A stretch of 64,000 bases of DNA from Nannobrachium achirus (Eukaryota > Chordata > Actinopteri > Myctophiformes > Myctophidae), in the NCBI GenBank assembly GCA_963921795.1, contig OY997640.1, positions 14,656,781 to 14,720,780 of the forward strand, read 5' to 3'. Positions 1 to 64,000 of the stretch are shown here, piece after piece. Position 1 is the stretch's first letter, and each line of letters opens with the position of its first letter. The translations under genes were made by a program, and so were the position numbers. The notes under the pieces are model-generated. The model worked only from the letters and a program-made list of their open reading frames with translations, had not been told where the DNA came from and did not search any database.

Positions 1-23
1 TTTATCCAGCAAATGAGAATGAG

Positions 24-26
<3 letters not shown>

Positions 27-88
<62 letters not shown>

Positions 89-91
89 GAG
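27..91. repeat. (GA)n microsatellite
   Basis: Nearly pure GA dinucleotide run. The same locus recurs with other lengths at 6317-6351 and 15867-15917, marking the three copies of the TRIM 3' flank. Confidence 0.95.
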
Positions 92-617
92 CTTTGTTGT
101 TGTTTTTAGGCTCACTATTACTACTTAATTCAATGTTGGTGGATGGATGTTTATATATATTTTTTGAGTCTTCCAAATATGCACAGATGTACAGTAATCA
201 GGTTGGGACAAGTCATTTAGAAGTTTTATGAAAACTTTATTAACATTCTGCAATCATACATTCATTTTGTAAACAATTATTATACACAGGAACCTTTTAG
301 AGTATGTGAACCTTGAATGTGTATTCACATCATATAGCATTTCTAGTGAATCAAATCACTAAGTATTAGCCTCTCGTATCAGTGAATTATAAGAAATTGG
401 CTGAGCAATACATACATTTTACACCCACATATTGACAAAACTACAAAGGAACAAAACAGTTGTGTCCTGGTTTCACAGATTGATGTGAGGGGAGGTACAT
501 CCCAGATCCCAAAAAACGTGAAAAGTAAAACAACTAAAATGTATTTTGTATTCAGACATTGTTATATTTTATGTGTTTGGTGATGCAAATAGTTTCCTAT
601 CAGTGTTGTTGTTACAT
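92..617 (-). other. TRIM-1 3' flank / probable 3' UTR
   Basis: This stretch is nearly identical to 6352-6890 and 15918-16457, including a run with many ACACC and TATA tracts. It lies directly after the stop codon of the minus-strand TRIM gene, so it probably contains its 3' UTR. I see no other coding sequence in it. Confidence 0.6.
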
Positions 618-2067
618 CTAACTGTGGTGTTCTAGTGTGACACTGACCTTCCCAGGTAACACCTTCAGAGGGAGATGCCCATAAGTAGAAATGAATGGAA
701 ATAGTCTCCTAGTGAAAGTGTGTGCAAAGGTGAGTATGTGCATGTTAGAGTCAGGATCAGAGAATGATATCTCTCCTCTGTTCCAGTCCAGATGGACTCT
801 GATCTTTGAAGGCTTCTGGATCACAGAGATATCAATCCCTGGCCCTGTTGAGGAGCTTGCTGTGTATCTACCGTTAACAAAGCCTAAACACCACATCATA
901 CTATTGTCTCCCTTTCTCTGGAAAGACAACACACCCAACTCCCAGAAGTTATTGTTTCCCACCTCAACATCCCAACTGTGAATCCCCGAGTTAAATCCCT
1001 CTGAACCTAATATATTGTGTGGATATTCCAACCTCTCTGAGTTATCGTGAAGCTCTACACGCTCTCCATCAGATAACATACTGGTCAGATCATGAGACAA
1101 GTTGAGATCTGTATTGGAGGTGTTGGGGTCCAGGATCACAGGAGTGTAGGCGACAATGTCCTTCATCTTGTCCCAGACCTTGAAGGTCAGATTGCCAAGG
1201 TGTTTGGCCATGTCTATCATTGCTAATGAGACTGGCTGTGCATTACCTAGTGTGAGCTGGACTCTTTTCACTGTGGTCTTATAGTTCTGCAGGAATAAAA
1301 TGTCATCTGCCTCAACATCTTTCATGGTTTTGGCAAGAGTCTCCATCTCTCTGCTCAATCCCTCAATCTTATCCATCATCATCTGACTCTTCTGCCTCTC
1401 TTCCTCCCTCAGGGCAGAGATCCTGTCGTCCTCTTCCTGAGAAAGGAACTGGTGAATGTTCTCAAACTGTTTCTTAATCTGTGTCTCTGTGTGCAAGGCC
1501 TGGACCTTAATCATTTCTGCAGCTCCTATATAGTTTGCTTTCAAGGAATGTAAATCCTCCAGTTTATCCTGTAAAGGCTTCTGTGATTTCTGGATGCCCT
1601 CTTTGCAACATTTTGCAGATTCGTAGATGGGTCTGAACCTGTGTCCAGTGTGTTTTTCAGAATCACAACACACAAGACATATGCCAGCTGTGCATCGTCC
1701 AGACAGAACAGCTTGAGTTTCCATGCAGAGTGCAGAGAAGCTGCTCGGACCTCGCTGACAAAGATCTGTGACTTCTCTCCTCTAAGAAGTGCTCACACAG
1801 GTTCTTCAATGCCAAGTTGATAGGCGGTTCATCCTGGGAGCAGTTTGTTTTGCAAACAGGGCATCCCTTGTTCCACGTTGGTTTTCCTGTCCACCATTGC
1901 TGCAGACAGGCTTTACAGAAGCTGTGGCTACACGGCAGGATAACTGGATGTTTAAAGATGTCACGGCACACTGGACAGGTGAGCTCCTCTTCCTGTCGGG
2001 TCAAACAGGAAGCGACTCTGTCAGCTAGCATCACTCCCTCCTCTGGAACGTTCACTGAGGCTGACAT
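618..2067 (-). pseudogene. TRIM35-like E3 ubiquitin ligase, copy 1, frameshifted
   Basis: Reading on the minus strand, the sequence encodes an N-terminal C3HC4 RING (CPVC ... CSHSFCKAC ... CPVC), a B-box, a coiled coil and a complete PRY-SPRY domain ([22 protein letters not shown]). This is the order of class IV TRIM ubiquitin ligases, which tag targets in the cytoplasm and often act in antiviral signalling. The best family resemblance is TRIM35 / zinc-binding protein A33, as judged by eye. Compared with the intact copy at 17.6 kb, 4 bases are missing near 1721-1724 and 2 bases are added near 1680. Net change is -2, so the RING part (1663-2067) and the rest (618-1724) are in different frames and the B-box is scrambled. 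The start ATG (2067) is the same in copy 3. Either a recent pseudogene or two assembly errors; a protein starting downstream at 1724 would lack the RING. Confidence 0.85.
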
Positions 2068-2340
2068 GGTTGTGAATCACCAGTGTTGCAACTTTACAGC
2101 AGGAGATCTAGTAAAGGAAACAGCAGTGTTAGCATTATGAGTAGATATAGGTGTAGTAGGCCTATTAATAGTTGCTGCAATATAAATATGTCTTTATACT
2201 ATGACACATTTACAGAAGTGCACTTCTTTGAAATATAAGTAATTCACTAAAATATAGTAGTTAACTAAAATTTCAAGTCAAGACAAACACACATTCTGAA
2301 AACAAACTGCATACCTGATTACTTCACCAAGTCCAGAAGA

Positions 2341-2436
2341 GAGAAGTTCAACTCTCAACAACAACACAGATTAAAGTGGTACCAGACTAAACTGAGGCCT
2401 GTTAAATACACTAGGGTGTGTGTGATGGTCCAATCA
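2341..2436 (-). promoter_or_regulatory. TRIM-1 core promoter and first exon start
   Basis: On the minus strand there is an inverted CCAAT element GATTGGACCATC (2424-2435), 27 bases on a TATA-like TATTTAAC (2401-2408), 26 on GTACCACTT, and then GAGAGTTGAACTTCT (2342-2356), presumably inside exon 1. A splice-donor-like CAG|GTATGC follows at about 2310-2315. The same module with the same spacing is found before TRIM-3 and before the zinc-finger genes at 20.7 and 25.6 kb. The transcription start itself is inferred. Confidence 0.65.
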
Positions 2437-4060
2437 CAGTGGTGTATGGCATACAAACAATAGACAGAAACTGGACAACTATTGTTAAACAGCCCCCACT
2501 TAAGCCTTCACATCCCTGCAAGTTGTATCAAGTACAAAATAGTTAAGGGGGGAAAAGAAAGACAAATCTAATACATACATATTACATCTTCATACATATT
2601 AGAACAGAATCGAATAGATCTTTATTGTCATTGTCACAAGTACAACACAATTAAAAGTGCCAAACGACCAGTGCATCGCTAAAATCACTCAAAAATAGCT
2701 AAAACAATACAACAAAACATACACATAACCATACTTCCCATCATTGCACAACACCTATTGCACTTAACATGCACAGCACAGATATTTTTCCCATGCAATT
2801 AAGACGAGAATAAATAGTTTCCCCAAAATGATTAATGATAACTCCAACACAAGAAAGGAGACCACACCAGTGTAATGTCTGTTTTCTCTTAGTTGTATTA
2901 AATCAATGAGCTTTCAAAATAGTTATGTCCAGTGGTACAATAATAATGTTTCTCTCTTTTTTTTCTGAATGCAATGTAAATTCATTTTACAAATAGTACA
3001 GTATAGGCACAGAATGGTTATACATAAGTCAAATCCTGATTGGACAGTTACAGTATAACAATGGACCATGAGATGGTCTCGTCTCGTGAAGAAGCCAAGG
3101 ACGAGCTATGTTTTGGCTTCTCCTTTATCCCATGCATGTCCTGGGACATTATGGCCTAAAAGCTGGTCATCCCCTTTGCACGGACCTGCAGTCGGCACAT
3201 TCTCAGCACAATGTGTAAGTCATATGTTCCAAAACAGAAGGTTTCGTATGAAACCCTTTTTATTTAACTCTGAGAGTGTTGTCTAAATATTATATCATCT
3301 AGACATTAAAATTGTATTTTATTTGATCAATCAGTCAGTAAATTGAGACTTTAAAGCATACTTATTTATATGCGTGTCGTACAGGCCTATATCATCAGGA
3401 TTCTGACCTGATGAAGATCCTGTGAGATTGAAACATTGTTGCATTAAACACCAAAAATCCTTTTCCTGAAACTGATGTGCAGGCTCTACCGCCTTTCAGG
3501 GATGAGACTTTGCCATTGATTGGTCTACAGCTTTACTATTCACATGTAATTCAGTCAGTCAAGTAACTGCATAATGATGACGGTTCATTGTCATTAAAGT
3601 GAGTCAAGCCCATAATGATGACTCACTGGTGATTGTTTGGTCTATTGTTTTACCATTGTGTTGAAATTCCATCTGTAAGTGAGAACGCATTCACAATAGA
3701 AGGGCATCATCATAGTAGAATTACTCTGCCAGTCATAGAAAATATGCAAATGACAAAAACTGTAGTGTAGCGACTAGCTACAGACTTTATACTGTATGTA
3801 ATGGAATAATGTAGTGTAGCTATGGACTTTTAAACTGTAGTGTATGGACATAATACTGTAATATATTAATGAAATGTAGAAATTGACTGTAAACTGTAAT
3901 ATAATTGTAGCGTAGTTTGACTACTTTATACTGTAATAGAATAATGTAGAGTAGCAATGGACTTTAAACTGTATAGTATAGTGTTTATTATTAGGTGTTG
4001 AACCAATAACTGTAATGTCACCAGCACAGCATGTCTATCTTGACATACAAACATGTTTAA
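2437..4060. other. TRIM-1 upstream region, duplicated at 18.3-20.5 kb
   Basis: The region matches 18320-20494 with small indels. It contains a LINE 3' tail (2608-2790) and otherwise AT-rich unique-looking DNA. No convincing gene is present; a 33-codon reading frame at 3061-3159 is conserved in both copies but is too short to call. Confidence 0.7.
2608..2790 (-). mobile_element. LINE 3' end fragment with GACAATAAAGATC tail
   Basis: On the minus strand the stretch ends in GACAATAAAGATCTATTCGA, the form of 3' tail seen in fish non-LTR retrotransposons. Related copies occur at 5541-5700, 15110-15300 and 19040-19235, all carried by the segmental duplications, so this is one old insertion that was multiplied. 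Confidence 0.6.
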
Positions 4061-4900
4061 ATACAACCTAAATTAGTTTCAGTTGATATAAATATAAATG
4101 TAGGTATTGGACCAATACCTTATATACTTACTGTTTGTTTAGACTTACTGTTTTCCTTTTTTTTTTGTTCTTTCATTTTATATTTACATATCTACTGCAT
4201 AGTACTGTGTTCTATTCGTCTGTCATTCAATGTTATATGAGATACTTAATTGGTTTCCTGTGGAAATAATCTTAGTCTTTTCTAGGATCTCCTTTTAGTA
4301 GACCTTGTACCAGTGAACTGTACCGTCATGAAACTGTACCTTTTCCTATGCAAACTTCTAATAAAGTCTTCAAATAATCAATCAAAGACCATTACTGACA
4401 CTGAACACTAAAACAGCTGTTTTAGACAGTGTCATTTGTATACAGTTTGGAAGATGCACATGTGATATGACCACCAGCATTATTAAAGAAAAGAAAGGGG
4501 TAACTGTAACTACTATACATTTTCCGGTCATGTTTGCCACACAGACACATTTGACACATTGGCAGTTGGTTCATTACAAATAGTATGCAGTTGTTGGGGA
4601 TAATAATACAAGGGACAGACACACTTTACACAAATCCTTACTCTGTACATTAGTATCTCTCTTAAATCTGTTTATGAACTCACTTTTCAAAGTGTTTTAA
4701 TACTACTATCATGTATGATATAATATCATGTCTCTGTTACCTACCTGTCTTTGTAGGCCTATGGTTAGAAACTAGCAATAGCTCTGATCCTGTCAATGAC
4801 ATGATGATGTACAGTAAAAACACTACAAGGTTTTATTTTGCTGCATTGTTACATGATAAATGCAACGGTTTCATCTCTACATGACTTTTTGACCTGCACT
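4061..4900. other. AT-rich interval, nothing recognised
   Basis: This interval is not shared with the other copies of the unit: homology with copy 3 stops at about 4060/20494. I see no coding sequence, RNA gene or clear repeat in it. Confidence 0.5.
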
Positions 4901-4929
4901 TTTTTATAGGGATGCACCGATATAGAAAT

Positions 4930-5149
4930 GATGAATCATAAAGGTGAAAAACCCTTTAGCTGTGAAATTTGTGGCAACAGCTTTTGTCAAAAACGTGGTC
5001 TGATGCGGCACATGAAGGTTCATGCAAGGGAATAGCCCTTTAGCTGTACTGTGTGTGGCAGCCACTTTAGTCATTTTACAACTTTGAAGAACCACATGAG
5101 AATTCATGCATGGGAAGTCCCTTTAAATGCACATGCAGATTATTATTAT
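4930..5149 (+). pseudogene. C2H2 zinc-finger gene fragment (last fingers only)
   Basis: The plus strand holds the tail of a C2H2 gene: an HKGEKPFSCEIC linker and finger, then RGLMRHMKVHARE, a TAG stop at 5033-5035, and in the same frame after the stop a further intact-looking finger (CTVC ... HMRIH). It matches 14055-14340 of the zinc-finger gene at 13-14 kb. The upstream exons are missing, so this is a 5'-truncated copy. The TAG is shared with the other copy, so it predates the duplication. Confidence 0.8.
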
Positions 5150-6291
5150 TTTCAATAAGGATATGCATTTATCAGAGGTGGTCAGCTTTAATGAAGAGAT
5201 AGGCCATTCATTCAGGAAGTTGAGAATGTGTGAAATTGCTATCTGACCTTTATGTGAGAACTGCCAGAAATAATGTTTTAATTTGTGTGAACTGGTACTG
5301 ATGTATTTGAAGGATGTGTAAGGGATACAATATTGATATTTACATTACACATATGTATTAATTACGGTAATGTACAAGTTAATCCTGCAAAGGCCAAATA
5401 TGTTGTTGGAAAAAACATGCAATGGCCAATATCACCTTGTCTGTCTTCCCTTCACATAATAGGGGCCTACTGTGTTCATGTAGGAGATAACATTTGTTTT
5501 ATATTATGTTGAACATTTTCTTTAGTTGTGATGTAACTACACTGAAGTGCCAAACGATCAGTGCATCACTAAAATCATTCAATAGCTAAAATAATACAAC
5601 AAAACATACACAGATCATACTTCCCGTCATTATACAACACCTATTGCAACATGCAAAGCACAGGCAAACATGTAAAGTGATGGGTATTTTTCCGTAAGAG
5701 CAGAATAAAAGGCTAAATGCAAATATCACAGTGTCCACCAAATGGACCCTTACATTTTTGTAACTAAAACAATATAAGCACTGATATTCAGGATCTGTTT
5801 CCCTTCAGGGCTTTATAAAAAATAATAGATACAAAATAGCACGGGGTAGATAATATGATAAATAACATACAGAGATGACGGACAAAAAATGGCCAAACCC
5901 TTAAACCACACGTAAGCACTATGTCCTCTAATCATAAAACATCCATTTGGGGGGAAGGGGGGAAATTGACATATTTGACATAAATGTAAGGTGCTGTAAA
6001 GTAACCAGTTGAATTAGTAGGGGAAATAAACATGTGTTTAATGGTGAAACTTGATATGAGCCTGAGTTGCTAACCCAAATTACATGGTACCATGCAGGCA
6101 ACTGGGATGTGTTTTAAAGTTGTCTGATTGTATTGACGTTGTTGACATGAAAACAGTTTGAAACTCTACACATCATTTCTTATTTGTGTGGGTTTATAAT
6201 AGCATAATTTTCATTACAGTTTTATGGGCTAAATATTATTGCTGGGTAGAGGGGGTACTTGGATTCAATTTAAATCCATAAAAAATGCTTT
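5150..6291. other. Zinc-finger 3' flank joined to TRIM 3' flank
   Basis: Homologous to 14335-15845. It carries the 3' flank of the zinc-finger gene, a LINE tail piece (5541-5700) and a stretch leading into the GA repeat of the next TRIM copy. About 400 bases present at 14756-15160 are missing here at 5540/5541. No gene is visible. Confidence 0.7.
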
Positions 6292-6312
6292 TATCCAGCA
6301 AATGAGAATGAG

Positions 6313-6316
<4 letters not shown>

Positions 6317-6351
<35 letters not shown>
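6317..6351. repeat. (GA)n microsatellite
   Basis: GA run, the counterpart of those at 27-91 and 15867-15917. Confidence 0.95.
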
Positions 6352-6355
<4 letters not shown>

Positions 6356-6890
6356 TGTTGTTGTTTTTAGGCTCACTATTACTACTTAATTCAATGTTGG
6401 TGGATGGATGTTTATATATATATATTTTTTTAAATGAGTCTTCCAAATATGCACAGATGTACAGTAATCAGGTTGGGACAAGTCATTTAGAAGTTTTATG
6501 AAAACTTTATTAACATTCTGCAATCATACATTCATTTTGTAAACTATTATACACAGGAACCTTTTAGAGCATGTGAACCTTGAATGTGTATTCACATCAT
6601 ATAGCATTTCTAGTGAATCAAATCACTAAGTATTAGCCTCTCGTATCAGTGAATTATAAGAAATTGGCTGAGCAATACATACATTTTACACCCACATATT
6701 GACAAAACTACAAAGGAACAGAATATGTCCAGTTGTGTCCTGGTTTCACAGATTGATGTGAGGGGAGGTACATCCCAGATCCCAAAAAACGTGAAAAGTA
6801 AAACAACTAAAATGAATTTTGTATTCAGATATTGTTATATTTTATGTGTTTGGTGATGCAAATAGTTACCTATCAGTGTTGTTGTCACAT

Positions 6891-7993
6891 CTAACTGTGG
6901 TGTTCTAGTGTGACACTGACCTTCCCAGGTAACACCTTCAGAGGGAGATGCCCATAAGTAGAAATGAATGGAAATAGTCTCCTAGTGAAAGTGTGTGCAA
7001 AGGTGAGTATGTGCGTGTTAGAGTCAGGATCAGAGAATGATATCCCTCCTCTGTTCCAGTCCAGATGGACTCTGATCTTTGAAGGCTTCTGGATCACAGA
7101 GATATCAATCCCTGGCCCTGTTGAGGAGCTTGCTGTGTATCTACCGTTAACAAAGCCTAAACACCACATCATACTATTGTCTCCCTTTCTCTGGAAAGAC
7201 AACACACCCAACTCCCAGAAGTTATTGTTTCCCACCTCAACATCCCAACTGTGAATCCCAGAGTTAAATCCCTCTGAACCTAATATATTGTGTGGATATT
7301 CCAACCTCTCTGAGTTATCGTGAAGCTCTACACGCTCTCCATCAGATAACACACTGGTCAGATCATGAGACAAGTTGAGATCTGTATTGGAGGTGTTGGG
7401 GTCCAGGATCACAGGAGTGTAGGCGACAATGTCCTTCATCTTGTCCCAGACCTTGAAGGTCAGATTGCCAAGGTGTTTGGCCACGTCTATCATTGCTAAT
7501 GAGACTGGCTGTGCATTACGTAGTGTGAGCTGGACTCTTTTCACTGTGGTCTTATAGTTCTGCAGGAATAAAATGTCATCTGCCTCAACATCTTTCATGG
7601 TTTTGGCAAGAGTCTCCATCTCTCTGCTCAATCCCTCAATCTTATCCATCATCATCTGACTCTTCTGCCTCTCTTCCTCCCTCAGGGCAGAGATCCTGTC
7701 GTCCTCTTCCTGAGAAAGGAACTGGCGAATGTTCTCAAACTGTTTCTTAATCTGTGTCTCTGTGTGCAAGGCCTGGACCTTAATGCATTCTGCAGCTCCT
7801 ATATAGTTTGCTTTCAAGGAATGTAAATCCTCCAGTTTATCCTGCAAAGGCTTCTGTGATTTCTGGATGCCCTCTTTGCAACATTTTGCAGATTCGTAGA
7901 TGGGTCTGAACATGTGTCCAGAGTGTTTTTCAGAATCACAACAGACAAGACATGCCAGCTGTGCATCGTCCAGACAGAACAGCTTGAGTTTCC
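6891..7993 (-). pseudogene. TRIM35-like copy 2, lacking RING (5'-truncated chimera)
   Basis: The minus strand has an open frame from mid B-box (FCLDD ... [10 protein letters not shown]) through the coiled coil to a full PRY-SPRY that ends LEHHS, like copy 1. The first in-frame ATG is at 7913, giving 340 aa. At 7993 TRIM similarity stops abruptly inside the B-box, and the DNA on the other side is zinc-finger 3' flank (matches about 14372-14820). RING, first half of B-box, promoter and 5' UTR are therefore gone. The coding part has no frameshift and is close to copy 1. Without RING it could not be an ordinary ubiquitin ligase, and no promoter is visible, so it is most likely dead; a product from a cryptic promoter cannot be excluded. 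Confidence 0.85.
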
Positions 7994-8570
7994 CAATAAG
8001 GATAGGTACTTATCCAAGGTGGTCAGCTTAATGAAGGGATAGGCCTTTCATTCAGCAAGTTAAGAAATGGTGAAATTGCTATCTGACCTTTATGTGAGAA
8101 ATGACAGAAATAATGTTTTAATTTGTGTGAATTGGTACTGATGTATTTGAAGGATGTGTAAGGGATAACATGTTGATGTTTACACTGTACATGTATGTAT
8201 TAATTCATGTACAAGTTAACCCTGTAAAGGCCAAATATATGGATGAACATGCAATGGCCAATATCACCCTCCCTGGCTGGCTTCCCTTCACATAATAGGG
8301 GCCAATTGGGTGCATACTGTGTTCATGTAGGAGATAACATTTGTTTTATATTTTGTTGAACATTTTCTTTAGTTGTGATGTAACTACACTGAACTGATTG
8401 TTCACATCTTATTATGAACTAATAAAGTTGTGTTGGTGCTCATTGGCCTGATGGTTTGTTTTCATAACATCTGGATAGAAAGTTATCAGACACTATGTTC
8501 ACTATGTTATCAATAAGGATAATGGCATCTATCAGAAGAAGCTACGCTTAATAGAGAAATAGGCCATTCA
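7994..8570. other. Two consecutive zinc-finger 3' flank copies
   Basis: 7994-8505 matches 14372-14835. A second, more diverged copy of the start of the same flank begins at about 8510 and is interrupted at 8571 by an inserted element. No gene is present. Confidence 0.65.
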
Positions 8571-9113
8571 TTGCGACCGTCAGGTCGCAGTTACTACCAA
8601 AACCTCCACTGGCTGTCTGTCAGTCAGTCAGTCAGTCTGTCTGTCTGTCCGTCATGTCACACTTTTCCCCAACTCATATCTCTGCCACCGTTGCCCCATG
8701 CCAAACTTTGCACACACACACTCCTTGCCTGCCAATCCACAACCTCTACCCCTCCAGGGACCCCCGGAGCTCCAGGGACCCCCAGGGACCCCCTTCTGCA
8801 GCACATAAAATGCCGTAACTCGGGCTAGGAGCGACCGGGAGAGCCGGGGCCGGTACCCAAGTGTCTGCCTCGGCGGCACCAAGAGAGCCATCAACATGAA
8901 TCTGTCCCATATAGCGCCACCATCAGGCCTATTTTTTCAAACACATTTTTGGACACTGCTCCTACAGATTTTGCCCTAAAATCACACAAATCTGTACACA
9001 GTATGTCTACACTCATGTCATCAACATGGATCTTTCCCATATAGCCCCACCTTCTGGCAGATTTTTTCAAACACATTTTTGGACACATTTTGCACGCTGC
9101 GACCTGACGGTCG
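8571..9113. mobile_element. Insertion bounded by an 18-bp palindromic motif at both ends
   Basis: The segment begins with GCGACCGTCAGGTCGCAG and ends with its reverse complement CTGCGACCTGACGGTCGC (about 9096-9113). Each end can itself form a hairpin. It interrupts a copy of the zinc-finger 3' flank that resumes near 9145. Inside is a 67-base direct repeat (about 8891-8957 and 9019-9085) containing CCCATATAGC. A related hairpin head followed by similar bases occurs at 34305 and 54301. I see no transposase, so it would be non-autonomous; the superfamily is unknown. Confidence 0.55.
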
Positions 9114-9143
9114 CTTATCTCCCGATTAGGGAGTTTTACTGGT

Positions 9144-9678
9144 TTAGGAAGGTATGTGATTGCCATTTGACCAAATTGCCATTTGACCATTATGTGAGAA
9201 CTGCCTAATGCGTGTATGCATAGCAATCTATACGGTGGTCTGTGCTCATATACATGTTTAACTATGTAAAAGCTAAACCTATGGATGAAAGGTGTAACCT
9301 TTCAGATGTTGTGGCAGAATGCTAAGTATTTTCCAGTGTAAAGAATTTGAATACAAATGAATCCTAATCCTATGTTCCACACCATTCACACAATAATGTT
9401 GGGGGGCTTTATGCTCACTCCTTATCATACTAAAGGGAATACATGCTAATTAGTTGGTCCATCCATTCTGCAACAGAGCGGCACACCCTAACCCATTCTC
9501 ACCTATCCATTAACAAAGGGACAAGCATCCTAGATGAAACATTCACAACATGTGTCTTCTAACGGATTAGATAAAGATAGAGTTGTACACCCTACAACCA
9601 GAACGTTTGTGTAAACTGACACTGATTCAAAGGGGAGTAAGGGATATGTTTCACTAAAATAAGTGCAACATAGCTCTA
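9144..9678. other. Diverged zinc-finger flank and unassigned DNA
   Basis: 9145-9300 still resembles the zinc-finger 3' flank. From 9300 to 9678 I recognise nothing. Confidence 0.5.
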
Positions 9679-10636
9679 TAGGGGGAGAACGGGGTAAGAT
9701 GAACCGCTGGGTAAGATGAACCACCCCCTTTATCTTTAAAACTATACACATGAGTTGTCATTTGACCTTAAAATAAGAACACAAACATCATTTCCACCTG
9801 GCTGTGGAGTTTACAGACACCTGGGCAAAGTGGAAAGCATATTTCTAAAAAGTGTTTTTTGCTGGTCGAAGTACATTTTTGACTTTTATGGTATAATGAT
9901 TTTTATGTTAAAGCAAATGTACCCAGGTCTAAACTTATATAGCATGCATGTTGGTGATAGCCCAATCTATAAAACTATGTGAATCATTTAGCTAAAGATG
10001 AGTCTTAAGCATCAAGCTAGCCAGGTTTTGTCAAAATGGTGGCTTTGGGGCAAGATGAACCACATACCTTGGGGTAAGTTGAACTATGTGAATCACCATT
10101 CCTATTTTTTCATTAGGTCTTTGCTACTTAAATTATGCTGAATCATCTTTAATTTTGATGAATACACTAATTTAAGATACATTTTTAATATTATATTAAT
10201 AATTGCAAATATTAAAAGGTTCTGAATATTCTGAATATAATTGGTTATAATAAAAAATATGTACAGTTTAAATAACCGTAAGAAATGAAATAAGACTATT
10301 TGCAAAAGGGAAATGTGTTATTAAAATATTTCTGATAAGTAAATACATTCTTTGTTCAAGTTTAAACTGTTAAAAGTTAAGAATATCACGTGGGTCAACT
10401 TACCCCTTTACTTGGATCAACTTATCCCTCACCTGGGGCAAGTTGAACCACATGACCACTTTTTTAATATAAGTCGTATTTTTATGGTCCTTTGTCATAG
10501 ACACTTACTTAAAATTTCAAATGATAGCAGACATCCTGAAATATGTCTAGATGTTTTGAATTTACTGCCATCTCACTTTTTCTTGCTTCCAGGTCAACAT
10601 AAGCAAAAAGTGGTTAATCTTACCCAGTTCTCCCTA
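9679..10636. mobile_element. TA-flanked MITE with GGGGGAGAAC inverted repeats
   Basis: The left end GGGGGAGAACGGGGTAAGAT and the right end, read in reverse complement, GGGAGAACTGGGTAAGAT are terminal inverted repeats of about 25 bp, with TA on both sides, as for Tc1/mariner-type insertion. Inside are several GGGGYAAGWTGAACC motifs in both orientations. No transposase frame is visible, so it is non-autonomous. Confidence 0.7.
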
Positions 10637-10980
10637 ATCCAATAGTTAATTATGTCTGAGTTAGTGTTTGTTCATTAACTGGGATCTCTGTGTTACCCCA
10701 GCTCTGTATAATGGTAATTAATGGGTTAAATTGCCTGATTTGGTCAAATTGTGTACCCACCTTAAACTATATTTTATGTTTATTAAAGCGTTGGGGAGAT
10801 ATAAGAATTATAGCAATTGTCATTATTAGAATATACAAGCTTTAGCATTTAACTTTAAAAAAGAAAAAACATTTGAATAGCAACGGGTAATTTAAATGTC
10901 ACACTGTGTAGGCCTTTGATGATTATTTTTTGACATAACACAGAATTAAAATTTGTTTCAAGCAAGCATGCAAGGCAATG
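10637..10980. other. AT-rich interval, nothing recognised
   Basis: No coding sequence or repeat boundary is visible between the MITE and the LINE fragment. Confidence 0.5.
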
Positions 10981-10984
10981 TATT

Positions 10985-11445
10985 AAACCATTAAACTGTG
11001 TACTGAAGGTGGTCAAGAAAGCCCAACAGCGCCTCTACTTCCTCAGGAAACTGAAGAAAGCTGGGATGGGTCCCAAAGTCCTACGGGCTTTCTACAGGGG
11101 CACCACGGAGAGCATCTTGACTGGCTGCTTCACTGCCTGGTATGGCAGCTGCACTGACCTCAATCGCAAGGCCCTGCAGAGGGTTGTGCGGACAGCCGAA
11201 CGCATCAGTGGATGCGATCTCCCCCCAATCCAAGTATTGTACGACGAGCGCCCTGTGGAATCATGAAAGATTCTCACCATCCCAACCACAGTCTGTTCAA
11301 GATGCTGCCTCATGGAAAACGCCTATGCAGTCTCAAAGCTACCAGCAACAGACTGCAAAAGAGCTTCTTTCCACGAACAGTCAGGCACATGAACGAACTG
11401 TCAAAAACGAGAAAGATCCAGGGAAAAAGGAATCGCTAGCACCCC
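10985..11445 (+). mobile_element. L2/CR1-like LINE, end of reverse transcriptase
   Basis: The translation shows KKAQQRLYFLRKLKKAG, AFYRGTTESIL, TAWYGSC, KALQRVVRTAERI, then after a frameshift near 11260 the typical end (DSHHPNHSLFKMLPHGKR, SFFPRTVRHMN). This is the C-terminal part of the reverse transcriptase of an L2/CR1-type non-LTR element, 5'-truncated as usual. The 3' UTR continues at 12551-12910 on the other side of an inserted transposon. Dead copy. Confidence 0.8.
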
Positions 11446-11463
11446 CCCCCCCAGCCCCCAACC

Positions 11464-11555
11464 CCTTACGTTCCCTCCTTGTGAAGTTGAATTGCACCTA
11501 CTGTACATACCCCTTACGTTCCCTCCTTGTGAACTTGAATTGCACCTACTGTACA
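11464..11555. repeat. Two-copy 48-bp tandem repeat in the LINE 3' region
   Basis: The unit starting CCCCTTACGTTCCC and ending CTACTGTACATA occurs twice in a row, directly after a short poly-C tract. Confidence 0.8.
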
Positions 11556-12550
11556 TACACTCTTAAAATTGTTGGGTCAAAAACAACCCAAGTTGGTTAT
11601 TTATGTAACCCAACACGTAACACTGTTTTGGACCAGCCCAACATGGGTTATTGCAGACCAACAGGGTTGGGTTAAGGCTGTGACCCAGCATGTTGGGTTG
11701 GGATTGTACAACCAAGTAATGGGTTAAAAGTGACTTTGCTGTTGGGTTAATGTGATACTGCTGATGGGTTGGAATCTAACACCCAAAAATGGCTTAAAAG
11801 TGACCTTGTTGTTGGGATTGTACGCCCATTCACATTAAATCTATTCATTTTTTTACAGCATTTTCTTCAATGACATTTTTCATGCTTAATCTACTCAAGG
11901 AAGAATGCATGCGGAGTAAATTGTGCATTTAGTCGTGGCAATATATCACAACTTTGAACACAACAGATTATGTGGTGCTTCACATTAAAAGAACAGCAAA
12001 CCTGTTTGTATGTGTCAGTCTGGACCATCTTAGTCATGGTTTCTGTTTCTGTAAGCAACTATGTTTTTTTATATATTTTTTAATTAGGGATTATGACTGG
12101 GCTACATCCACTGCGATCATCTACAATACAATGTTGTTTTCTCTATCTAAAACCATAAAATAATGGAAAAGTTTGTAAAAAATATCTGTATGGGAGCACA
12201 GTTGCATGCTGGGTAACTGCCCACCCACTTAGTTTAACCCAATAGTGGTGCAATTCACAAACCAATGTGTTGATAGACAGAGAGGGCGGGTCTATTTTAA
12301 CCCAAGTTGGTGCAATGCAGTGAACCATGTGTTGGGTAAACTCGAATTCAAAAGCCTGTACCAACACTTGGGTTATGAACTCAATGCATTTTATCTGATG
12401 ATGTGGGCGGGCCATCCATAGCCCAACAGATGGTTTACTAATTTTAAGTATTTTTAATCCAATGTTTGGTCAAACTGACCCAACCTTTGACCCAACAGTG
12501 TCAACCCAGCAAAAGGGTTGAACATTTGACCCAACATTTTTAAGAGTGTA
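11556..12550. mobile_element. Non-autonomous DNA transposon, TIR TACACTCTTAAAA
   Basis: The ends TACACTCTTAAAATTGTTGG and, in reverse complement, TACACTCTTAAAAATGTTGG form about 25 bp of nearly perfect terminal inverted repeat. Inside are many TTGGGT/ACCCAA blocks. No transposase. It splits the LINE fragment. Target duplication is not obvious to me; hAT-like identity is a guess from the overall look. Confidence 0.75.
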
Positions 12551-12910
12551 AATGCATACTGTGAAGTTGAATTTATAAATCTGTTGCACATAGAACACTC
12601 TGTGAAGATGTTTACAAAAGTTAAGTACAGTAGCAACTACTGGAAAAATATGCTGTTGGCGTATAGAATATGCCAAACTTTCTGCACATGTACATCTGAG
12701 GATGCTCTTTTCTTTTCCTGTTGCTCTTTTTGCCTTTTGCACTCCTTTTTAGATTATTATTATTATTATTTTTAGATGTGGTTTGCTGTTATTATATTGT
12801 TTTTTTGATATACGACTGCATTGACTGAAGGATGCCAAACAAAAACAAATTTTACTCTTATGTACCTGTACAAAAGACGTAACAATAAAGTACTACCTTG
12901 AACCTTGAAT
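12551..12910 (+). mobile_element. LINE 3' UTR and tail
   Basis: This continues the LINE beyond the inserted transposon and ends in AACAATAAAGTACTACC followed by two copies of TTGAACC-like heptamer, the usual tail structure of fish L2-type elements. Confidence 0.6.
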
Positions 12911-12984
12911 TTTTAAGGTTTCCAGATAGCTGGTGTGCTATGCGAATGTTCATGTCAACATCTTAGCTCCCCCCACTTCCTTTG

Positions 12985-13045
12985 CTCTGCTCTGATTGGT
13001 TGAATTAAACGTGTGAAAAGACCCTCCACAGGTACAAGTAAAGTA
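12985..13045 (+). promoter_or_regulatory. Possible promoter/first exon of the zinc-finger gene
   Basis: CTCTGATTGGTTGAATTAAA at about 12991-13010 has an inverted CCAAT box followed by an AT-rich motif, and CCACAG|GTACAAG near 13031 could be a first donor. This is weak, positional evidence only. Confidence 0.3.
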
Positions 13046-13089
13046 CCATAGCATTGTTGTAGTCTACTCTATGTTGTTTGTGCTTTCAG

Positions 13090-14247
13090 CAAACTCAGAG
13101 ACAGATCATCATTTCCAAGGATTTGACTTCGAGAACAACTGAACAAGAAGGTAAGATTTTGCACACTGTAATTACGTGGTTGAGACTTTATACTTTAGTA
13201 ATGGTCAACGAGTTGTATTGTTTGATACAAATTATTAACCTTGAGTTAACCTAGAATTGTGTAGCCTCATTTACCCCCTTGTAATAACCAACCAGGGGAA
13301 GTTGAACAGTTCTGTCGAGAAACCAAAAGGAGGAAGATTGAGCACCAGGTTTGTTATGTGTGTCTGTACTGTATGTTGAGTAATTTCATCAAATAGTATT
13401 TATTCTCCAAATTTCTCTTAATATCTGCTTTATACAAGACACATTTTTCCCCGCATTTGATTTCACAGGTGAATGCAACAACAGTAGTGTTGAAGCCTTG
13501 TTTCGTCCCTCTATCACGTGTAAGGTTTAACAGTGGACTGTTGGATGTGAACGATGAAATAGTTCCACTGGATCTTTCCAACACCGTGGAATACACAGCT
13601 GTTCCACAAAGTAAAATGGTAAGTTGATTATAAAATATCTGTTGGATGAAGCCTTATTACACCACGTTGGACACTAGCATTAAAAACAACACAGTGTCCG
13701 ACATTTTCAATGAATTGCCAACATGTTTGAGCCTGTAGATCAATTATTTCTGCTCAATAGATTTTAAGTGTTGTTTATAAAAGGAGAGGGCCATAGTAGT
13801 TTGATCACATCAATAGCATAGTTGCTTGTGTTTAAGTGGCTTGGTAGTGGCAACAGCTTTAGTGATAATAGTAATCTGAAAAAACACACGATGATTCATA
13901 AAGGTGAAAAACCCTATAGCTGTACAATTTGTGGCAACAGTTTTAGTCAAAGTAGTCATCTAAAGGGGCACATGATGGTTCATACAGGGGAAAAACCCTT
14001 TAGCTGCACAGATTGTGACAGCAGCTTTAGTCACCTACATAGTCTGAAACTGCACATGATGAATCATAAAGGTGAAAAACCCTTTAGCTGTGAAATTTGT
14101 GGCAACAGCTTTAGTGTTAATAGCTATCTGAAAAAACACATGATGATTCATAAAGGTGAAAAACCCTTTAGTTGTGAAATTTGTGGCAACAGCTTTACTA
14201 AAAAATTTAATCTGACGCGCCACATGAAGGTTCATGCAGGGGAATAG
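13090..14247 (+). CDS. Multi-exon C2H2 zinc-finger protein (partial model)
   Basis: I propose four exons: 13090-13150, 13296-13348, 13469-13618 and 13822-14247. Each is bounded by AG and GT (CTTTCAG| ... AAG|GTAAG; CCAG| ... CCAG|GTTTG; TTTCACAG| ... ATG|GTAAGT; GCATAG|) and all joins keep the frame (phases 1, 0, 0), which is the main support. The first three encode a fingerless N-terminal region with a basic TKRRK patch. The last encodes five C2H2 units with HKGEKP/HTGEKP linkers; the first has lost its CxxC (only GSGNSFSDNSNLKKHTMIH remains), the other four are complete. A DNA-binding nuclear regulator is expected. The start codon is not found; it should lie upstream of 13090. A TAG ends the frame after HAGE, and one more degraded finger follows (14248-14334). 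It faces TRIM-3 tail to tail. Confidence 0.6.
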
Positions 14248-14340
14248 CACTTTAGCTCTACTGTGTGTGGCAGCCACTTTAGTCGTTTTACAACTTTGAA
14301 GAACCACATGAGAATTCATGCATGGGAAGTCCCTTTAAAT
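14248..14340 (+). pseudogene. Zinc finger beyond the TAG stop
   Basis: In frame after TAG the sequence reads through a finger with SxxC in place of CxxC (STVCGSHF) and an intact HMRIH, and ends at TAA near 14370. The homologous finger at 5036-5107 keeps its cysteine. The stop is shared by both copies, the Cys loss is not, as expected for decay after the stop arose. Confidence 0.7.
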
Positions 14341-15845
14341 GCACATGCAGATTATTATTATTTTCAATAAGGATATGCATTTATCAGAGGTGGTCAGCTT
14401 AATGAAGAGATAGGCCATTCATTCAGGAAGTTGAGAATGTGTGAAATTGCTATCTGACCTTTATGTGAGAACTGACAGAAATAATGTTTTAATTTGTGTG
14501 AACTGGTACTGATTTATTTGAAGGATGTGTAAGGGATACAATATTGATATTTACATTACACATATGTATTAATTACGGTAATGTACAAGTTAATCCTGCA
14601 AAGGCCAAATATGTTGTTGGAAAAAACATGCAATGGCCAATATCACCTTGTCTGTCTTCCCTTCACATAATAGGGGCCTACTGTGTTCATGTAGGAGATA
14701 ACATTTGTTTTATATTATGTTGAACATTTTCTTTAGTTGTGATGTAACTACACTGAACTGATTGTTCACATCTTATTGTGAACTAATAAAGTTGTGTTGG
14801 TGCTCATTGGCCTGATGGTTTGTTTTCATAACATCTGCATAGAAACATCAGACATGGTGGCATGTAAAGGCTAGATGTCTTTCTGACTACATGGCAGTAG
14901 TAGAGCGCAAGAGCAGAATAAAAGGCTAAATGTGGGTGGAGCATACAAACAATAGACAGAAACTGGACAACTTTTGTTTAACAGTCCCCACTTAACCCTT
15001 CACATCCCTGCAAGTCCTAATAGGAGTTGTATCACGTACACAATTGTTAAGGGGGGAAAAGAAAGACAAAGCTGATATATATACATATTATATCTTCAGA
15101 CATATTAGAACAGAATATAATAGATCTTTAATTGTCATTGTCACGACTAGTACAACAAAAGTGCCAAACGATCAGTGCATCACTAAAATCATTCAATAGC
15201 TAAAACAATACAACAAAACATACACAGATCATACTTCCCGTCATTATACAACACCTATTGCAACATGCAAAGCACAGGCAAACATGTAAAGTGATGGGTA
15301 TTTTTGTAACTAAAACAATATAAGCACTGATATTCAGGATCTGTTTCCCTTCAGGGCTTTATAAAAAATAATAGATACAAAATAGCACGGGGTAGATAAT
15401 ATGATAAATAACATACAGAGATGACGGACAAAAAATGGCCAAACCCTTAAACCACACGTAAGCACTATGTCCTCTAATCATAAAACATCCATTTGGGGGG
15501 AAGGGGGGAAATTGACATATTTGACATAAATGTAAGGTGCTGTAAAGTAACCAGTTGAATTAGTAGGGGAAATAAACATGTGTTTAATGGTGAAACTTGA
15601 TATGAGCCTGAGTTGCTAACCCAAATTACATGGTACCATGCAGGCAACTGGGATGTGTTTAAGTTGTCTGATTGTATTGACGTTGTTGACATGAAAACAG
15701 TTTGAAACTCTACACATCATTTCTTATTTGTGTGGGTTTATAATAGCATAATTTTTATTTATTTTTTTCATTACAGTTTTATGGGCTAAATATTATTGCT
15801 GGGTAGAGGGGGTACTTGGATTCAATTTAAATCCATAAAAAATGC
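14341..15845. other. Zinc-finger 3' flank to TRIM 3' flank
   Basis: Contains a possible polyadenylation signal region (AATAAAG near 14783), the LINE tail copy (15110-15300) and DNA matching 5150-6291. No gene is seen. Confidence 0.65.
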
Positions 15846-15863
15846 TTTTATCCAGCAAATGAG

Positions 15864-15866
<3 letters not shown>

Positions 15867-15917
<51 letters not shown>
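15867..15917. repeat. (GA)n microsatellite
   Basis: GA run, third member of the set at 27-91 and 6317-6351. Confidence 0.95.
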
Positions 15918-15920
<3 letters not shown>

Positions 15921-16500
15921 TGTTGTTGTTTTTAGGCTCACTATTACTACTTAATTCAATGTTGGTGGATGGATGTTTATATATATATTTTTTTTAAATG
16001 AGTCTTCCAAATATGCACAGATGTACAGTAATCAGGTTGGGACAAGTCATTTAGAAGTTTTATGAAAACGTTATTAACATTCTGCAATCATACATTCATT
16101 TTGTAAACAAGTATTATACACAGGAACCTTTTAGAGCATGTGAACCTTGAATGTGTATTCACATCATATAGCATTTCTAGTGAATCAAATCACTAAGTAT
16201 TAGCCTCTCGTATCAGTGAATTATAAGAAATTGGCTGAGCAATACATACATTTTACACCCACATATTGACAAAACTACAAAGGAACAAAATATGTCCAGT
16301 TGTGTCCTGGTTTCACAGATTGATGTGAGGGGAGGTACATCCCAGATCCCAAAAAACGTGAAAAGTAAAACAACTAAAATGTATATTGTATTCAGACATT
16401 GTTATATTTTATGTGTTTGGTGATGCAAATAGTTACCTATCAGTGTTGTTGTCACATCTAACTGTGGTGTTCTAGTGTGACACTGACCTTCCCAGGTAAC

Positions 16501-16939
16501 CAGTGCCGAGGGAAGTAGGGGTGCTGGGGGTGCGGCCGCACCCCCTCCCCCACGTCCCACCGCACCCCCCACCGCACCCCCTAAAGGGGGGTTGGGGGAA
16601 AAATATTGCCGATCGGCAAGTAGAGGCTCTGACATCAGTGGCGTGAAGTAGGAGCTATTGGCTACTTCTATTTCCAGTACAATTTCAAAATAAACATGTG
16701 TTGAATGATCGATTGTATAGACAAAAAAAAAAGAAAGGCTCTTGTTTTGAAATGTGCTTCTGGGCACTGTTTAGACAGGAAATGGCTTTCAAAGGACTTC
16801 CCTTTTAACTTGTCTAAGCGTCTGTCTCTCCGTGCGTAACATATGCGTCATGGACTCGGGTGAATTATAACAATACGGGCATAAAAGGAATATACAGAAC
16901 ACCAAGACAACACAACCTAGGCTATGAAGGCATTAAACA
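16501..16939. mobile_element. Foreign DNA replacing the PRY-SPRY of TRIM-3
   Basis: Sequence on both sides is TRIM (16458-16500 matches the very end of the gene; from 16940 the coiled-coil end), but the 439 bases here match neither other copy, and about 400 bases of SPRY are missing. The left part starts CAGTGCCGAGGG and a matching CTTCTGGGCACTG is at about 16757-16769, so a hAT-like MITE of about 270 bp may be included. It has the G/C-rich GGTGCTGGGGGTGCGG stretch common in such fish repeats. Confidence 0.65.
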
Positions 16940-17946
16940 TCTCCATCAGATAACACACTGGTCAGATCATGAGACAAGTTGAGATCTGTATTGGAGGTGT
17001 TGGGGTCCAGGATCACAGGAGTGTAGGCGACAATGTCCTTCATCTTGTCCCAGACCTTGAAGGTCAGATTGCCAAGGTGTTTGGCCACGTCTATCATTGC
17101 TAATGAGACTGGCTGTGCATTACGTAGTGTGAGCTGGACTCTTTTCACTGTGGTCTTATAGTTCTGCAGGAATAAAATGTCATCTGCCTCAACATCTTTC
17201 ATGGTTTTGGCAAGAGTCTCCATCTCTCTGCTCAATCCCTCAATCTTATCCATCATCATCTGACTCTTCTGCCTCTCTTCCTCCCTCAGGGCAGAGATCC
17301 TGTGCTCCTCTTCCTGAGAAAGGAACTGGCGAATGTTCTCAAACTGTTTCTTAATCTGTGTCTCTGTGTGCAAGGCCTGGACCTTAATGCATTCTGCAGC
17401 TCCAATATAATTTGCTTTCAAGGAATGCAAATTCTCCAGTTTATCCTGCAAAGGCTTCAGTGATTTCTGGAGGCCCTCTTTGCAACATTTTGCAGATTCG
17501 TAGATGGGTCTGAACCTGTGTCCAGTGTGTTTTTCAGAATCACAACACACAAGACATGCCAGCGGTGCATCGTCCAGACAGTACAGCTTGAGTTTCTCCC
17601 CATGCAGAGTGCAGAGAAGCTGCTCAGACCTCGCTGACAAAGATCTGTGACTTCTCTCCTCTAAGAAGTTCTCACACAGGTTCTTCAATGCTAAGTTGAT
17701 AGGCGGTTCGTCCTGGGAGCAGTTTGTTTTGCAAACAGGGCATCCCTTGTTCCACGTTGGTTTTCCTGTCCACCATTGCTGCAGACAGGCTTTACAGAAG
17801 CTGTGGCTACACGGCAGGATAACCGGATGTTTAAAGATGTCACGGCACACTGGACAGGTGAGCTCCTCTTCCTGTCGGGTCAAACAGGAAGCGACTCTGT
17901 CAGCTAGCATCACTCCCTCCTCTGGAACGTTCACTGAGGCTGACAT
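16933..17946 (-). CDS. TRIM35-like copy 3: RING-B-box-coiled coil, no SPRY
   Basis: The minus-strand frame of 337 aa is intact. RING C3HC4 at residues about 31-72 (C31, C34, C46, H48, C51, C54, C69, C72), B-box from C112 to about H150, coiled coil about 160-260, then the start of PRY ([10 protein letters not shown]). The family usually continues with about 180 residues of SPRY, but here the frame ends SDGDV-stop inside the replaced segment. RING ubiquitin-ligase activity and coiled-coil dimerisation could remain while SPRY target recognition is lost. The ATG at 17946 equals that of copy 1. Upstream there is a promoter module present in two complete copies. The copy could be a working short TRIM or a pseudogene with an undamaged 5' half. 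Confidence 0.75.
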
Positions 17947-18219
17947 GGTTGTGAATCACCAGTGTTGCAACTTTACAGCAGGAGATATAGTAAAGGAAAC
18001 AGCAGTGTTAGCATTATGAGTAGATATAGGTGTAGTAGGCCTATTAATAGTTGCTGCAATATGAATCTGTCTTTATACTATGAAACATTTACAGAAGTGC
18101 ACTTCTTTGAAATATAAGTAATTCACTAAAATATAGTAATTAACAAAAAATTCAAGTCAAGACAAACACAAATTCTGAAAACAAACTGCATACCTGATTA
18201 CTTCACCAAGTCCAGAAGA

Positions 18220-18316
18220 GAGAAGTTCAATTCTCAACAACAACACAGATTAAAGTGATACCAGACTAAACTGAGGCCTGTTAAATACACTAGGGTGTGT
18301 GTGATGGTCCAATCAC
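18220..18316 (-). promoter_or_regulatory. TRIM-3 promoter, proximal copy
   Basis: Minus-strand GATTGGACCATC (18303-18314), TATTTAAC (about 18280-18287) and GAGAATTGAACTTCT lie in the same arrangement as in TRIM-1. Confidence 0.65.
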
Positions 18317-18540
18317 AGTGGTGGGTGGAGCATACAAACAATAGACAGAAACTGGACAACTATTGTTTAACAGCCCCCACTTATGAATCTGTCTTTATAC
18401 TATGAAACATTTACAAAAGTGCACTTCTTTGAAATATAAGTAATTCACTAAAATATAGTAATTAACTAAAAATTCAAGTCAAGACAAACACAAATTCTGA
18501 AAACAAACTGCATACCTGATTACTTCACCAAGTCCAGAAG

Positions 18541-18730
<190 letters not shown>

Positions 18731-18940
18731 GTGGGTGGAGCATACAAACAATAGACAGAAACTGGACAACTATTGTTTAACAGCCCCCACTTATGAATCT
18801 GTCTTTATACTATGAAACATTTACAGAAGTGCACTTCTTTGAAATATAAGTAATTTACTAAAATATAGTAGTTAACTAAAAATTCAAGTCAAGACAAACA
18901 CAAATTCTGAAAACAAACTGCATACCTGATTACTTCAACT

Positions 18941-20426
18941 ATTGTTTAACAGCCCCCACTTAAGCCTTCACATCCCTGCAAGTTGTATCAAGTACAAAAT
19001 AGTTAAGGGGGGAAAAGAAAGACAAATCTTATACATACATATTAGAACAGAATCGAATAGATCTTTATTGTCATTGTCACAAGTACAACACAATTAAAAG
19101 TGCCAAACGATCAGTGCATCACTAAAATCACTCAAAAATAGCTAAAACGATACAATACAACAAAACATACACATAACCATACTTCCCATCATTGCACAAC
19201 ACCTATTGCACTTAACATGCACAGCACAGATATTTTCCCCATGCAATTAAGACGAGAATAAATAGTTTCCCCAAAATGATTAATGATAACTCCAACACAA
19301 GAAAGGAGACCACACCAGTGTAATGTCTGTTTTCTCTTAGTTGTATTAAATCAATGAGCTTTCAAAATAGTTATGTCCAGTAATAATGTTTCTCTCTTTT
19401 TTTCTGAATGCAATGTAATTTCATTTTACAAATAGTACAGTATAGGCACAGAATGGTTATACATAAGTCAAATCCTGATTGGACAGTTACAGTATAACAA
19501 TGGACCATGAGATGGTCTCGTCTCGTGAAGAAGCCATGGACGAGCTATGTTTTGGCTTCTCCTTTATCCCATGCATGTCCTGGGACATTATGGCCTAAAA
19601 GCTGGTCATCCCCTTTGCACGGACCTGCAGTCGGCACATTCTCAGCACAATGTGTAAGTCATATGTTCCAAAACAGAAGGTTTCGTATGAAACCCTTTTT
19701 ATTTAACTCTGAGAGAGTCTAAATATTATATCATCTAGACATTAAAATTGTATTTTATTTTATCAATCAGTCAGTAAATTGAGACTTTAAAGCATACTTA
19801 TTTATATGCGTGTCGTACAGGCCTATATCATCAGGATTCTGACCTGATGAAGATCCTGTGAGATTGAAACATTGTTGCATTAAACACCAAAAATCCTTTT
19901 CCTGAAACTGATGTGCAGGCTCTACCTCCTTTCAGGGATGAGACTTTGCCATTGATTGGTCTACAGCTTTACTATTCACATGTAATTCAGTCTGTCAAGT
20001 AACTGCATAATGATGACGGTTCATTGTCATTAAAGTGAGTCAAGCCCATAATGATGACTCACTGGTGATTGTTTTACCATTGTGTTGTAATTCCATCTGT
20101 AAGTGAGAACGCATTCACAATAGAAGGGCATCATCATAGTAGAATTACTCTGCCAGTCATAGAAAATATGCAAATGACAAAAACTGTAGCGTAGCGACTA
20201 GCTACAGACTTTATACTGTAATGGAATAATGTAGTGTAGCTATGGACTTTTAAACTGTAATGGGATACTGTAGTGTATGGACATATACTGTAATATATTA
20301 ATGAAATGTAGAAATTGACTGTAAACTGTAATGTAATTGTAGCATAGATTGACTACTTTATACTGTAATAGAATAATGTAGAGTAGCAATGGACTTTAAA
20401 CTGTATAGTATAGTGTTTATTATTAG
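18941..20426. other. TRIM-3 upstream region, duplicate of 2.5-4.0 kb
   Basis: Holds the LINE tail copy (19040-19235) and AT-rich DNA. No gene is seen, apart from the short conserved frame 19500-19598 mentioned for copy 1. Confidence 0.65.
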
Positions 20427-20745
20427 GTGCTGAACCAATAACTGTAATGTCACCAGCACAGCATGTCTATCTTGACATACAAACATGTTTAAAATGTATT
20501 TATTTCACCCCTTTGTGCCAGGGAAACATACAGTACATCTTCATTATAAGAAATAACTGTTCAGAATCTACAGCTGGGTAGGCTGCAGATAACCAATACA
20601 CCAACATAGCCAGCGCAAGTGTATGATTATCAGAACAGATACAATAACCCCCCCCCCCCCATATTTGCAGTGATCTGAAGGGTTAAGTGGGGGGAGGAAT
20701 TGGCCAGTTTCATTCTATTGTTGGTCTCTCCCTGAATCTCACTCT

Positions 20746-20837
20746 GATTGGGCCATCAGGGCCCTTTGTCAGTATTTAACAAGAGTTTGTTCTGCTTTGT
20801 ACCACTTGAATCTCTGCTAGCTGAGAGCTGAACTTCT
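20746..20837 (+). promoter_or_regulatory. Promoter of zinc-finger gene, unit 1
   Basis: GATTGGGCCATC (20746-20757), TATTTAAC (20773-20780), GTACCACTTGAATCT (from 20799) and GAGAGCTGAACTTCT (20823-20837) repeat the TRIM promoter module, with spacings 27, 26 and 24 against 27, 26 and 26 in TRIM-1. It sits about 70 bases before the ATG at 20908. Confidence 0.75.
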
Positions 20838-20907
20838 GCTTTCTGCACTAGCTGAAGCTGTCAGATATTTTGTGCTAGTATCAGTCTAGTGGGGCAGGTT
20901 TTGAGTT

Positions 20908-22392
20908 ATGGCTTTACTACAAACAATGAAAGCCTTGGTCAACCAGAGACTATCTGCAGCTGCTGAAGAGATATTTGGGATTGTTGAAAGAATCCTAGCA
21001 GAGTACCAGGAAGAAACTTCCCATTACAAGCAAGACATCGACCGCCAACAGAGACTACTGGATACACAGAGAGCAGGTTGGTAAGAAAAAAAGACAAAAT
21101 AAATGTAATGTAATCTGGATTTAAATAGTTTCCACATTATTTTGTTATTATTTTGTTGTCTTCTGGAAGGCATTCCCCCGGATTAGAGTTCGGAAAGCTG
21201 CATGTGAATGAATTCTCAGGCGAAAAGTTTGGTGCTCGGAGCCAGTGTGGACCAGCCTTTAAATCAAAATACAGCCCAAAAGTGTAGTAACATTCAAACA
21301 TGTTAATGGCTTTATTATGTTTCATATTTTTGCCTAGACTTCCTGCACTTCCCAGTGTGTAGAGAGGAGGTATTCCCTGAGCAGCAGGAGAGGACCTCCA
21401 GAGTGGTACGGGAGGAACCAGAGGTCCCACAGATTAAAGAGGAACAGGAGGAGCTACTTCAAAGATCGGAGGATGCTGATGCTTTAACGTTGAAATTACT
21501 AACAGTGAAAAGTGAAGATTATGATGAAAACATGACAGACTACATGCACCTCCCTTTGTGTAAAGAGGACGTTTCCTCTGAACAGCAGGAGTGGACCCCT
21601 GGTCTAGTACCAGAAGAACCGGAGCCTCCACAGATGAAAGAGGAACACAATGAGCTACTTCAAAGGCAAGAGGAGAAAGGTGGGTCAACATTGGCATCAC
21701 TTTCGGTGAAACGTGAGGATACTGATGAAAACTTAGAGACAGAGCCTTTAGCCAACACCTCGTCTCAACAAATGGAAACACAAGCTTATGTAGAGGACTG
21801 TGGAACATCACAACCAACTAGTGGTTGTCAGATCCTATCACCGCACGGTTCAGAATCTGACACTGAAGACAGTGATGACTGGGATTGGGCTGAGACCAGG
21901 GATGGTTTAAACACACTGGAATCACACAAGACACACACTGTCGGAGGAAAGAGCGACCAGCTGTTCCGTGACATCAAATCACCAAAGCAAAGCCACACAG
22001 AGAAGAAATGTTTTAGTTGCATAGATTGTGGCAAAATGTTTAAACAAAAGATACACCTGAAAACTCATACAATGATTCATACAGGGGAAAGGCCCTTTAC
22101 TTGTACAATTTGTGAGAAATGCTTTAGTCGAAAGAGTGATCTAAAATCACACATGACATCTCATACAAGGGAAAGGCCCTACACATGTACAGTCTGTGGC
22201 AAAGGCTGTAGTCGAAAGGTTGATCTAAAATCACACATGATGTCTCACACAGGGGAAAAACCCTTTACTTGTCCAGTTTGTGGCAAAGGCTGTAATCATA
22301 GTGGTCAGCTGAACCGCCATATGAGGACTCATACTGGGGACAAGCCCTTTACATGTGCATGTGGTTTGGTGCATTTTAACCAAGCTTCTTAG
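20908..22392 (+). CDS. Two-exon C2H2 zinc-finger protein (407 aa), unit 1
   Basis: Exon 1 is 20908-21076 (56 codons plus one base; donor GCAG|GTTGGT) and exon 2 is 21338-22392 (acceptor TTTTTGCCTAG|). The join makes one Asp codon. The N-terminus (MKALVNQRLSAAAEEIFGIV ... ) is the conserved start of a large fish family of zinc-finger proteins. Next is an acidic region with two repeats of PQ(I/M)KEE..ELLQR and four sumoylation-type sites (IKEE, VKSE, MKEE, VKRE). Residues about 281-397 hold four C2H2 fingers with HTGE(R/K)PF linkers, and a truncated fifth (CACGLVHFNQAS-stop). Fingers 3 and 4 have Cys (KGC) where the family has Phe. A nuclear DNA-binding regulator is expected; target unknown. 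The alternative donor 4 bases downstream would bring a stop, which fixes the model. Confidence 0.88.
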
Positions 22393-23638
22393 CACACGTT
22401 TTGGATTGCCAATGCATTATCAACAGCCGTCAGAGCAGAGGAATTCTAGGAATGTCTACGCCAGAGACGGAGTAATGTGCCTTTTTTGGATCTCAATGAA
22501 TATCTATGAGAGGCCGTGGAAGGCGCATAACGAAGTCGCTGGCGGCCGCCGACGCGGGGTTCTGACAAAAAGTCAACAAGTGCCTTCTTCGGAGTGAGAA
22601 TATGTTGCATTGTTTTTTAAACTAAATATCCCCTGGGTCAAAATGACCCACCAACAGAACCAAGGTGAAGTGAATCCCAACAGAACTTAAGGGTTAAGGG
22701 GGAAGATTTACATATTTTGACATAAATGTAAGGTGCTGTAAAGTAACAATGTAATTCAGGGGGTGCCGTGGATGAAAAAGTTATTTCACAGGGGTGAACC
22801 TGAGCCATAAAATGTTTGAGAACGACAGTGAGAAAATCCACTTTACAGCTGCATGAGCACTCGTTGCTTCAGCAGTTCAAAGTGTTCACGCACAGCTTGG
22901 CAAAGCCAGCGACGTACGAGGCAGCTGTGTAGCTGGTACAGACAAGTCGCTCTCGCCTCCTGACCACACACACACACACTGGCGGTTGGCTTGGCAGACT
23001 AACTAACAGTAGTCAGGCACCCACCCAACGCGCCTTCTGACCAGATTGTTGGCCAATATGCATTAGAGTGACGGGGGAAAAGTGTGCCAGATTAATGCCG
23101 GTGAGTTTGATTGAACGTTAACACCTGTGCGTTTGATAGAATGTTCAAAATAATAACTTACACACCAGCAAATTGATTGCACAACGACAGAATGATATCG
23201 TATCACTGTTATCCAGAAAAAAAGAAGATGACTTATTTAAGAATTAGCTTTGGAACAGGACACATGCTGATTGACACTTGAGAAGTCGGTGATGAGAGGT
23301 AAACAACTGTATCACATGAGGCAGATTACGTGATCGCCATCTGGTACATAATTGTGGAAAATAAGACTGAAACGGTAAACAACAAGAGGAGGAACAAGCT
23401 AAAGACAGATTAGTTTGACATCATGAATAAAACAAAAAAAATGACAAATGTATTTCATTCGTTTAAGAGATGTTGGATAATAAATGGCTAAAATAGAATT
23501 TACTAATCTATAATCCACAGTGCAAAGTGGCTGCTTGTCACTCGGTTGAAATGTTTTAACAATCTTTTGTCTATTATTAATGTTGATTTGTTGATACATA
23601 AGAAAATAAGAGGACATGTTTTGTTGACATGTATTACA
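22393..23638. other. 3' region of zinc-finger gene, no gene recognised
   Basis: Includes a CpG-rich piece at 22500-22560, a short palindrome GGGTCAAAATGACCC (22635-22649) and a short CA repeat (22968-22979). Nothing coding is convincing. Confidence 0.6.
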
Positions 23639-24037
23639 GGTGATACACCATGCATTTAAAAAGTATTTATGTCATATTGTTTATGTCCTCAAAACGTTTT
23701 TCAAAAGGTTTGAGGCTAAATTACCACTCCTGAATAGAGAGCCTCTCTCATTTTTGAATGGCTCTCAGAGCATTTCAGCTGCAGTACCACCTTTGGCCTG
23801 AAGAAATTCTTTTTTTTTTTTTTTTGTGATGACGTCACAATCGGCAGATGACGTCACAATCGGCAGCAAATCTGAACAGCCTGTTTTGAGAACCCGTGGG
23901 ATACTTTTAACCTTCGCCTTCTCAAAACCAGAGACACATCGGTCTGAAATGGGACTTTGTGAGGATAGAAGGTGCTAGTGGGACCCCAAAAAAAGGTTTT
24001 AAAATAGGAAAAGTGAAATTTCACGGTGTATCACCTT
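23639..24037. mobile_element. MITE with TIR AGGTGATACACC (unit 1)
   Basis: AGGTGATACACC at 23639-23650 is matched by GGTGTATCACCT at 24026-24037. About 400 bp, no coding frame. It contains two palindromic CRE-type sites. The second unit has the same element at 28509-28907. Confidence 0.65.
23830..23856. promoter_or_regulatory. Two tandem CRE sites (TGACGTCA)
   Basis: Perfect TGACGTCA octamers at 23830-23837 and 23849-23856 in a 19-base direct repeat ATGACGTCACAATCGGCAG. These match the CREB/ATF binding consensus; use is unknown. Repeated at 28700-28726. Confidence 0.6.
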
Positions 24038-24121
24038 TAATATGTTATGCTCTGTTGATGAATTGAATACATACTGGAAACAAGTCCTCAGGCCTTTTTG
24101 TGTTAAATCCTTTTAGCCCAA

Positions 24122-24178
24122 GTAGGAGAGGAGAGGAGAGGAGAGGAGAGGAGAGGAGAGGAGAGGAGAGGAGAGGAG
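24122..24178. repeat. (GGAGA)n repeat, unit 1
   Basis: Pentanucleotide repeat, two units longer than its copy at 28992-29038. This is the only length difference I find between the two tandem units. Confidence 0.95.
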
Positions 24179-24748
24179 CGAAGCACAGAGCAGATAAAAG
24201 GAGGGGACAGCAGGGTGGATTATGACACTGCCTCTGGTGACTTCTTTGTCATTTCTGTAAATGAAATGGAGACACAACCTTGTGCTGCAGCTTTGTACTG
24301 TAACACTCAGCAGGGTGCCTGACTGTACATGGAGGATTGCCACATCGTGTGCGTTGCGTTTGTGCGTGCGTGCATGAGTGCGTTTGTGTGTGCGTGCGTG
24401 TGTGTCAGCGAGAAGGGACAGCAGGGGTAAGATGAAGCATGTGTGCAGAAGCGCCTGCGGGATGCATCCGAATGTCCGTCCACAGACACAACAGGTGGTG
24501 GTATGTCGTGCAGACAGATGCTGAGGGAAGATATGTTGGTCTTTTCCGTCCGGAGTTGCAGCTGCGGCGGCGGAATCCATCACAGAGGAGTGTCTCAGTT
24601 TCTTTCCCGTTACGCCTTTCAGTCCGTTGGCGATGCTGTTAGCGGCTGCGCTGCCGTCAATTATTACATTTTCTGGGTAATGAATTATACTCGACTCGAG
24701 CCTTAATTGTTAGAGTTGCTCCACAGGACATAGTACAATCTCATTTTA

Positions 24749-24786
24749 TTAGTGGCCAAGCCCTGTAAGGGGCTTGTAAGCCACTA
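24749..24786. repeat. Imperfect palindrome AGTGGC...GCCACT
   Basis: AGTGGCCAAGCCCTGTAAGG followed by GGCTTGTAAGCCACT can fold into a hairpin; it is followed by a TATTATTATTATTCTTCCGCC tract. This looks like the head of a dispersed fish repeat related in form to the hairpin-headed elements at 8571, 34305 and 54301. Second copy at 29609-29646. Confidence 0.5.
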
Positions 24787-25017
24787 TTGAGTTTGGTGTT
24801 TCTATTATTATTATTCTTCCGCCACTTTTTCTGTAGGCCTACTGGCTTGACCGTGCAGTCGCTTTTTACGAAACTCGGTTATGGTAGAGGGCTATGCCAA
24901 ACGGCAAAAACACAAAACGAGAGCCCGTTTCAACATACTGCTTGGTCAGAAGAACTACCCGTAATATGAATATTTCACTCCACTTATGTATTTTTTCTTC
25001 TTTTTTGAGTACCACAA

Positions 25018-25296
25018 CAGGGAGGCTCACCGGGGACGTGCAGAGAATGTTAGAGAGACATTTCTAATAGGGCCTTTGGTGAAAATATTGACGATAGCAG
25101 ACCTCCATAGCTGCAACGCGTTGTGAGCTTGGAGGTCGGCTATTTTCAGTTCTTGATATCACACTAAACTAAGCATAATCAAGTGAATATTGGAGATGTG
25201 GCGTAACAGCATGGATTTCTACACAGAGAGAGAGCAATTATTTCAGCATAAGATGCTGCATTCATGTTCAGGAGAGTTTGGAAAAGGTAATTCTTT
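25018..25296. repeat. Segment shared with 29878-30156 and 52209-52385
   Basis: This piece belongs to the left end of the large C1q duplication and was copied a third time when the zinc-finger block was duplicated. It includes an imperfect inverted repeat around GCAACGCGTTGT (25113-25124). Confidence 0.75.
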
Positions 25297-25615
25297 GTGC
25301 TGAACCAATAACTGTAATGTCACCAGCACAGCATGTCTATCTTGACATACAAACATGTTTAAAATGTATTTATTTCACCCCTTTGTGCCAGGGAAACATA
25401 CAGTACATCTTCATTATAAGAAATAACTGTTCAGAATCTACAGCTGGGTAGGCTGCAGATAACCAATACACCAACATAGCCAGCGCAAGTGTATGATTAT
25501 CAGAACAGATACAATAACCCCCCCCCCCCCATATTTGCAGTGATCTGAAGGGTTAAGTGGGGGGAGGAATTGGCCAGTTTCATTCTATTGTTGGTCTCTC
25601 CCTGAATCTCACTCT

Positions 25616-25707
25616 GATTGGGCCATCAGGGCCCTTTGTCAGTATTTAACAAGAGTTTGTTCTGCTTTGTACCACTTGAATCTCTGCTAGCTGAGAGCTG
25701 AACTTCT
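25616..25707 (+). promoter_or_regulatory. Promoter of zinc-finger gene, unit 2
   Basis: Base-for-base copy of the module at 20746-20837. Confidence 0.75.
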
Positions 25708-25777
25708 GCTTTCTGCACTAGCTGAAGCTGTCAGATATTTTGTGCTAGTATCAGTCTAGTGGGGCAGGTTTTGAGTT

Positions 25778-27262
25778 ATGGCTTTACTACAAACAATGAA
25801 AGCCTTGGTCAACCAGAGACTATCTGCAGCTGCTGAAGAGATATTTGGGATTGTTGAAAGAATCCTAGCAGAGTACCAGGAAGAAACTTCCCATTACAAG
25901 CAAGACATCGACCGCCAACAGAGACTACTGGATACACAGAGAGCAGGTTGGTAAGAAAAAAAGACAAAATAAATGTAATGTAATCTGGATTTAAATAGTT
26001 TCCACATTATTTTGTTATTATTTTGTTGTCTTCTGGAAGGCATTCCCCCGGATTAGAGTTCGGAAAGCTGCATGTGAATGAATTCTCAGGCGAAAAGTTT
26101 GGTGCTCGGAGACAGTGTGGACCAGCCTTTAAATCAAAATACAGCCCAAAAGTGTAGTAACATTCAAACATGTTAATGGCTTTATTATGTTTCATATTTT
26201 TGCCTAGACTTCCTGCACTTCCCAGTGTGTAGAGAGGAGGTATTCCCTGAGCAGCAGGAGAGGACCTCCAGAGTGGTACGGGAGGAACCAGAGGTCCCAC
26301 AGATTAAAGAGGAACAGGAGGAGCTACTTCAAAGATCGGAGGATGCTGATGCTTTAACGTTGAAATTACTAACAGTGAAAAGTGAAGATTATGATGAAAA
26401 CATGACAGACTACATGCACCTCCCTTTGTGTAAAGAGGACGTTTCCTCTGAACAGCAGGAGTGGACCCCTGGTCTAGTACCAGAAGAACCGGAGCCTCCA
26501 CAGATGAAAGAGGAACACAATGAGCTACTTCAAAGGCAAGAGGAGAAAGGTGGGTCAACATTGGCATCACTATCGGTGAAACGTGAGGATACTGATGAAA
26601 ACTTAGAGACAGAGCCTTTAGCCAACACCTCGTCTCAACAAATGGAAACACAAGCTTATGTAGAGGACTGTGGAACATCACAACCAACTAGTGGTTGTCA
26701 GATCCTATCACCGCACGGTTCAGAATCTGACACTGAAGACAGTGATGACTGGGATTGGGCTGAGACCAGGGATGGTTTAAACACACTGGAATCACACAAG
26801 ACACACACTGTCGGAGGAAAGAGCGACCAGCTGTTCCGTGACATCAAATCACCAAAGCAAAGCCACACAGAGAAGAAATGTTTTAGTTGCATAGATTGTG
26901 GCAAAATGTTTAAACAAAAGATACACCTGAAAACTCATACAATGATTCATACAGGGGAAAGGCCCTTTACTTGTACAATTTGTGAGAAATGCTTTAGTCG
27001 AAAGAGTGATCTAAAATCACACATGACATCTCATACAAGGGAAAGGCCCTACACATGTACAGTCTGTGGCAAAGGCTGTAGTCGAAAGGTTGATCTAAAA
27101 TCACACATGATGTCTCACACAGGGGAAAAACCCTTTACTTGTCCAGTTTGTGGCAAAGGCTGTAATCATAGTGGTCAGCTGAACCGCCATATGAGGACTC
27201 ATACTGGGGACAAGCCCTTTACATGTGCATGTGGTTTGGTGCATTTTAACCAAGCTTCTTAG
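25778..27262 (+). CDS. Two-exon C2H2 zinc-finger protein (407 aa), unit 2
   Basis: Exons 25778-25946 and 26208-27262. The only coding difference from unit 1 is one silent base (26572), so the two proteins are identical: N-terminal family signature, acidic region with four psi-K-x-E sites, four C2H2 fingers and a cut-off fifth. Promoter, intron and 3' region are copied too, so both genes should be expressed alike if the duplication is real. Confidence 0.87.
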
Positions 27263-29877
27263 CACACGTTTTGGATTGCCAATGCATTATCAACAGCCGT
27301 CAGAGCAGAGGAATTCTAGGAATGTCTACGCCAGAGACGGAGTAATGTGCCTTTTTTGGATCTCAATGAATATCTATGAGAGGCCGTGGAAGGCGCATAA
27401 CGAAGTCGCTGGCGGCCGCCGACGCGGGGTTCTGACAAAAAGTCAACAAGTGCCTTCTTCGGAGTGAGAATATGTTGCATTGTTTTTTAAACTAAATATC
27501 CCCTGGGTCAAAATGACCCACCAACAGAACCAAGGTGAAGTGAATCCCAACAGAACTTAAGGGTTAAGGGGGAAGATTTACATATTTTGACATAAATGTA
27601 AGGTGCTGTAAAGTAACAATGTAATTCAGGGGGTGCCGTGGATGAAAAAGTTATTTCACAGGGGTGAACCTGAGCCATAAAATGTTTGAGAACGACAGTG
27701 AGAAAATCCACTTTACAGCTGCATGAGCACTCGTTGCTTCAGCAGTTCAAAGTGTTCACGCACAGCTTGGCAAAGCCAGCGACGTACGAGGCAGCTGTGT
27801 AGCTGGTACAGACAAGTCGCTCTCGCCTCCTGACCACACACACACACACTGGCGGTTGGCTTGGCAGACTAACTAACAGTAGTCAGGCACCCACCCAACG
27901 CGCCTTCTGACCAGATTGTTGGCCAATATGCATTAGAGTGACGGGGGAAAAGTGTGCCAGATTAATGCCGGTGAGTTTGATTGAACGTTAACACCTGTGC
28001 GTTTGATAGAATGTTCAAAATAATAACTTACACACCAGCAAATTGATTGCACAACGACAGAATGATATCGTATCACTGTTATCCAGAAAAAAAGAAGATG
28101 ACTTATTTAAGAATTAGCTTTGGAACAGGACACATGCTGATTGACACTTGAGAAGTCGGTGATGAGAGGTAAACAACTGTATCACATGAGGCAGATTACG
28201 TGATCGCCATCTGGTACATAATTGTGGAAAATAAGACTGAAACGGTAAACAACAAGAGGAGGAACAAGCTAAAGACAGATTAGTTTGACATCATGAATAA
28301 AACAAAAAAAATGACAAATGTATTTCATTCGTTTAAGAGATGTTGGATAATAAATGGCTAAAATAGAATTTACTAATCTATAATCCACAGTGCAAAGTGG
28401 CTGCTTGTCACTCGGTTGAAATGTTTTAACAATCTTTTGTCTATTATTAATGTTGATTTGTTGATACATAAGAAAATAAGAGGACATGTTTTGTTGACAT
28501 GTATTACAGGTGATACACCATGCATTTAAAAAGTATTTATGTCATATTGTTTATGTCCTCAAAACGTTTTTCAAAAGGTTTGAGGCTAAATTACCACTCC
28601 TGAATAGAGAGCCTCTCTCATTTTTGAATGGCTCTCAGAGCATTTCAGCTGCAGTACCACCTTTGGCCTGAAGAAATTCTTTTTTTTTTTTTTTTGTGAT
28701 GACGTCACAATCGGCAGATGACGTCACAATCGGCAGCAAATCTGAACAGCCTGTTTTGAGAACCCGTGGGATACTTTTAACCTTCGCCTTCTCAAAACCA
28801 GAGACACATCGGTCTGAAATGGGACTTTGTGAGGATAGAAGGTGCTAGTGGGACCCCAAAAAAAGGTTTTAAAATAGGAAAAGTGAAATTTCACGGTGTA
28901 TCACCTTTAATATGTTATGCTCTGTTGATGAATTGAATACATACTGGAAACAAGTCCTCAGGCCTTTTTGTGTTAAATCCTTTTAGCCCAAGTAGGAGAG
29001 GAGAGGAGAGGAGAGGAGAGGAGAGGAGAGGAGAGGAGCGAAGCACAGAGCAGATAAAAGGAGGGGACAGCAGGGTGGATTATGACACTGCCTCTGGTGA
29101 CTTCTTTGTCATTTCTGTAAATGAAATGGAGACACAACCTTGTGCTGCAGCTTTGTACTGTAACACTCAGCAGGGTGCCTGACTGTACATGGAGGATTGC
29201 CACATCGTGTGCGTTGCGTTTGTGCGTGCGTGCATGAGTGCGTTTGTGTGTGCGTGCGTGTGTGTCAGCGAGAAGGGACAGCAGGGGTAAGATGAAGCAT
29301 GTGTGCAGAAGCGCCTGCGGGATGCATCCGAATGTCCGTCCACAGACACAACAGGTGGTGGTATGTCGTGCAGACAGATGCTGAGGGAAGATATGTTGGT
29401 CTTTTCCGTCCGGAGTTGCAGCTGCGGCGGCGGAATCCATCACAGAGGAGTGTCTCAGTTTCTTTCCCGTTACGCCTTTCAGTCCGTTGGCGATGCTGTT
29501 AGCGGCTGCGCTGCCGTCAATTATTACATTTTCTGGGTAATGAATTATACTCGACTCGAGCCTTAATTGTTAGAGTTGCTCCACAGGACATAGTACAATC
29601 TCATTTTATTAGTGGCCAAGCCCTGTAAGGGGCTTGTAAGCCACTATTGAGTTTGGTGTTTCTATTATTATTATTCTTCCGCCACTTTTTCTGTAGGCCT
29701 ACTGGCTTGACCGTGCAGTCGCTTTTTACGAAACTCGGTTATGGTAGAGGGCTATGCCAAACGGCAAAAACACAAAACGAGAGCCCGTTTCAACATACTG
29801 CTTGGTCAGAAGAACTACCCGTAATATGAATATTTCACTCCACTTATGTATTTTTTCTTCTTTTTTGAGTACCACAA
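27263..29877. other. 3' region of second zinc-finger gene
   Basis: Same contents as 22393-25017: MITE (28509-28907) with two CRE sites, GGAGA repeat (28992-29038) and palindrome (29609-29646). No gene. Confidence 0.65.
28509..28907. mobile_element. MITE with TIR AGGTGATACACC (unit 2)
   Basis: Copy of the element at 23639-24037, carried along by the tandem duplication, not an independent insertion. Confidence 0.65.
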
Positions 29878-30360
29878 CAGGGAGGCTCACCGGGGACGTG
29901 CAGAGAATGTTAGAGAGACATTTCTAATAGGGCCTTTGGTGAAAATATTGACGATAGCAGACCTCCATAGCTGCAACGCGTTGTGAGCTTGGAGGTCGGC
30001 TATTTTCAGTTCTTGATATCACACTAAACTAAGCATAATCAAGTGAATATTGGAGATGTGGCGTAACAGCATGGATTTCTACACAGAGAGAGAGCAATTA
30101 TTTCAGCATAAGATGCTGCATTCATGTTCAGGAGAGTTTGGAAAAGGTAATTCTTTGGCCTTCAGGTATGGCATGGAAAGAGGGCATTTGCATGATTTCT
30201 TTCACCATAGTAAAAACTGCATTCATGGTTTGGATAGGGCACTTTTTACAGACGGGTAAAAGGGCTGGGGACTCAAGCCCCCCTTGATGTCTATGTGTGC
30301 TCGTGCCTGGGGCTCACAGTACCAACAATGGTACCGAAGGTTGAGAACCACTGTTGTAGT

Positions 30361-30393
30361 AGCACACGCACACACACACACCAACACACACAT

Positions 30394-30468
<75 letters not shown>

Positions 30469-30502
30469 CGCGCACGTGAACACACACGCGCGCGCACACA
30501 CA

Positions 30503-30545
<43 letters not shown>

Positions 30546-30555
30546 CGCGACCGCG

Positions 30556-30622
<67 letters not shown>
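30361..30622. repeat. (CA)n microsatellite complex with CG islands
   Basis: Several CA runs joined by GCGCGC and CATGCGCGC pieces, an alternating purine-pyrimidine tract of more than 250 bases that could adopt Z-DNA. Copy B has a much shorter version (52570-52650). Confidence 0.95.
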
Positions 30623-30623
<1 letters not shown>

Positions 30624-30930
30624 CGCACGTACGCATACAACCAGCATTGTACAGGAGTTGCATGAATGAAAAGATTGCACGCTGATGTGTCAGTCATAAT
30701 TTATTCACATGACATCATCACACCTTAGAGGGAAAGTACATGAGGAGAGAAGTACCCACAGAGTCACACCACAGCACATCATTTGACAGTTGGAACCAGG
30801 AGGAAATGTTCCTTGAAAGTGATCTATTGAGCAATATGCACGAGAGGGTGGTTATTGGCACGCTAGCGTTGCTGCAGGAACGAAGCAACAGTCACGTTCC
30901 ATAGGCAGGGCTATTGTCTTGCGTGTTTTT

Positions 30931-30999
30931 TTAAGGGTAATTGTTGCATAATATACTGTAATATTACAATATTGCGATTAAGCAACAATTACCCTTAAA
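30931..30999. repeat. Hairpin with 17-bp perfect arms
   Basis: TTAAGGGTAATTGTTGC and GCAACAATTACCCTTAA enclose about 35 AT-rich bases. The same hairpin is retained in copy B (about 52956-53019). Confidence 0.8.
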
Positions 31000-31324
31000 A
31001 AGACATGTCAACTCATTTCATTCTAATTAATATATTCAATAGAAATGCCAGATTTCAACACTATATGTCCCTGAACTTCTCATGAAAACTGCTAGTGTAG
31101 CCGTTACGTTTGTGTTTATTCCAAGGACCCCCTTAACTCAGAGTACAAATTTAACAAAATGCACCCATAAGGGTCCCTACGGGTCTGTATACACAGTGAG
31201 TTACAGACCTGGAAGGGTCCATTTTGAACCCTTCAGGATCCTCAGGATCCCCCCAGGAGGAAGTGGCTAATGTTGCTCAGAAAAGGCAAGTCAGGACCTC
31301 CAAGATGGTAAATGTTGCCTTTAT

Positions 31325-31495
31325 CCAAGGCGCATTACATTCACTCATTCACACACAACCTGCTCACCGGGAGCAACTAGGGGTTCAGAGTCTCAAGGAC
31401 ACTTCAACACTAACTCTGGGGGAGCCCGGGATCGAACTGGGAACCCTATGGGAACCCTCCGTGTTCTAAGACGGCAACTCTCCCCCTGATTCCGG
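31325..31495. mobile_element. Dispersed repeat with GGATCGAACTGGGAACC box
   Basis: The order TTATCCAAGGCGC, CATTCACTCATTC and a B-box-like GGGATCGAACTGG is typical of a widespread fish repeat. It is present in both A and B (about 53340-53500), so it predates the duplication. Confidence 0.45.
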
Positions 31496-31682
31496 ATAAG
31501 TAGTTGAAGACGGACGTATGGACGATGACGTAGTTCCCAAAGTCCCTATACTCTGGGTTCTACTGGTTGCCGAGGGAGTTCTGACGTGTGCTCAATAACT
31601 GGAGTCCAAACCTCTCTATTAGAGTTGGTAAATCATATATATATTATATATTTATTCTCTGTAGCAAGTCCTATAGTTTGCG

Positions 31683-31870
31683 ATTGTAGTGGGACGCGGA
31701 AGCGGGATTGAACCTGGGACTCCCACTCGCCAGTCCAACGCACAACCAGTCGTGCTAATGGGGCTGAGCCCGATTAGCAGGGCTGTTGTCGCTTTTTCAT
31801 GGCTGGTACTAACTGTACCGGGCTACAATCACCCCCCTGATCTTTGGAGCGCGCCCTCATGCTTCACACT
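31683..31870 (-). mobile_element. tRNA-derived SINE fragment, copy A only
   Basis: On the minus strand there is an A-box-like TTAGCACGACTGGTTGTGCG and a B-box GGTTCAATCCC, as in tRNA-headed SINEs. Copy B has different DNA at this place (53680-53970), so the two copies diverged here by insertion or deletion. Confidence 0.55.
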
Positions 31871-32955
31871 TCACGCCACGGACCGCCGCACACGACATGG
31901 ACCTGTCCCTCACGTGAGGATATCAAGCTCCTCTCAGGCTCTCATCTGTTCTGTCTCTCAAGTTTCCTTGTTGCAGTGTCTAATAAATTTGCATACGGGA
32001 CTTTGTGGCATTGTTTTTTGGCCTTGACGTTTCCGTGAGAAGCAATGAACAATGTGTAGCTTGTAGTGTGTGTGTTGTTTCCTCATTATTCCATCTGCAT
32101 TCCTTAGACTTTCTCACCCACAGTGATTATCTGTTCATCTTAATGGAAAGCACAGCTATTCAAGCTACCTTGTCAAACATACAACTAGTTCAGCTGGTAT
32201 AGAACGTAATCTCCTCCTGACCTTAAGTAACACTGTCCTTCCAAAAGCCAGCAGTCTCAATAAAAAAAATCGCACCCGTGCGAAGTGAGCGGTGCAAACT
32301 AATTCCTGCAAGGGCGCCTGCGCGAATCAGTGTTGATAGGCATGCATGGCAATATTCTTTTTGTTGTGTATGATGTCAGTCTAGAGGTCTGCTCAGACTA
32401 TATAAGGTTTTCGTGTGTCCTGACCTTTACACCGGCTCATATTGAACAAAACCCAGGATTCGAAACAGCAACCATAGTCTGCGAGGGTAATGTAGTGTGG
32501 TCGCTGTCTTGAATCCTGGGTGGTGGTCGATTTGTGCCAGAAAGGTCCAGGATATGTGGTTGGTCAGACTTTTCCCTCTAACTTTGACTGACGGCCAACG
32601 CGAAGAAGTGCTGGGTTGCCTCTTGGAAACAGATTATGTCGGTTACACCATCAGGAGTATATTATGCGCAACATACCAGCCAGGTTTGTTAGTATCCTTG
32701 ACCAGACCAAAGGCTAATAACAATTTATCGTGCACATTTATGTGTCACCAGAAACTCCATTTGGAGTAGCCGAGATGCAGGAGAAACTCCTAAATGTCGC
32801 TGTCTGAAAACAGATAGAGCCAAATAGAGCTTCTTGTGAGTTATAAAGCAAGGAGGAGACAGAGAGAGAACAGACAGGAGGTCAGACAAACAGCCTGGCC
32901 ATTAACAGCCTGGTGGCAGTCAAAGAGTGAATAGAAGAGAAAAATCAGAATTCTC

Positions 32956-33480
32956 TTTCACCCTGTCAAACACTTCTACCACATCCTGATGAGGCGTGAG
33001 CAGGTGCTGAAGGTGTGTGCCAACCACACCATCTCCCAGGCCATGGAGCTCAAACCCATGAGATCATCAGCCAAGGCCTTGGTCTGGACCGCCAAAGACT
33101 ACTCAGAGGGCGAGGGCCAAGTAGAACAGCTGTCAGCTATGTTCAAGACCACTGACTTGACTGAATCTTTCAAGAAGACCTTCTGTAAGTGCCCGAAGAG
33201 CATGGACCAGCAGGCTCCGGAAACACAGACACTGGGCAAGAATACAAAAGAACCACAGACCCTTGTCAAGGAGATTCCAGAACCACAGACCTTGAGTCAG
33301 GATGTTCTAGAAAAAAAGATCCTTCTTCAAGATGGTGCAGAACGACAGAGGCCAGAAGATGCATATTCTAGTTTGTCAAGATCTGTTCGTCAACAAATTC
33401 AATGGCTTAAAAGGGTGAACCAATCAGGTGCCTCCGTGTCTATGACATCACTTTTTTATAACGTATCTTCTGCGGCCTAA
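32956..33480 (+). pseudogene. RanBP2-like Ran-binding-domain fragment
   Basis: The frame contains LMRREQVLKVCANHTISQAM, LKPMRSS, WTAKDYSEGE, EQLSAMFKTTDL and FKKTF, the second half of a Ran-binding domain as found in RanBP1/RanBP2 (Nup358), which binds Ran-GTP at the nuclear pore. The first half is absent. After KTFC a donor-like T|GTAAGTG is present, so this may be one exon of a gene copied as DNA. If read through, the frame continues with four decapeptides beginning ETQTL/EPQTL/EPQTL/EKKIL and ends at a TAA (33478). The ATG at 32989 lies inside the domain and is not a credible native start. Probably a gene fragment. Confidence 0.65.
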
Positions 33481-34232
33481 ACGCGTTCTAAATCAGAGTG
33501 AACCAATCAGGTGCCTCTGTGCCTATGAAATCATGGACAAATGAACAGAATCAAAGTGTTTCATTGGTCTAGTTAACTCATGTTATCATCATTAGTGACA
33601 GCATAATTTTTTTTTTTTTTTCAAAAGCTGTTTATTTGTATTTTAAACTTGTATTAGTTGGCTATCATTTATAACCTGTAAGATTTTCCACAGTCTGTCT
33701 AAAAGTGTGGTTATTTTATCGCTTATCAATGATATTCATCTAATACAATTTTGAAATTCAAAGTCAATGGCCTAAAGTGTGAACCAATTGGGTGCCTCCC
33801 TGTCTGTGACATAATATTTTCTGTGGCCTAAACGCGTTCTAAATCAGGGTGAACCAATCGGGTGCCTCTGTGACTATGACAACAGAATCGAAGTGTTTCA
33901 TTGATGTCATTAGTGACATCATCATTTTTTTCAAAAGCTGTTTATTTGTATTTTAAACTTGTAATAGTTGCCTATCATTTATAACCTGTAAGATTTTCCA
34001 CAGTCTGTCTAAAAGTGTGGTTATTTTATCGCTTGTAAGTGATATCCATCTAATACAATTTTGAAATTCAAGGTTAGCACCGCTCAATAATTTTTTATGA
34101 CGTAATTTACGCGGCCTAAACGCGTTCTAAATCAGGGTGAACCAATCGGGTGCCTCTGTGACTATGACATCATGGACAGATCAACAGAATCGAAGTGTTT
34201 CATTGGTCTAGCGAACTCATGTCATCATCATT
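33399..34232. repeat. Three-fold tandem repeat, unit about 300-350 bp
   Basis: The motif GGCCTAAACGCGTTCTAAAT followed by a GTGAACCAATC box recurs at about 33473, 33820 and 34110, with the rest of each unit (TTTATTTGTATTTTAAACTT, GATTTTCCACAGTCTG) also repeated. The first unit overlaps the end of the RanBP2-like frame. Confidence 0.8.
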
Positions 34233-34304
34233 TGTGACATCATAGTTTTGGTAAAAAAGCGGTCTATAGGAGCGGTTAGCACCGCTCAAAAAACAATATT
34301 TGTT

Positions 34305-34330
34305 GCGACCGTAGGTCGCACTTTACTATC
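34305..34330. repeat. Hairpin head GCGACCGTAGGTCGC
   Basis: A near-perfect palindrome followed by TTTACTATCAGAAC; same in copy B at 54301 and similar at 8571. It probably marks the end of a dispersed element. Confidence 0.55.
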
Positions 34331-34455
34331 AGAACTGTCACAGCTTGTCCGTGTCTGTCCGGACGGGTATCGCCTGACACAGTGGTTCCCCTGACACATC
34401 ACTGTGACATCACAGGTGACATCACAGTGATGTCAGATACTCAGAGCAGGGACCT

Positions 34456-34704
34456 CCATATATGGGCATAAAGGGATTCTGTTAGGGATCTCCATATATG
34501 GGCATAAACAGGATTGTATCACAGAGACAGGGATCTCCATATATGGGCATAAAAGGGATTGTATGTATGATGTCAGATGTCATAGACGTCATAGGACTTT
34601 CACATAACAAATAACTGAGTAAGAATGTTTGGGGTCTCACAGCAATATATCCATATACAGTAAATGGATCTCCATATATGGGTACCAGGGGTCTCCATAT
34701 ATGG
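34456..34704. promoter_or_regulatory. Cluster of five CCATATATGG (CArG) motifs
   Basis: Perfect CC(A/T)6GG boxes at 34456-34465, 34492-34501, 34537-34546, 34672-34681 and 34695-34704. This is the consensus bound by serum response factor. They lie in short direct repeats of GGGATCTCCATATATGGGCA, about 1.7 kb before the C1q gene, so they may be repeat structure only. Copy B keeps three (54452, 54489, 56096). Confidence 0.5.
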
Positions 34705-34741
34705 GTAACTGGTCCGATATACATCACTGGCCAGATGGCCA

Positions 34742-35592
34742 AGACATGGCGCCCTTAGGCGTCTTACTGGTAATACTATAAATCATATATTTCAGGTCGA
34801 GACCCAAACACAAAAGGTCAGCGCGTGTCGACCATATAAACCAAGAACAACAGTTTGCCTTCCTCCTTGCCAACATCAGGCATGGATAGCAACAAAATTG
34901 TTGCTCAACTATCTGAATAATGTAAAACAGCAAACTCTGCACGCTGTGTGGTGTGTTGCAACTACTAGTTCTGTTCTAACTTTTTTTTTAACACTGTGAA
35001 AACACTGAATTACTTTGCTGTCACAATTAAAAAATTATTTGCATACACAGAGTACTGAAATTACACCAACTTTCACTGACTATACTGTACAAGTTAAGCA
35101 TTTCCTGTTATGCCACCAATAGCGTATAGATCTAAAACAGATATGTTGTCTGATTACTAATAATAGCCTATAGACCCTGGTTTTGTATACTTTCAAAAAT
35201 GTATATATTTTTACATTTTATACATTATGCATAATGGGTACTTTGACTTAGGCTATATTCTGGTGTCAATACTTTGATAGTTTTGATTACCAGACCTTTA
35301 CTTGGAACATTGTGTTTCTACATTGCAGTATCTTTTACCTAAGTAAAAATATTTGAGTACCACTGCCTCCAACCTAAAGGTGTGCTAACCACATCAAATT
35401 TAAGATGCCTTGGCATTAAACTGTTGTGACACTGCATTCAGTTGACATGGCCTTCATTCATCATCACTCATCATTGTGTAATTAAATCTGTTTTGTTTCC
35501 TTGTGTCTCATGAATTTGCATCGTTTTTTATCCTTGACGTTTCCGTGAGAAGCATTTAGCATGTGGGTGGATTATGAAACAAATGCAGTGTG

Positions 35593-35596
<4 letters not shown>
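34742..35596. other. Intergenic DNA, nothing recognised
   Basis: AT-rich. Much of 34742-35190 has no counterpart in copy B; from 35240 on it matches 56240 onward. No gene. Confidence 0.5.

Positions 35597-35663
<67 letters not shown>
35597..35663. repeat. (CA)n microsatellite
   Basis: About 33 CA units ending in GCGCG. Copy B has instead an A-run at 56611-56629. Confidence 0.95.
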
Positions 35664-35665
<2 letters not shown>

Positions 35666-36304
35666 GCGAACGAACCGGGGATCCCCACCCTGACAAGCAC
35701 TTGGAATTGTAGGAGTTGAGACATCACATTTTATTTGACTCCACAGATAAACTTTGTGAAAATCTAAAAGCTCACAGTTCCTCACACAGAGAGTTGTACT
35801 GTGAACTTGTAGATTGTAGCTATTTTCATATTTTTTGGCCCCTTATATTATTTGACAATCTGGCCAATGTTTGACCTGTTTTTAAAAGTATAGTTTTTTA
35901 TTACTTTTCATGCAGTAATTTAATTAATAGTATTAAACAGGTCTTGAAAGTCCTTAAATTGTTTATTCACAGTCAACCGGGGACCCCACAAAATCATTTG
36001 GGGGTCCCAACCCACAAGTTGAGAACCACTGGTCAAGGATACATCCCAAATAGGTAAACTCTTCTTTGCTAAAGGTTATCAGATGTCATCTTGACATTGG
36101 AAACACAATCAGTCATAATAATATAAGTTGTATTGTATTTACATAAAGATCTTGGATAAAATGGCATTGTATTCATTTAAACAAAGTTGCATAGTGCAGC
36201 GTTAATGTAACTTTCCATCACCAAGCATTTCCTGATAGACATAAAGGGGATTGCCCTTCATCCTCCCTGCAGGTTTGTTGTCAGGTGACAGCTCTGTCTC
36301 CGCT

Positions 36305-36312
36305 TATAAAAG
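36305..36312 (+). promoter_or_regulatory. TATA box of C1q-like gene A
   Basis: TATAAAAG stands 79 bases before the ATG; the start of transcription is expected about 30 bases downstream. The same box is at 57220-57227 in gene B. Confidence 0.8.
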
Positions 36313-36390
36313 GCCTTTACCATTCCATGCTCTGTGTCAGTGTGAGCAAAGTTACCCAACAAGTGCATAGAGAACTCAGAAATCCTCACA

Positions 36391-39300
36391 ATGGCAAAAA
36401 CTCACATTCTGATCCTCTTTACCTGGACACTTTTGCAGGCTGCCAGCGTCTGCGACACCGCCAACACCTGCGTCGCAGTCAGGGCATGTGACAACGCCCA
36501 AAACATCAAATCTCTGGAATCCAAAACGGACAAGCTCCAGGCTTCCCTGGATTCTATGGCGAAACAGAACGCAGGTACAGTAAGCGCTGCCAATCAGATA
36601 GCTTGAGTGAATTGTCTTGTTGATATGAATCCTGAATGCACCAAACAATATGATCTGACAATCACCATCCAATTCAATATCTCTAAAATGTAATTTTAGT
36701 TTAGTTTTAAGCTGTGTAGATCATTTTGTGCTCACTGTGCAGTGGGGCTTTGACACAAAGCATTCATTGAAGCCTTTTTACTGGATATGTCTTTTATTGG
36801 ATTTCTTAATGTGTCCACAGATCTCACGTCACAGCTGCAAGATCTCAAGAGAGATGGTAAGTTAAGAGTGATAAACAATAACGTTAGAGTGTTGCCTTGT
36901 TACAAATAATTAAATAAACTAGAAAAAATGCTCCTTGGAGCACAGGTCTCCACCAGGCCAGGTAGTGGAAGTTAATCTTAGCCAATCAGGATGAAATATG
37001 AAAAATTTGACAGTTTTGTCTTAGTGACATGACAGAGATAATGTGTGCCGATTTGAGTGATGTTTTTGGACAGAATCTGAATGAGTAATATCAAAAGATG
37101 TGTTGGCAAAGGTTGGCCTCCTGGTGGCGCTATAACAGCCCAATATGAAGTTTCACAGCAATCTGATGCTGTGTTCATGATTTGAGGCATTTTATTCCAA
37201 ACGGGACACTCATTTTAATTTTAGGAAATTTCCACTGAGGATGAATAACAAATATTCATCTATACACACTCAGATGACATTGAAGTGATAATTTAAGGAC
37301 TTTTCAGACCTGTATAAAAACAATTAAATAAATAAATACAAATGCTGAATCAAAGGTAATTAACAAATTGTTAAAAAATTGGCCAAATTGACAATTAATA
37401 AGAAATGGTCAAAAAACAATCTACTCAAGCTTGTAGATATGCTATTTTCACAACTGACTTTAAAATACAGCGAGAAACTAAAGCACAAGCGACCACCTTC
37501 GACCTTCGACCTCAGAAACCTCAAGAGAGATAAGTTAAGAGAGATATGCCTTGTTATAAATAATCAAATGAATTATATGAATCTGTTTGGACAATTTGAA
37601 TGATAGTGAATAATTGAACTGATTCATGATTAAACAGAAAATGTCAAAATAAATGTAGTGAAATGATGAGACATTGCAAAGTTTTTTCCCTGATTTCTTT
37701 CTCTTTTGTTCTCAGTGGGTCTGAAAGTGGCCTTTTCAGCATCGTTTGCAGGGACGTCTGCTGTGACCGTTGGACGTGGTTCACCCCAAACCATCGTGTT
37801 CAAGAATGTCTTCTTCAACAACGGCGACGCCTACACCCCGCACACAGGTACTGAGAGCCTCAGAGAACTGGTCGTTAAAAAATACATCTTTCCTCAAAAA
37901 TGACTTAGGCCCCCAAAAAGAAGAAGAAATACATAAGTGAAGTGAAATATTTCTACTATATCTTCTGACCAAGCATTTGGTTGAAATAGGCTCTCCAGCT
38001 GTGCTGAAATGAACATGCCAGCACACCTAGTCGTTAATAGAAGATTAGAGAGGGGCGCCCGCTTGCCTAGTGGTCAAGGCGCATACCACATACTAGGCTA
38101 TGATGCCTGCGTTGCCGGTTCGATTCCTGATGACGACCTTTGCCACTTGTCATTCCCCATCTCTCTCCCCGTTTCCTGTCAGTCTACTAACTATCCTATC
38201 AAATAAAGGCATAAAAAGCCCCAAAACAAATCTAAAATAAATACAAAAATAGAAGATTAGAGAACAGATTAACTTATTAAATGCCCACGTGGCGCCCACG
38301 CGCCATTCGCTTTGATGTTTACGTGTGCCCATCGACGCGTTTGACGCGTTGTACAGTATAAACTATACTGTACTGTAGCTACTGTACTTGGCTACCGCGG
38401 TGATGAAACAAACTCCATTTCCCAAAATGCAGCGCAAAATCACGTGACCAGGACGTGCTGTCTGTCTCGTTGACTTCCTGTTTAGCGGCTGCACAAAAAT
38501 GCAGTTTTCTCCGGATTCTTTTCCTTTTTTTCTTTTTTTCTCAAAACGGCGGCCTCTTCTACCGGCCGTAACACAAACGCTGTGGCTTAGAATTGATAAA
38601 AAACGGTCCTGACTGAAAGAAAAGATTTTAGCGAAATGAACAGGACATGCTTGGATTACATTTACTCGGATTACTTTTCTCGCCAGTACTTTGAAGGTAG
38701 GTAAAATGGCGGGTTGCCATGGGCACCAGCAAATTAAATGTTGAATAATTCTGGGCACCCGATGTGTTAATCATGTTAGAAATATCATCAGTTGTGCCTC
38801 TGACTGGACCACCTTCAATAGGCTAAGTAGCTATGCTAGCACAGTTTGCACAGGAAGTGCACAGACAGTTGCAAACTTTAACCGATGACCCGATCATAAA
38901 ATGATTGGATTAGGAATACCAAAAAGAAAAGAAAAAAAAACACTCCATTAATAGAAGGAATAAATTGGCCTCCTGTGTCAACTTTGCATAGGGTAGGTCT
39001 ACACACATGCATGTTAACATCAGTTATTATGGTGGTACAAACATGGAGACATATTTTCTGAGGTGGTTGGTGAAAAAAGGTTTAAAGGAGTCATCCAGAC
39101 CAAAACACAAATAGGGTTAAATCTGCCTTTTATCATACCCCTTCATACCTGCTTTAGTCGATTTTTTTCATAGCTGCCCCTGTTGCTAGATTTCGGCTGC
39201 CCCTGTTGCTAGATTTCGCAGGCTCTCTCATAACTAACACAGTGGATTGTCCTTAGGCTAGTGCGGTCATTTCTTGAGCTTCAAAGTTAGTATTTTTTTA

Positions 39301-40612
39301 TTGGATTGCGTTTACACAACGTCCTGAGATCAACCAAACCGCTGTTTTCACCTCACAGGCACCCTTACTTGTCAAACGGCTTCTGCTCTGCACCAGAGCA
39401 GGGAGAGGAGAGGCTAGAAAGGGAGGGAGGGGTCTGTTTGACAAGTAAGGGTGCCTGTGAGGTCAAAACAGCGGTGTGGTTCGTCTCAGGACGTTGTGTA
39501 CACAATCCAATAAAGAAATACTAACTTTGAAGCTCAAGAAATGACCGCACTAGCCTAAGGACAATCCACTGTGTTAGTTATGAGAGAGCCCGCGAAATCT
39601 AGCAACAGGGGCAGCCGAAATCTAGCAACAGGGGCAGCTATGAAAAAAATCGACTAAAGCAGGTATGAAGGGGTATGATAAAAGGCAGATTTAAGCCTAT
39701 ATGTGTTTTGGTCTGGATGTCTCCTTTAAGTGGTTAAACCTTAAATGTCTGAAAGTACACATTGACATGAATCCATCAGAGAGAAAAAATAATGTATGTG
39801 TCACCTTCTTAAACTAATGGCATAAGATTAGTTTAAGAAGGTGACACATCAATTATTTCCTTTTTTTCTCTGATGGATTCATATCAATGTGTACTTTCAG
39901 ACATTTGACCACTTAAACCGTCAATACCATAGAGGTAATATTTAATGCTCCACCCCCAGCTATTCATTTCAATGAAAGTTGCTCAGTGGTGTTTGAAGCA
40001 CCCGGAAGCACGTGCAGTAGTTTAACTGCACGTGCTTCCGGGTGCTTCACACTCGCTGGTGAGCTTGTAGATCTTCCATTCCCCCCAAGAATAGGGATGC
40101 AAGGGTTCAAGTGGTTATTGTAAAAAATAACACAGAAAACATTGTTTGGTGTTCAAGTGGTTCGTGTAAAACCACTTGAGTGTACAGCAGCCTACCGTCA
40201 AAGTTTTGCTAAAGGGTTTTATTCCCCCCGTTGAAGGGGGGCAATTGTTTCCATTGTCTGTTATTATTGTATTCAATTCATCTGTAAGACATAGAACAGA
40301 CCGGGCTCTAATGATTCCATGTTGTGTCTCTCAGGAATATTCTCTGCCCCCCTGAAGGGGGCGTACCAGTTCACCTTCAGAACGCGGGGCACCGGTTCTT
40401 ACTACTCCGGGGCCAAGCTGGTGAAGAACGGTCAGCCTCAAGTCAGCACCTATCAGCATATTGGACGGGACGAAGGCACCAGCCAAGCAGTGATTCTGTC
40501 ACTCAATGCCAAAGACACAGTGAATGTGATCACTTTGGGGAGCAGTTATCGAGTATATGATGATAGTAACCACCACACTACTTTCAGTGGCTTCCTGCTC
40601 TTCCCACTGTAG
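36391..40612 (+). CDS. Secreted C1q-domain protein A (209 aa, 4 exons)
   Basis: Exons 36391-36574, 36821-36856, 37716-37847 and 40335-40612 have GT/AG ends and consistent phases. Residues 1 to about 19 form a signal peptide (MAKTHILILFTWTLLQAAS). Then come three close cysteines (VCDTANTCVAVRAC), useful for disulfide-linked oligomers, a short heptad region (IKSLESKTDKLQASL ... LTSQLQDLKRD) and a complete C1q head (about residue 74-209) beginning VGLKVAFSASF and ending FSGFLLFPL. No collagen repeats, so it resembles the fish C1q-like/cerebellin-type lectins, extracellular trimers that often recognise microbes or glycans. Role is inferred. Intron 3 is large (2487 bp) and holds a SINE, an orphan exon-like segment and three palindromes. 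Polyadenylation may use AATAAA near 40674. Confidence 0.93.
38036..38263 (+). mobile_element. tRNA-derived SINE with 16-bp target duplication
   Basis: AATAGAAGATTAGAGA occurs at 38036-38051 and 38248-38263. Between them (38052-38247) is a tRNA-like head with A-box TAGTGGTCAAGG and B-box GGTTCGATTCC, a body CATTCCCCATCTCTCTCC and a tail AATAAAGGCATAAAAAGCCC, a layout common in fish SINEs. Gene B has the unoccupied site (about 58990-59010). Confidence 0.92.
38264..38760 (+). other. CpG-rich orphan promoter / first-exon-like segment
   Basis: Inside intron 3 of C1q gene A. It has a high CpG content, CACGTGACC and ACTTCCTG motifs (about 38431-38480), an ATG at 38636 opening 20 codons (MNRTCLDYIYSDYFSRQYFE), and a donor GAAG|GTAGGT at 38696/38697. 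It looks like the 5' end of a housekeeping-type gene. I do not recognise the protein and see no later exon. It is absent from gene B. Confidence 0.4.
39082..39730. repeat. Large palindrome 1, arms about 295 bp
   Basis: Left arm 39082-39378 and right arm 39436-39730 are reverse complements with few mismatches (for example TTTAAAGGAGTCATCCAGAC at one edge and GTCTGGATGTCTCCTTTAA at the other). The 57-base loop has its own small hairpin CTGCTCTGCACCAGAGCAG. It may be a fold-back MITE. Confidence 0.92.
39725..39919. repeat. Palindrome 2, arms about 94 bp
   Basis: Arms 39725-39818 and 39827-39919 with an 8-base loop GGCATAAG. Gene B keeps only material like the right arm (59368-59450). Confidence 0.9.
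39995..40048. repeat. Palindrome 3, perfect 24-bp arms
   Basis: Arms 39995-40018 and 40025-40048, loop AGTTTA; arm begins GAAGCACCCGGAAGCACGTG. In gene B the left arm is present with mismatches (from 59531) and the right arm breaks off after ACTGCA. Confidence 0.95.
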
Positions 40613-41743
40613 ACGTTCTGTAATGTAGACCTAAGGGTTCTCAACCAGTTCAGGACATGACCCCCCATAAATAAATAAAATTATCATATTTTAACCATTT
40701 GGACCCCCTTCCCTCCTGGGAGTCCCCAAGCTAAATTAATTACTATAGCATGAAGATCAATTTAACCCCTTCAAACCTATACCGTATATACACTGGGTAT
40801 TTATAAAATAGCTGATCTACAAGCTCACAATGTGTCACATTACAAGCTTGTCGATGTTCATGTTTCTGAATGCTCATGTGTATTTTCAGATGATAAAATC
40901 ATATTAATGTGAATGGTTTTGACGACACAGCTCATGTGTATTTTCAGATAATAAAATCATATTAATGTGGGGGTCGTTGACATGAAGAAGTGTGAGAACC
41001 ACTGGTGTGTAGATGAACACAGGAGAAAGTGTAGAAAAGAAGAAAAGATTTTTTTTTTTTTTTTTTTTTTTTGGTGCAGATAAAACACCTTCTATCCAAC
41101 AAGTAGCGAAGCCTTTCCCACATTTCATTTATAATTAGGCCTACTCTTAAAGGAGTATTTCACTTGTTCCCCCTCTAAAACATGATGATCAGGTATTATG
41201 ATTATAGGCTACTAGGAGGAAGATATATAAAAAAAAGAACAAAAAATAATTAAGTAGTATTTATGATTTTAACCATTCTGGTGAATGATAATTGTCCTAA
41301 TGCCGCGATTTATTTATATATCTATATTTTGTGAAGTTCAACAGATTGGAACTTTAAAACAGGTGAAATGTCCCTTTAATTGACCTTACCTATAGAATGG
41401 TCTTGATTGTATCCTATATAGTTCATGTCCTGCTGGTTGTTTGGCTCTTTCATTAAAGTACATTATTCTGCTGTATTTTCCTTCTAAATAAATCATCCAC
41501 TGAGCATTTAACTTGTGTGGCCTGGCTCTCTTCAATCAATCTTACATGTTTAGGTTCATATTCTGATACTGTATATTACCAATTAGTAGCCCGGGCGTTT
41601 ATTATGCAAAATCGATGTGTCAATGGCGAGGTGATTTTGGGTGGTAGGGCTAATGTAAAGCCCAGGATTCTAATTCGGGTATCACGTGTGGAAGTCCAAT
41701 ATCTTAACCATTGATCCAAAGGGATATCCCTATGGACTAGACT
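40613..41743. other. 3' flank of C1q gene A
   Basis: Matches 60597-61630. Includes possible poly-A signals (AATAAA near 40670), an inverted pair CTGATCTACAAGCTCACA / CAAGCTTGTCGATG (40810-40860), a poly-T tract (41049-41072) and at 41640-41720 a degraded tRNA-like sequence on the minus strand. No gene. Confidence 0.65.
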
Positions 41744-42440
41744 TGAGAGGCCATCGGGCTGAGTCAGTGAGTCACTCTGCTACATTAAGAAATCTATCAT
41801 ACTATGCTACCCATATTTCACCCTGCAGTAACAGCATCATGTACGGTAATATTCTAACCATAGTTCACCCTGCAGCAACATTCCAGATACCAAGTTACAG
41901 CAATGACACTAATATAGGCCTACTATACTTTGTTATAGCAAGAGCTCCACAAGAACAGAAGTGCCCACAACAAACAGGGGTTCCACTGCTCCAGTGAACA
42001 TTATGTTTGTATGTGCAGATAACTATCATTATTGGTGGTGTTGACAATACTCGTAATTGGGATTAATACAATCCTAAATATAGGGTCACACAAGAATAGC
42101 ATCCACTTTTTAAACAAAATATAAAACCAGAACCAGACAACTAATGAAAATGTTTGATTATTGCAGCTTGAGGTCTAATGCAGGCAGCTTAGAAGCCAGT
42201 GGTACAGTCAGTCAGTCAGTCAGTCAGTCAGTCTGTCTGTCTATTTCAATTCAAGCACAAGCATTCTTATAATGCCAAAGCATTACATACAGTATGATAC
42301 AAAATAATCTCTGTCTCCCTTTCCATATCACTGCTTTTAAAGTGCCACTGTGCCACACAGTCACACACACACCCACACCCACACCCACACACCCTCCCTG
42401 TCTCCCTCTTCCATGCACCGTGCCACCGACACAAAATAAA
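41744..42440. other. Unassigned DNA with short repeats
   Basis: Contains a GTCA/GTCT repeat (42207-42242) and ACACCC repeats (42362-42392). No gene recognised. Confidence 0.5.
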
Positions 42441-42444
42441 GCAC

Positions 42445-43262
42445 CAACACATTTATTATTTTAATTAAAACATTATTTTTTTAAATGATTCAATGAATAT
42501 TGCAGTTTTATGCAAATTATTCTGCTGCACATGATTACACATGATTACAATAAAGCAGAGAAAAATAAAAACATAAAACATTGAAGAACATTTAAAACAT
42601 TTTAAGAACAGTGTAGACTGCACGCACAGGAATTAAACAATTCAGCTAAAAGCAAGAGTAAAGAAATAGGTCTTGAGCTGTGCTTTAAAGCTATCCACAT
42701 AGGCTGGCTGTCTTAGGTGTAGTGGGAGTTTATTCCAAGCTGTCGGTCCGTAGAAGCAGAACGCTGCTTCACCATATTTTTTTATGTCATATTAGGCACA
42801 TCAAGGACGTCTGCACTAGACGACCTGAGGGGGCAGTTTGGAAAGTATCTATGCAGGCAGGCAGAGGTACGAAGGTGCCAGACCATTTAGAGCAAGTAAA
42901 AGTAAAATAATTTTAAAATCAATCCTAAAAACAACCGGGAGCCAGTGTAGCGACACTAAGACTGGAGTAATATGTTCTCTTATCTTAGTTTTAGTTAAAA
43001 CTCTGGCTGCAGCATTTTGAACAAGTTGTAATCTGTCAGTAGTTATCTTTGGCAGACCAGAGAGAAGTGCATTGCAGTAATCAAGCCTCGAGAAAACAAA
43101 GGTGTGGATCAGCGTTTTTGCATCATCCAGCGACAGATAAGCTCTAATTCGTGCAATATTTCTAAGGTGAAAGAATGCAATCTTTGTGACATGATTAATG
43201 TGTGCATTACAATTCAATTCAGCATCAATGATCACTCCCAGGTTTTTTACAGAGGTGTTACT
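42445..43262 (-). mobile_element. LINE fragment, end of reverse transcriptase
   Basis: The minus-strand translation (43235 downward) shows HINHVTKIAFFHLRNIARIR, FVFSRLDYCNALLSGLP, LQLVQNAAARVLT, ITPVLVSLHWLPVVFRIDFK and then decayed LAPSYL ... FKAQLKTYFF. This is the C-terminal part of a non-LTR reverse transcriptase of the type abundant in fish, distinct from the one at 11 kb. It is 5'-truncated and has frameshifts after 42849. Confidence 0.85.
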
Positions 43263-43517
43263 TTCAGGTTGCCAATAGGCCTACTAGGCGCATAGTCATA
43301 CAATAGACAGATTGATGTGAGTAGATCAGGTTATAAAACATATATTGTCTGAATCTGTTTAGTTTGTCACCTTGGCATATTAAACAGGGATGCTTTTAAT
43401 GGCTATCAGTTAAACTGTTAAAGGATGAGTTCACCCCCAAAATGACTTTTTCCTGTTGATTAGGCCTACTTATGCCATGGAAACTTGAGTTCAATAATAT
43501 CTTTTTGTATTTGTCAC

Positions 43518-43785
43518 TGTTAAGCGTGTAGTTTTCAGCGCTCTATGTACCAGAAATACTCGAAGTGAAATAGAGAAGAACTTGACACAGAGACATCAGC
43601 TCTGGCTGGAACTCAGTTGACACATAACTGAGGCATGGTTTATTTCACACTCATTAAATACTCAGAGTAACAAGCACTTCCGGAACAAGCACTTCAGCAC
43701 TTCCGGGGCAAGCACTTCAGAATAAGAGTTCCCAGACCATCACAATAATAAATACAATAAATACAATTGAGGTCATATCTCAACA
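43518..43785 (-). mobile_element. Copia element: 3' LTR (minus-strand sense)
   Basis: 268 bp, TGTTAAGCG ... TCTCAACA. It matches 49705-49951. A 5-bp GTCAC precedes it (43513-43517) and follows the other LTR (49952-49956). A purine tract (minus strand AAGTGGGGG) abuts it at 43786-43794. Confidence 0.92.
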
Positions 43786-43806
43786 CCCCCACTTGATCTC
43801 ACATTG

Positions 43807-43835
<29 letters not shown>

Positions 43836-43837
<2 letters not shown>

Positions 43838-44213
43838 ACGGAGGTGAATCCGAACCTCCCCACCCGGCTTCGAACCCGGGTCTCCCACGCGAAAGTCCAA
43901 TATCTTAACCACTAGACCAAAGAGACATCTCTTTGGTCCGGGGGAGATACTAGACTTTTGAGGCTTCAAGGCTGGGGCTGCGACTCTCTCCATCACACTC
44001 ACCCCCCTTTGACCTCCTCCTATGGGGAAGCCCGAATCCGGGTCACGGCACCAATGTAACGGAGGTGAATCCGAACCTCCCCACCCGGCTTCGAACCCGG
44101 GTCTCCCACGCGAAAGTCCAATATCTTAACCACTAGACCAAAGAGACGGTGCGGGGGAGATACTAGACTTTTGAGGCTTCAAGGCTGGGGCTGCGACTCT
44201 CTCCGTCACATAT
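43836..44213 (-). repeat. Duplicated tRNA-like unit inside the copia element
   Basis: Two direct copies (43836 onward and 44056-44213) share GTAACGGAGGTGAATCCGAA, a B-box read on the minus strand as GGGTTCGAAGCC, and an A-box GGTCTAGTGGTTAAG. This has the look of a tRNA-headed SINE (tRNA-Glu-like, a guess). Related degraded pieces lie at 41640-41720 and 61545-61600. The first copy is preceded by a TA repeat (43806-43834). Confidence 0.65.
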
Positions 44214-44340
44214 ACACTTTATTTTTTTTCTCTTCTTTTCTCCAACAGAGTCTCTTTCAGAGTTCACCAACACCACATTCACATTTTGGCTGCAATAAGC
44301 AAACTTAAATACACACTGCTTTCAAACAGATCACCTCAAA

Positions 44341-44889
44341 TCACATGAATACTTTTAACACTTTTTTTTTTCTTTTATTTTGTTTAGCTTGGTTTAGCAT
44401 GGACAGATTCTCAGGCACATAATCATGCATCATATCCCCCACTGCTTTCTTTCCCCCTAGCAATCTGTAGCAGTAGTCTACGTTCATCCGAACTTGATCA
44501 TACACAGTTACATCATTTGATGAGGCTGGTTTCATCCTCATACTAGGAGAACGTTTAGCATGACTTTTAGCCTCTGACTGTTGCCTTCTCTGAGGTGTTA
44601 CTACTACAGCCTTGGGAACCTGTGGTAGGAGTGAATGCTTTCGCCTAGACCTAGTCTGCCTCGGTAGCTCAAAACTGGCAACTGGTCTGTCTGTCTGTGT
44701 CTGTTGGTCCACACACTTAACCTTGTGCTTCTGCACCTGTCTGTAGTCATTGTAACACACATTACACTGATCAACATCAATAGTGTTCACTGTGTTCAAG
44801 TAATACAATCGGTTATAGGCGGATGTTGAACATTGTACCATCTCTACATTTGAGAACATTTTTACCTTTCGTGAAAACAACAGTAGCAC
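44341..44889 (-). pseudogene. Copia pol remnant: pre-integrase-like region
   Basis: The start (CSTSAYNRLYYLNTV) resembles the GAG-pre-integrase domain of copia Pol, one frame away from the protease part that ends at 44813. The rest is a basic, Ser/Pro-rich region (ELPRQTRSRRKHS) ending at a stop; no integrase DDE core is visible. Likely what remains after an internal deletion. Confidence 0.65.
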
Positions 44890-45370
44890 CTCTGGTAGTT
44901 GCGGTTTGCACGGAAAGCACGTCCTGTGGGTATGTAGGGATGTATAATGCCTGGTTCAGTGTGGCTGTGTGGCATTGCCCTCTGCTGTCGATCAGAGTCA
45001 CTTGCTTGTCTCCCCTGCGCTGTGCCACGCCACTGCATTTCGTACCATCAGCAAGCTCCATGCTGTGAGTCTTTGGCCGGAAACTGTTGTCAAATCTTGT
45101 GAATTTCTTGATGTCTGTGACGATGTGTGAAGTCGCTCCCGTATCGACCATCAGACCTGTCTGCTTGACACCATGTCCGTGTTGAACCTTCATATCACCG
45201 TCGCTCACATTGAATGAGTACTCACGACCGCCGCCGCCGCTGCTGCTGCCGCCGCCGCTGTACTCCGAGCTTCTCTGCACGTTGTCTCGCTGCTGCTGTA
45301 GTAGGTCGCACACTTTGGCTCTGTGCCCCCACTCACCACACCGGTGACACGACCCATCGAAGCGCTCAGC
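44813..45370 (-). pseudogene. Copia Gag zinc knuckle and aspartic protease remnant
   Basis: Upstream of the first ATG the frame carries a CHRCGEWGHRAKVC zinc knuckle (CX2CX4HX4C). Downstream, LMVDTGATSHIVTD is the copia protease active-site motif (DTG). It ends in a frameshift near 44850. Function: particle formation and Pol processing in intact elements; this copy is disrupted. Confidence 0.85.
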
Positions 45371-46384
45371 TCCTAGTCAGGTCCACTATGTTAAGACATG
45401 TTTATTCGTTGGATTTTTTGGGGGATTTGTAAAACTATACATTTTTGGAATCTTCAGAGCATGGGGAATCCAAAAATCTTTGTTGGCTTTTGCACAGACA
45501 CCTGCAAAGCCGCCATTTTGGACGTTCAAAATGGCCGACATAAAATACATAATTTGTGCTATCTTGGCTTCTAGACAACCTAGAAACTTAATTAAACATG
45601 TCAATCCTATGTTTTCTGGGTCAAGAAATTGAATGAGTAAATGATGGGTGTAAAATGTTCCGGACCCCCACCCCCTTTCTGGGGGTTATCTATTTCGGGA
45701 CCTCCCAGGACAGTACGCCAGCCAGTTAATGTCCGATTTTCATAATAGAGTTGTTTTGTAGGTTTTAAAACATCCTGAGTTCATTTATTACATGTTTAAA
45801 GCAGCCAGAATAACTTTTCTTACTTTTGGTTGGGATCTGGGACCCCCAGACAGACCCTTGAGCCTATCTCAGTAATCGCACTGCTCCTGCTCCAGAACAA
45901 TGTGATCATAGTTGAAGCATAAAAGTGGTTGTAGATGGGCTCTGAAAACAAAATTGAGTAGTAGCAAATACCAGGGGTCTTCCACAGGGGGTCTGGGACC
46001 CCTGGGGGGTCCTCAGAGTTACTACAGGGGGCCCGCCAAATCTTGATAGGATCTCTTTTTTTTTTACATTTGAAACTTTGAATGGTTTTATGTATCCTGG
46101 GTTTATGTATTGTTTTATTGGTTGGTTTATTAGTATTCTCAGCATTATTTATACAATTTTTGTGTTAGACAGTTATGGTCGACAGCTGTTACTGCAGGGA
46201 TTGCAATAATGAAGGTATTGCAACTTCTCACGTTGGGCGCGCAGAACAACGTGTCCATTTATTGCACTGCACTCACACTGACAACACAACACACACACCT
46301 CTTTGTTATTGTCACCCCAAAGCCCTCACCCTATCCTTAAAGAGCTCATCATGGTCAATTATGCCCAAAGAGATTCACTACAAT

Positions 46385-46920
46385 CAGGGACGTGCTGGCC
46401 ATTGGGAAAAGCGGGACTCCCGAACGGCCGGTTCATTCCTGTCCGGTCCAGGCCGGCCATTAGGAAAAACTTAAAAATAAAATGTCGGCCTTCGTTCCAT
46501 TTTGGGGGCTGGGCGGCCAACAAAGTAAATCGTCACTATCGGGCAGAAACCTTGTATCTCCAAGTTTCAAATTTGTAATTATTTTCGCAAAGCAAAGCCC
46601 TGCTTCATCATACAAGGCTGTCGCACAAAAGTAGTGAAACGTTGTGTGCTTGTAGATCGGCTGTTTTCACTAGTTTAAATCAATTTTAAAATGATAAATA
46701 CAAAACAAACGGTTTTGGACTTACAAGGTTTCCACCTGACAACGATGAAATATAACTCATGGACAGTAATTGGCCCACTGGCTTGTCACTTGTCATGATC
46801 TGAAATGGCAAATCTTTGAGTAGCAGCAGCGCTATAGAGAGAGATCTCTCTCTATAGCGTGCAATGAGGGCCTCTCCAACTCTTTTTGCCGGGCTGAATC
46901 AGGGGCCCAGTACGTCCCTG
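46385..46920. mobile_element. hAT-type MITE (TSD ACTACAAT)
   Basis: 8-bp ACTACAAT at 46377-46384 and 46921-46928 flank a 536-bp element with ends CAGGGACGTGCTGG and, in reverse complement, CAGGGACGTACTGG. CAGGG ends and an 8-bp duplication are characteristic of hAT. The other arm of the fold-back element (about 48040-48052) has the unoccupied site. It contains the motif TGTGCTTGTAGATCGGCTGT seen elsewhere in the window. Confidence 0.93.
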
Positions 46921-47149
46921 ACTACAATACAGTAATTTCAGACATGCAGGATCTTCAATGTCCAACCTAATAGTGTTGACACAGTCTCTACCATACCGGT
47001 AGCATACCCTTGCAACCTGCTTTGGAGCCACATTTGATGAGCTCAAGTACTGCCTTTGGAGCAGGGAGGAACATACCCTCCACTCTCTGAATTCCATCTA
47101 TTTTCTTCGATTGATGGAAGCTCAGGGCAATTTGTCAGGTATGACAAAT

Positions 47150-47760
47150 CATAATATGATACCTTCATCAAGGGACATGATTTTGAGGAAGTGCACACAC
47201 ATGAAGAGGCTGATACCCTGATTCCTCATCAAGTCCTTGCCTCTGCTGCTTATGGTGCTTTGTGAGACATACTGTATGTGTTTGGTCACCCGACACTGAT
47301 GGCCTCCTGCTGTTAATTTGCAACAGTCAAAGGTATTAAAGGTAGGAAAATATTATGGAAATCAATATATTCAAGCGTTTTCAAGTTATTCGATGTCACA
47401 AATGTCAAGGGTTCCTTGGCCTACACATTCTTTCTTGGTGCTGACGGGAAGAACATTTTGTTGGAATCTCCAAAAAAGACATTGGTCAGCACCTACTTAA
47501 TTGAAGCCTGATAATGATGAAAAAGCCATTAGCAAGGGTTCCATTCCTCCTGAGCTTATTAATGGTGAGCTTCCATCAACATTGCAGTCATTGAAGCATT
47601 TTGCATGCCGTGTTTACATTTCAAAAGGTCCAACAACCCTGCGATTACTCAGATGGGAACTATTTCTGTCAAAGAACTTGGAGGGTGAGATGCTACCTCC
47701 AACTTAACTTGTGCTGCACTGCTACCATATCCTCTGTGCCAACTACGTCACAATGCAGGA
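47150..47760 (+). pseudogene. Decayed transposon ORF (EEADT / LRWELF / LPPT type)
   Basis: Plus-strand frames with stops give THEEADTLIPHQVLASAAYG, then KKTLVSTYLIEA, LPSTLQSLKHFACRVYISKG and LRLLRWELFLSKN ... EMLPPT. At 47890-48000 a cysteine-rich end (NNLPFTLCYGGDCVNTI) follows. This order recalls a protein found in many copies in fish genomes and thought to belong to a mobile element; I recognise it from general pattern only. Dead. Confidence 0.55.
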
Positions 47761-48126
47761 TAAATCATACCTGACAAATTGCCCTGAGCTTCCACCAATC
47801 AAAGTAAAAAGATGGAATTCAGAGATTGGAGATTGTTCCAGTCAGGTGTCTTGCCCTCCCTGCTCCAAAGGCAGTATGTGAGCTCAATGTAGCTTTTAAG
47901 CAGGTTGCAAGGGACGGTGCAGCTGCTCAAATAACCTGCCTTTCACTCTATGCTATGGTGGAGACTGTGTCAACACTATTAGGTTGGACATTGAAAATGA
48001 CGATGATGAAGACGAATAGATCGTGCATGTCTGAAATTACTGTATTGTAGTGAATCTCTTTGGGCATAATTGACCATGGGTTCTTTAAGAAGATAGGGTG
48101 AGGGTTTTGGGTTGACAATAACAAAG

Positions 48127-48128
<2 letters not shown>

Positions 48129-48214
<86 letters not shown>
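48129..48214. repeat. (GT)n microsatellite
   Basis: About 43 GT units in the right arm of the fold-back element; the left arm has only ACACACACACC at this place. Confidence 0.95.
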
Positions 48215-48218
<4 letters not shown>

Positions 48219-49116
48219 ACTAATAAACCATCAAAGTACAATACATAACCCCAGAAAACATTACATTAAAAAAAAAAATATCCCATCAAGATTTGATGGG
48301 ACTCTGAGGACCCCCCAGGGGTCCCGAACCCCCCGTGGAAGACCCCTGGTATTTACTACAACTATTTTTTGTTTTCAGAGCCCAGCTACAACAACTTTTA
48401 TGCTTCAACTATGATCTAATTTAACATTGTTCTGGAACAGGAGCAGAGCGTTTACTGAGATAGGCTCAGGGGTCTGTCTAGGGGGTCCCAGGTGAGGAAA
48501 GACCCCAACCAAAAGTCAGAAGGGTTATTCAGTCTGCTTTAGAAGTGTAATAAATTAACTCAGGATGTTTAAAAACCTACAAAACAACTCTAATATTATG
48601 AAAATCGGACATTAACTGGCTGGCGTACTGTTCTGGGAGGTCCCAAAATAGATAACCTCAAGAAAGGGGGTGGGGGTCCGGAACATTTTACACCCATCAT
48701 TTACTCATTCAATTCCTTGACCCAGAAAATATAGGATTGGCATGTTTAATAAAATTTCTAGGTTGTCTAGAAGCCAAGATAGCACAAATTATGTATTTTA
48801 TGTCGGCCATTTTGAACGTCCAAAATGGCGGCTTTGCAGGTGTCTGTGCAAATGCCAACAAAGATTTTTGGATTCCCCATGCTCTGAAGATTCCAAAAAT
48901 GTATAGTTTTACAAATCCCCAAAGAAATCCAACATAAATACATAGTGAACCTGACTATCCCCGTCGATCACCTGCACTCGCCCTCCTCACAGTCGGCCGC
49001 AACTGGGTCTTCATGACGTTGTCGCCCGCTGTTGCTGCTGCGTGCATCTTTTCAGTGTCCTCGAAACTTCTGAGCTTGGTTTTAAACTCGGGAAAAGGCA
49101 CTGGCTCGTCGCTTTG

Positions 49117-49635
49117 TTATATATGAACAGCAAATGGTTTGAATTCTTCTGGAAGTCCTTTCAATACCATTGCCACTAACAGCCCATCACTCAATGTCTC
49201 CCCAGCATTTCTCAGGGCTGTTATAGCAGTCTCGGCGCGGATCACATAGTCAGTTACACTTTCACTCGATAACTTTTGCAGTGAAGTTAGTTCAGTATAT
49301 AGACTAATGATCCGCAGCATGCTTTTACCTATGTAATAGTCTCTGAGGATTCTCAGTGCCTTGCGTCCATCATCAGCCGCCTCTCGCATAACTAGCGACA
49401 GGCTTTTGTCGTCTAGAAATTGAATCAGCTCGGAGTAGGCCAAGGCATTTTTATCCTCGCCTTCATTGTCATCATCCTCTTCTCCCGTAGGTTCATTTAG
49501 GATGGTATCCTTCAATCCTTGCAGTAGTAGATGGGCCAAAAACGTAGCCTCCCAAAGTTCATACCTCTGCTCGTCTCCGTCAAAACATAGCCTTGACCAG
49601 TGGCTGCAAGTAGTCGGGCCACCTCGTGTAGCCAT
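49117..49635 (-). pseudogene. Copia Gag, N-terminal part
   Basis: 172 codons from the ATG at 49635, 70 bases inside the 5' LTR. Contains the UBN2-type Gag core ([20 protein letters not shown], AWxxL-like [22 protein letters not shown]). A TAA after AVHI stops it, but the same frame is open again from there to the insertion at 48957. Structural protein of the particle in intact elements. Confidence 0.88.
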
Positions 49636-49704
49636 GCCGTTAGCTTAGCACACCAGCAAACTTTTCACCTCGAAAATAAGTCTGGTTACGCTGGGCCCAT
49701 AACC

Positions 49705-49951
49705 TGTTAAGCGTAGTTTTCAGCGCTCTATGTACCATAAATACTCGAAGTGAAATAGAGAAAGCTCTGGCTGGAACTCAGTTGACACATAACTGAGGCA
49801 TGGTTTATTTCACACTCATTAAATACTCAGAGTAACAAGCACTTCCGGAACAAGCACTTCAGCACTTTCGGGGCAAGCGCTTCAGAATAAGAGTTCCCAG
49901 ACTCTTAACAATAATACATACAATAAATACAATTGAGGTATTATCTCAACA
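49705..49951 (-). mobile_element. Copia element: 5' LTR (minus-strand sense)
   Basis: 247 bp, same ends as the other LTR, about 21 bases shorter because a short piece after AATAGAGAA is missing. Followed by the GTCAC duplication. Confidence 0.92.
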
Positions 49952-49956
49952 GTCAC

Positions 49957-50104
49957 ATTCCTAAGACAAATATATATATAGTAAAGTTACCCCCATTGAT
50001 TCCGGATGGGGACCCAAATGCATTACTCGTCATCCAGGTCCCCATCTGGAATCAAAGGGGTGAATTTACTGTAATATTTAGTTTTTTGTCTTAGGAATAC
50101 AACA
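49957..50104. repeat. Hairpin ATTCCTAAGAC...GTCTTAGGAAT
   Basis: Arms also contain GATTCCGGATGGGGAC and GTCCCCATCTGGAATC around a short loop. It forms the centre of the hairpin MITE next to the copia insertion. Confidence 0.85.
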
Positions 50105-50189
50105 AATACTAAAAAATATGATTGAACTCAAGTCTCTATAGCATGAGTAATCAATAGAAAAAGAAAAACTATTGAACTACTCCATTAAT

Positions 50190-50970
50190 GGTTAAACGGT
50201 TAACCATGGCCATCTCTAATGTGATAAATAAAAATACAAAAACAAATGAATGATTGTGAAATGGCAAATCTTTATGGAACAAGGAACAAGCTGAGGAAAA
50301 ACATGAGAAACCAAATGTGCCTAGTAGGCCTACACATAACAGAGTCAGAGCTTAACCCTTATACACATAGTTACAGTACATACTGTACCAAGTCAACTTA
50401 ACCCTTACACACATAGTTACAGTACATACTCCACAGAGTCAGAGCTTAAGGCGTTGGGGACCACACAGAGGGAAATAGAACACCTCCTTGGACAAACTAT
50501 CACTATCACTATAGCTGCAAAAACATGGAAATCTACAGGCTATGGGTTCGAGGTCTGATTCAATTCAAACAGTATAATTGTTTCAGTTGTTTTCTCAATG
50601 AGTGGGCTGAAAAGTGAGAGGGAGAAGCGATATGATACATGAACAGCTTCAATATTGCAGTGTTGCATATTACTGTTACTTGACTTCAGGGTCAACATCA
50701 AACTTTAATCTGCAGTGTGTGGCCCTCAAACCATGTATTGACATTTGTCTTTGGGGAGAGCATCATCTCAGCCGTACTGCTGTATGGATCTTAAACCTGG
50801 GAGAACCTCCAATAACATCACCAATAAACTGCAGACATTCATCAACCACTGCCTAAGACTCATCCTCCGGATCTTCTAGAGGTACAGCTGTTGAGGAGAA
50901 AGTGGAGCTGGATTGGCCACACACTAAGGAACTAGACCAGGTCACCTGGTTGTGCCAGACCCGCAATGAA
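50190..50970. other. Unassigned DNA
   Basis: A short direct repeat CACATAGTTACAGTACATAC occurs twice (about 50364 and 50411). No gene recognised. Confidence 0.5.
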
Positions 50971-50971
50971 A

Positions 50972-51325
50972 ACTAGTATGGCACTGAACTAACACATGAA
51001 CACACAGGATTTTATAGTCTCAGCAACAAAGCGTAGTGAGCTTGTAGATCGGCTGTTTTCACTAGTATGGCACTGAACTAACACATGAACACACAGGATT
51101 TTATAGTCTCAGCAACAAAGCGTAGTGAGCTTGTAGATCGGCTGTTTTGACTAGTATGGCACTGAACTAACACATGAACACACAGGATTTTATAGGCTGA
51201 GCAGCTGGAAATGTTTGTGAGCTTGTAGATGGGCTGTTTTCACTAGTATGGCTGTGGGGCAAATGTTTTGCAGCACTGAACTAACACATGAACACACAGG
51301 AATTTATAGTCTCAGCAGCTCGTCA
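50972..51325. repeat. Minisatellite, unit about 90 bp, nearly 4 copies
   Basis: Units begin CTAGTATGGCACTGAACTAA and end in GAGCTTGTAGATCGGCTGTT at about 50972, 51062, 51152 and 51243. The last is diverged. Confidence 0.92.
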
Positions 51326-52208
51326 GCCAACTCAACTCAGCTGGTCCCGTACAGGTGACGGCACTCAAGGCAATCAGCCGAGCAAGGGAAGGGAGGGGCA
51401 GATGAGCAGTCAGAGGCAAACACAGGCACACTGAGGAAAAGAGGGACACTGAGGAAAAGAGGGACCGACCGACCGACAGACCGACAAAGCCTTATGTAGG
51501 CCGACCCCCTGGGTCTGGCAAAATAACCTGCAATAACCAAACAGGCACTAACATGGAACCCATAAGGCAAGTGGAGCGCAGAGGAAGACAACAAAAACAC
51601 CTTGAGAAGGAGCACAGAGCAGGAAGTGAAAGAGAAGGGACTGAGGTGGAAACAGCTGGAGAGGATGGCCTAAGACAGACCAGGGTAGAAACCATTCATC
51701 AATGTTCCGAAAGGAATAAAAGGCCTAAGTAAGCAAGTAATCATCTCAAATGCCAATAGTACAATGTACAGTACCTGCCAGTCCAAGGAATCTATGACTG
51801 AAAAGAAACCATCTACAATCCAATAGTACAACCTGCCAGTCCAAGGAATCTATGACTGAAAATAAACCATCTACAATTGCAGATGACTAATTTGGTGAGC
51901 TTTAGTGTGTATCCGTTGTGGGCAACATAGTCACCCCACAAAGTATTCAGTCACCAAGACTGCTGCTTGGTAGGTGTATATTGACCCACCTTGTAGGGCA
52001 TGACCTACATGTACATCCTTTACAGAATTGTGAGGTTGCACTTGTCAATTCTGTGTGGGGAGTGATGGACTGATGGATGGACGGACGGACGGACGGACGG
52101 ACAGACGGACGGACGGATAGGTGCTGACAGGGAATGATGGTCTGATGAATAGACTGACTGATGGACTAATGAACTGACGGTGACTGACTGACTAAACTAT
52201 GGTACTGT
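51326..52208. other. Simple and short tandem repeats, no gene
   Basis: AGGAAAAGAGGGAC repeats and CCGA units (51432-51486), a two-copy repeat of about 60 bp containing CTGCCAGTCCAAGGAATCTA (51775-51880), and GGAC/GGAT units (52074-52118). Confidence 0.65.
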
Positions 52209-52567
52209 ACAGGGAGGCTCACCAGGGACGCGCAGAGAATGTTAGAGAGGCAGGGGCTTAAAGTTCTAATAGGGCCTTTGGTGAAAATATTAAAGATAGC
52301 AGACCTCCATAGCTACAGAGAGAGAGCAATTCATTCCGCATAAGATGCTGCATTCAAGTTCAGGAGAGTTTGGAAAAGGCAATGCTATGGCCTTCAGGTA
52401 TGGCATGGAAAGAGGGCATTTGCATTTCTTTCACCATAGTAAAAACTGCATTCATGGTCTGGAGAGGGCACTTTTTACAGACGGGTAAAAGGGCAGGGGC
52501 TCAAGCCCCCTTTGATGTCTATGTGTGCACTTGCCTGGGGCTCACAGTACCAACAGTGGTACCGAAG

Positions 52568-52569
<2 letters not shown>

Positions 52570-52650
<81 letters not shown>
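52570..52650. repeat. (CA)n followed by (CG)n
   Basis: About 33 CA units and then CGCGCGCGCGCGCG, alternating purine-pyrimidine DNA. Confidence 0.95.
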
Positions 52651-53842
52651 TGTACGCATACAACCAGCATTGTACAGGAGTTGCATGAATGAAAAGATTG
52701 CACGCTGATGTGTCAGTCATAATTTATTCACATGACATCATCACACCTTAGAGGGAAAGTACACAAGGAGAGAAGTTCCCACAGAGTCACACCACAACAC
52801 ATCATTAAGACAGTTGGAACCAGGAGGAAATGTTCCTTGAAAGTGATCAATTGAGCAATATGCACGAGAGGGTGTTTATTGGCACGCTAGCGTTGCTGCA
52901 GGAACGAAGCGACAGTCACATTCCATAGGCAGGGCTATTGTCTTGCGTGTTTTTTTAAGGGTAATTGTTGCATAATATAATATTACAATATTGCGATTAA
53001 GCAACAATTACCCTTAAAAAGACACGTCAACTCATTTCATTCTAATTAATATATTCGAAAGAAATGCCAGATTTCGCCACTATATGTCCCTGAACTTCTC
53101 ATGAAAACTGCTAGTGTAGCCACTACGTTTGTGTTTATTCCAAGGACCCCTTAACTCAGAGTACAAATTTAACCAAATGGGTCCCTACAGGTCTTTATAC
53201 ACAGTGAGTTAGAGACCTGGAAGGGTCCATTTGGAACCCTTCAGGATCCTCAGGATCCCCCAGGAGGAAGTGGCTAATGTTGCTCAGAAAAGGCAAGTCT
53301 GGACCTCCAAGATGGTAAATGTTGCATTTAAACAGGGCCTTTATCCAAGGCGCTTTACATTCACTCATTCACACACAACCTGCAACTAGGGGTTCAGAGT
53401 CTCAAGGACACTTCGACACTAACTCTGGGGGAGCTCGGGATCGAACTGGGAACCCTCTGTGTTCTAAGACGGCAACTCTCCCCCTGATTCCGGATAAGCG
53501 GTTGAAGATGGACGTATGGATGATCACGTAGTGCCCAAAGTCCCTATACTCTGGGTTCTACTGGTTGCAGAGGGAGTTCTGACGTGTGCTCAATAACTGG
53601 AGTCCAAACCTATCTATTAGAGTTGGTAAATCATATATTATATATTTATTCTCTGTAGCAAGTCCTATAGTTTGCATACATTAAATAACAGTCACGCTAA
53701 ACAGACAACAGTTCTATCAAACATGCACAGTCGAAAACTGTGTGCTAGTACTGGCAACACCTGCGCTTGATTAAAGTCAAGATGCCTTTGCATTAAACTG
53801 TTGTGACACTGCATTCAGTCAACTCCTGGCATGGCCTTAGTT

Positions 53843-53950
53843 AAAGGAGTAGTTCATCCCCAAAATTACTATATTATTGAACTCAAGTCTCCATGGCATG
53901 AGTAATCAATAGAAAATATGTTGTATATACATTTTGGGGGTGAACCCTTT
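53843..53950. mobile_element. Hairpin MITE, complete small copy
   Basis: TTAAAGGAGTAGTTCATCCC ... CATTTTGGGGGTGAACCC. Same family as the split element at 43418-50187; copy A lacks it. Confidence 0.75.
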
Positions 53951-54300
53951 AATCACTCATCATCGTCATGTGCATAAATCTGTTCTGTCTCAAGTTTCCT
54001 TGTTGCAGTGTCTTATAAATTTGCATACGGGACTTTGTGGAATAGTTTTTTATCCTTGACGTTTCCGTGAGAAGCAATGAACAATGTGTAGCTTGTAGTG
54101 TGTGTGTTGTTTCCTCATTATTCCATCTGCATTCCTTAGACTTTCTCACCCACAGTGATTATCTGTTCATCTTAATGGAAAGCACAGCTATTAAGCAAAC
54201 ATACAACTAGTTCAGCTGGTATAGAACGTAATCTCCTCCTGACCTCAAGTAACACTGTCCTTACAAAAGCCAGCAGTCTCAATAAAAAACAATATTTGGT

Positions 54301-54325
54301 GCGACCGTAGGTCGCAGTTTACTAT
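54301..54325. repeat. Hairpin head GCGACCGTAGGTCGC
   Basis: Copy B counterpart of 34305, followed by AGTTTACTATCAGAACTG. Confidence 0.55.
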
Positions 54326-54864
54326 CAGAACTGCCACAGCTTGTCCGTGTCTGTCCGGATGGGTATCGCCTGACACAATGGTTCCCCTGACACATCACTG
54401 TGACATCACAGGTGACATCACAGTGATGTCAGATACTCAGAGCAGGGATCTCCATATATGGGCATAAAAGGGATTCTGTTAGGGATATCCATATATGGGC
54501 ATGAAAGGGATTGTATGTATGATGTCAGATGTCATAGATGTCATAGGACTTTCACATAACAAATAACGGAGTAAGGGCTCGAACACACTGTACGTTTTTG
54601 CGTGGTCGGCGAGTCATCAGATCGTTAGAGTGTTTCACACTGCACAAGTGACTTTCTTGAAATCGGCTTGTTGTGGTTTTCGCCGACAAGATTGATCACA
54701 GACAGATCACCGACAAGGGGTCACACACTGCCAGATATTTCACCAGGATGCATCCCCGATACATAGCCAATATTACATTTGTTTTTATTCTAATTGTGCA
54801 TGAGAGCGGGCGCTAATGATTTCCCTCTCTCGATGTGGGTGCGTGCGTGCGTGTGTGTGCACGC

Positions 54865-54866
<2 letters not shown>

Positions 54867-54922
<56 letters not shown>
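54867..54922. repeat. (CA)n microsatellite
   Basis: About 28 CA units within the Harbinger-like element. Confidence 0.95.
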
Positions 54923-54925
<3 letters not shown>

Positions 54926-55735
54926 CACACTCGCGCACCTGTTCAATGTTTTCATAATGCTGCTGCTGCACACAACATTGTGATGTGTTGGTTTTATATT
55001 GCTATGAAACAGTAGCTATATTATTATGATGAAAGTCATGAAACAGACTATTAGGCTTATTTAACAGCAATATTAGCCTACTAGTGATCTGTCCACTGGA
55101 CCGCTGCGTAATAATGCCCTCTATCTCCAGTCTCCAGCTCGCGCTCCTCATGTTAAATTCTTCAACCCGCAGCCCTGCATCGGGCCCGGTAGGCTATTTA
55201 AAGTTATACCATGTAACTTTTTTTATAAAACAAATCTTAAAATTGTCCTAACTGTTAAATCGCTAAAGTTTTAGAACACCCACTCCGTTATTTTCAGCTT
55301 CTAAAGCCTTCTCTTTATATGTTTTCTATGAGCCGTGAGGGGGAGAGAATTTCGCGGCAAAATTGCGTCATCACACTACCCGGCCAATCACAGCGAGGGT
55401 TATACACTGCCGGCCAATCACAGCGGATCTTGAAGTGGGGTCGCTATGGCGGCCATATCTGTAGTCGCCCGTGTGTATCTATACTCAAAAGGTAACCTCG
55501 CCTACCAGGCAGGGTGAAGGAGTCCGTTTCTCCGGAATGCCTGAACGCACAGGAACCAGGGACCCCTCTAAAGATAGATCTCGGCGAGGTGGAGGCAGAC
55601 GAGAAAAACGGCCGAAAGACGCGGACGCGACCGCGGTTTGCTATAGGGCTACTGACCATCTTACACAGTCTGTCTCTCCCCCCCCCCTCTCTCCTTTCTT
55701 TCTCTCTCCGCTCTGTGCGTCTCCATTTGAAACAC

Positions 55736-55736
<1 letters not shown>

Positions 55737-55799
<63 letters not shown>
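55737..55799. repeat. (GA)n microsatellite
   Basis: GA run of about 60 bases within the Harbinger-like element. Confidence 0.95.
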
Positions 55800-55801
<2 letters not shown>

Positions 55802-56046
55802 TGCGCACACTGATGCGCTGTGACAGAGTGAAAGAGCCAAATATAAAAGCTGCTAATCTAGAAACGCTCGGGAAGCTGGAATCACGCACAGATTTCCACG
55901 CAGAGGGTTTCACACACAGCGAGTAAAACCCCGGCGAGCAGTGCCCGATCTTGCGGCAAATCGTTGGTTTTGACGGCGAGCGCCAAAATTAGTCGGCCAC
56001 AGCATAATCGGCTCAAAAAGTCGGGCAGTGTGTTCGAGCCCTATAA

Positions 56047-57219
56047 GCATGTTTGGGGTCTCACAGCAATATATACATATACAGTACATGGATCTCCATA
56101 TATGGGTACCAGGGGTCTCCATATGGTCCGATACGATATACATCATTGGCCAGATGGCCTCCATGGAGACTTACTCAAGTCTCCATGGGGTGAGTAATCG
56201 ATAAGAAAAAAGTCATTTTGGGGGTGAACTATTCCTTTAATGTAGGCCTAAGCTACATTCTGGTGCCAATAGGCTACTTTTTTACTTTTACCAGAGTCAA
56301 TTTTGATTACCAGACCTTTACTTGGAACATTGTGTTTCTACATTGCAGTATCGATACTTTTACTCAAGTAAAACATGTGACTAGGCTACCACTGCCTCTA
56401 ACCTAAAGGTGTGCTCACCTCATCAAAGATACCGTGGCATTAAACTGTTGTGACACTGCATTCCGTTGACATGGCCTTCATTCATCATCACTCATCATTG
56501 TGTAATTAAATCTGTTTTGTTTCCTTGTGTCTCATGACTTTGCATACGGGACTTTGTGGCATTGTTTTTTATCCTTGACGTTTCCGTGAGAAGCATTTAG
56601 CAAGTGGATTACGAAAAAAAAAAAAAAAAACAATACAATAATAAAATAATCATATTTGAACTGGGGCTCCCCAAAATAATCATATTTGAACTGGGGATCC
56701 CCACCCTGACAAGCACTTGGAATTGTAGGAGTTGAGACATCACATTTTATTTGACTCCACAGATAAACATTGTGAAAATAGCTGATCTAAAAGCTCACAG
56801 TTCCTCACACAGAGAGTTGTGTTGTGAACTTGTAGATTGTAGCTATTTTTTTTTTTTTTTTTGCCTTATATTATTTGACAATCTGGCCAATGTTTGACCT
56901 GTTTTTAATAGTAAAGTTTGTGTATTACTTTTCATGCAGTAATTTAATTAATAGTAAGTTAAGTATTAAACAGGTCTTAAAAGACCTTAAATTGTCTATT
57001 CACAGTCAACTGGGGACCCCACAAAATAATTTGGGGGTCCCAACCCACAAGTTGAGAACCACTGGTCAAGGATACAAATAGGTAACCTCTTCTTTGCTAA
57101 AGGTTATCAGATGTCATCTTGACCTTGGAAACATCACCAAGCATTTCCTGATAGACATAAAGGGGATTCCCTTCATCCTTCCTGCAGGTTTGTTGTCAGG
57201 TGACAGCTCTGTCTCCGCT
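56047..57219. other. Upstream region of C1q gene B
   Basis: Matches 34620-34740 and 35240-36304. Contains one intact and one shortened CArG-like repeat, half of a hairpin MITE (56163-56240), an A-run and a T-run. No gene. Confidence 0.6.
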
Positions 57220-57227
57220 TATAAAAG
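57220..57227 (+). promoter_or_regulatory. TATA box of C1q-like gene B
   Basis: TATAAAAG, 79 bases before the ATG as in gene A. Confidence 0.8.
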
Positions 57228-57305
57228 GCCTTCACCATTCCATGCTCTGTGTCAGTGTGAGCAAAGTTACCCAACAAGTGCATAGAGAACTCAGAAATCC
57301 TCACA

Positions 57306-60300
57306 ATGGCAACAACTCACATTCTGATCCTCTTTACCTGGACACTTTTGCAGGCTGTCAGCGTCTGCGACACCGCCAACACCTGCGTCGCAGTCAGGGC
57401 ATGCGACAACGCCCAAAACATCAAATCTCTGGAATCCAAAACGGACAAGCTCCAGGCTTCCCTGGATTCTATGGCGAAACAGAACGCAGGTACAGTGCAG
57501 CGCTGCCAATCAGATAGCTTGAGTGAATTGTCTTGTTGATATGAATCCTGAATGCACCAAACAATATGATCTGACAATCACCATCCAATTCAATATCTCT
57601 AAAATGTCATTTTAGTTTAGTTTTAAGCTGTGTAGATCATTTTGTGCTCACAGTGCAGTGGGGCTTTGACACAAAGCATTCATTGAAGCCTTTTTACTGG
57701 ATATGTCTTTTACTGGATTTCTTAATGTGTCCACAGATCTCACGTCACAGCTGCAAGATCTCAAGAGAGATGGTAAGTTAAGAGTGATAAACAATAACGT
57801 TAGAGTGTTGCCTTGTTACAAATAATTAAATAAACTAGAAAAATGCTCCTTGGAGCACAGGTCTCCACCAGGCCAGGTAGTGGAAGTTAATCTTAGCCAA
57901 TCAGGATGAAATATGGAAAAATTGGACTGGTCTGTCTTGGTGACATGACAGAGATAATGTGTGCCGATTTGAGTGATGTTTGGACAGAATCTGAATGAGT
58001 AATATCAAAAGATGTGTTGGCAAAGGTTGGCCTCCTGGTGGCGCTATAACAGCCCAATGTGAAGTTTTACAGCAATCTGATGCTGTGTTCATGATTTGAG
58101 GCATTTTTTCACTCACTCATTCATTCACTCATTTTAATTTTAGGAAATTTCCACTGAGGATGAATAGCAAACACTCATCTATACACACTACACAGTATGC
58201 TTAGATGACAGTGAAGTGATAATTTACTTTTCAGACCTTTATTAAAAAAAAAAGTATAAAAAGGTATTAAATAAATAAATACAAATACTGAATCAAAGGT
58301 AATTAACAAATTGTTAAAAATTGGCCAAATTGACAATTAATACGAAATGGGCAAAAAAAACTCTACTCAAGCTTGTAGATCTGCTATTTTCAGAACTGAC
58401 TTTAAAACACAGCGAGAAACTAAAGCATAACTGACCACCTTCGATAAAGACCTCAGAAACCTCAAGAGAGATAAGTTAAGAGTGATGCCTTGTTATAAAT
58501 AATCAAATGAATTATATGAATCTGTTTGGACTATTTGAATGATACTGAATTATTGAAATGATTCATGATTAAACAAAAATGTCAAAATAAATGTAGTGAA
58601 ATGATGAGACATTGCAATGTTTTCTCCCTGATTTCTTTCTCTTTTGTTCTCAGTTGGTCTGAAAGTGGCCTTTTCAGCATCGTTTGCAGTAACGTCTGCT
58701 GTGTCCGTTGGACTTGGTTCACCCCAAACCATCGTGTTCAAGAATGTCTTCTTCAACAACGGCGACGCCTACAACAAGTACACAGGTACTGAGAGCCTCA
58801 GAAAACTGATCTTTAACCTTTGTCAGGAGCTGACTTAGACAAAAATATAAGAAAAATACATTAGGCCCCCAAAAATAAGAAGAAATACATAAGTGAAGTG
58901 AAATATTTATACTAGATCTTCTGACCAAGCATTTGGTTGAAATAGGTTCTCCAGCTGTGCTGAAATGAGCATGCCAGAACATCTAGTTGTTAGATAGAAG
59001 ATTAGAGAACAGATTAATCATGTTTAGGCCAGTCAATCTAAGCTATTAAAGGGCCTGACCCAAAAGAAATTGCAATAGTAATCATTCAGGGTTTTTTATG
59101 ATCCTTAGAGTCATCCAAAAACATGTTAAAAGTTTCCCATTATATTCTTAGTGGATCAAGGTAAATTCAGGGGCTTCACGTTTGGGTCCCTTCACTTACT
59201 ATACGGGAAAAAAAGACCCCCCCAAAAAATGTCTTTAAGTAGCATGTGAGGGGTCTAACTAGGGTTTTTTCATGATTCTGAATCCATTGCAAGCATTTGT
59301 TTTGCACGAAAAACATTCCTCGGGCTACAAACGGACCCACAAAATATGGTTTAGTGATGGTTCAAGATTAGTTAAGAAGGTGACACATCAACATTTTTTT
59401 TTTAATTATTCATGTCAATGTGTACTTTCAGACATCTAACCACGTAAAACAGCAATACCATAGAGGTAATATACTGTATAATGCCCCTCCCCAGCTATTC
59501 ATTTCAATGATAGTTGCTCAGTGGCATTTGAAGCACCTGCAATCACGTGCAGTAGTTTAACTGCACTCCCAGATTTGACCACCAGCCTAAGGCTGCTCCA
59601 ATGCCGTGGTTCTGGGGGCTTGTTCAATACTTTGCAAACGTTACCTTTGTCTCTGGTTCACTCTTTATTCCCTTCAAACCAAACCTCGAAAAATAGACAA
59701 TCTACAAGCTCACACTTGCTTTTGAGCTTGTAGATCTGCCATTCCCCCGAAGAATAGGGATGCAATGCAAGCTTGGGTTCAAGTGGTTATTGTATAAAAC
59801 AACAAATTGTGGTGTTCAAGTGGTTTGTCTAAAACCACTTGAGTGTACAGTATAGTAGCCCAGGGGTTCCCAAAACTTTTTGGCTCAGGGCACCCCTACA
59901 AATACTTTTTTCATCCGAGACACCCCTACATTATCTTAATGAATGTATAATTTTTCACTCATGGCACCTTATATTTATGGCAAATTTTAGCGAGGAAAAC
60001 ATTGAGATAATGGCTATTTTAGTTAGAACTGACTAGAGATTTAAAAATTAAGTTTAAAATTATCCTAAATAGTTGTTTTTAATAATTGTCCAAATAAATT
60101 CAAAATATTATCAAATTATCTCGCGGCACCCCAGGGTGCCCCTTCACCCACTTTGAAAACCCATGCAGTAGACTACTATCAAAGCTATGCTAAATGGTTT
60201 TATTCCTCCCGTGGAAGGGGGGCAATTGTTTCCATTGTGCTCCATTACTATTGTATTCAATTCATCAGTAAGACATAGAACAGACCGGGCTCTAATGATT

Positions 60301-60596
60301 CCATGTTGTGTCTCTCAGGAATATTCTCTGCCCCCCTGAAGGGGGCGTACCAGTTCACCTTCAGAACGCGGGGCATCAGTTCTTACTACTCCGGGGCCAA
60401 GCTGGTGAAGAACGGTCAGACTCAAGTCAGCACCTGGCAACATAAGGGACGGGACGAAGGCACCGGCGGAGCAGTGATTCTGTCACTCAATGCCAAAGAC
60501 ACAGTGAATGTGATCACTTTGGGGAGCAGTTATCAAGTATATGATGATAGTAACCACCACACTACTTTCAGTGGCTTCCTGCTCTTCCCACTGTAG
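57306..60596 (+). CDS. Secreted C1q-domain protein B (209 aa, 4 exons)
   Basis: Exons 57306-57489, 57737-57772, 58654-58785 and 60319-60596 with the same sizes and phases as gene A. Signal peptide, three N-terminal cysteines, short heptad region and complete C1q head (ends FSGFLLFPL) are all kept, so it should be a secreted trimer-forming lectin-like protein. It differs from A by about 16 residues: K3T and A18V near the N-terminus and 14 in the head, such as YTPHT to YNKYT and YQHIG to WQHKG. I count only about 3 silent changes. Intron 3 is 1533 bp and lacks the SINE, the orphan exon and most of the palindromes of gene A, but has its own repeat (59040-59370) and a C/T-rich stretch. Confidence 0.93.
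59040..59370. mobile_element. Dispersed repeat in intron 3 of C1q gene B
   Basis: Sequence such as GTGAGGGGTCTAACTAGGG, TCCATTGCAAGCATTTGTTT and TGCACGAAAAAC matches 62320-62480 in the same orientation. Not present in gene A, so it was added to B or lost from A. Confidence 0.65.
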
Positions 60597-61640
60597 ACGT
60601 TCTGTACTGTAGACCAAGGGTTCTCAACCTGTTCAGGACATGACCCCCCATAAATAAATAAAATAAAATAATAATGATCATATTTGAACCATATTTGGAC
60701 CCCCTTCCCTCCCGGGAGACCCCAAGCTAAATTAAATACTATACTCAAGATCAATTTAACTCCTTCAATACCATATATACACTGGGTATTTATAAAATAG
60801 CTGATCTACAAGCTCACAATGCGTCATATTACGAGCTTGTCGATGTTCACATTTCTGAATGCTCATGTGTATTTTCAGATGATAAAAGCATATTATTGTG
60901 AATGGTTTTAACGACACAGCTCATGTGTATTTTCAGATGATAAAATCATATTAATGTGGGGGTCGTTGACATGAAGAAGTGTGAGAACCACTGGTGTGTG
61001 CAGAATGCAGATGAATACAGGAAAGAATAGAAAAGAATGATTTTTTTCCAGGTGCAGATAAAACACCTTCTATCCAACAAGTAGCGAAGCCTTTCTCGCA
61101 TTTCATTTATAATTACTCTTAAAGGAGTATTTCACTTTAAAACACGTCTGTGTTTCACCCCAGGCCTGCCATGATTTTTCCCCCCTCTAAAACATGATGA
61201 TCAGGTATTGTGTTTTGAAGTGAAATGTCCCTTTAATTGACCGTACCTATAATAGAATGGTCTTGATTTTATCCTATATAGTTCATATAGTTTGTATATC
61301 CTATACAGTACATTATTCTGCTGTATTTTCCTTCTAAATAAATCATCCACTGAGCATTTAACTTGTGTGGCCTGCCTCCCTTCAATCAAACATGTTTAGG
61401 TTCATATTCTGATACCGTATATTTCCCAATTAGTAACCCGGGCGTTTATTATGCAAAATCGATGTGGACCCCTGGCGTCAAAAAGATACCAGGTCAGTGG
61501 CGACTCTTGGTGATTTTGGGTGGTAGGGCTAATTTAACGCCCAGGATTCGAACTCGGGTATCCCGTGTGGAAGTCCAATTTTTTTTGATTCAAAGGGATA
61601 TCCCTATGGACTGAGGGAGATACTAGACTTATTACCCTAG
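60597..61640. other. 3' flank of C1q gene B
   Basis: Counterpart of 40613-41743 without the long poly-T. Ends in a degraded tRNA-like piece on the minus strand (B-box GAGTTCGAATCC at about 61546-61557). No gene. Confidence 0.65.
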
Positions 61641-62138
61641 CTGTCAAAGATTTTCCTAGCGAAACTGAATTTCAGTCTTTGTGAGATGTGTTACTAGACA
61701 CCTTTACAAACACATTGGTGAAGAATGTTTTTGGTAAGGAATTTATTCCAGGATTTGACACTATTTCTAAAGATATCCATAGGTCTCCAAAATGGCCACC
61801 ACTTACATACACCTTACCCTTAAAGGGGCAACGCTACAGAATACAGATGCATAGACTGTCAGTGGTTGGTGTTGCAACTCTAGATTCAACATTTGTTAAA
61901 CAATCCAGAGTTGCAATTTGTATTTGTGTATCAATGTCTGTTTCTACATTCTACAATTGTGGTATATTGATACTTTTTTATTTAAAGTTAAAAAAAAAGG
62001 TCTCCGCCAGGTCAGGTAGGTTATTTTGTGCCAGCAATGGACACAACATAGCGTTTTAATTGTTTGTGCTCTGTTGTCTTCTTGCTGCAGACAGTTACAG
62101 TATAATATAATATAATATAATATGTTTACATGTCAACA
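61641..62138. other. Unassigned DNA with one hairpin
   Basis: TTGCAACTCTAGATT (61872-61886) and AATCCAGAGTTGCAA (61902-61916) can pair. A TAATA repeat is at 62100-62121. Nothing coding is convincing. Confidence 0.5.
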
Positions 62139-62523
62139 TAGTTGGGGCGAATCCGATACTTCCGTGACCACGAGAGCAAATGGCCGTTTCTCAGTGGTTT
62201 TGTCAACTATGAAGGTTAAATAACAAATTGAGCTCCCATGTCCCTCGCAAAAATGCGGGCAAAATGTTTGACAGCTAGCCTAGGGTAATTTTCAGTCACA
62301 TTCACTTACTACCGGTATACACTATACTTTAAAGGAAAAAATGATTCCCAAAAAATCTGCTTTAAGTGGGATGTGAGGGGTCAAACAAGGGTTTTTTAAT
62401 TATGCTGAATCCATTGCAAGCATTTGTTTTGCACGAAAAACTTCCTTGGGCTAAAAACGGCCAACAAAACTATGGTTTAATGAGTCATCACTTTTCACAG
62501 TCTTTTGGGGTCCGCCCCAACTA
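62139..62523. mobile_element. Inverted-repeat element TAGTTGGGGCG...CGCCCCAACTA
   Basis: 11-bp perfect terminal inverted repeats. AACAT occurs on both sides. The surrounding DNA (GCTGCAGTTACAGTAT, ATATGTTTACATGTCAACAT) is itself repeated two to three times (62080-62140, 62530-62660). The inner right part is related to 59230-59360. Confidence 0.65.
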
Positions 62524-62689
62524 AACATGTCTTATATGCTGCAGTTACAGTATATATAATATGTTTACATGTCAACATGTCTTATTGCTGCAGTTACATA
62601 TATAATATGTTTACATGTCAACATGTCTTCTTGCTGCAGTTACAGTATATACATTATACAATATAGTCGAGTAAAAGAACGATATTTGG

Positions 62690-63175
62690 ATCCAAGATGT
62701 AGTGGAGTAGAAGTAAAAGTATTGGAAATTGGAAATACTCAAGTAAAGTACGACCATACCTCAAAATTGTACTTAACTCATACCCTGCCAAAAAAAACGT
62801 TCTCTTTTTAACTAAAAAAAAACAAACAGTGTACTAGGCATGATCGCGATCGCGAAATTGCATGTTTAACCCCCATACCAACCCCATCTTTCAAACATGG
62901 CAGCCATGTTTGTTTACATTTGAAGAAAACATTAGGGCTGCCTTCTCCTGAATGCCTGAACGGATTTCCAAGCAGATTTTTTTGTTTGAAAGCTGTGAAA
63001 AGCATGCACATGCATAGTGCATGATCTGTGCACGAATTTGTGCACCAACGTGCACACTATTTTCTTAACCCTTTGTTGGCGAAACGGCAATATAAGAGGT
63101 CCCACTTTAAATATGGCACCGACTGAGTTAAGTACAGTACTTAAGTAAATGTACTTAGTTACTTTACACCACTGC
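62690..63175. mobile_element. Fish MITE (GTACTTAAGTAC type) with TTAA-flanked insertion
   Basis: 62690-62776 (GTAGTGGAGTAGAAGTAAAA ... TCAAAATTGTACTTAA) and 63128-63175 (TTAAGTACAGTACTTAAGTA ... TTTACACCACTG) are the two halves of a common fish repeat. 62777-63127 (351 bp) is inserted between TTAA and TTAA, as expected for a piggyBac- or Kolobok-type element; the insert ends CTCA/TGAG and contains no ORF. Confidence 0.7.
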
Positions 63176-64000
63176 CGGCGCTATCTCCACTGATCCAAGC
63201 GAGAACGCCCGGGTCAATAGTCCCCCGTCTGAAACGGCATTTCTACCGTCAACAAATTGATGTCTGCTCATTGAACAGCTATGGTGCCTGAAATTGGTGA
63301 CCTGTGCTGCATGTGGAGATAATGTGACCCCAGTGGATACAGGTTTAATCTTCGAGATTAATCTGATCCGATGTCCGTAAAATTAAAATCAGCTCGTTCA
63401 GTCACACAAGACACACGTGGAATAATAAATGTTGATTGGATTTCGTGCAGCCTCTGCTCCTCATGGAAATCACGTAACAGCTAGAGACCACCGGAGACCA
63501 CAGGTCACCGGTTTCCGTATGACTACAGTAGCAACCAACATGACGAATGAGACTCTGGTTTTGTTATAACCCGTATCTCATCGTGATCATGCTTTAGCAA
63601 AGACCAGGCAAGTTCAGTTATGGAGGAGAATCTCGCCATCGTGTGTCTTGGGTGAGAGAGAGATTCACCGTATGCATCTATATAAATATTAAATGTAATG
63701 TTGGCTGCCAACAACCAAAAACTAAAAACAAGACAAGGCTTTAACCCTGACACACAAAGGGAGGCAGCAAAAGGGATTTGCTGTGAAATTGGACAGACTC
63801 AAATGGAATTTTCGTTGGGACTCGGGAGTCAGAATGTATTTATTCGTTTGGCTGGGTGTGGATGGGTCTATGTCAGTGGAAATGTGTGTGCGTGTCCGTC
63901 CTTGTCGTCTGCTCCCCAGAGTTAGTGCAGTTTGATCAACATGGACACCATATGGCGAGGCTAATGATTAATGTTTATCTGGCCGAGGCCAGGACACACA
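63176..64000. other. Right end of window, nothing recognised
   Basis: No exon with family resemblance, RNA gene or clear repeat is visible. A gene continuing beyond the window cannot be excluded. Confidence 0.5.

Follow-up and report, generated by a model that had tools for sequence, protein, structure and literature searches.

A common proximal promoter module upstream of a TRIM and a zinc-finger gene subfamily in Nannobrachium achirus

Promoter capture through duplication of a promoter together with a 5' exon is a general mechanism. The closest described systems for the locus studied here are two gene families of teleost fish. In zebrafish, zinc-finger (ZNF) genes form a very large family on part of one chromosome, with a conserved 5' end and a sharp-peak, TATA-type embryonic promoter, and the available portions of the three papers that describe them mention no TRIM genes with such a promoter (PMC10547256, PMC6370886, PMC5690287). 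Teleost TRIM genes with a B30.2 domain (finTRIM and relatives; PMC2657112 and PMC3137616) have undergone lineage-specific expansion and encode RING, B-box and PRY/SPRY parts. The accessible text of PMC11075544 and PMC12722812 names no TRIM gene of the module-bearing kind described below, and titles and the opening parts of abstracts, in a search that covered little of the subscription literature, contained no report of a promoter shared by TRIM and ZNF genes.

We analyzed a stretch of 64,000 nucleotides of the N. achirus genome (the window, on contig C3), in which an initial annotation had placed four short boxes, in constant order, before two TRIM genes on the minus strand and two ZNF genes on the plus strand. 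All four boxes are found at these places. They match exactly in TRIM-1 and in both ZNF copies, and in TRIM-3 the third and the fourth box each carry a single mismatch; their start-to-start spacings are 27, 26 and 26 in TRIM-1 and TRIM-3, and 27, 26 and 24 in both ZNF copies. The module is present, and its reported length of 92-95 bp was too short, as the likeness between TRIM and ZNF copies is continuous over ~180 bp. Profile matches place it at 2307..2494 (TRIM-1) and 18186..18375 (TRIM-3) on the minus strand, and at 20693..20869 (ZNF copy 1) and 25563..25739 (ZNF copy 2) on the plus strand. The TRIM-1 module contains an inverted CCAAT box, TATTTAAC and a 5' leader that ends at a GT splice donor, with a predicted initiator at about 2377 (minus strand); in ZNF copy 1 the initiator is predicted at about 20804 (plus strand). 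The two ZNF copies are a tandem duplication, 99.75% identical, and therefore count as a single observation, and TRIM-1 and TRIM-3 are close paralogues. Further pieces lie on the minus strand upstream of TRIM-3, where partial profile matches reveal a duplicated module whose 3' half (18508..18619) and 5' half (18705..18786) are separated by a (CA)n expansion. An additional piece of the 5' part lies at 18936..18970 (minus strand), and a solo 5' fragment at 14932..14986 (minus strand; 14941-15002 by pairwise alignment) is also matched by the profile.

The proteins encoded downstream are unrelated. ZNF copy 1 has a first coding exon that begins MALLQTMKALVNQRLSAAAEEIFG (20908..21085, right end approximate, plus strand), with no Pfam family match at 0.001, and its C2H2 finger open reading frame runs from stop to stop at 21307..22392 (plus strand), the equivalent frame of copy 2 lying at 26177..27262 (plus strand). 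On the minus strand, the RING-containing frame of TRIM-1 (1663..2076) and its PRY/SPRY part (618-1781; Pfam PRY and SPRY) are in different frames, and the RING/B-box frame of TRIM-3 (16933..17955; Pfam RING and B-box) stops early in PRY; the coiled coil scores below the Pfam cut-off on the window TRIM frames. These TRIM copies look damaged, so that sharing a promoter at this locus does not have to imply that the proteins have a function in common. Four neighbouring TRIM copies on C3 have RING-containing open frames of 486 aa.

Judged by its boxes, the module is best explained as a putative compact RNA polymerase II promoter. In it, a TATTTAA variant of the TATA box comes after one or two inverted CCAAT boxes and is itself followed by an initiator (CACTT) ~31 bp downstream and by a conserved 5' leader. 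In 42/49 distinct modules that fit the search pattern, the proximal ATTGG precedes the TATA word by 25-28 bp, and the initiator A lies 31 or 32 bp past the first T of TATTTA in 42/47 modules with a CAC initiator (a subset of the 49). NF-Y is a candidate for binding at the CCAAT boxes, transcription factor sites being read here from short words. A Nanog reading of GCCATCA had no usable support among the papers listed by a literature search and was dropped. An Rfam scan of 30 module loci retrieved no RNA family at gathering score.

Taken singly and with mismatches allowed, three of the boxes have close to chance frequencies in the window, with 10, 11 and 5 matches where 4.4, 9.0 and 3.9, respectively, are expected. 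The exact 15-mer GTACCACTTKAATCT has 5 genome matches against 4 for its reversed control, all 5 within C3:14.55-14.68 Mb. The local alignment of the TRIM-1 and ZNF-1 modules scores 72, a value reached by 0/2000 dinucleotide shuffles (maximum 28), and the likeness also covers the sequence that separates the boxes and reaches the leader, with many invariant columns outside any known box. A module profile, built with the window copies or near-identical ones included, retrieved the four full window modules at E values of 9e-39 to 3e-54.

Genome searches, in which the best 40 or 150 of up to 2256 candidates were scored, revealed that the copies largely lie at gene starts. A 15-mer core had 334 genome matches against 2 for the reversed control, the first 100 places listed all lying on contig C1; of the best 40 scored matches 36 lie on C1, mainly at 68-90 Mb. 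Among 27 C1 core matches picked for spread, and so not at random, in 24 a module immediately precedes a ZNF first exon, with substitutions in some and a damaged frame in one; of the other three, one is a truncated module without a recognised exon and two have no module. Of 66 distinct full cores (L001-L065), 52 are followed by a TRIM RING exon at 374-706 nt and 10 by a ZNF first exon at 118-190 nt downstream, the remaining 4 having neither exon type by the search words used. A TRIM-type 3' box gave 80 genome matches (control 0), all of them within regions of C3, C4, C6, C13 and C15 that hold RING exons, the boxes being assigned by region and not box by box. Modules with no recognised TRIM in the DNA examined are four on C13, one of them with a RING match that has a stop, and one at C6:17.195. 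Altogether, TRIM modules occur on six large contigs (C1, C3, C4, C6, C13, C15) and ZNF modules on ten (C1, C3, C4, C5, C7, C10, C11, C13, C18, C23) as well as on the small contig C470. The copies track gene arrays with near-fixed units of about 9.45 kb and 3.28 kb, and on C3:14.54-14.68 Mb TRIM copies lie intermixed with ZNF copies. Among the copies examined we encountered no third gene family. The shuffles and the gene-start positions together support common descent of one promoter module standing before unrelated TRIM and zinc-finger families, as had been proposed.

Among the clades sampled, the module is confined to one ZNF subfamily, with a MALLQTLK-type first exon, and one TRIM subfamily. 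When 20 other ZNF first exons were sampled from 150 scored, 6 carried the module, all of the M(A/D)LLQ(T/I) type, and it was missing from 2 further LLQ-type exons and from all 12 that begin otherwise. It was carried by 2/20 other TRIM RING exons, also sampled from 150 scored, in a search that covered the 1.1 kb preceding each RING exon.

Trees of the module, for which rows were hand-picked for diversity and duplicates removed, divide mainly by gene family. The ZNF module of the window is the ZNF version closest to the TRIM modules: it keeps the AAGTGGGGG block, which C1-type ZNF modules do not have, and shares with the latter the ZNF-type words GCCAGTTTC and TCTCTG, in place of which most TRIMs have TCCAGTTTC and TCTGTG. 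The TRIM modules of C3 nest with those of C13 (support 95/92 and 98/94). With wider sampling, from which matches <140 bp were dropped, the branch that separates the TRIM modules from the rest is supported at only 52/72, and the ZNF module of C3 falls on the TRIM side of a strong branch (100/100); a second exchange is therefore possible. A search for intermediate modules with CACTTKAATCTCTGC gave 10 matches (control 1), of which 3 are the known C3 ZNFs, and a module was found at one of the other 7, again at a ZNF. In the ZNF first-exon tree a single clade of module-bearing ZNFs is rejected (AU p 0.0013) and three changes of module state are needed; the module must either have been lost, for instance from MALLQTLKSFV-type genes, or have been gained twice. 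The TRIM RING tree, in which row L015 is a rearranged copy, permits one module-bearing clade (AU p 0.427).

How, then, did the likeness arise? CCAAT, TATA and initiator elements are common in promoters and their single occurrences are near chance, as convergence of two unrelated promoters on the same boxes would have it, but the alignment is continuous and the shuffle test speaks strongly against this reading, to which we attach hardly any probability. Insertion of a transposable element that gave its promoter to both families might be suggested by the many near-identical copies across many chromosomes; yet the copies stand directly upstream of two gene types, at 62/66 full cores and 24/27 C1 matches, and the TRIM-type boxes in RING-exon regions (80/80), the array units that the copies follow and the want of a third family all weigh against it, making such an origin quite improbable. 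The same gene-start location speaks against an ordinary dispersed repeat, and the sharing of the promoter came through this check, as it did through the shuffling, unrefuted. A further reading, in which the C3 cluster itself was the site of a capture or gene conversion, in either direction, and the likeness is mainly local, draws on the interleaving of the two families and on the TRIM-like C3 ZNF module with its retained block; the AU test disfavours, without rejecting, a location-based group of C3 copies (p 0.167 and 0.137). Against it stand the modules on ZNFs and TRIMs of many other contigs, the nesting of C3 with C13 TRIM modules and the words that the C3 ZNF shares with C1-type ZNFs, and we consider local capture unlikely. 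The initial annotation suggested capture of the promoter and its later spread along with the cluster; the sharing by descent is upheld, whereas spread with the cluster is unsupported, because modules lie on many contigs and the trees split mainly by gene family.

We therefore favour, as the probable course of events, one or a few old transfers followed by separate expansion of two families with a shared proximal promoter. The promoter would have passed once, or very few times, between ancestors of the MALLQTLK-type ZNF and the TRIM subfamilies, perhaps in the direction ZNF to TRIM and through a duplication that took in both the promoter and the 5' leader; the splice donor just past this leader would then connect it with the TRIM coding exon. 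Each family would then have multiplied by gene duplication, every copy with its own promoter, which would account for ~80 TRIM-type modules and for ZNF genes whose number extrapolates to hundreds, all under one proximal promoter. The direction from ZNF to TRIM is weakly suggested: the start codon context appears by eye to be common to ZNF subclades, and the argument is a weak one because the ZNF leader likeness up to the ATG is read by eye and the leader length from module to ATG varies. That transfer ran from TRIM to ZNF, or took place twice, is a lesser yet appreciable possibility, in keeping with a ZNF first-exon tree that rejects one clade where the TRIM RING tree allows one, and with the position of the C3 ZNF module on the TRIM side; against this, ZNF copies seem more numerous and occupy 10 rather than 6 large contigs. 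The wider ZNF spread fits an older presence in ZNFs, without proving it.

The module may switch the TRIM and ZNF subfamilies on together. That they follow one expression programme is plausible, and its timing may be that of zygotic genome activation, as for the TATA-type ZNFs of zebrafish. A bolder proposal, which we offer tentatively and rate as rather doubtful, is a promoter-level regulon in which a TRIM gene captured an early-embryonic ZNF promoter, such that hundreds of DNA-binding ZNFs and dozens of TRIMs on many chromosomes would be switched on jointly at zygotic genome activation to defend against mobile elements. The copied promoter, rather than linkage, would unite this set. Since every member has a readable copy of the promoter, co-expression is directly testable with embryo expression data. 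Were it observed, one copied promoter could recruit a whole arms-race gene family into the programme of another, and the TRIM expansions of fish would be tied to early-embryonic genome defence. The miR-430 promoter of the same genome revealed no homology to the module, the best profile match having an E value of 2.3 (L134/L135), and this negative profile search of the miR-430 array indicates no direct link to that known early promoter. Searches for miR-430c gave 0 matches with a first pattern and 1077 with a looser one. By eye, L134 and L135 contain a CCAAT word and CTATTTAA.

Set beside the described systems, the ZNF genes studied here resemble those of zebrafish in forming a large array concentrated in one chromosome region (on C1, among the matches listed), and their putative promoter resembles the zebrafish TATA-type promoters in that a TATA box can be recognised at a near-constant distance from the predicted initiator. 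They differ in their first exon, which is of the VNERLSAAAEEIF type, and in that the promoter is common to a TRIM family. The window TRIMs are like finTRIM and its relatives in their RING, B-box and PRY/SPRY parts and in their lineage-specific expansion; compared with teleost TRIM expansions at large, the module is found only on close relatives of one TRIM clade. As in promoter capture by duplication, a homologous promoter and leader stand before unrelated coding sequences, but here both lines are large multi-chromosome families that have kept the promoter.

The four boxes that the initial annotation had described as common to the minus-strand TRIM genes and the plus-strand zinc-finger (ZNF) copies are indeed present in the window in the proposed order and with the proposed spacings; in TRIM-3 the third and fourth boxes each carry a single mismatch. 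Taken individually, with mismatches allowed, the boxes occur at a frequency near chance in the 64-kb window, and genome-wide the exact 15-mer GTACCACTTKAATCT and its reversed control are about equally frequent (5 and 4 occurrences, respectively), all five occurrences of the former lying inside 132 kb of contig C3, to which the window belongs. Alignment of the whole TRIM-1 and ZNF-1 modules gave a score of 72, as compared to a maximum of 28 among 2000 dinucleotide shuffles, so that shuffled sequences did not approach the observed score. The similarity begins upstream of the first of the four boxes, at TAAGTGGGGG, CCAGTTTC and CTATTGTT, and extends down to the TCAG of the leader. At that point a GT donor follows in the TRIMs, and the ZNF leader continues without interruption to the ATG. 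The likeness is real, above chance and more extensive than initially noticed.

ZNF-1 and ZNF-2 represent a single tandem duplication (window 20400-30130; 4.87-kb unit), with 99.75% identity across 4.8 kb. Within a duplicated promoter module upstream of TRIM-3, a long (CA)n expansion (18619-18705) separates the CCAAT from the TATA part. The three window TRIM copies appear damaged (618-2076, 6891-8009 and 16933-17955), with TRIM-1 split across two frames, TRIM-2 lacking the RING part and TRIM-3 stopping early in PRY; four neighbouring TRIM copies on C3 retain 486-aa frames. The window also holds two C1q-like ORFs (40295-40612, by Pfam, and 60279-60596, by eye), which may be part of a larger duplication, and minus-strand ORFs recognised by eye as putative retrotransposon gag/protease pieces (44341-45376 and 49117-49644).

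Geometry was measured on 49 distinct modules that conform to the search pattern. In 42 of these the TATTTA word is preceded at 25-28 bp by the proximal inverted CCAAT word (ATTGG), and in 42 of the 47 with a CAC initiator the first T of TATTTA is followed at 31 or 32 bp by the initiator A, an arrangement characteristic of TATA-initiator promoters. CCAAT words were counted in 39 modules: those of ZNFs carry two in 22/25 cases and one in 3/25, the two usually near -70 and -25 relative to the TATA word, while TRIM modules carry one (10/14), two (3/14) or none (1/14). We infer that these words are bound by NF-Y, which in zebrafish is reported to be maternally supplied and active at the blastula stage (PMC6023610).

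Searches of the 1.66-Gb genome retrieved at least 45 matches to the TRIM-1 module on contigs C3, C13 and C15 (best 40 of 193 candidates scored), at least 41 to the window ZNF module on C3, C15, C1, C4, C13 and C470 (best 40 of 233), at least 40 to a C1 ZNF module (36 on C1, 3 on C470 and 1 on C23; best 40 of 554), and at least 41 to a C4 TRIM module on C4, C15, C6, C3 and C13 (best 40 of 2256). Genomic counts are 80 for the TRIM-type box TGTTGTTRAGAGYTGAACTT (C13 53, C15 16, C3 8, C6 2, C4 1; control 0) and 334 for the 15-mer STGATTGGRCCATCA (control 2); extrapolating from the latter count and the sampled loci, the module would be present on hundreds of ZNFs.

Among 66 distinct full cores (stretches L001-L065), 52 are followed by a TRIM RING exon and 10 by a ZNF first exon. 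The other four, all on C13, had neither by the words used, although about 0.5 kb downstream of one of them (C13:63.762 Mb) there is a RING match containing one stop. On C1, 24 of 27 core matches examined among 100 listed precede a ZNF first exon, two lack the module, and one is a truncated module without a recognised exon. With 62/66 and 24/27 copies ahead of TRIM or ZNF exons, the module therefore does not behave as an ordinary repeat lying mostly away from gene starts. Elsewhere it precedes a TRIM at C6:17.200 Mb and ZNFs at C13:65.755 and C10:12.85 Mb; at C6:17.195 Mb it is present with no TRIM recognised within 1.4 kb. At C15:63.66-63.76 Mb (L039-L056) lies a tandem array in whose many 3283-bp units the module is accompanied by a short TRIM ORF, mostly of 177 aa, spanning RING and an apparent B-box. 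Another TRIM array, at C13:63.36-63.79 Mb (L015-L035), has head-to-head module pairs, many about 970 bp apart, and a RING ORF of just 91 aa in most plus-strand copies.

The module was found upstream of 6 of 20 other ZNF first exons sampled from 150 scored (E 5e-50 to 4e-28), all six of the M(A/D)LLQ(T/I) type; it was not found in ~500 bp upstream of two other LLQ-type exons or of the 12/12 beginning otherwise. Further ZNF modules lie on C23 and at C7:0.31 Mb, with a 201-bp piece on C470. No module was found at a MALLQTLKSFV-type ZNF gene at C1:46.8 Mb, nor at the C1:39.4 Mb ZNF gene, even in extended upstream DNA. Among 20 other TRIM RING exons (from 150 scored), two carry it, in the C6:17.66 Mb array (RING 88% identical to the query) and at C1:46.82 Mb (80%); within 1.1 kb upstream it was not found at C20:43.98 Mb (79%), C6:36.23 Mb (78%) or the remaining 16.

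The proposal that the module spread with the cluster was not borne out, as it is found genome-wide on many contigs in both families; we replace it by the genome-wide spread of two families with one promoter common by descent. In a tree of 42 modules the TRIM modules form one side of a branch (support 92/91), with the C3 ZNF between the TRIM and ZNF groups. A second tree, of 39 modules sampled over more chromosomes, sets the widespread ZNFs apart on a branch with 100/100 support, with the C3 ZNF on the TRIM side of that branch, and TRIM support is just 52/72. Forcing the C3 TRIM and ZNF modules into a clade cost 16.1 log units in one tree (p = 0.167) and 11.7 in the other (p = 0.137), and such a clade is therefore disfavoured, not rejected. 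On the ZNF first-exon tree module presence takes three changes and a single module-bearing clade is rejected (p = 0.0013); the TRIM RING-exon tree permits one (p = 0.427). The simplest reading is either a single ancient transfer followed by loss from some of the ZNFs, or two such events, with the direction weakly favouring ZNF to TRIM.

Given the common proximal promoter, a common expression programme of these TRIM and ZNF genes is likely from sequence. Titles and abstract openings returned by literature searches on this topic showed no report of TRIM/ZNF promoter sharing. The same genome has a very large array of miR-430, described as a fish family (PMC10417697), whose presence is read as the mark of a fish host. 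The mature-sequence pattern has 1077 genomic matches (control 0), 99 of 100 listed being on C20 and one on C7. The array starts at about 59.38 Mb on C20, with units of ~814 bp holding several Rfam miR-430 precursors each (13 hits in the two stretches examined, L134 and L135). The miR-430 unit has, by eye, a CCAAT word and CTATTTAA; no homology was found between unit and module, and the resemblance concerns parts only. In zebrafish, TATA-type ZNFs are reported to form an early "sharp peak" ahead of almost all zygotic mobile-element transcription (PMC10547256), the chromosome 4 ZNF genes are described as among the earliest active genes (PMC6370886; PMC5690287), and first-wave promoters are reported for the chromosome 4 cluster (PMC10695386).
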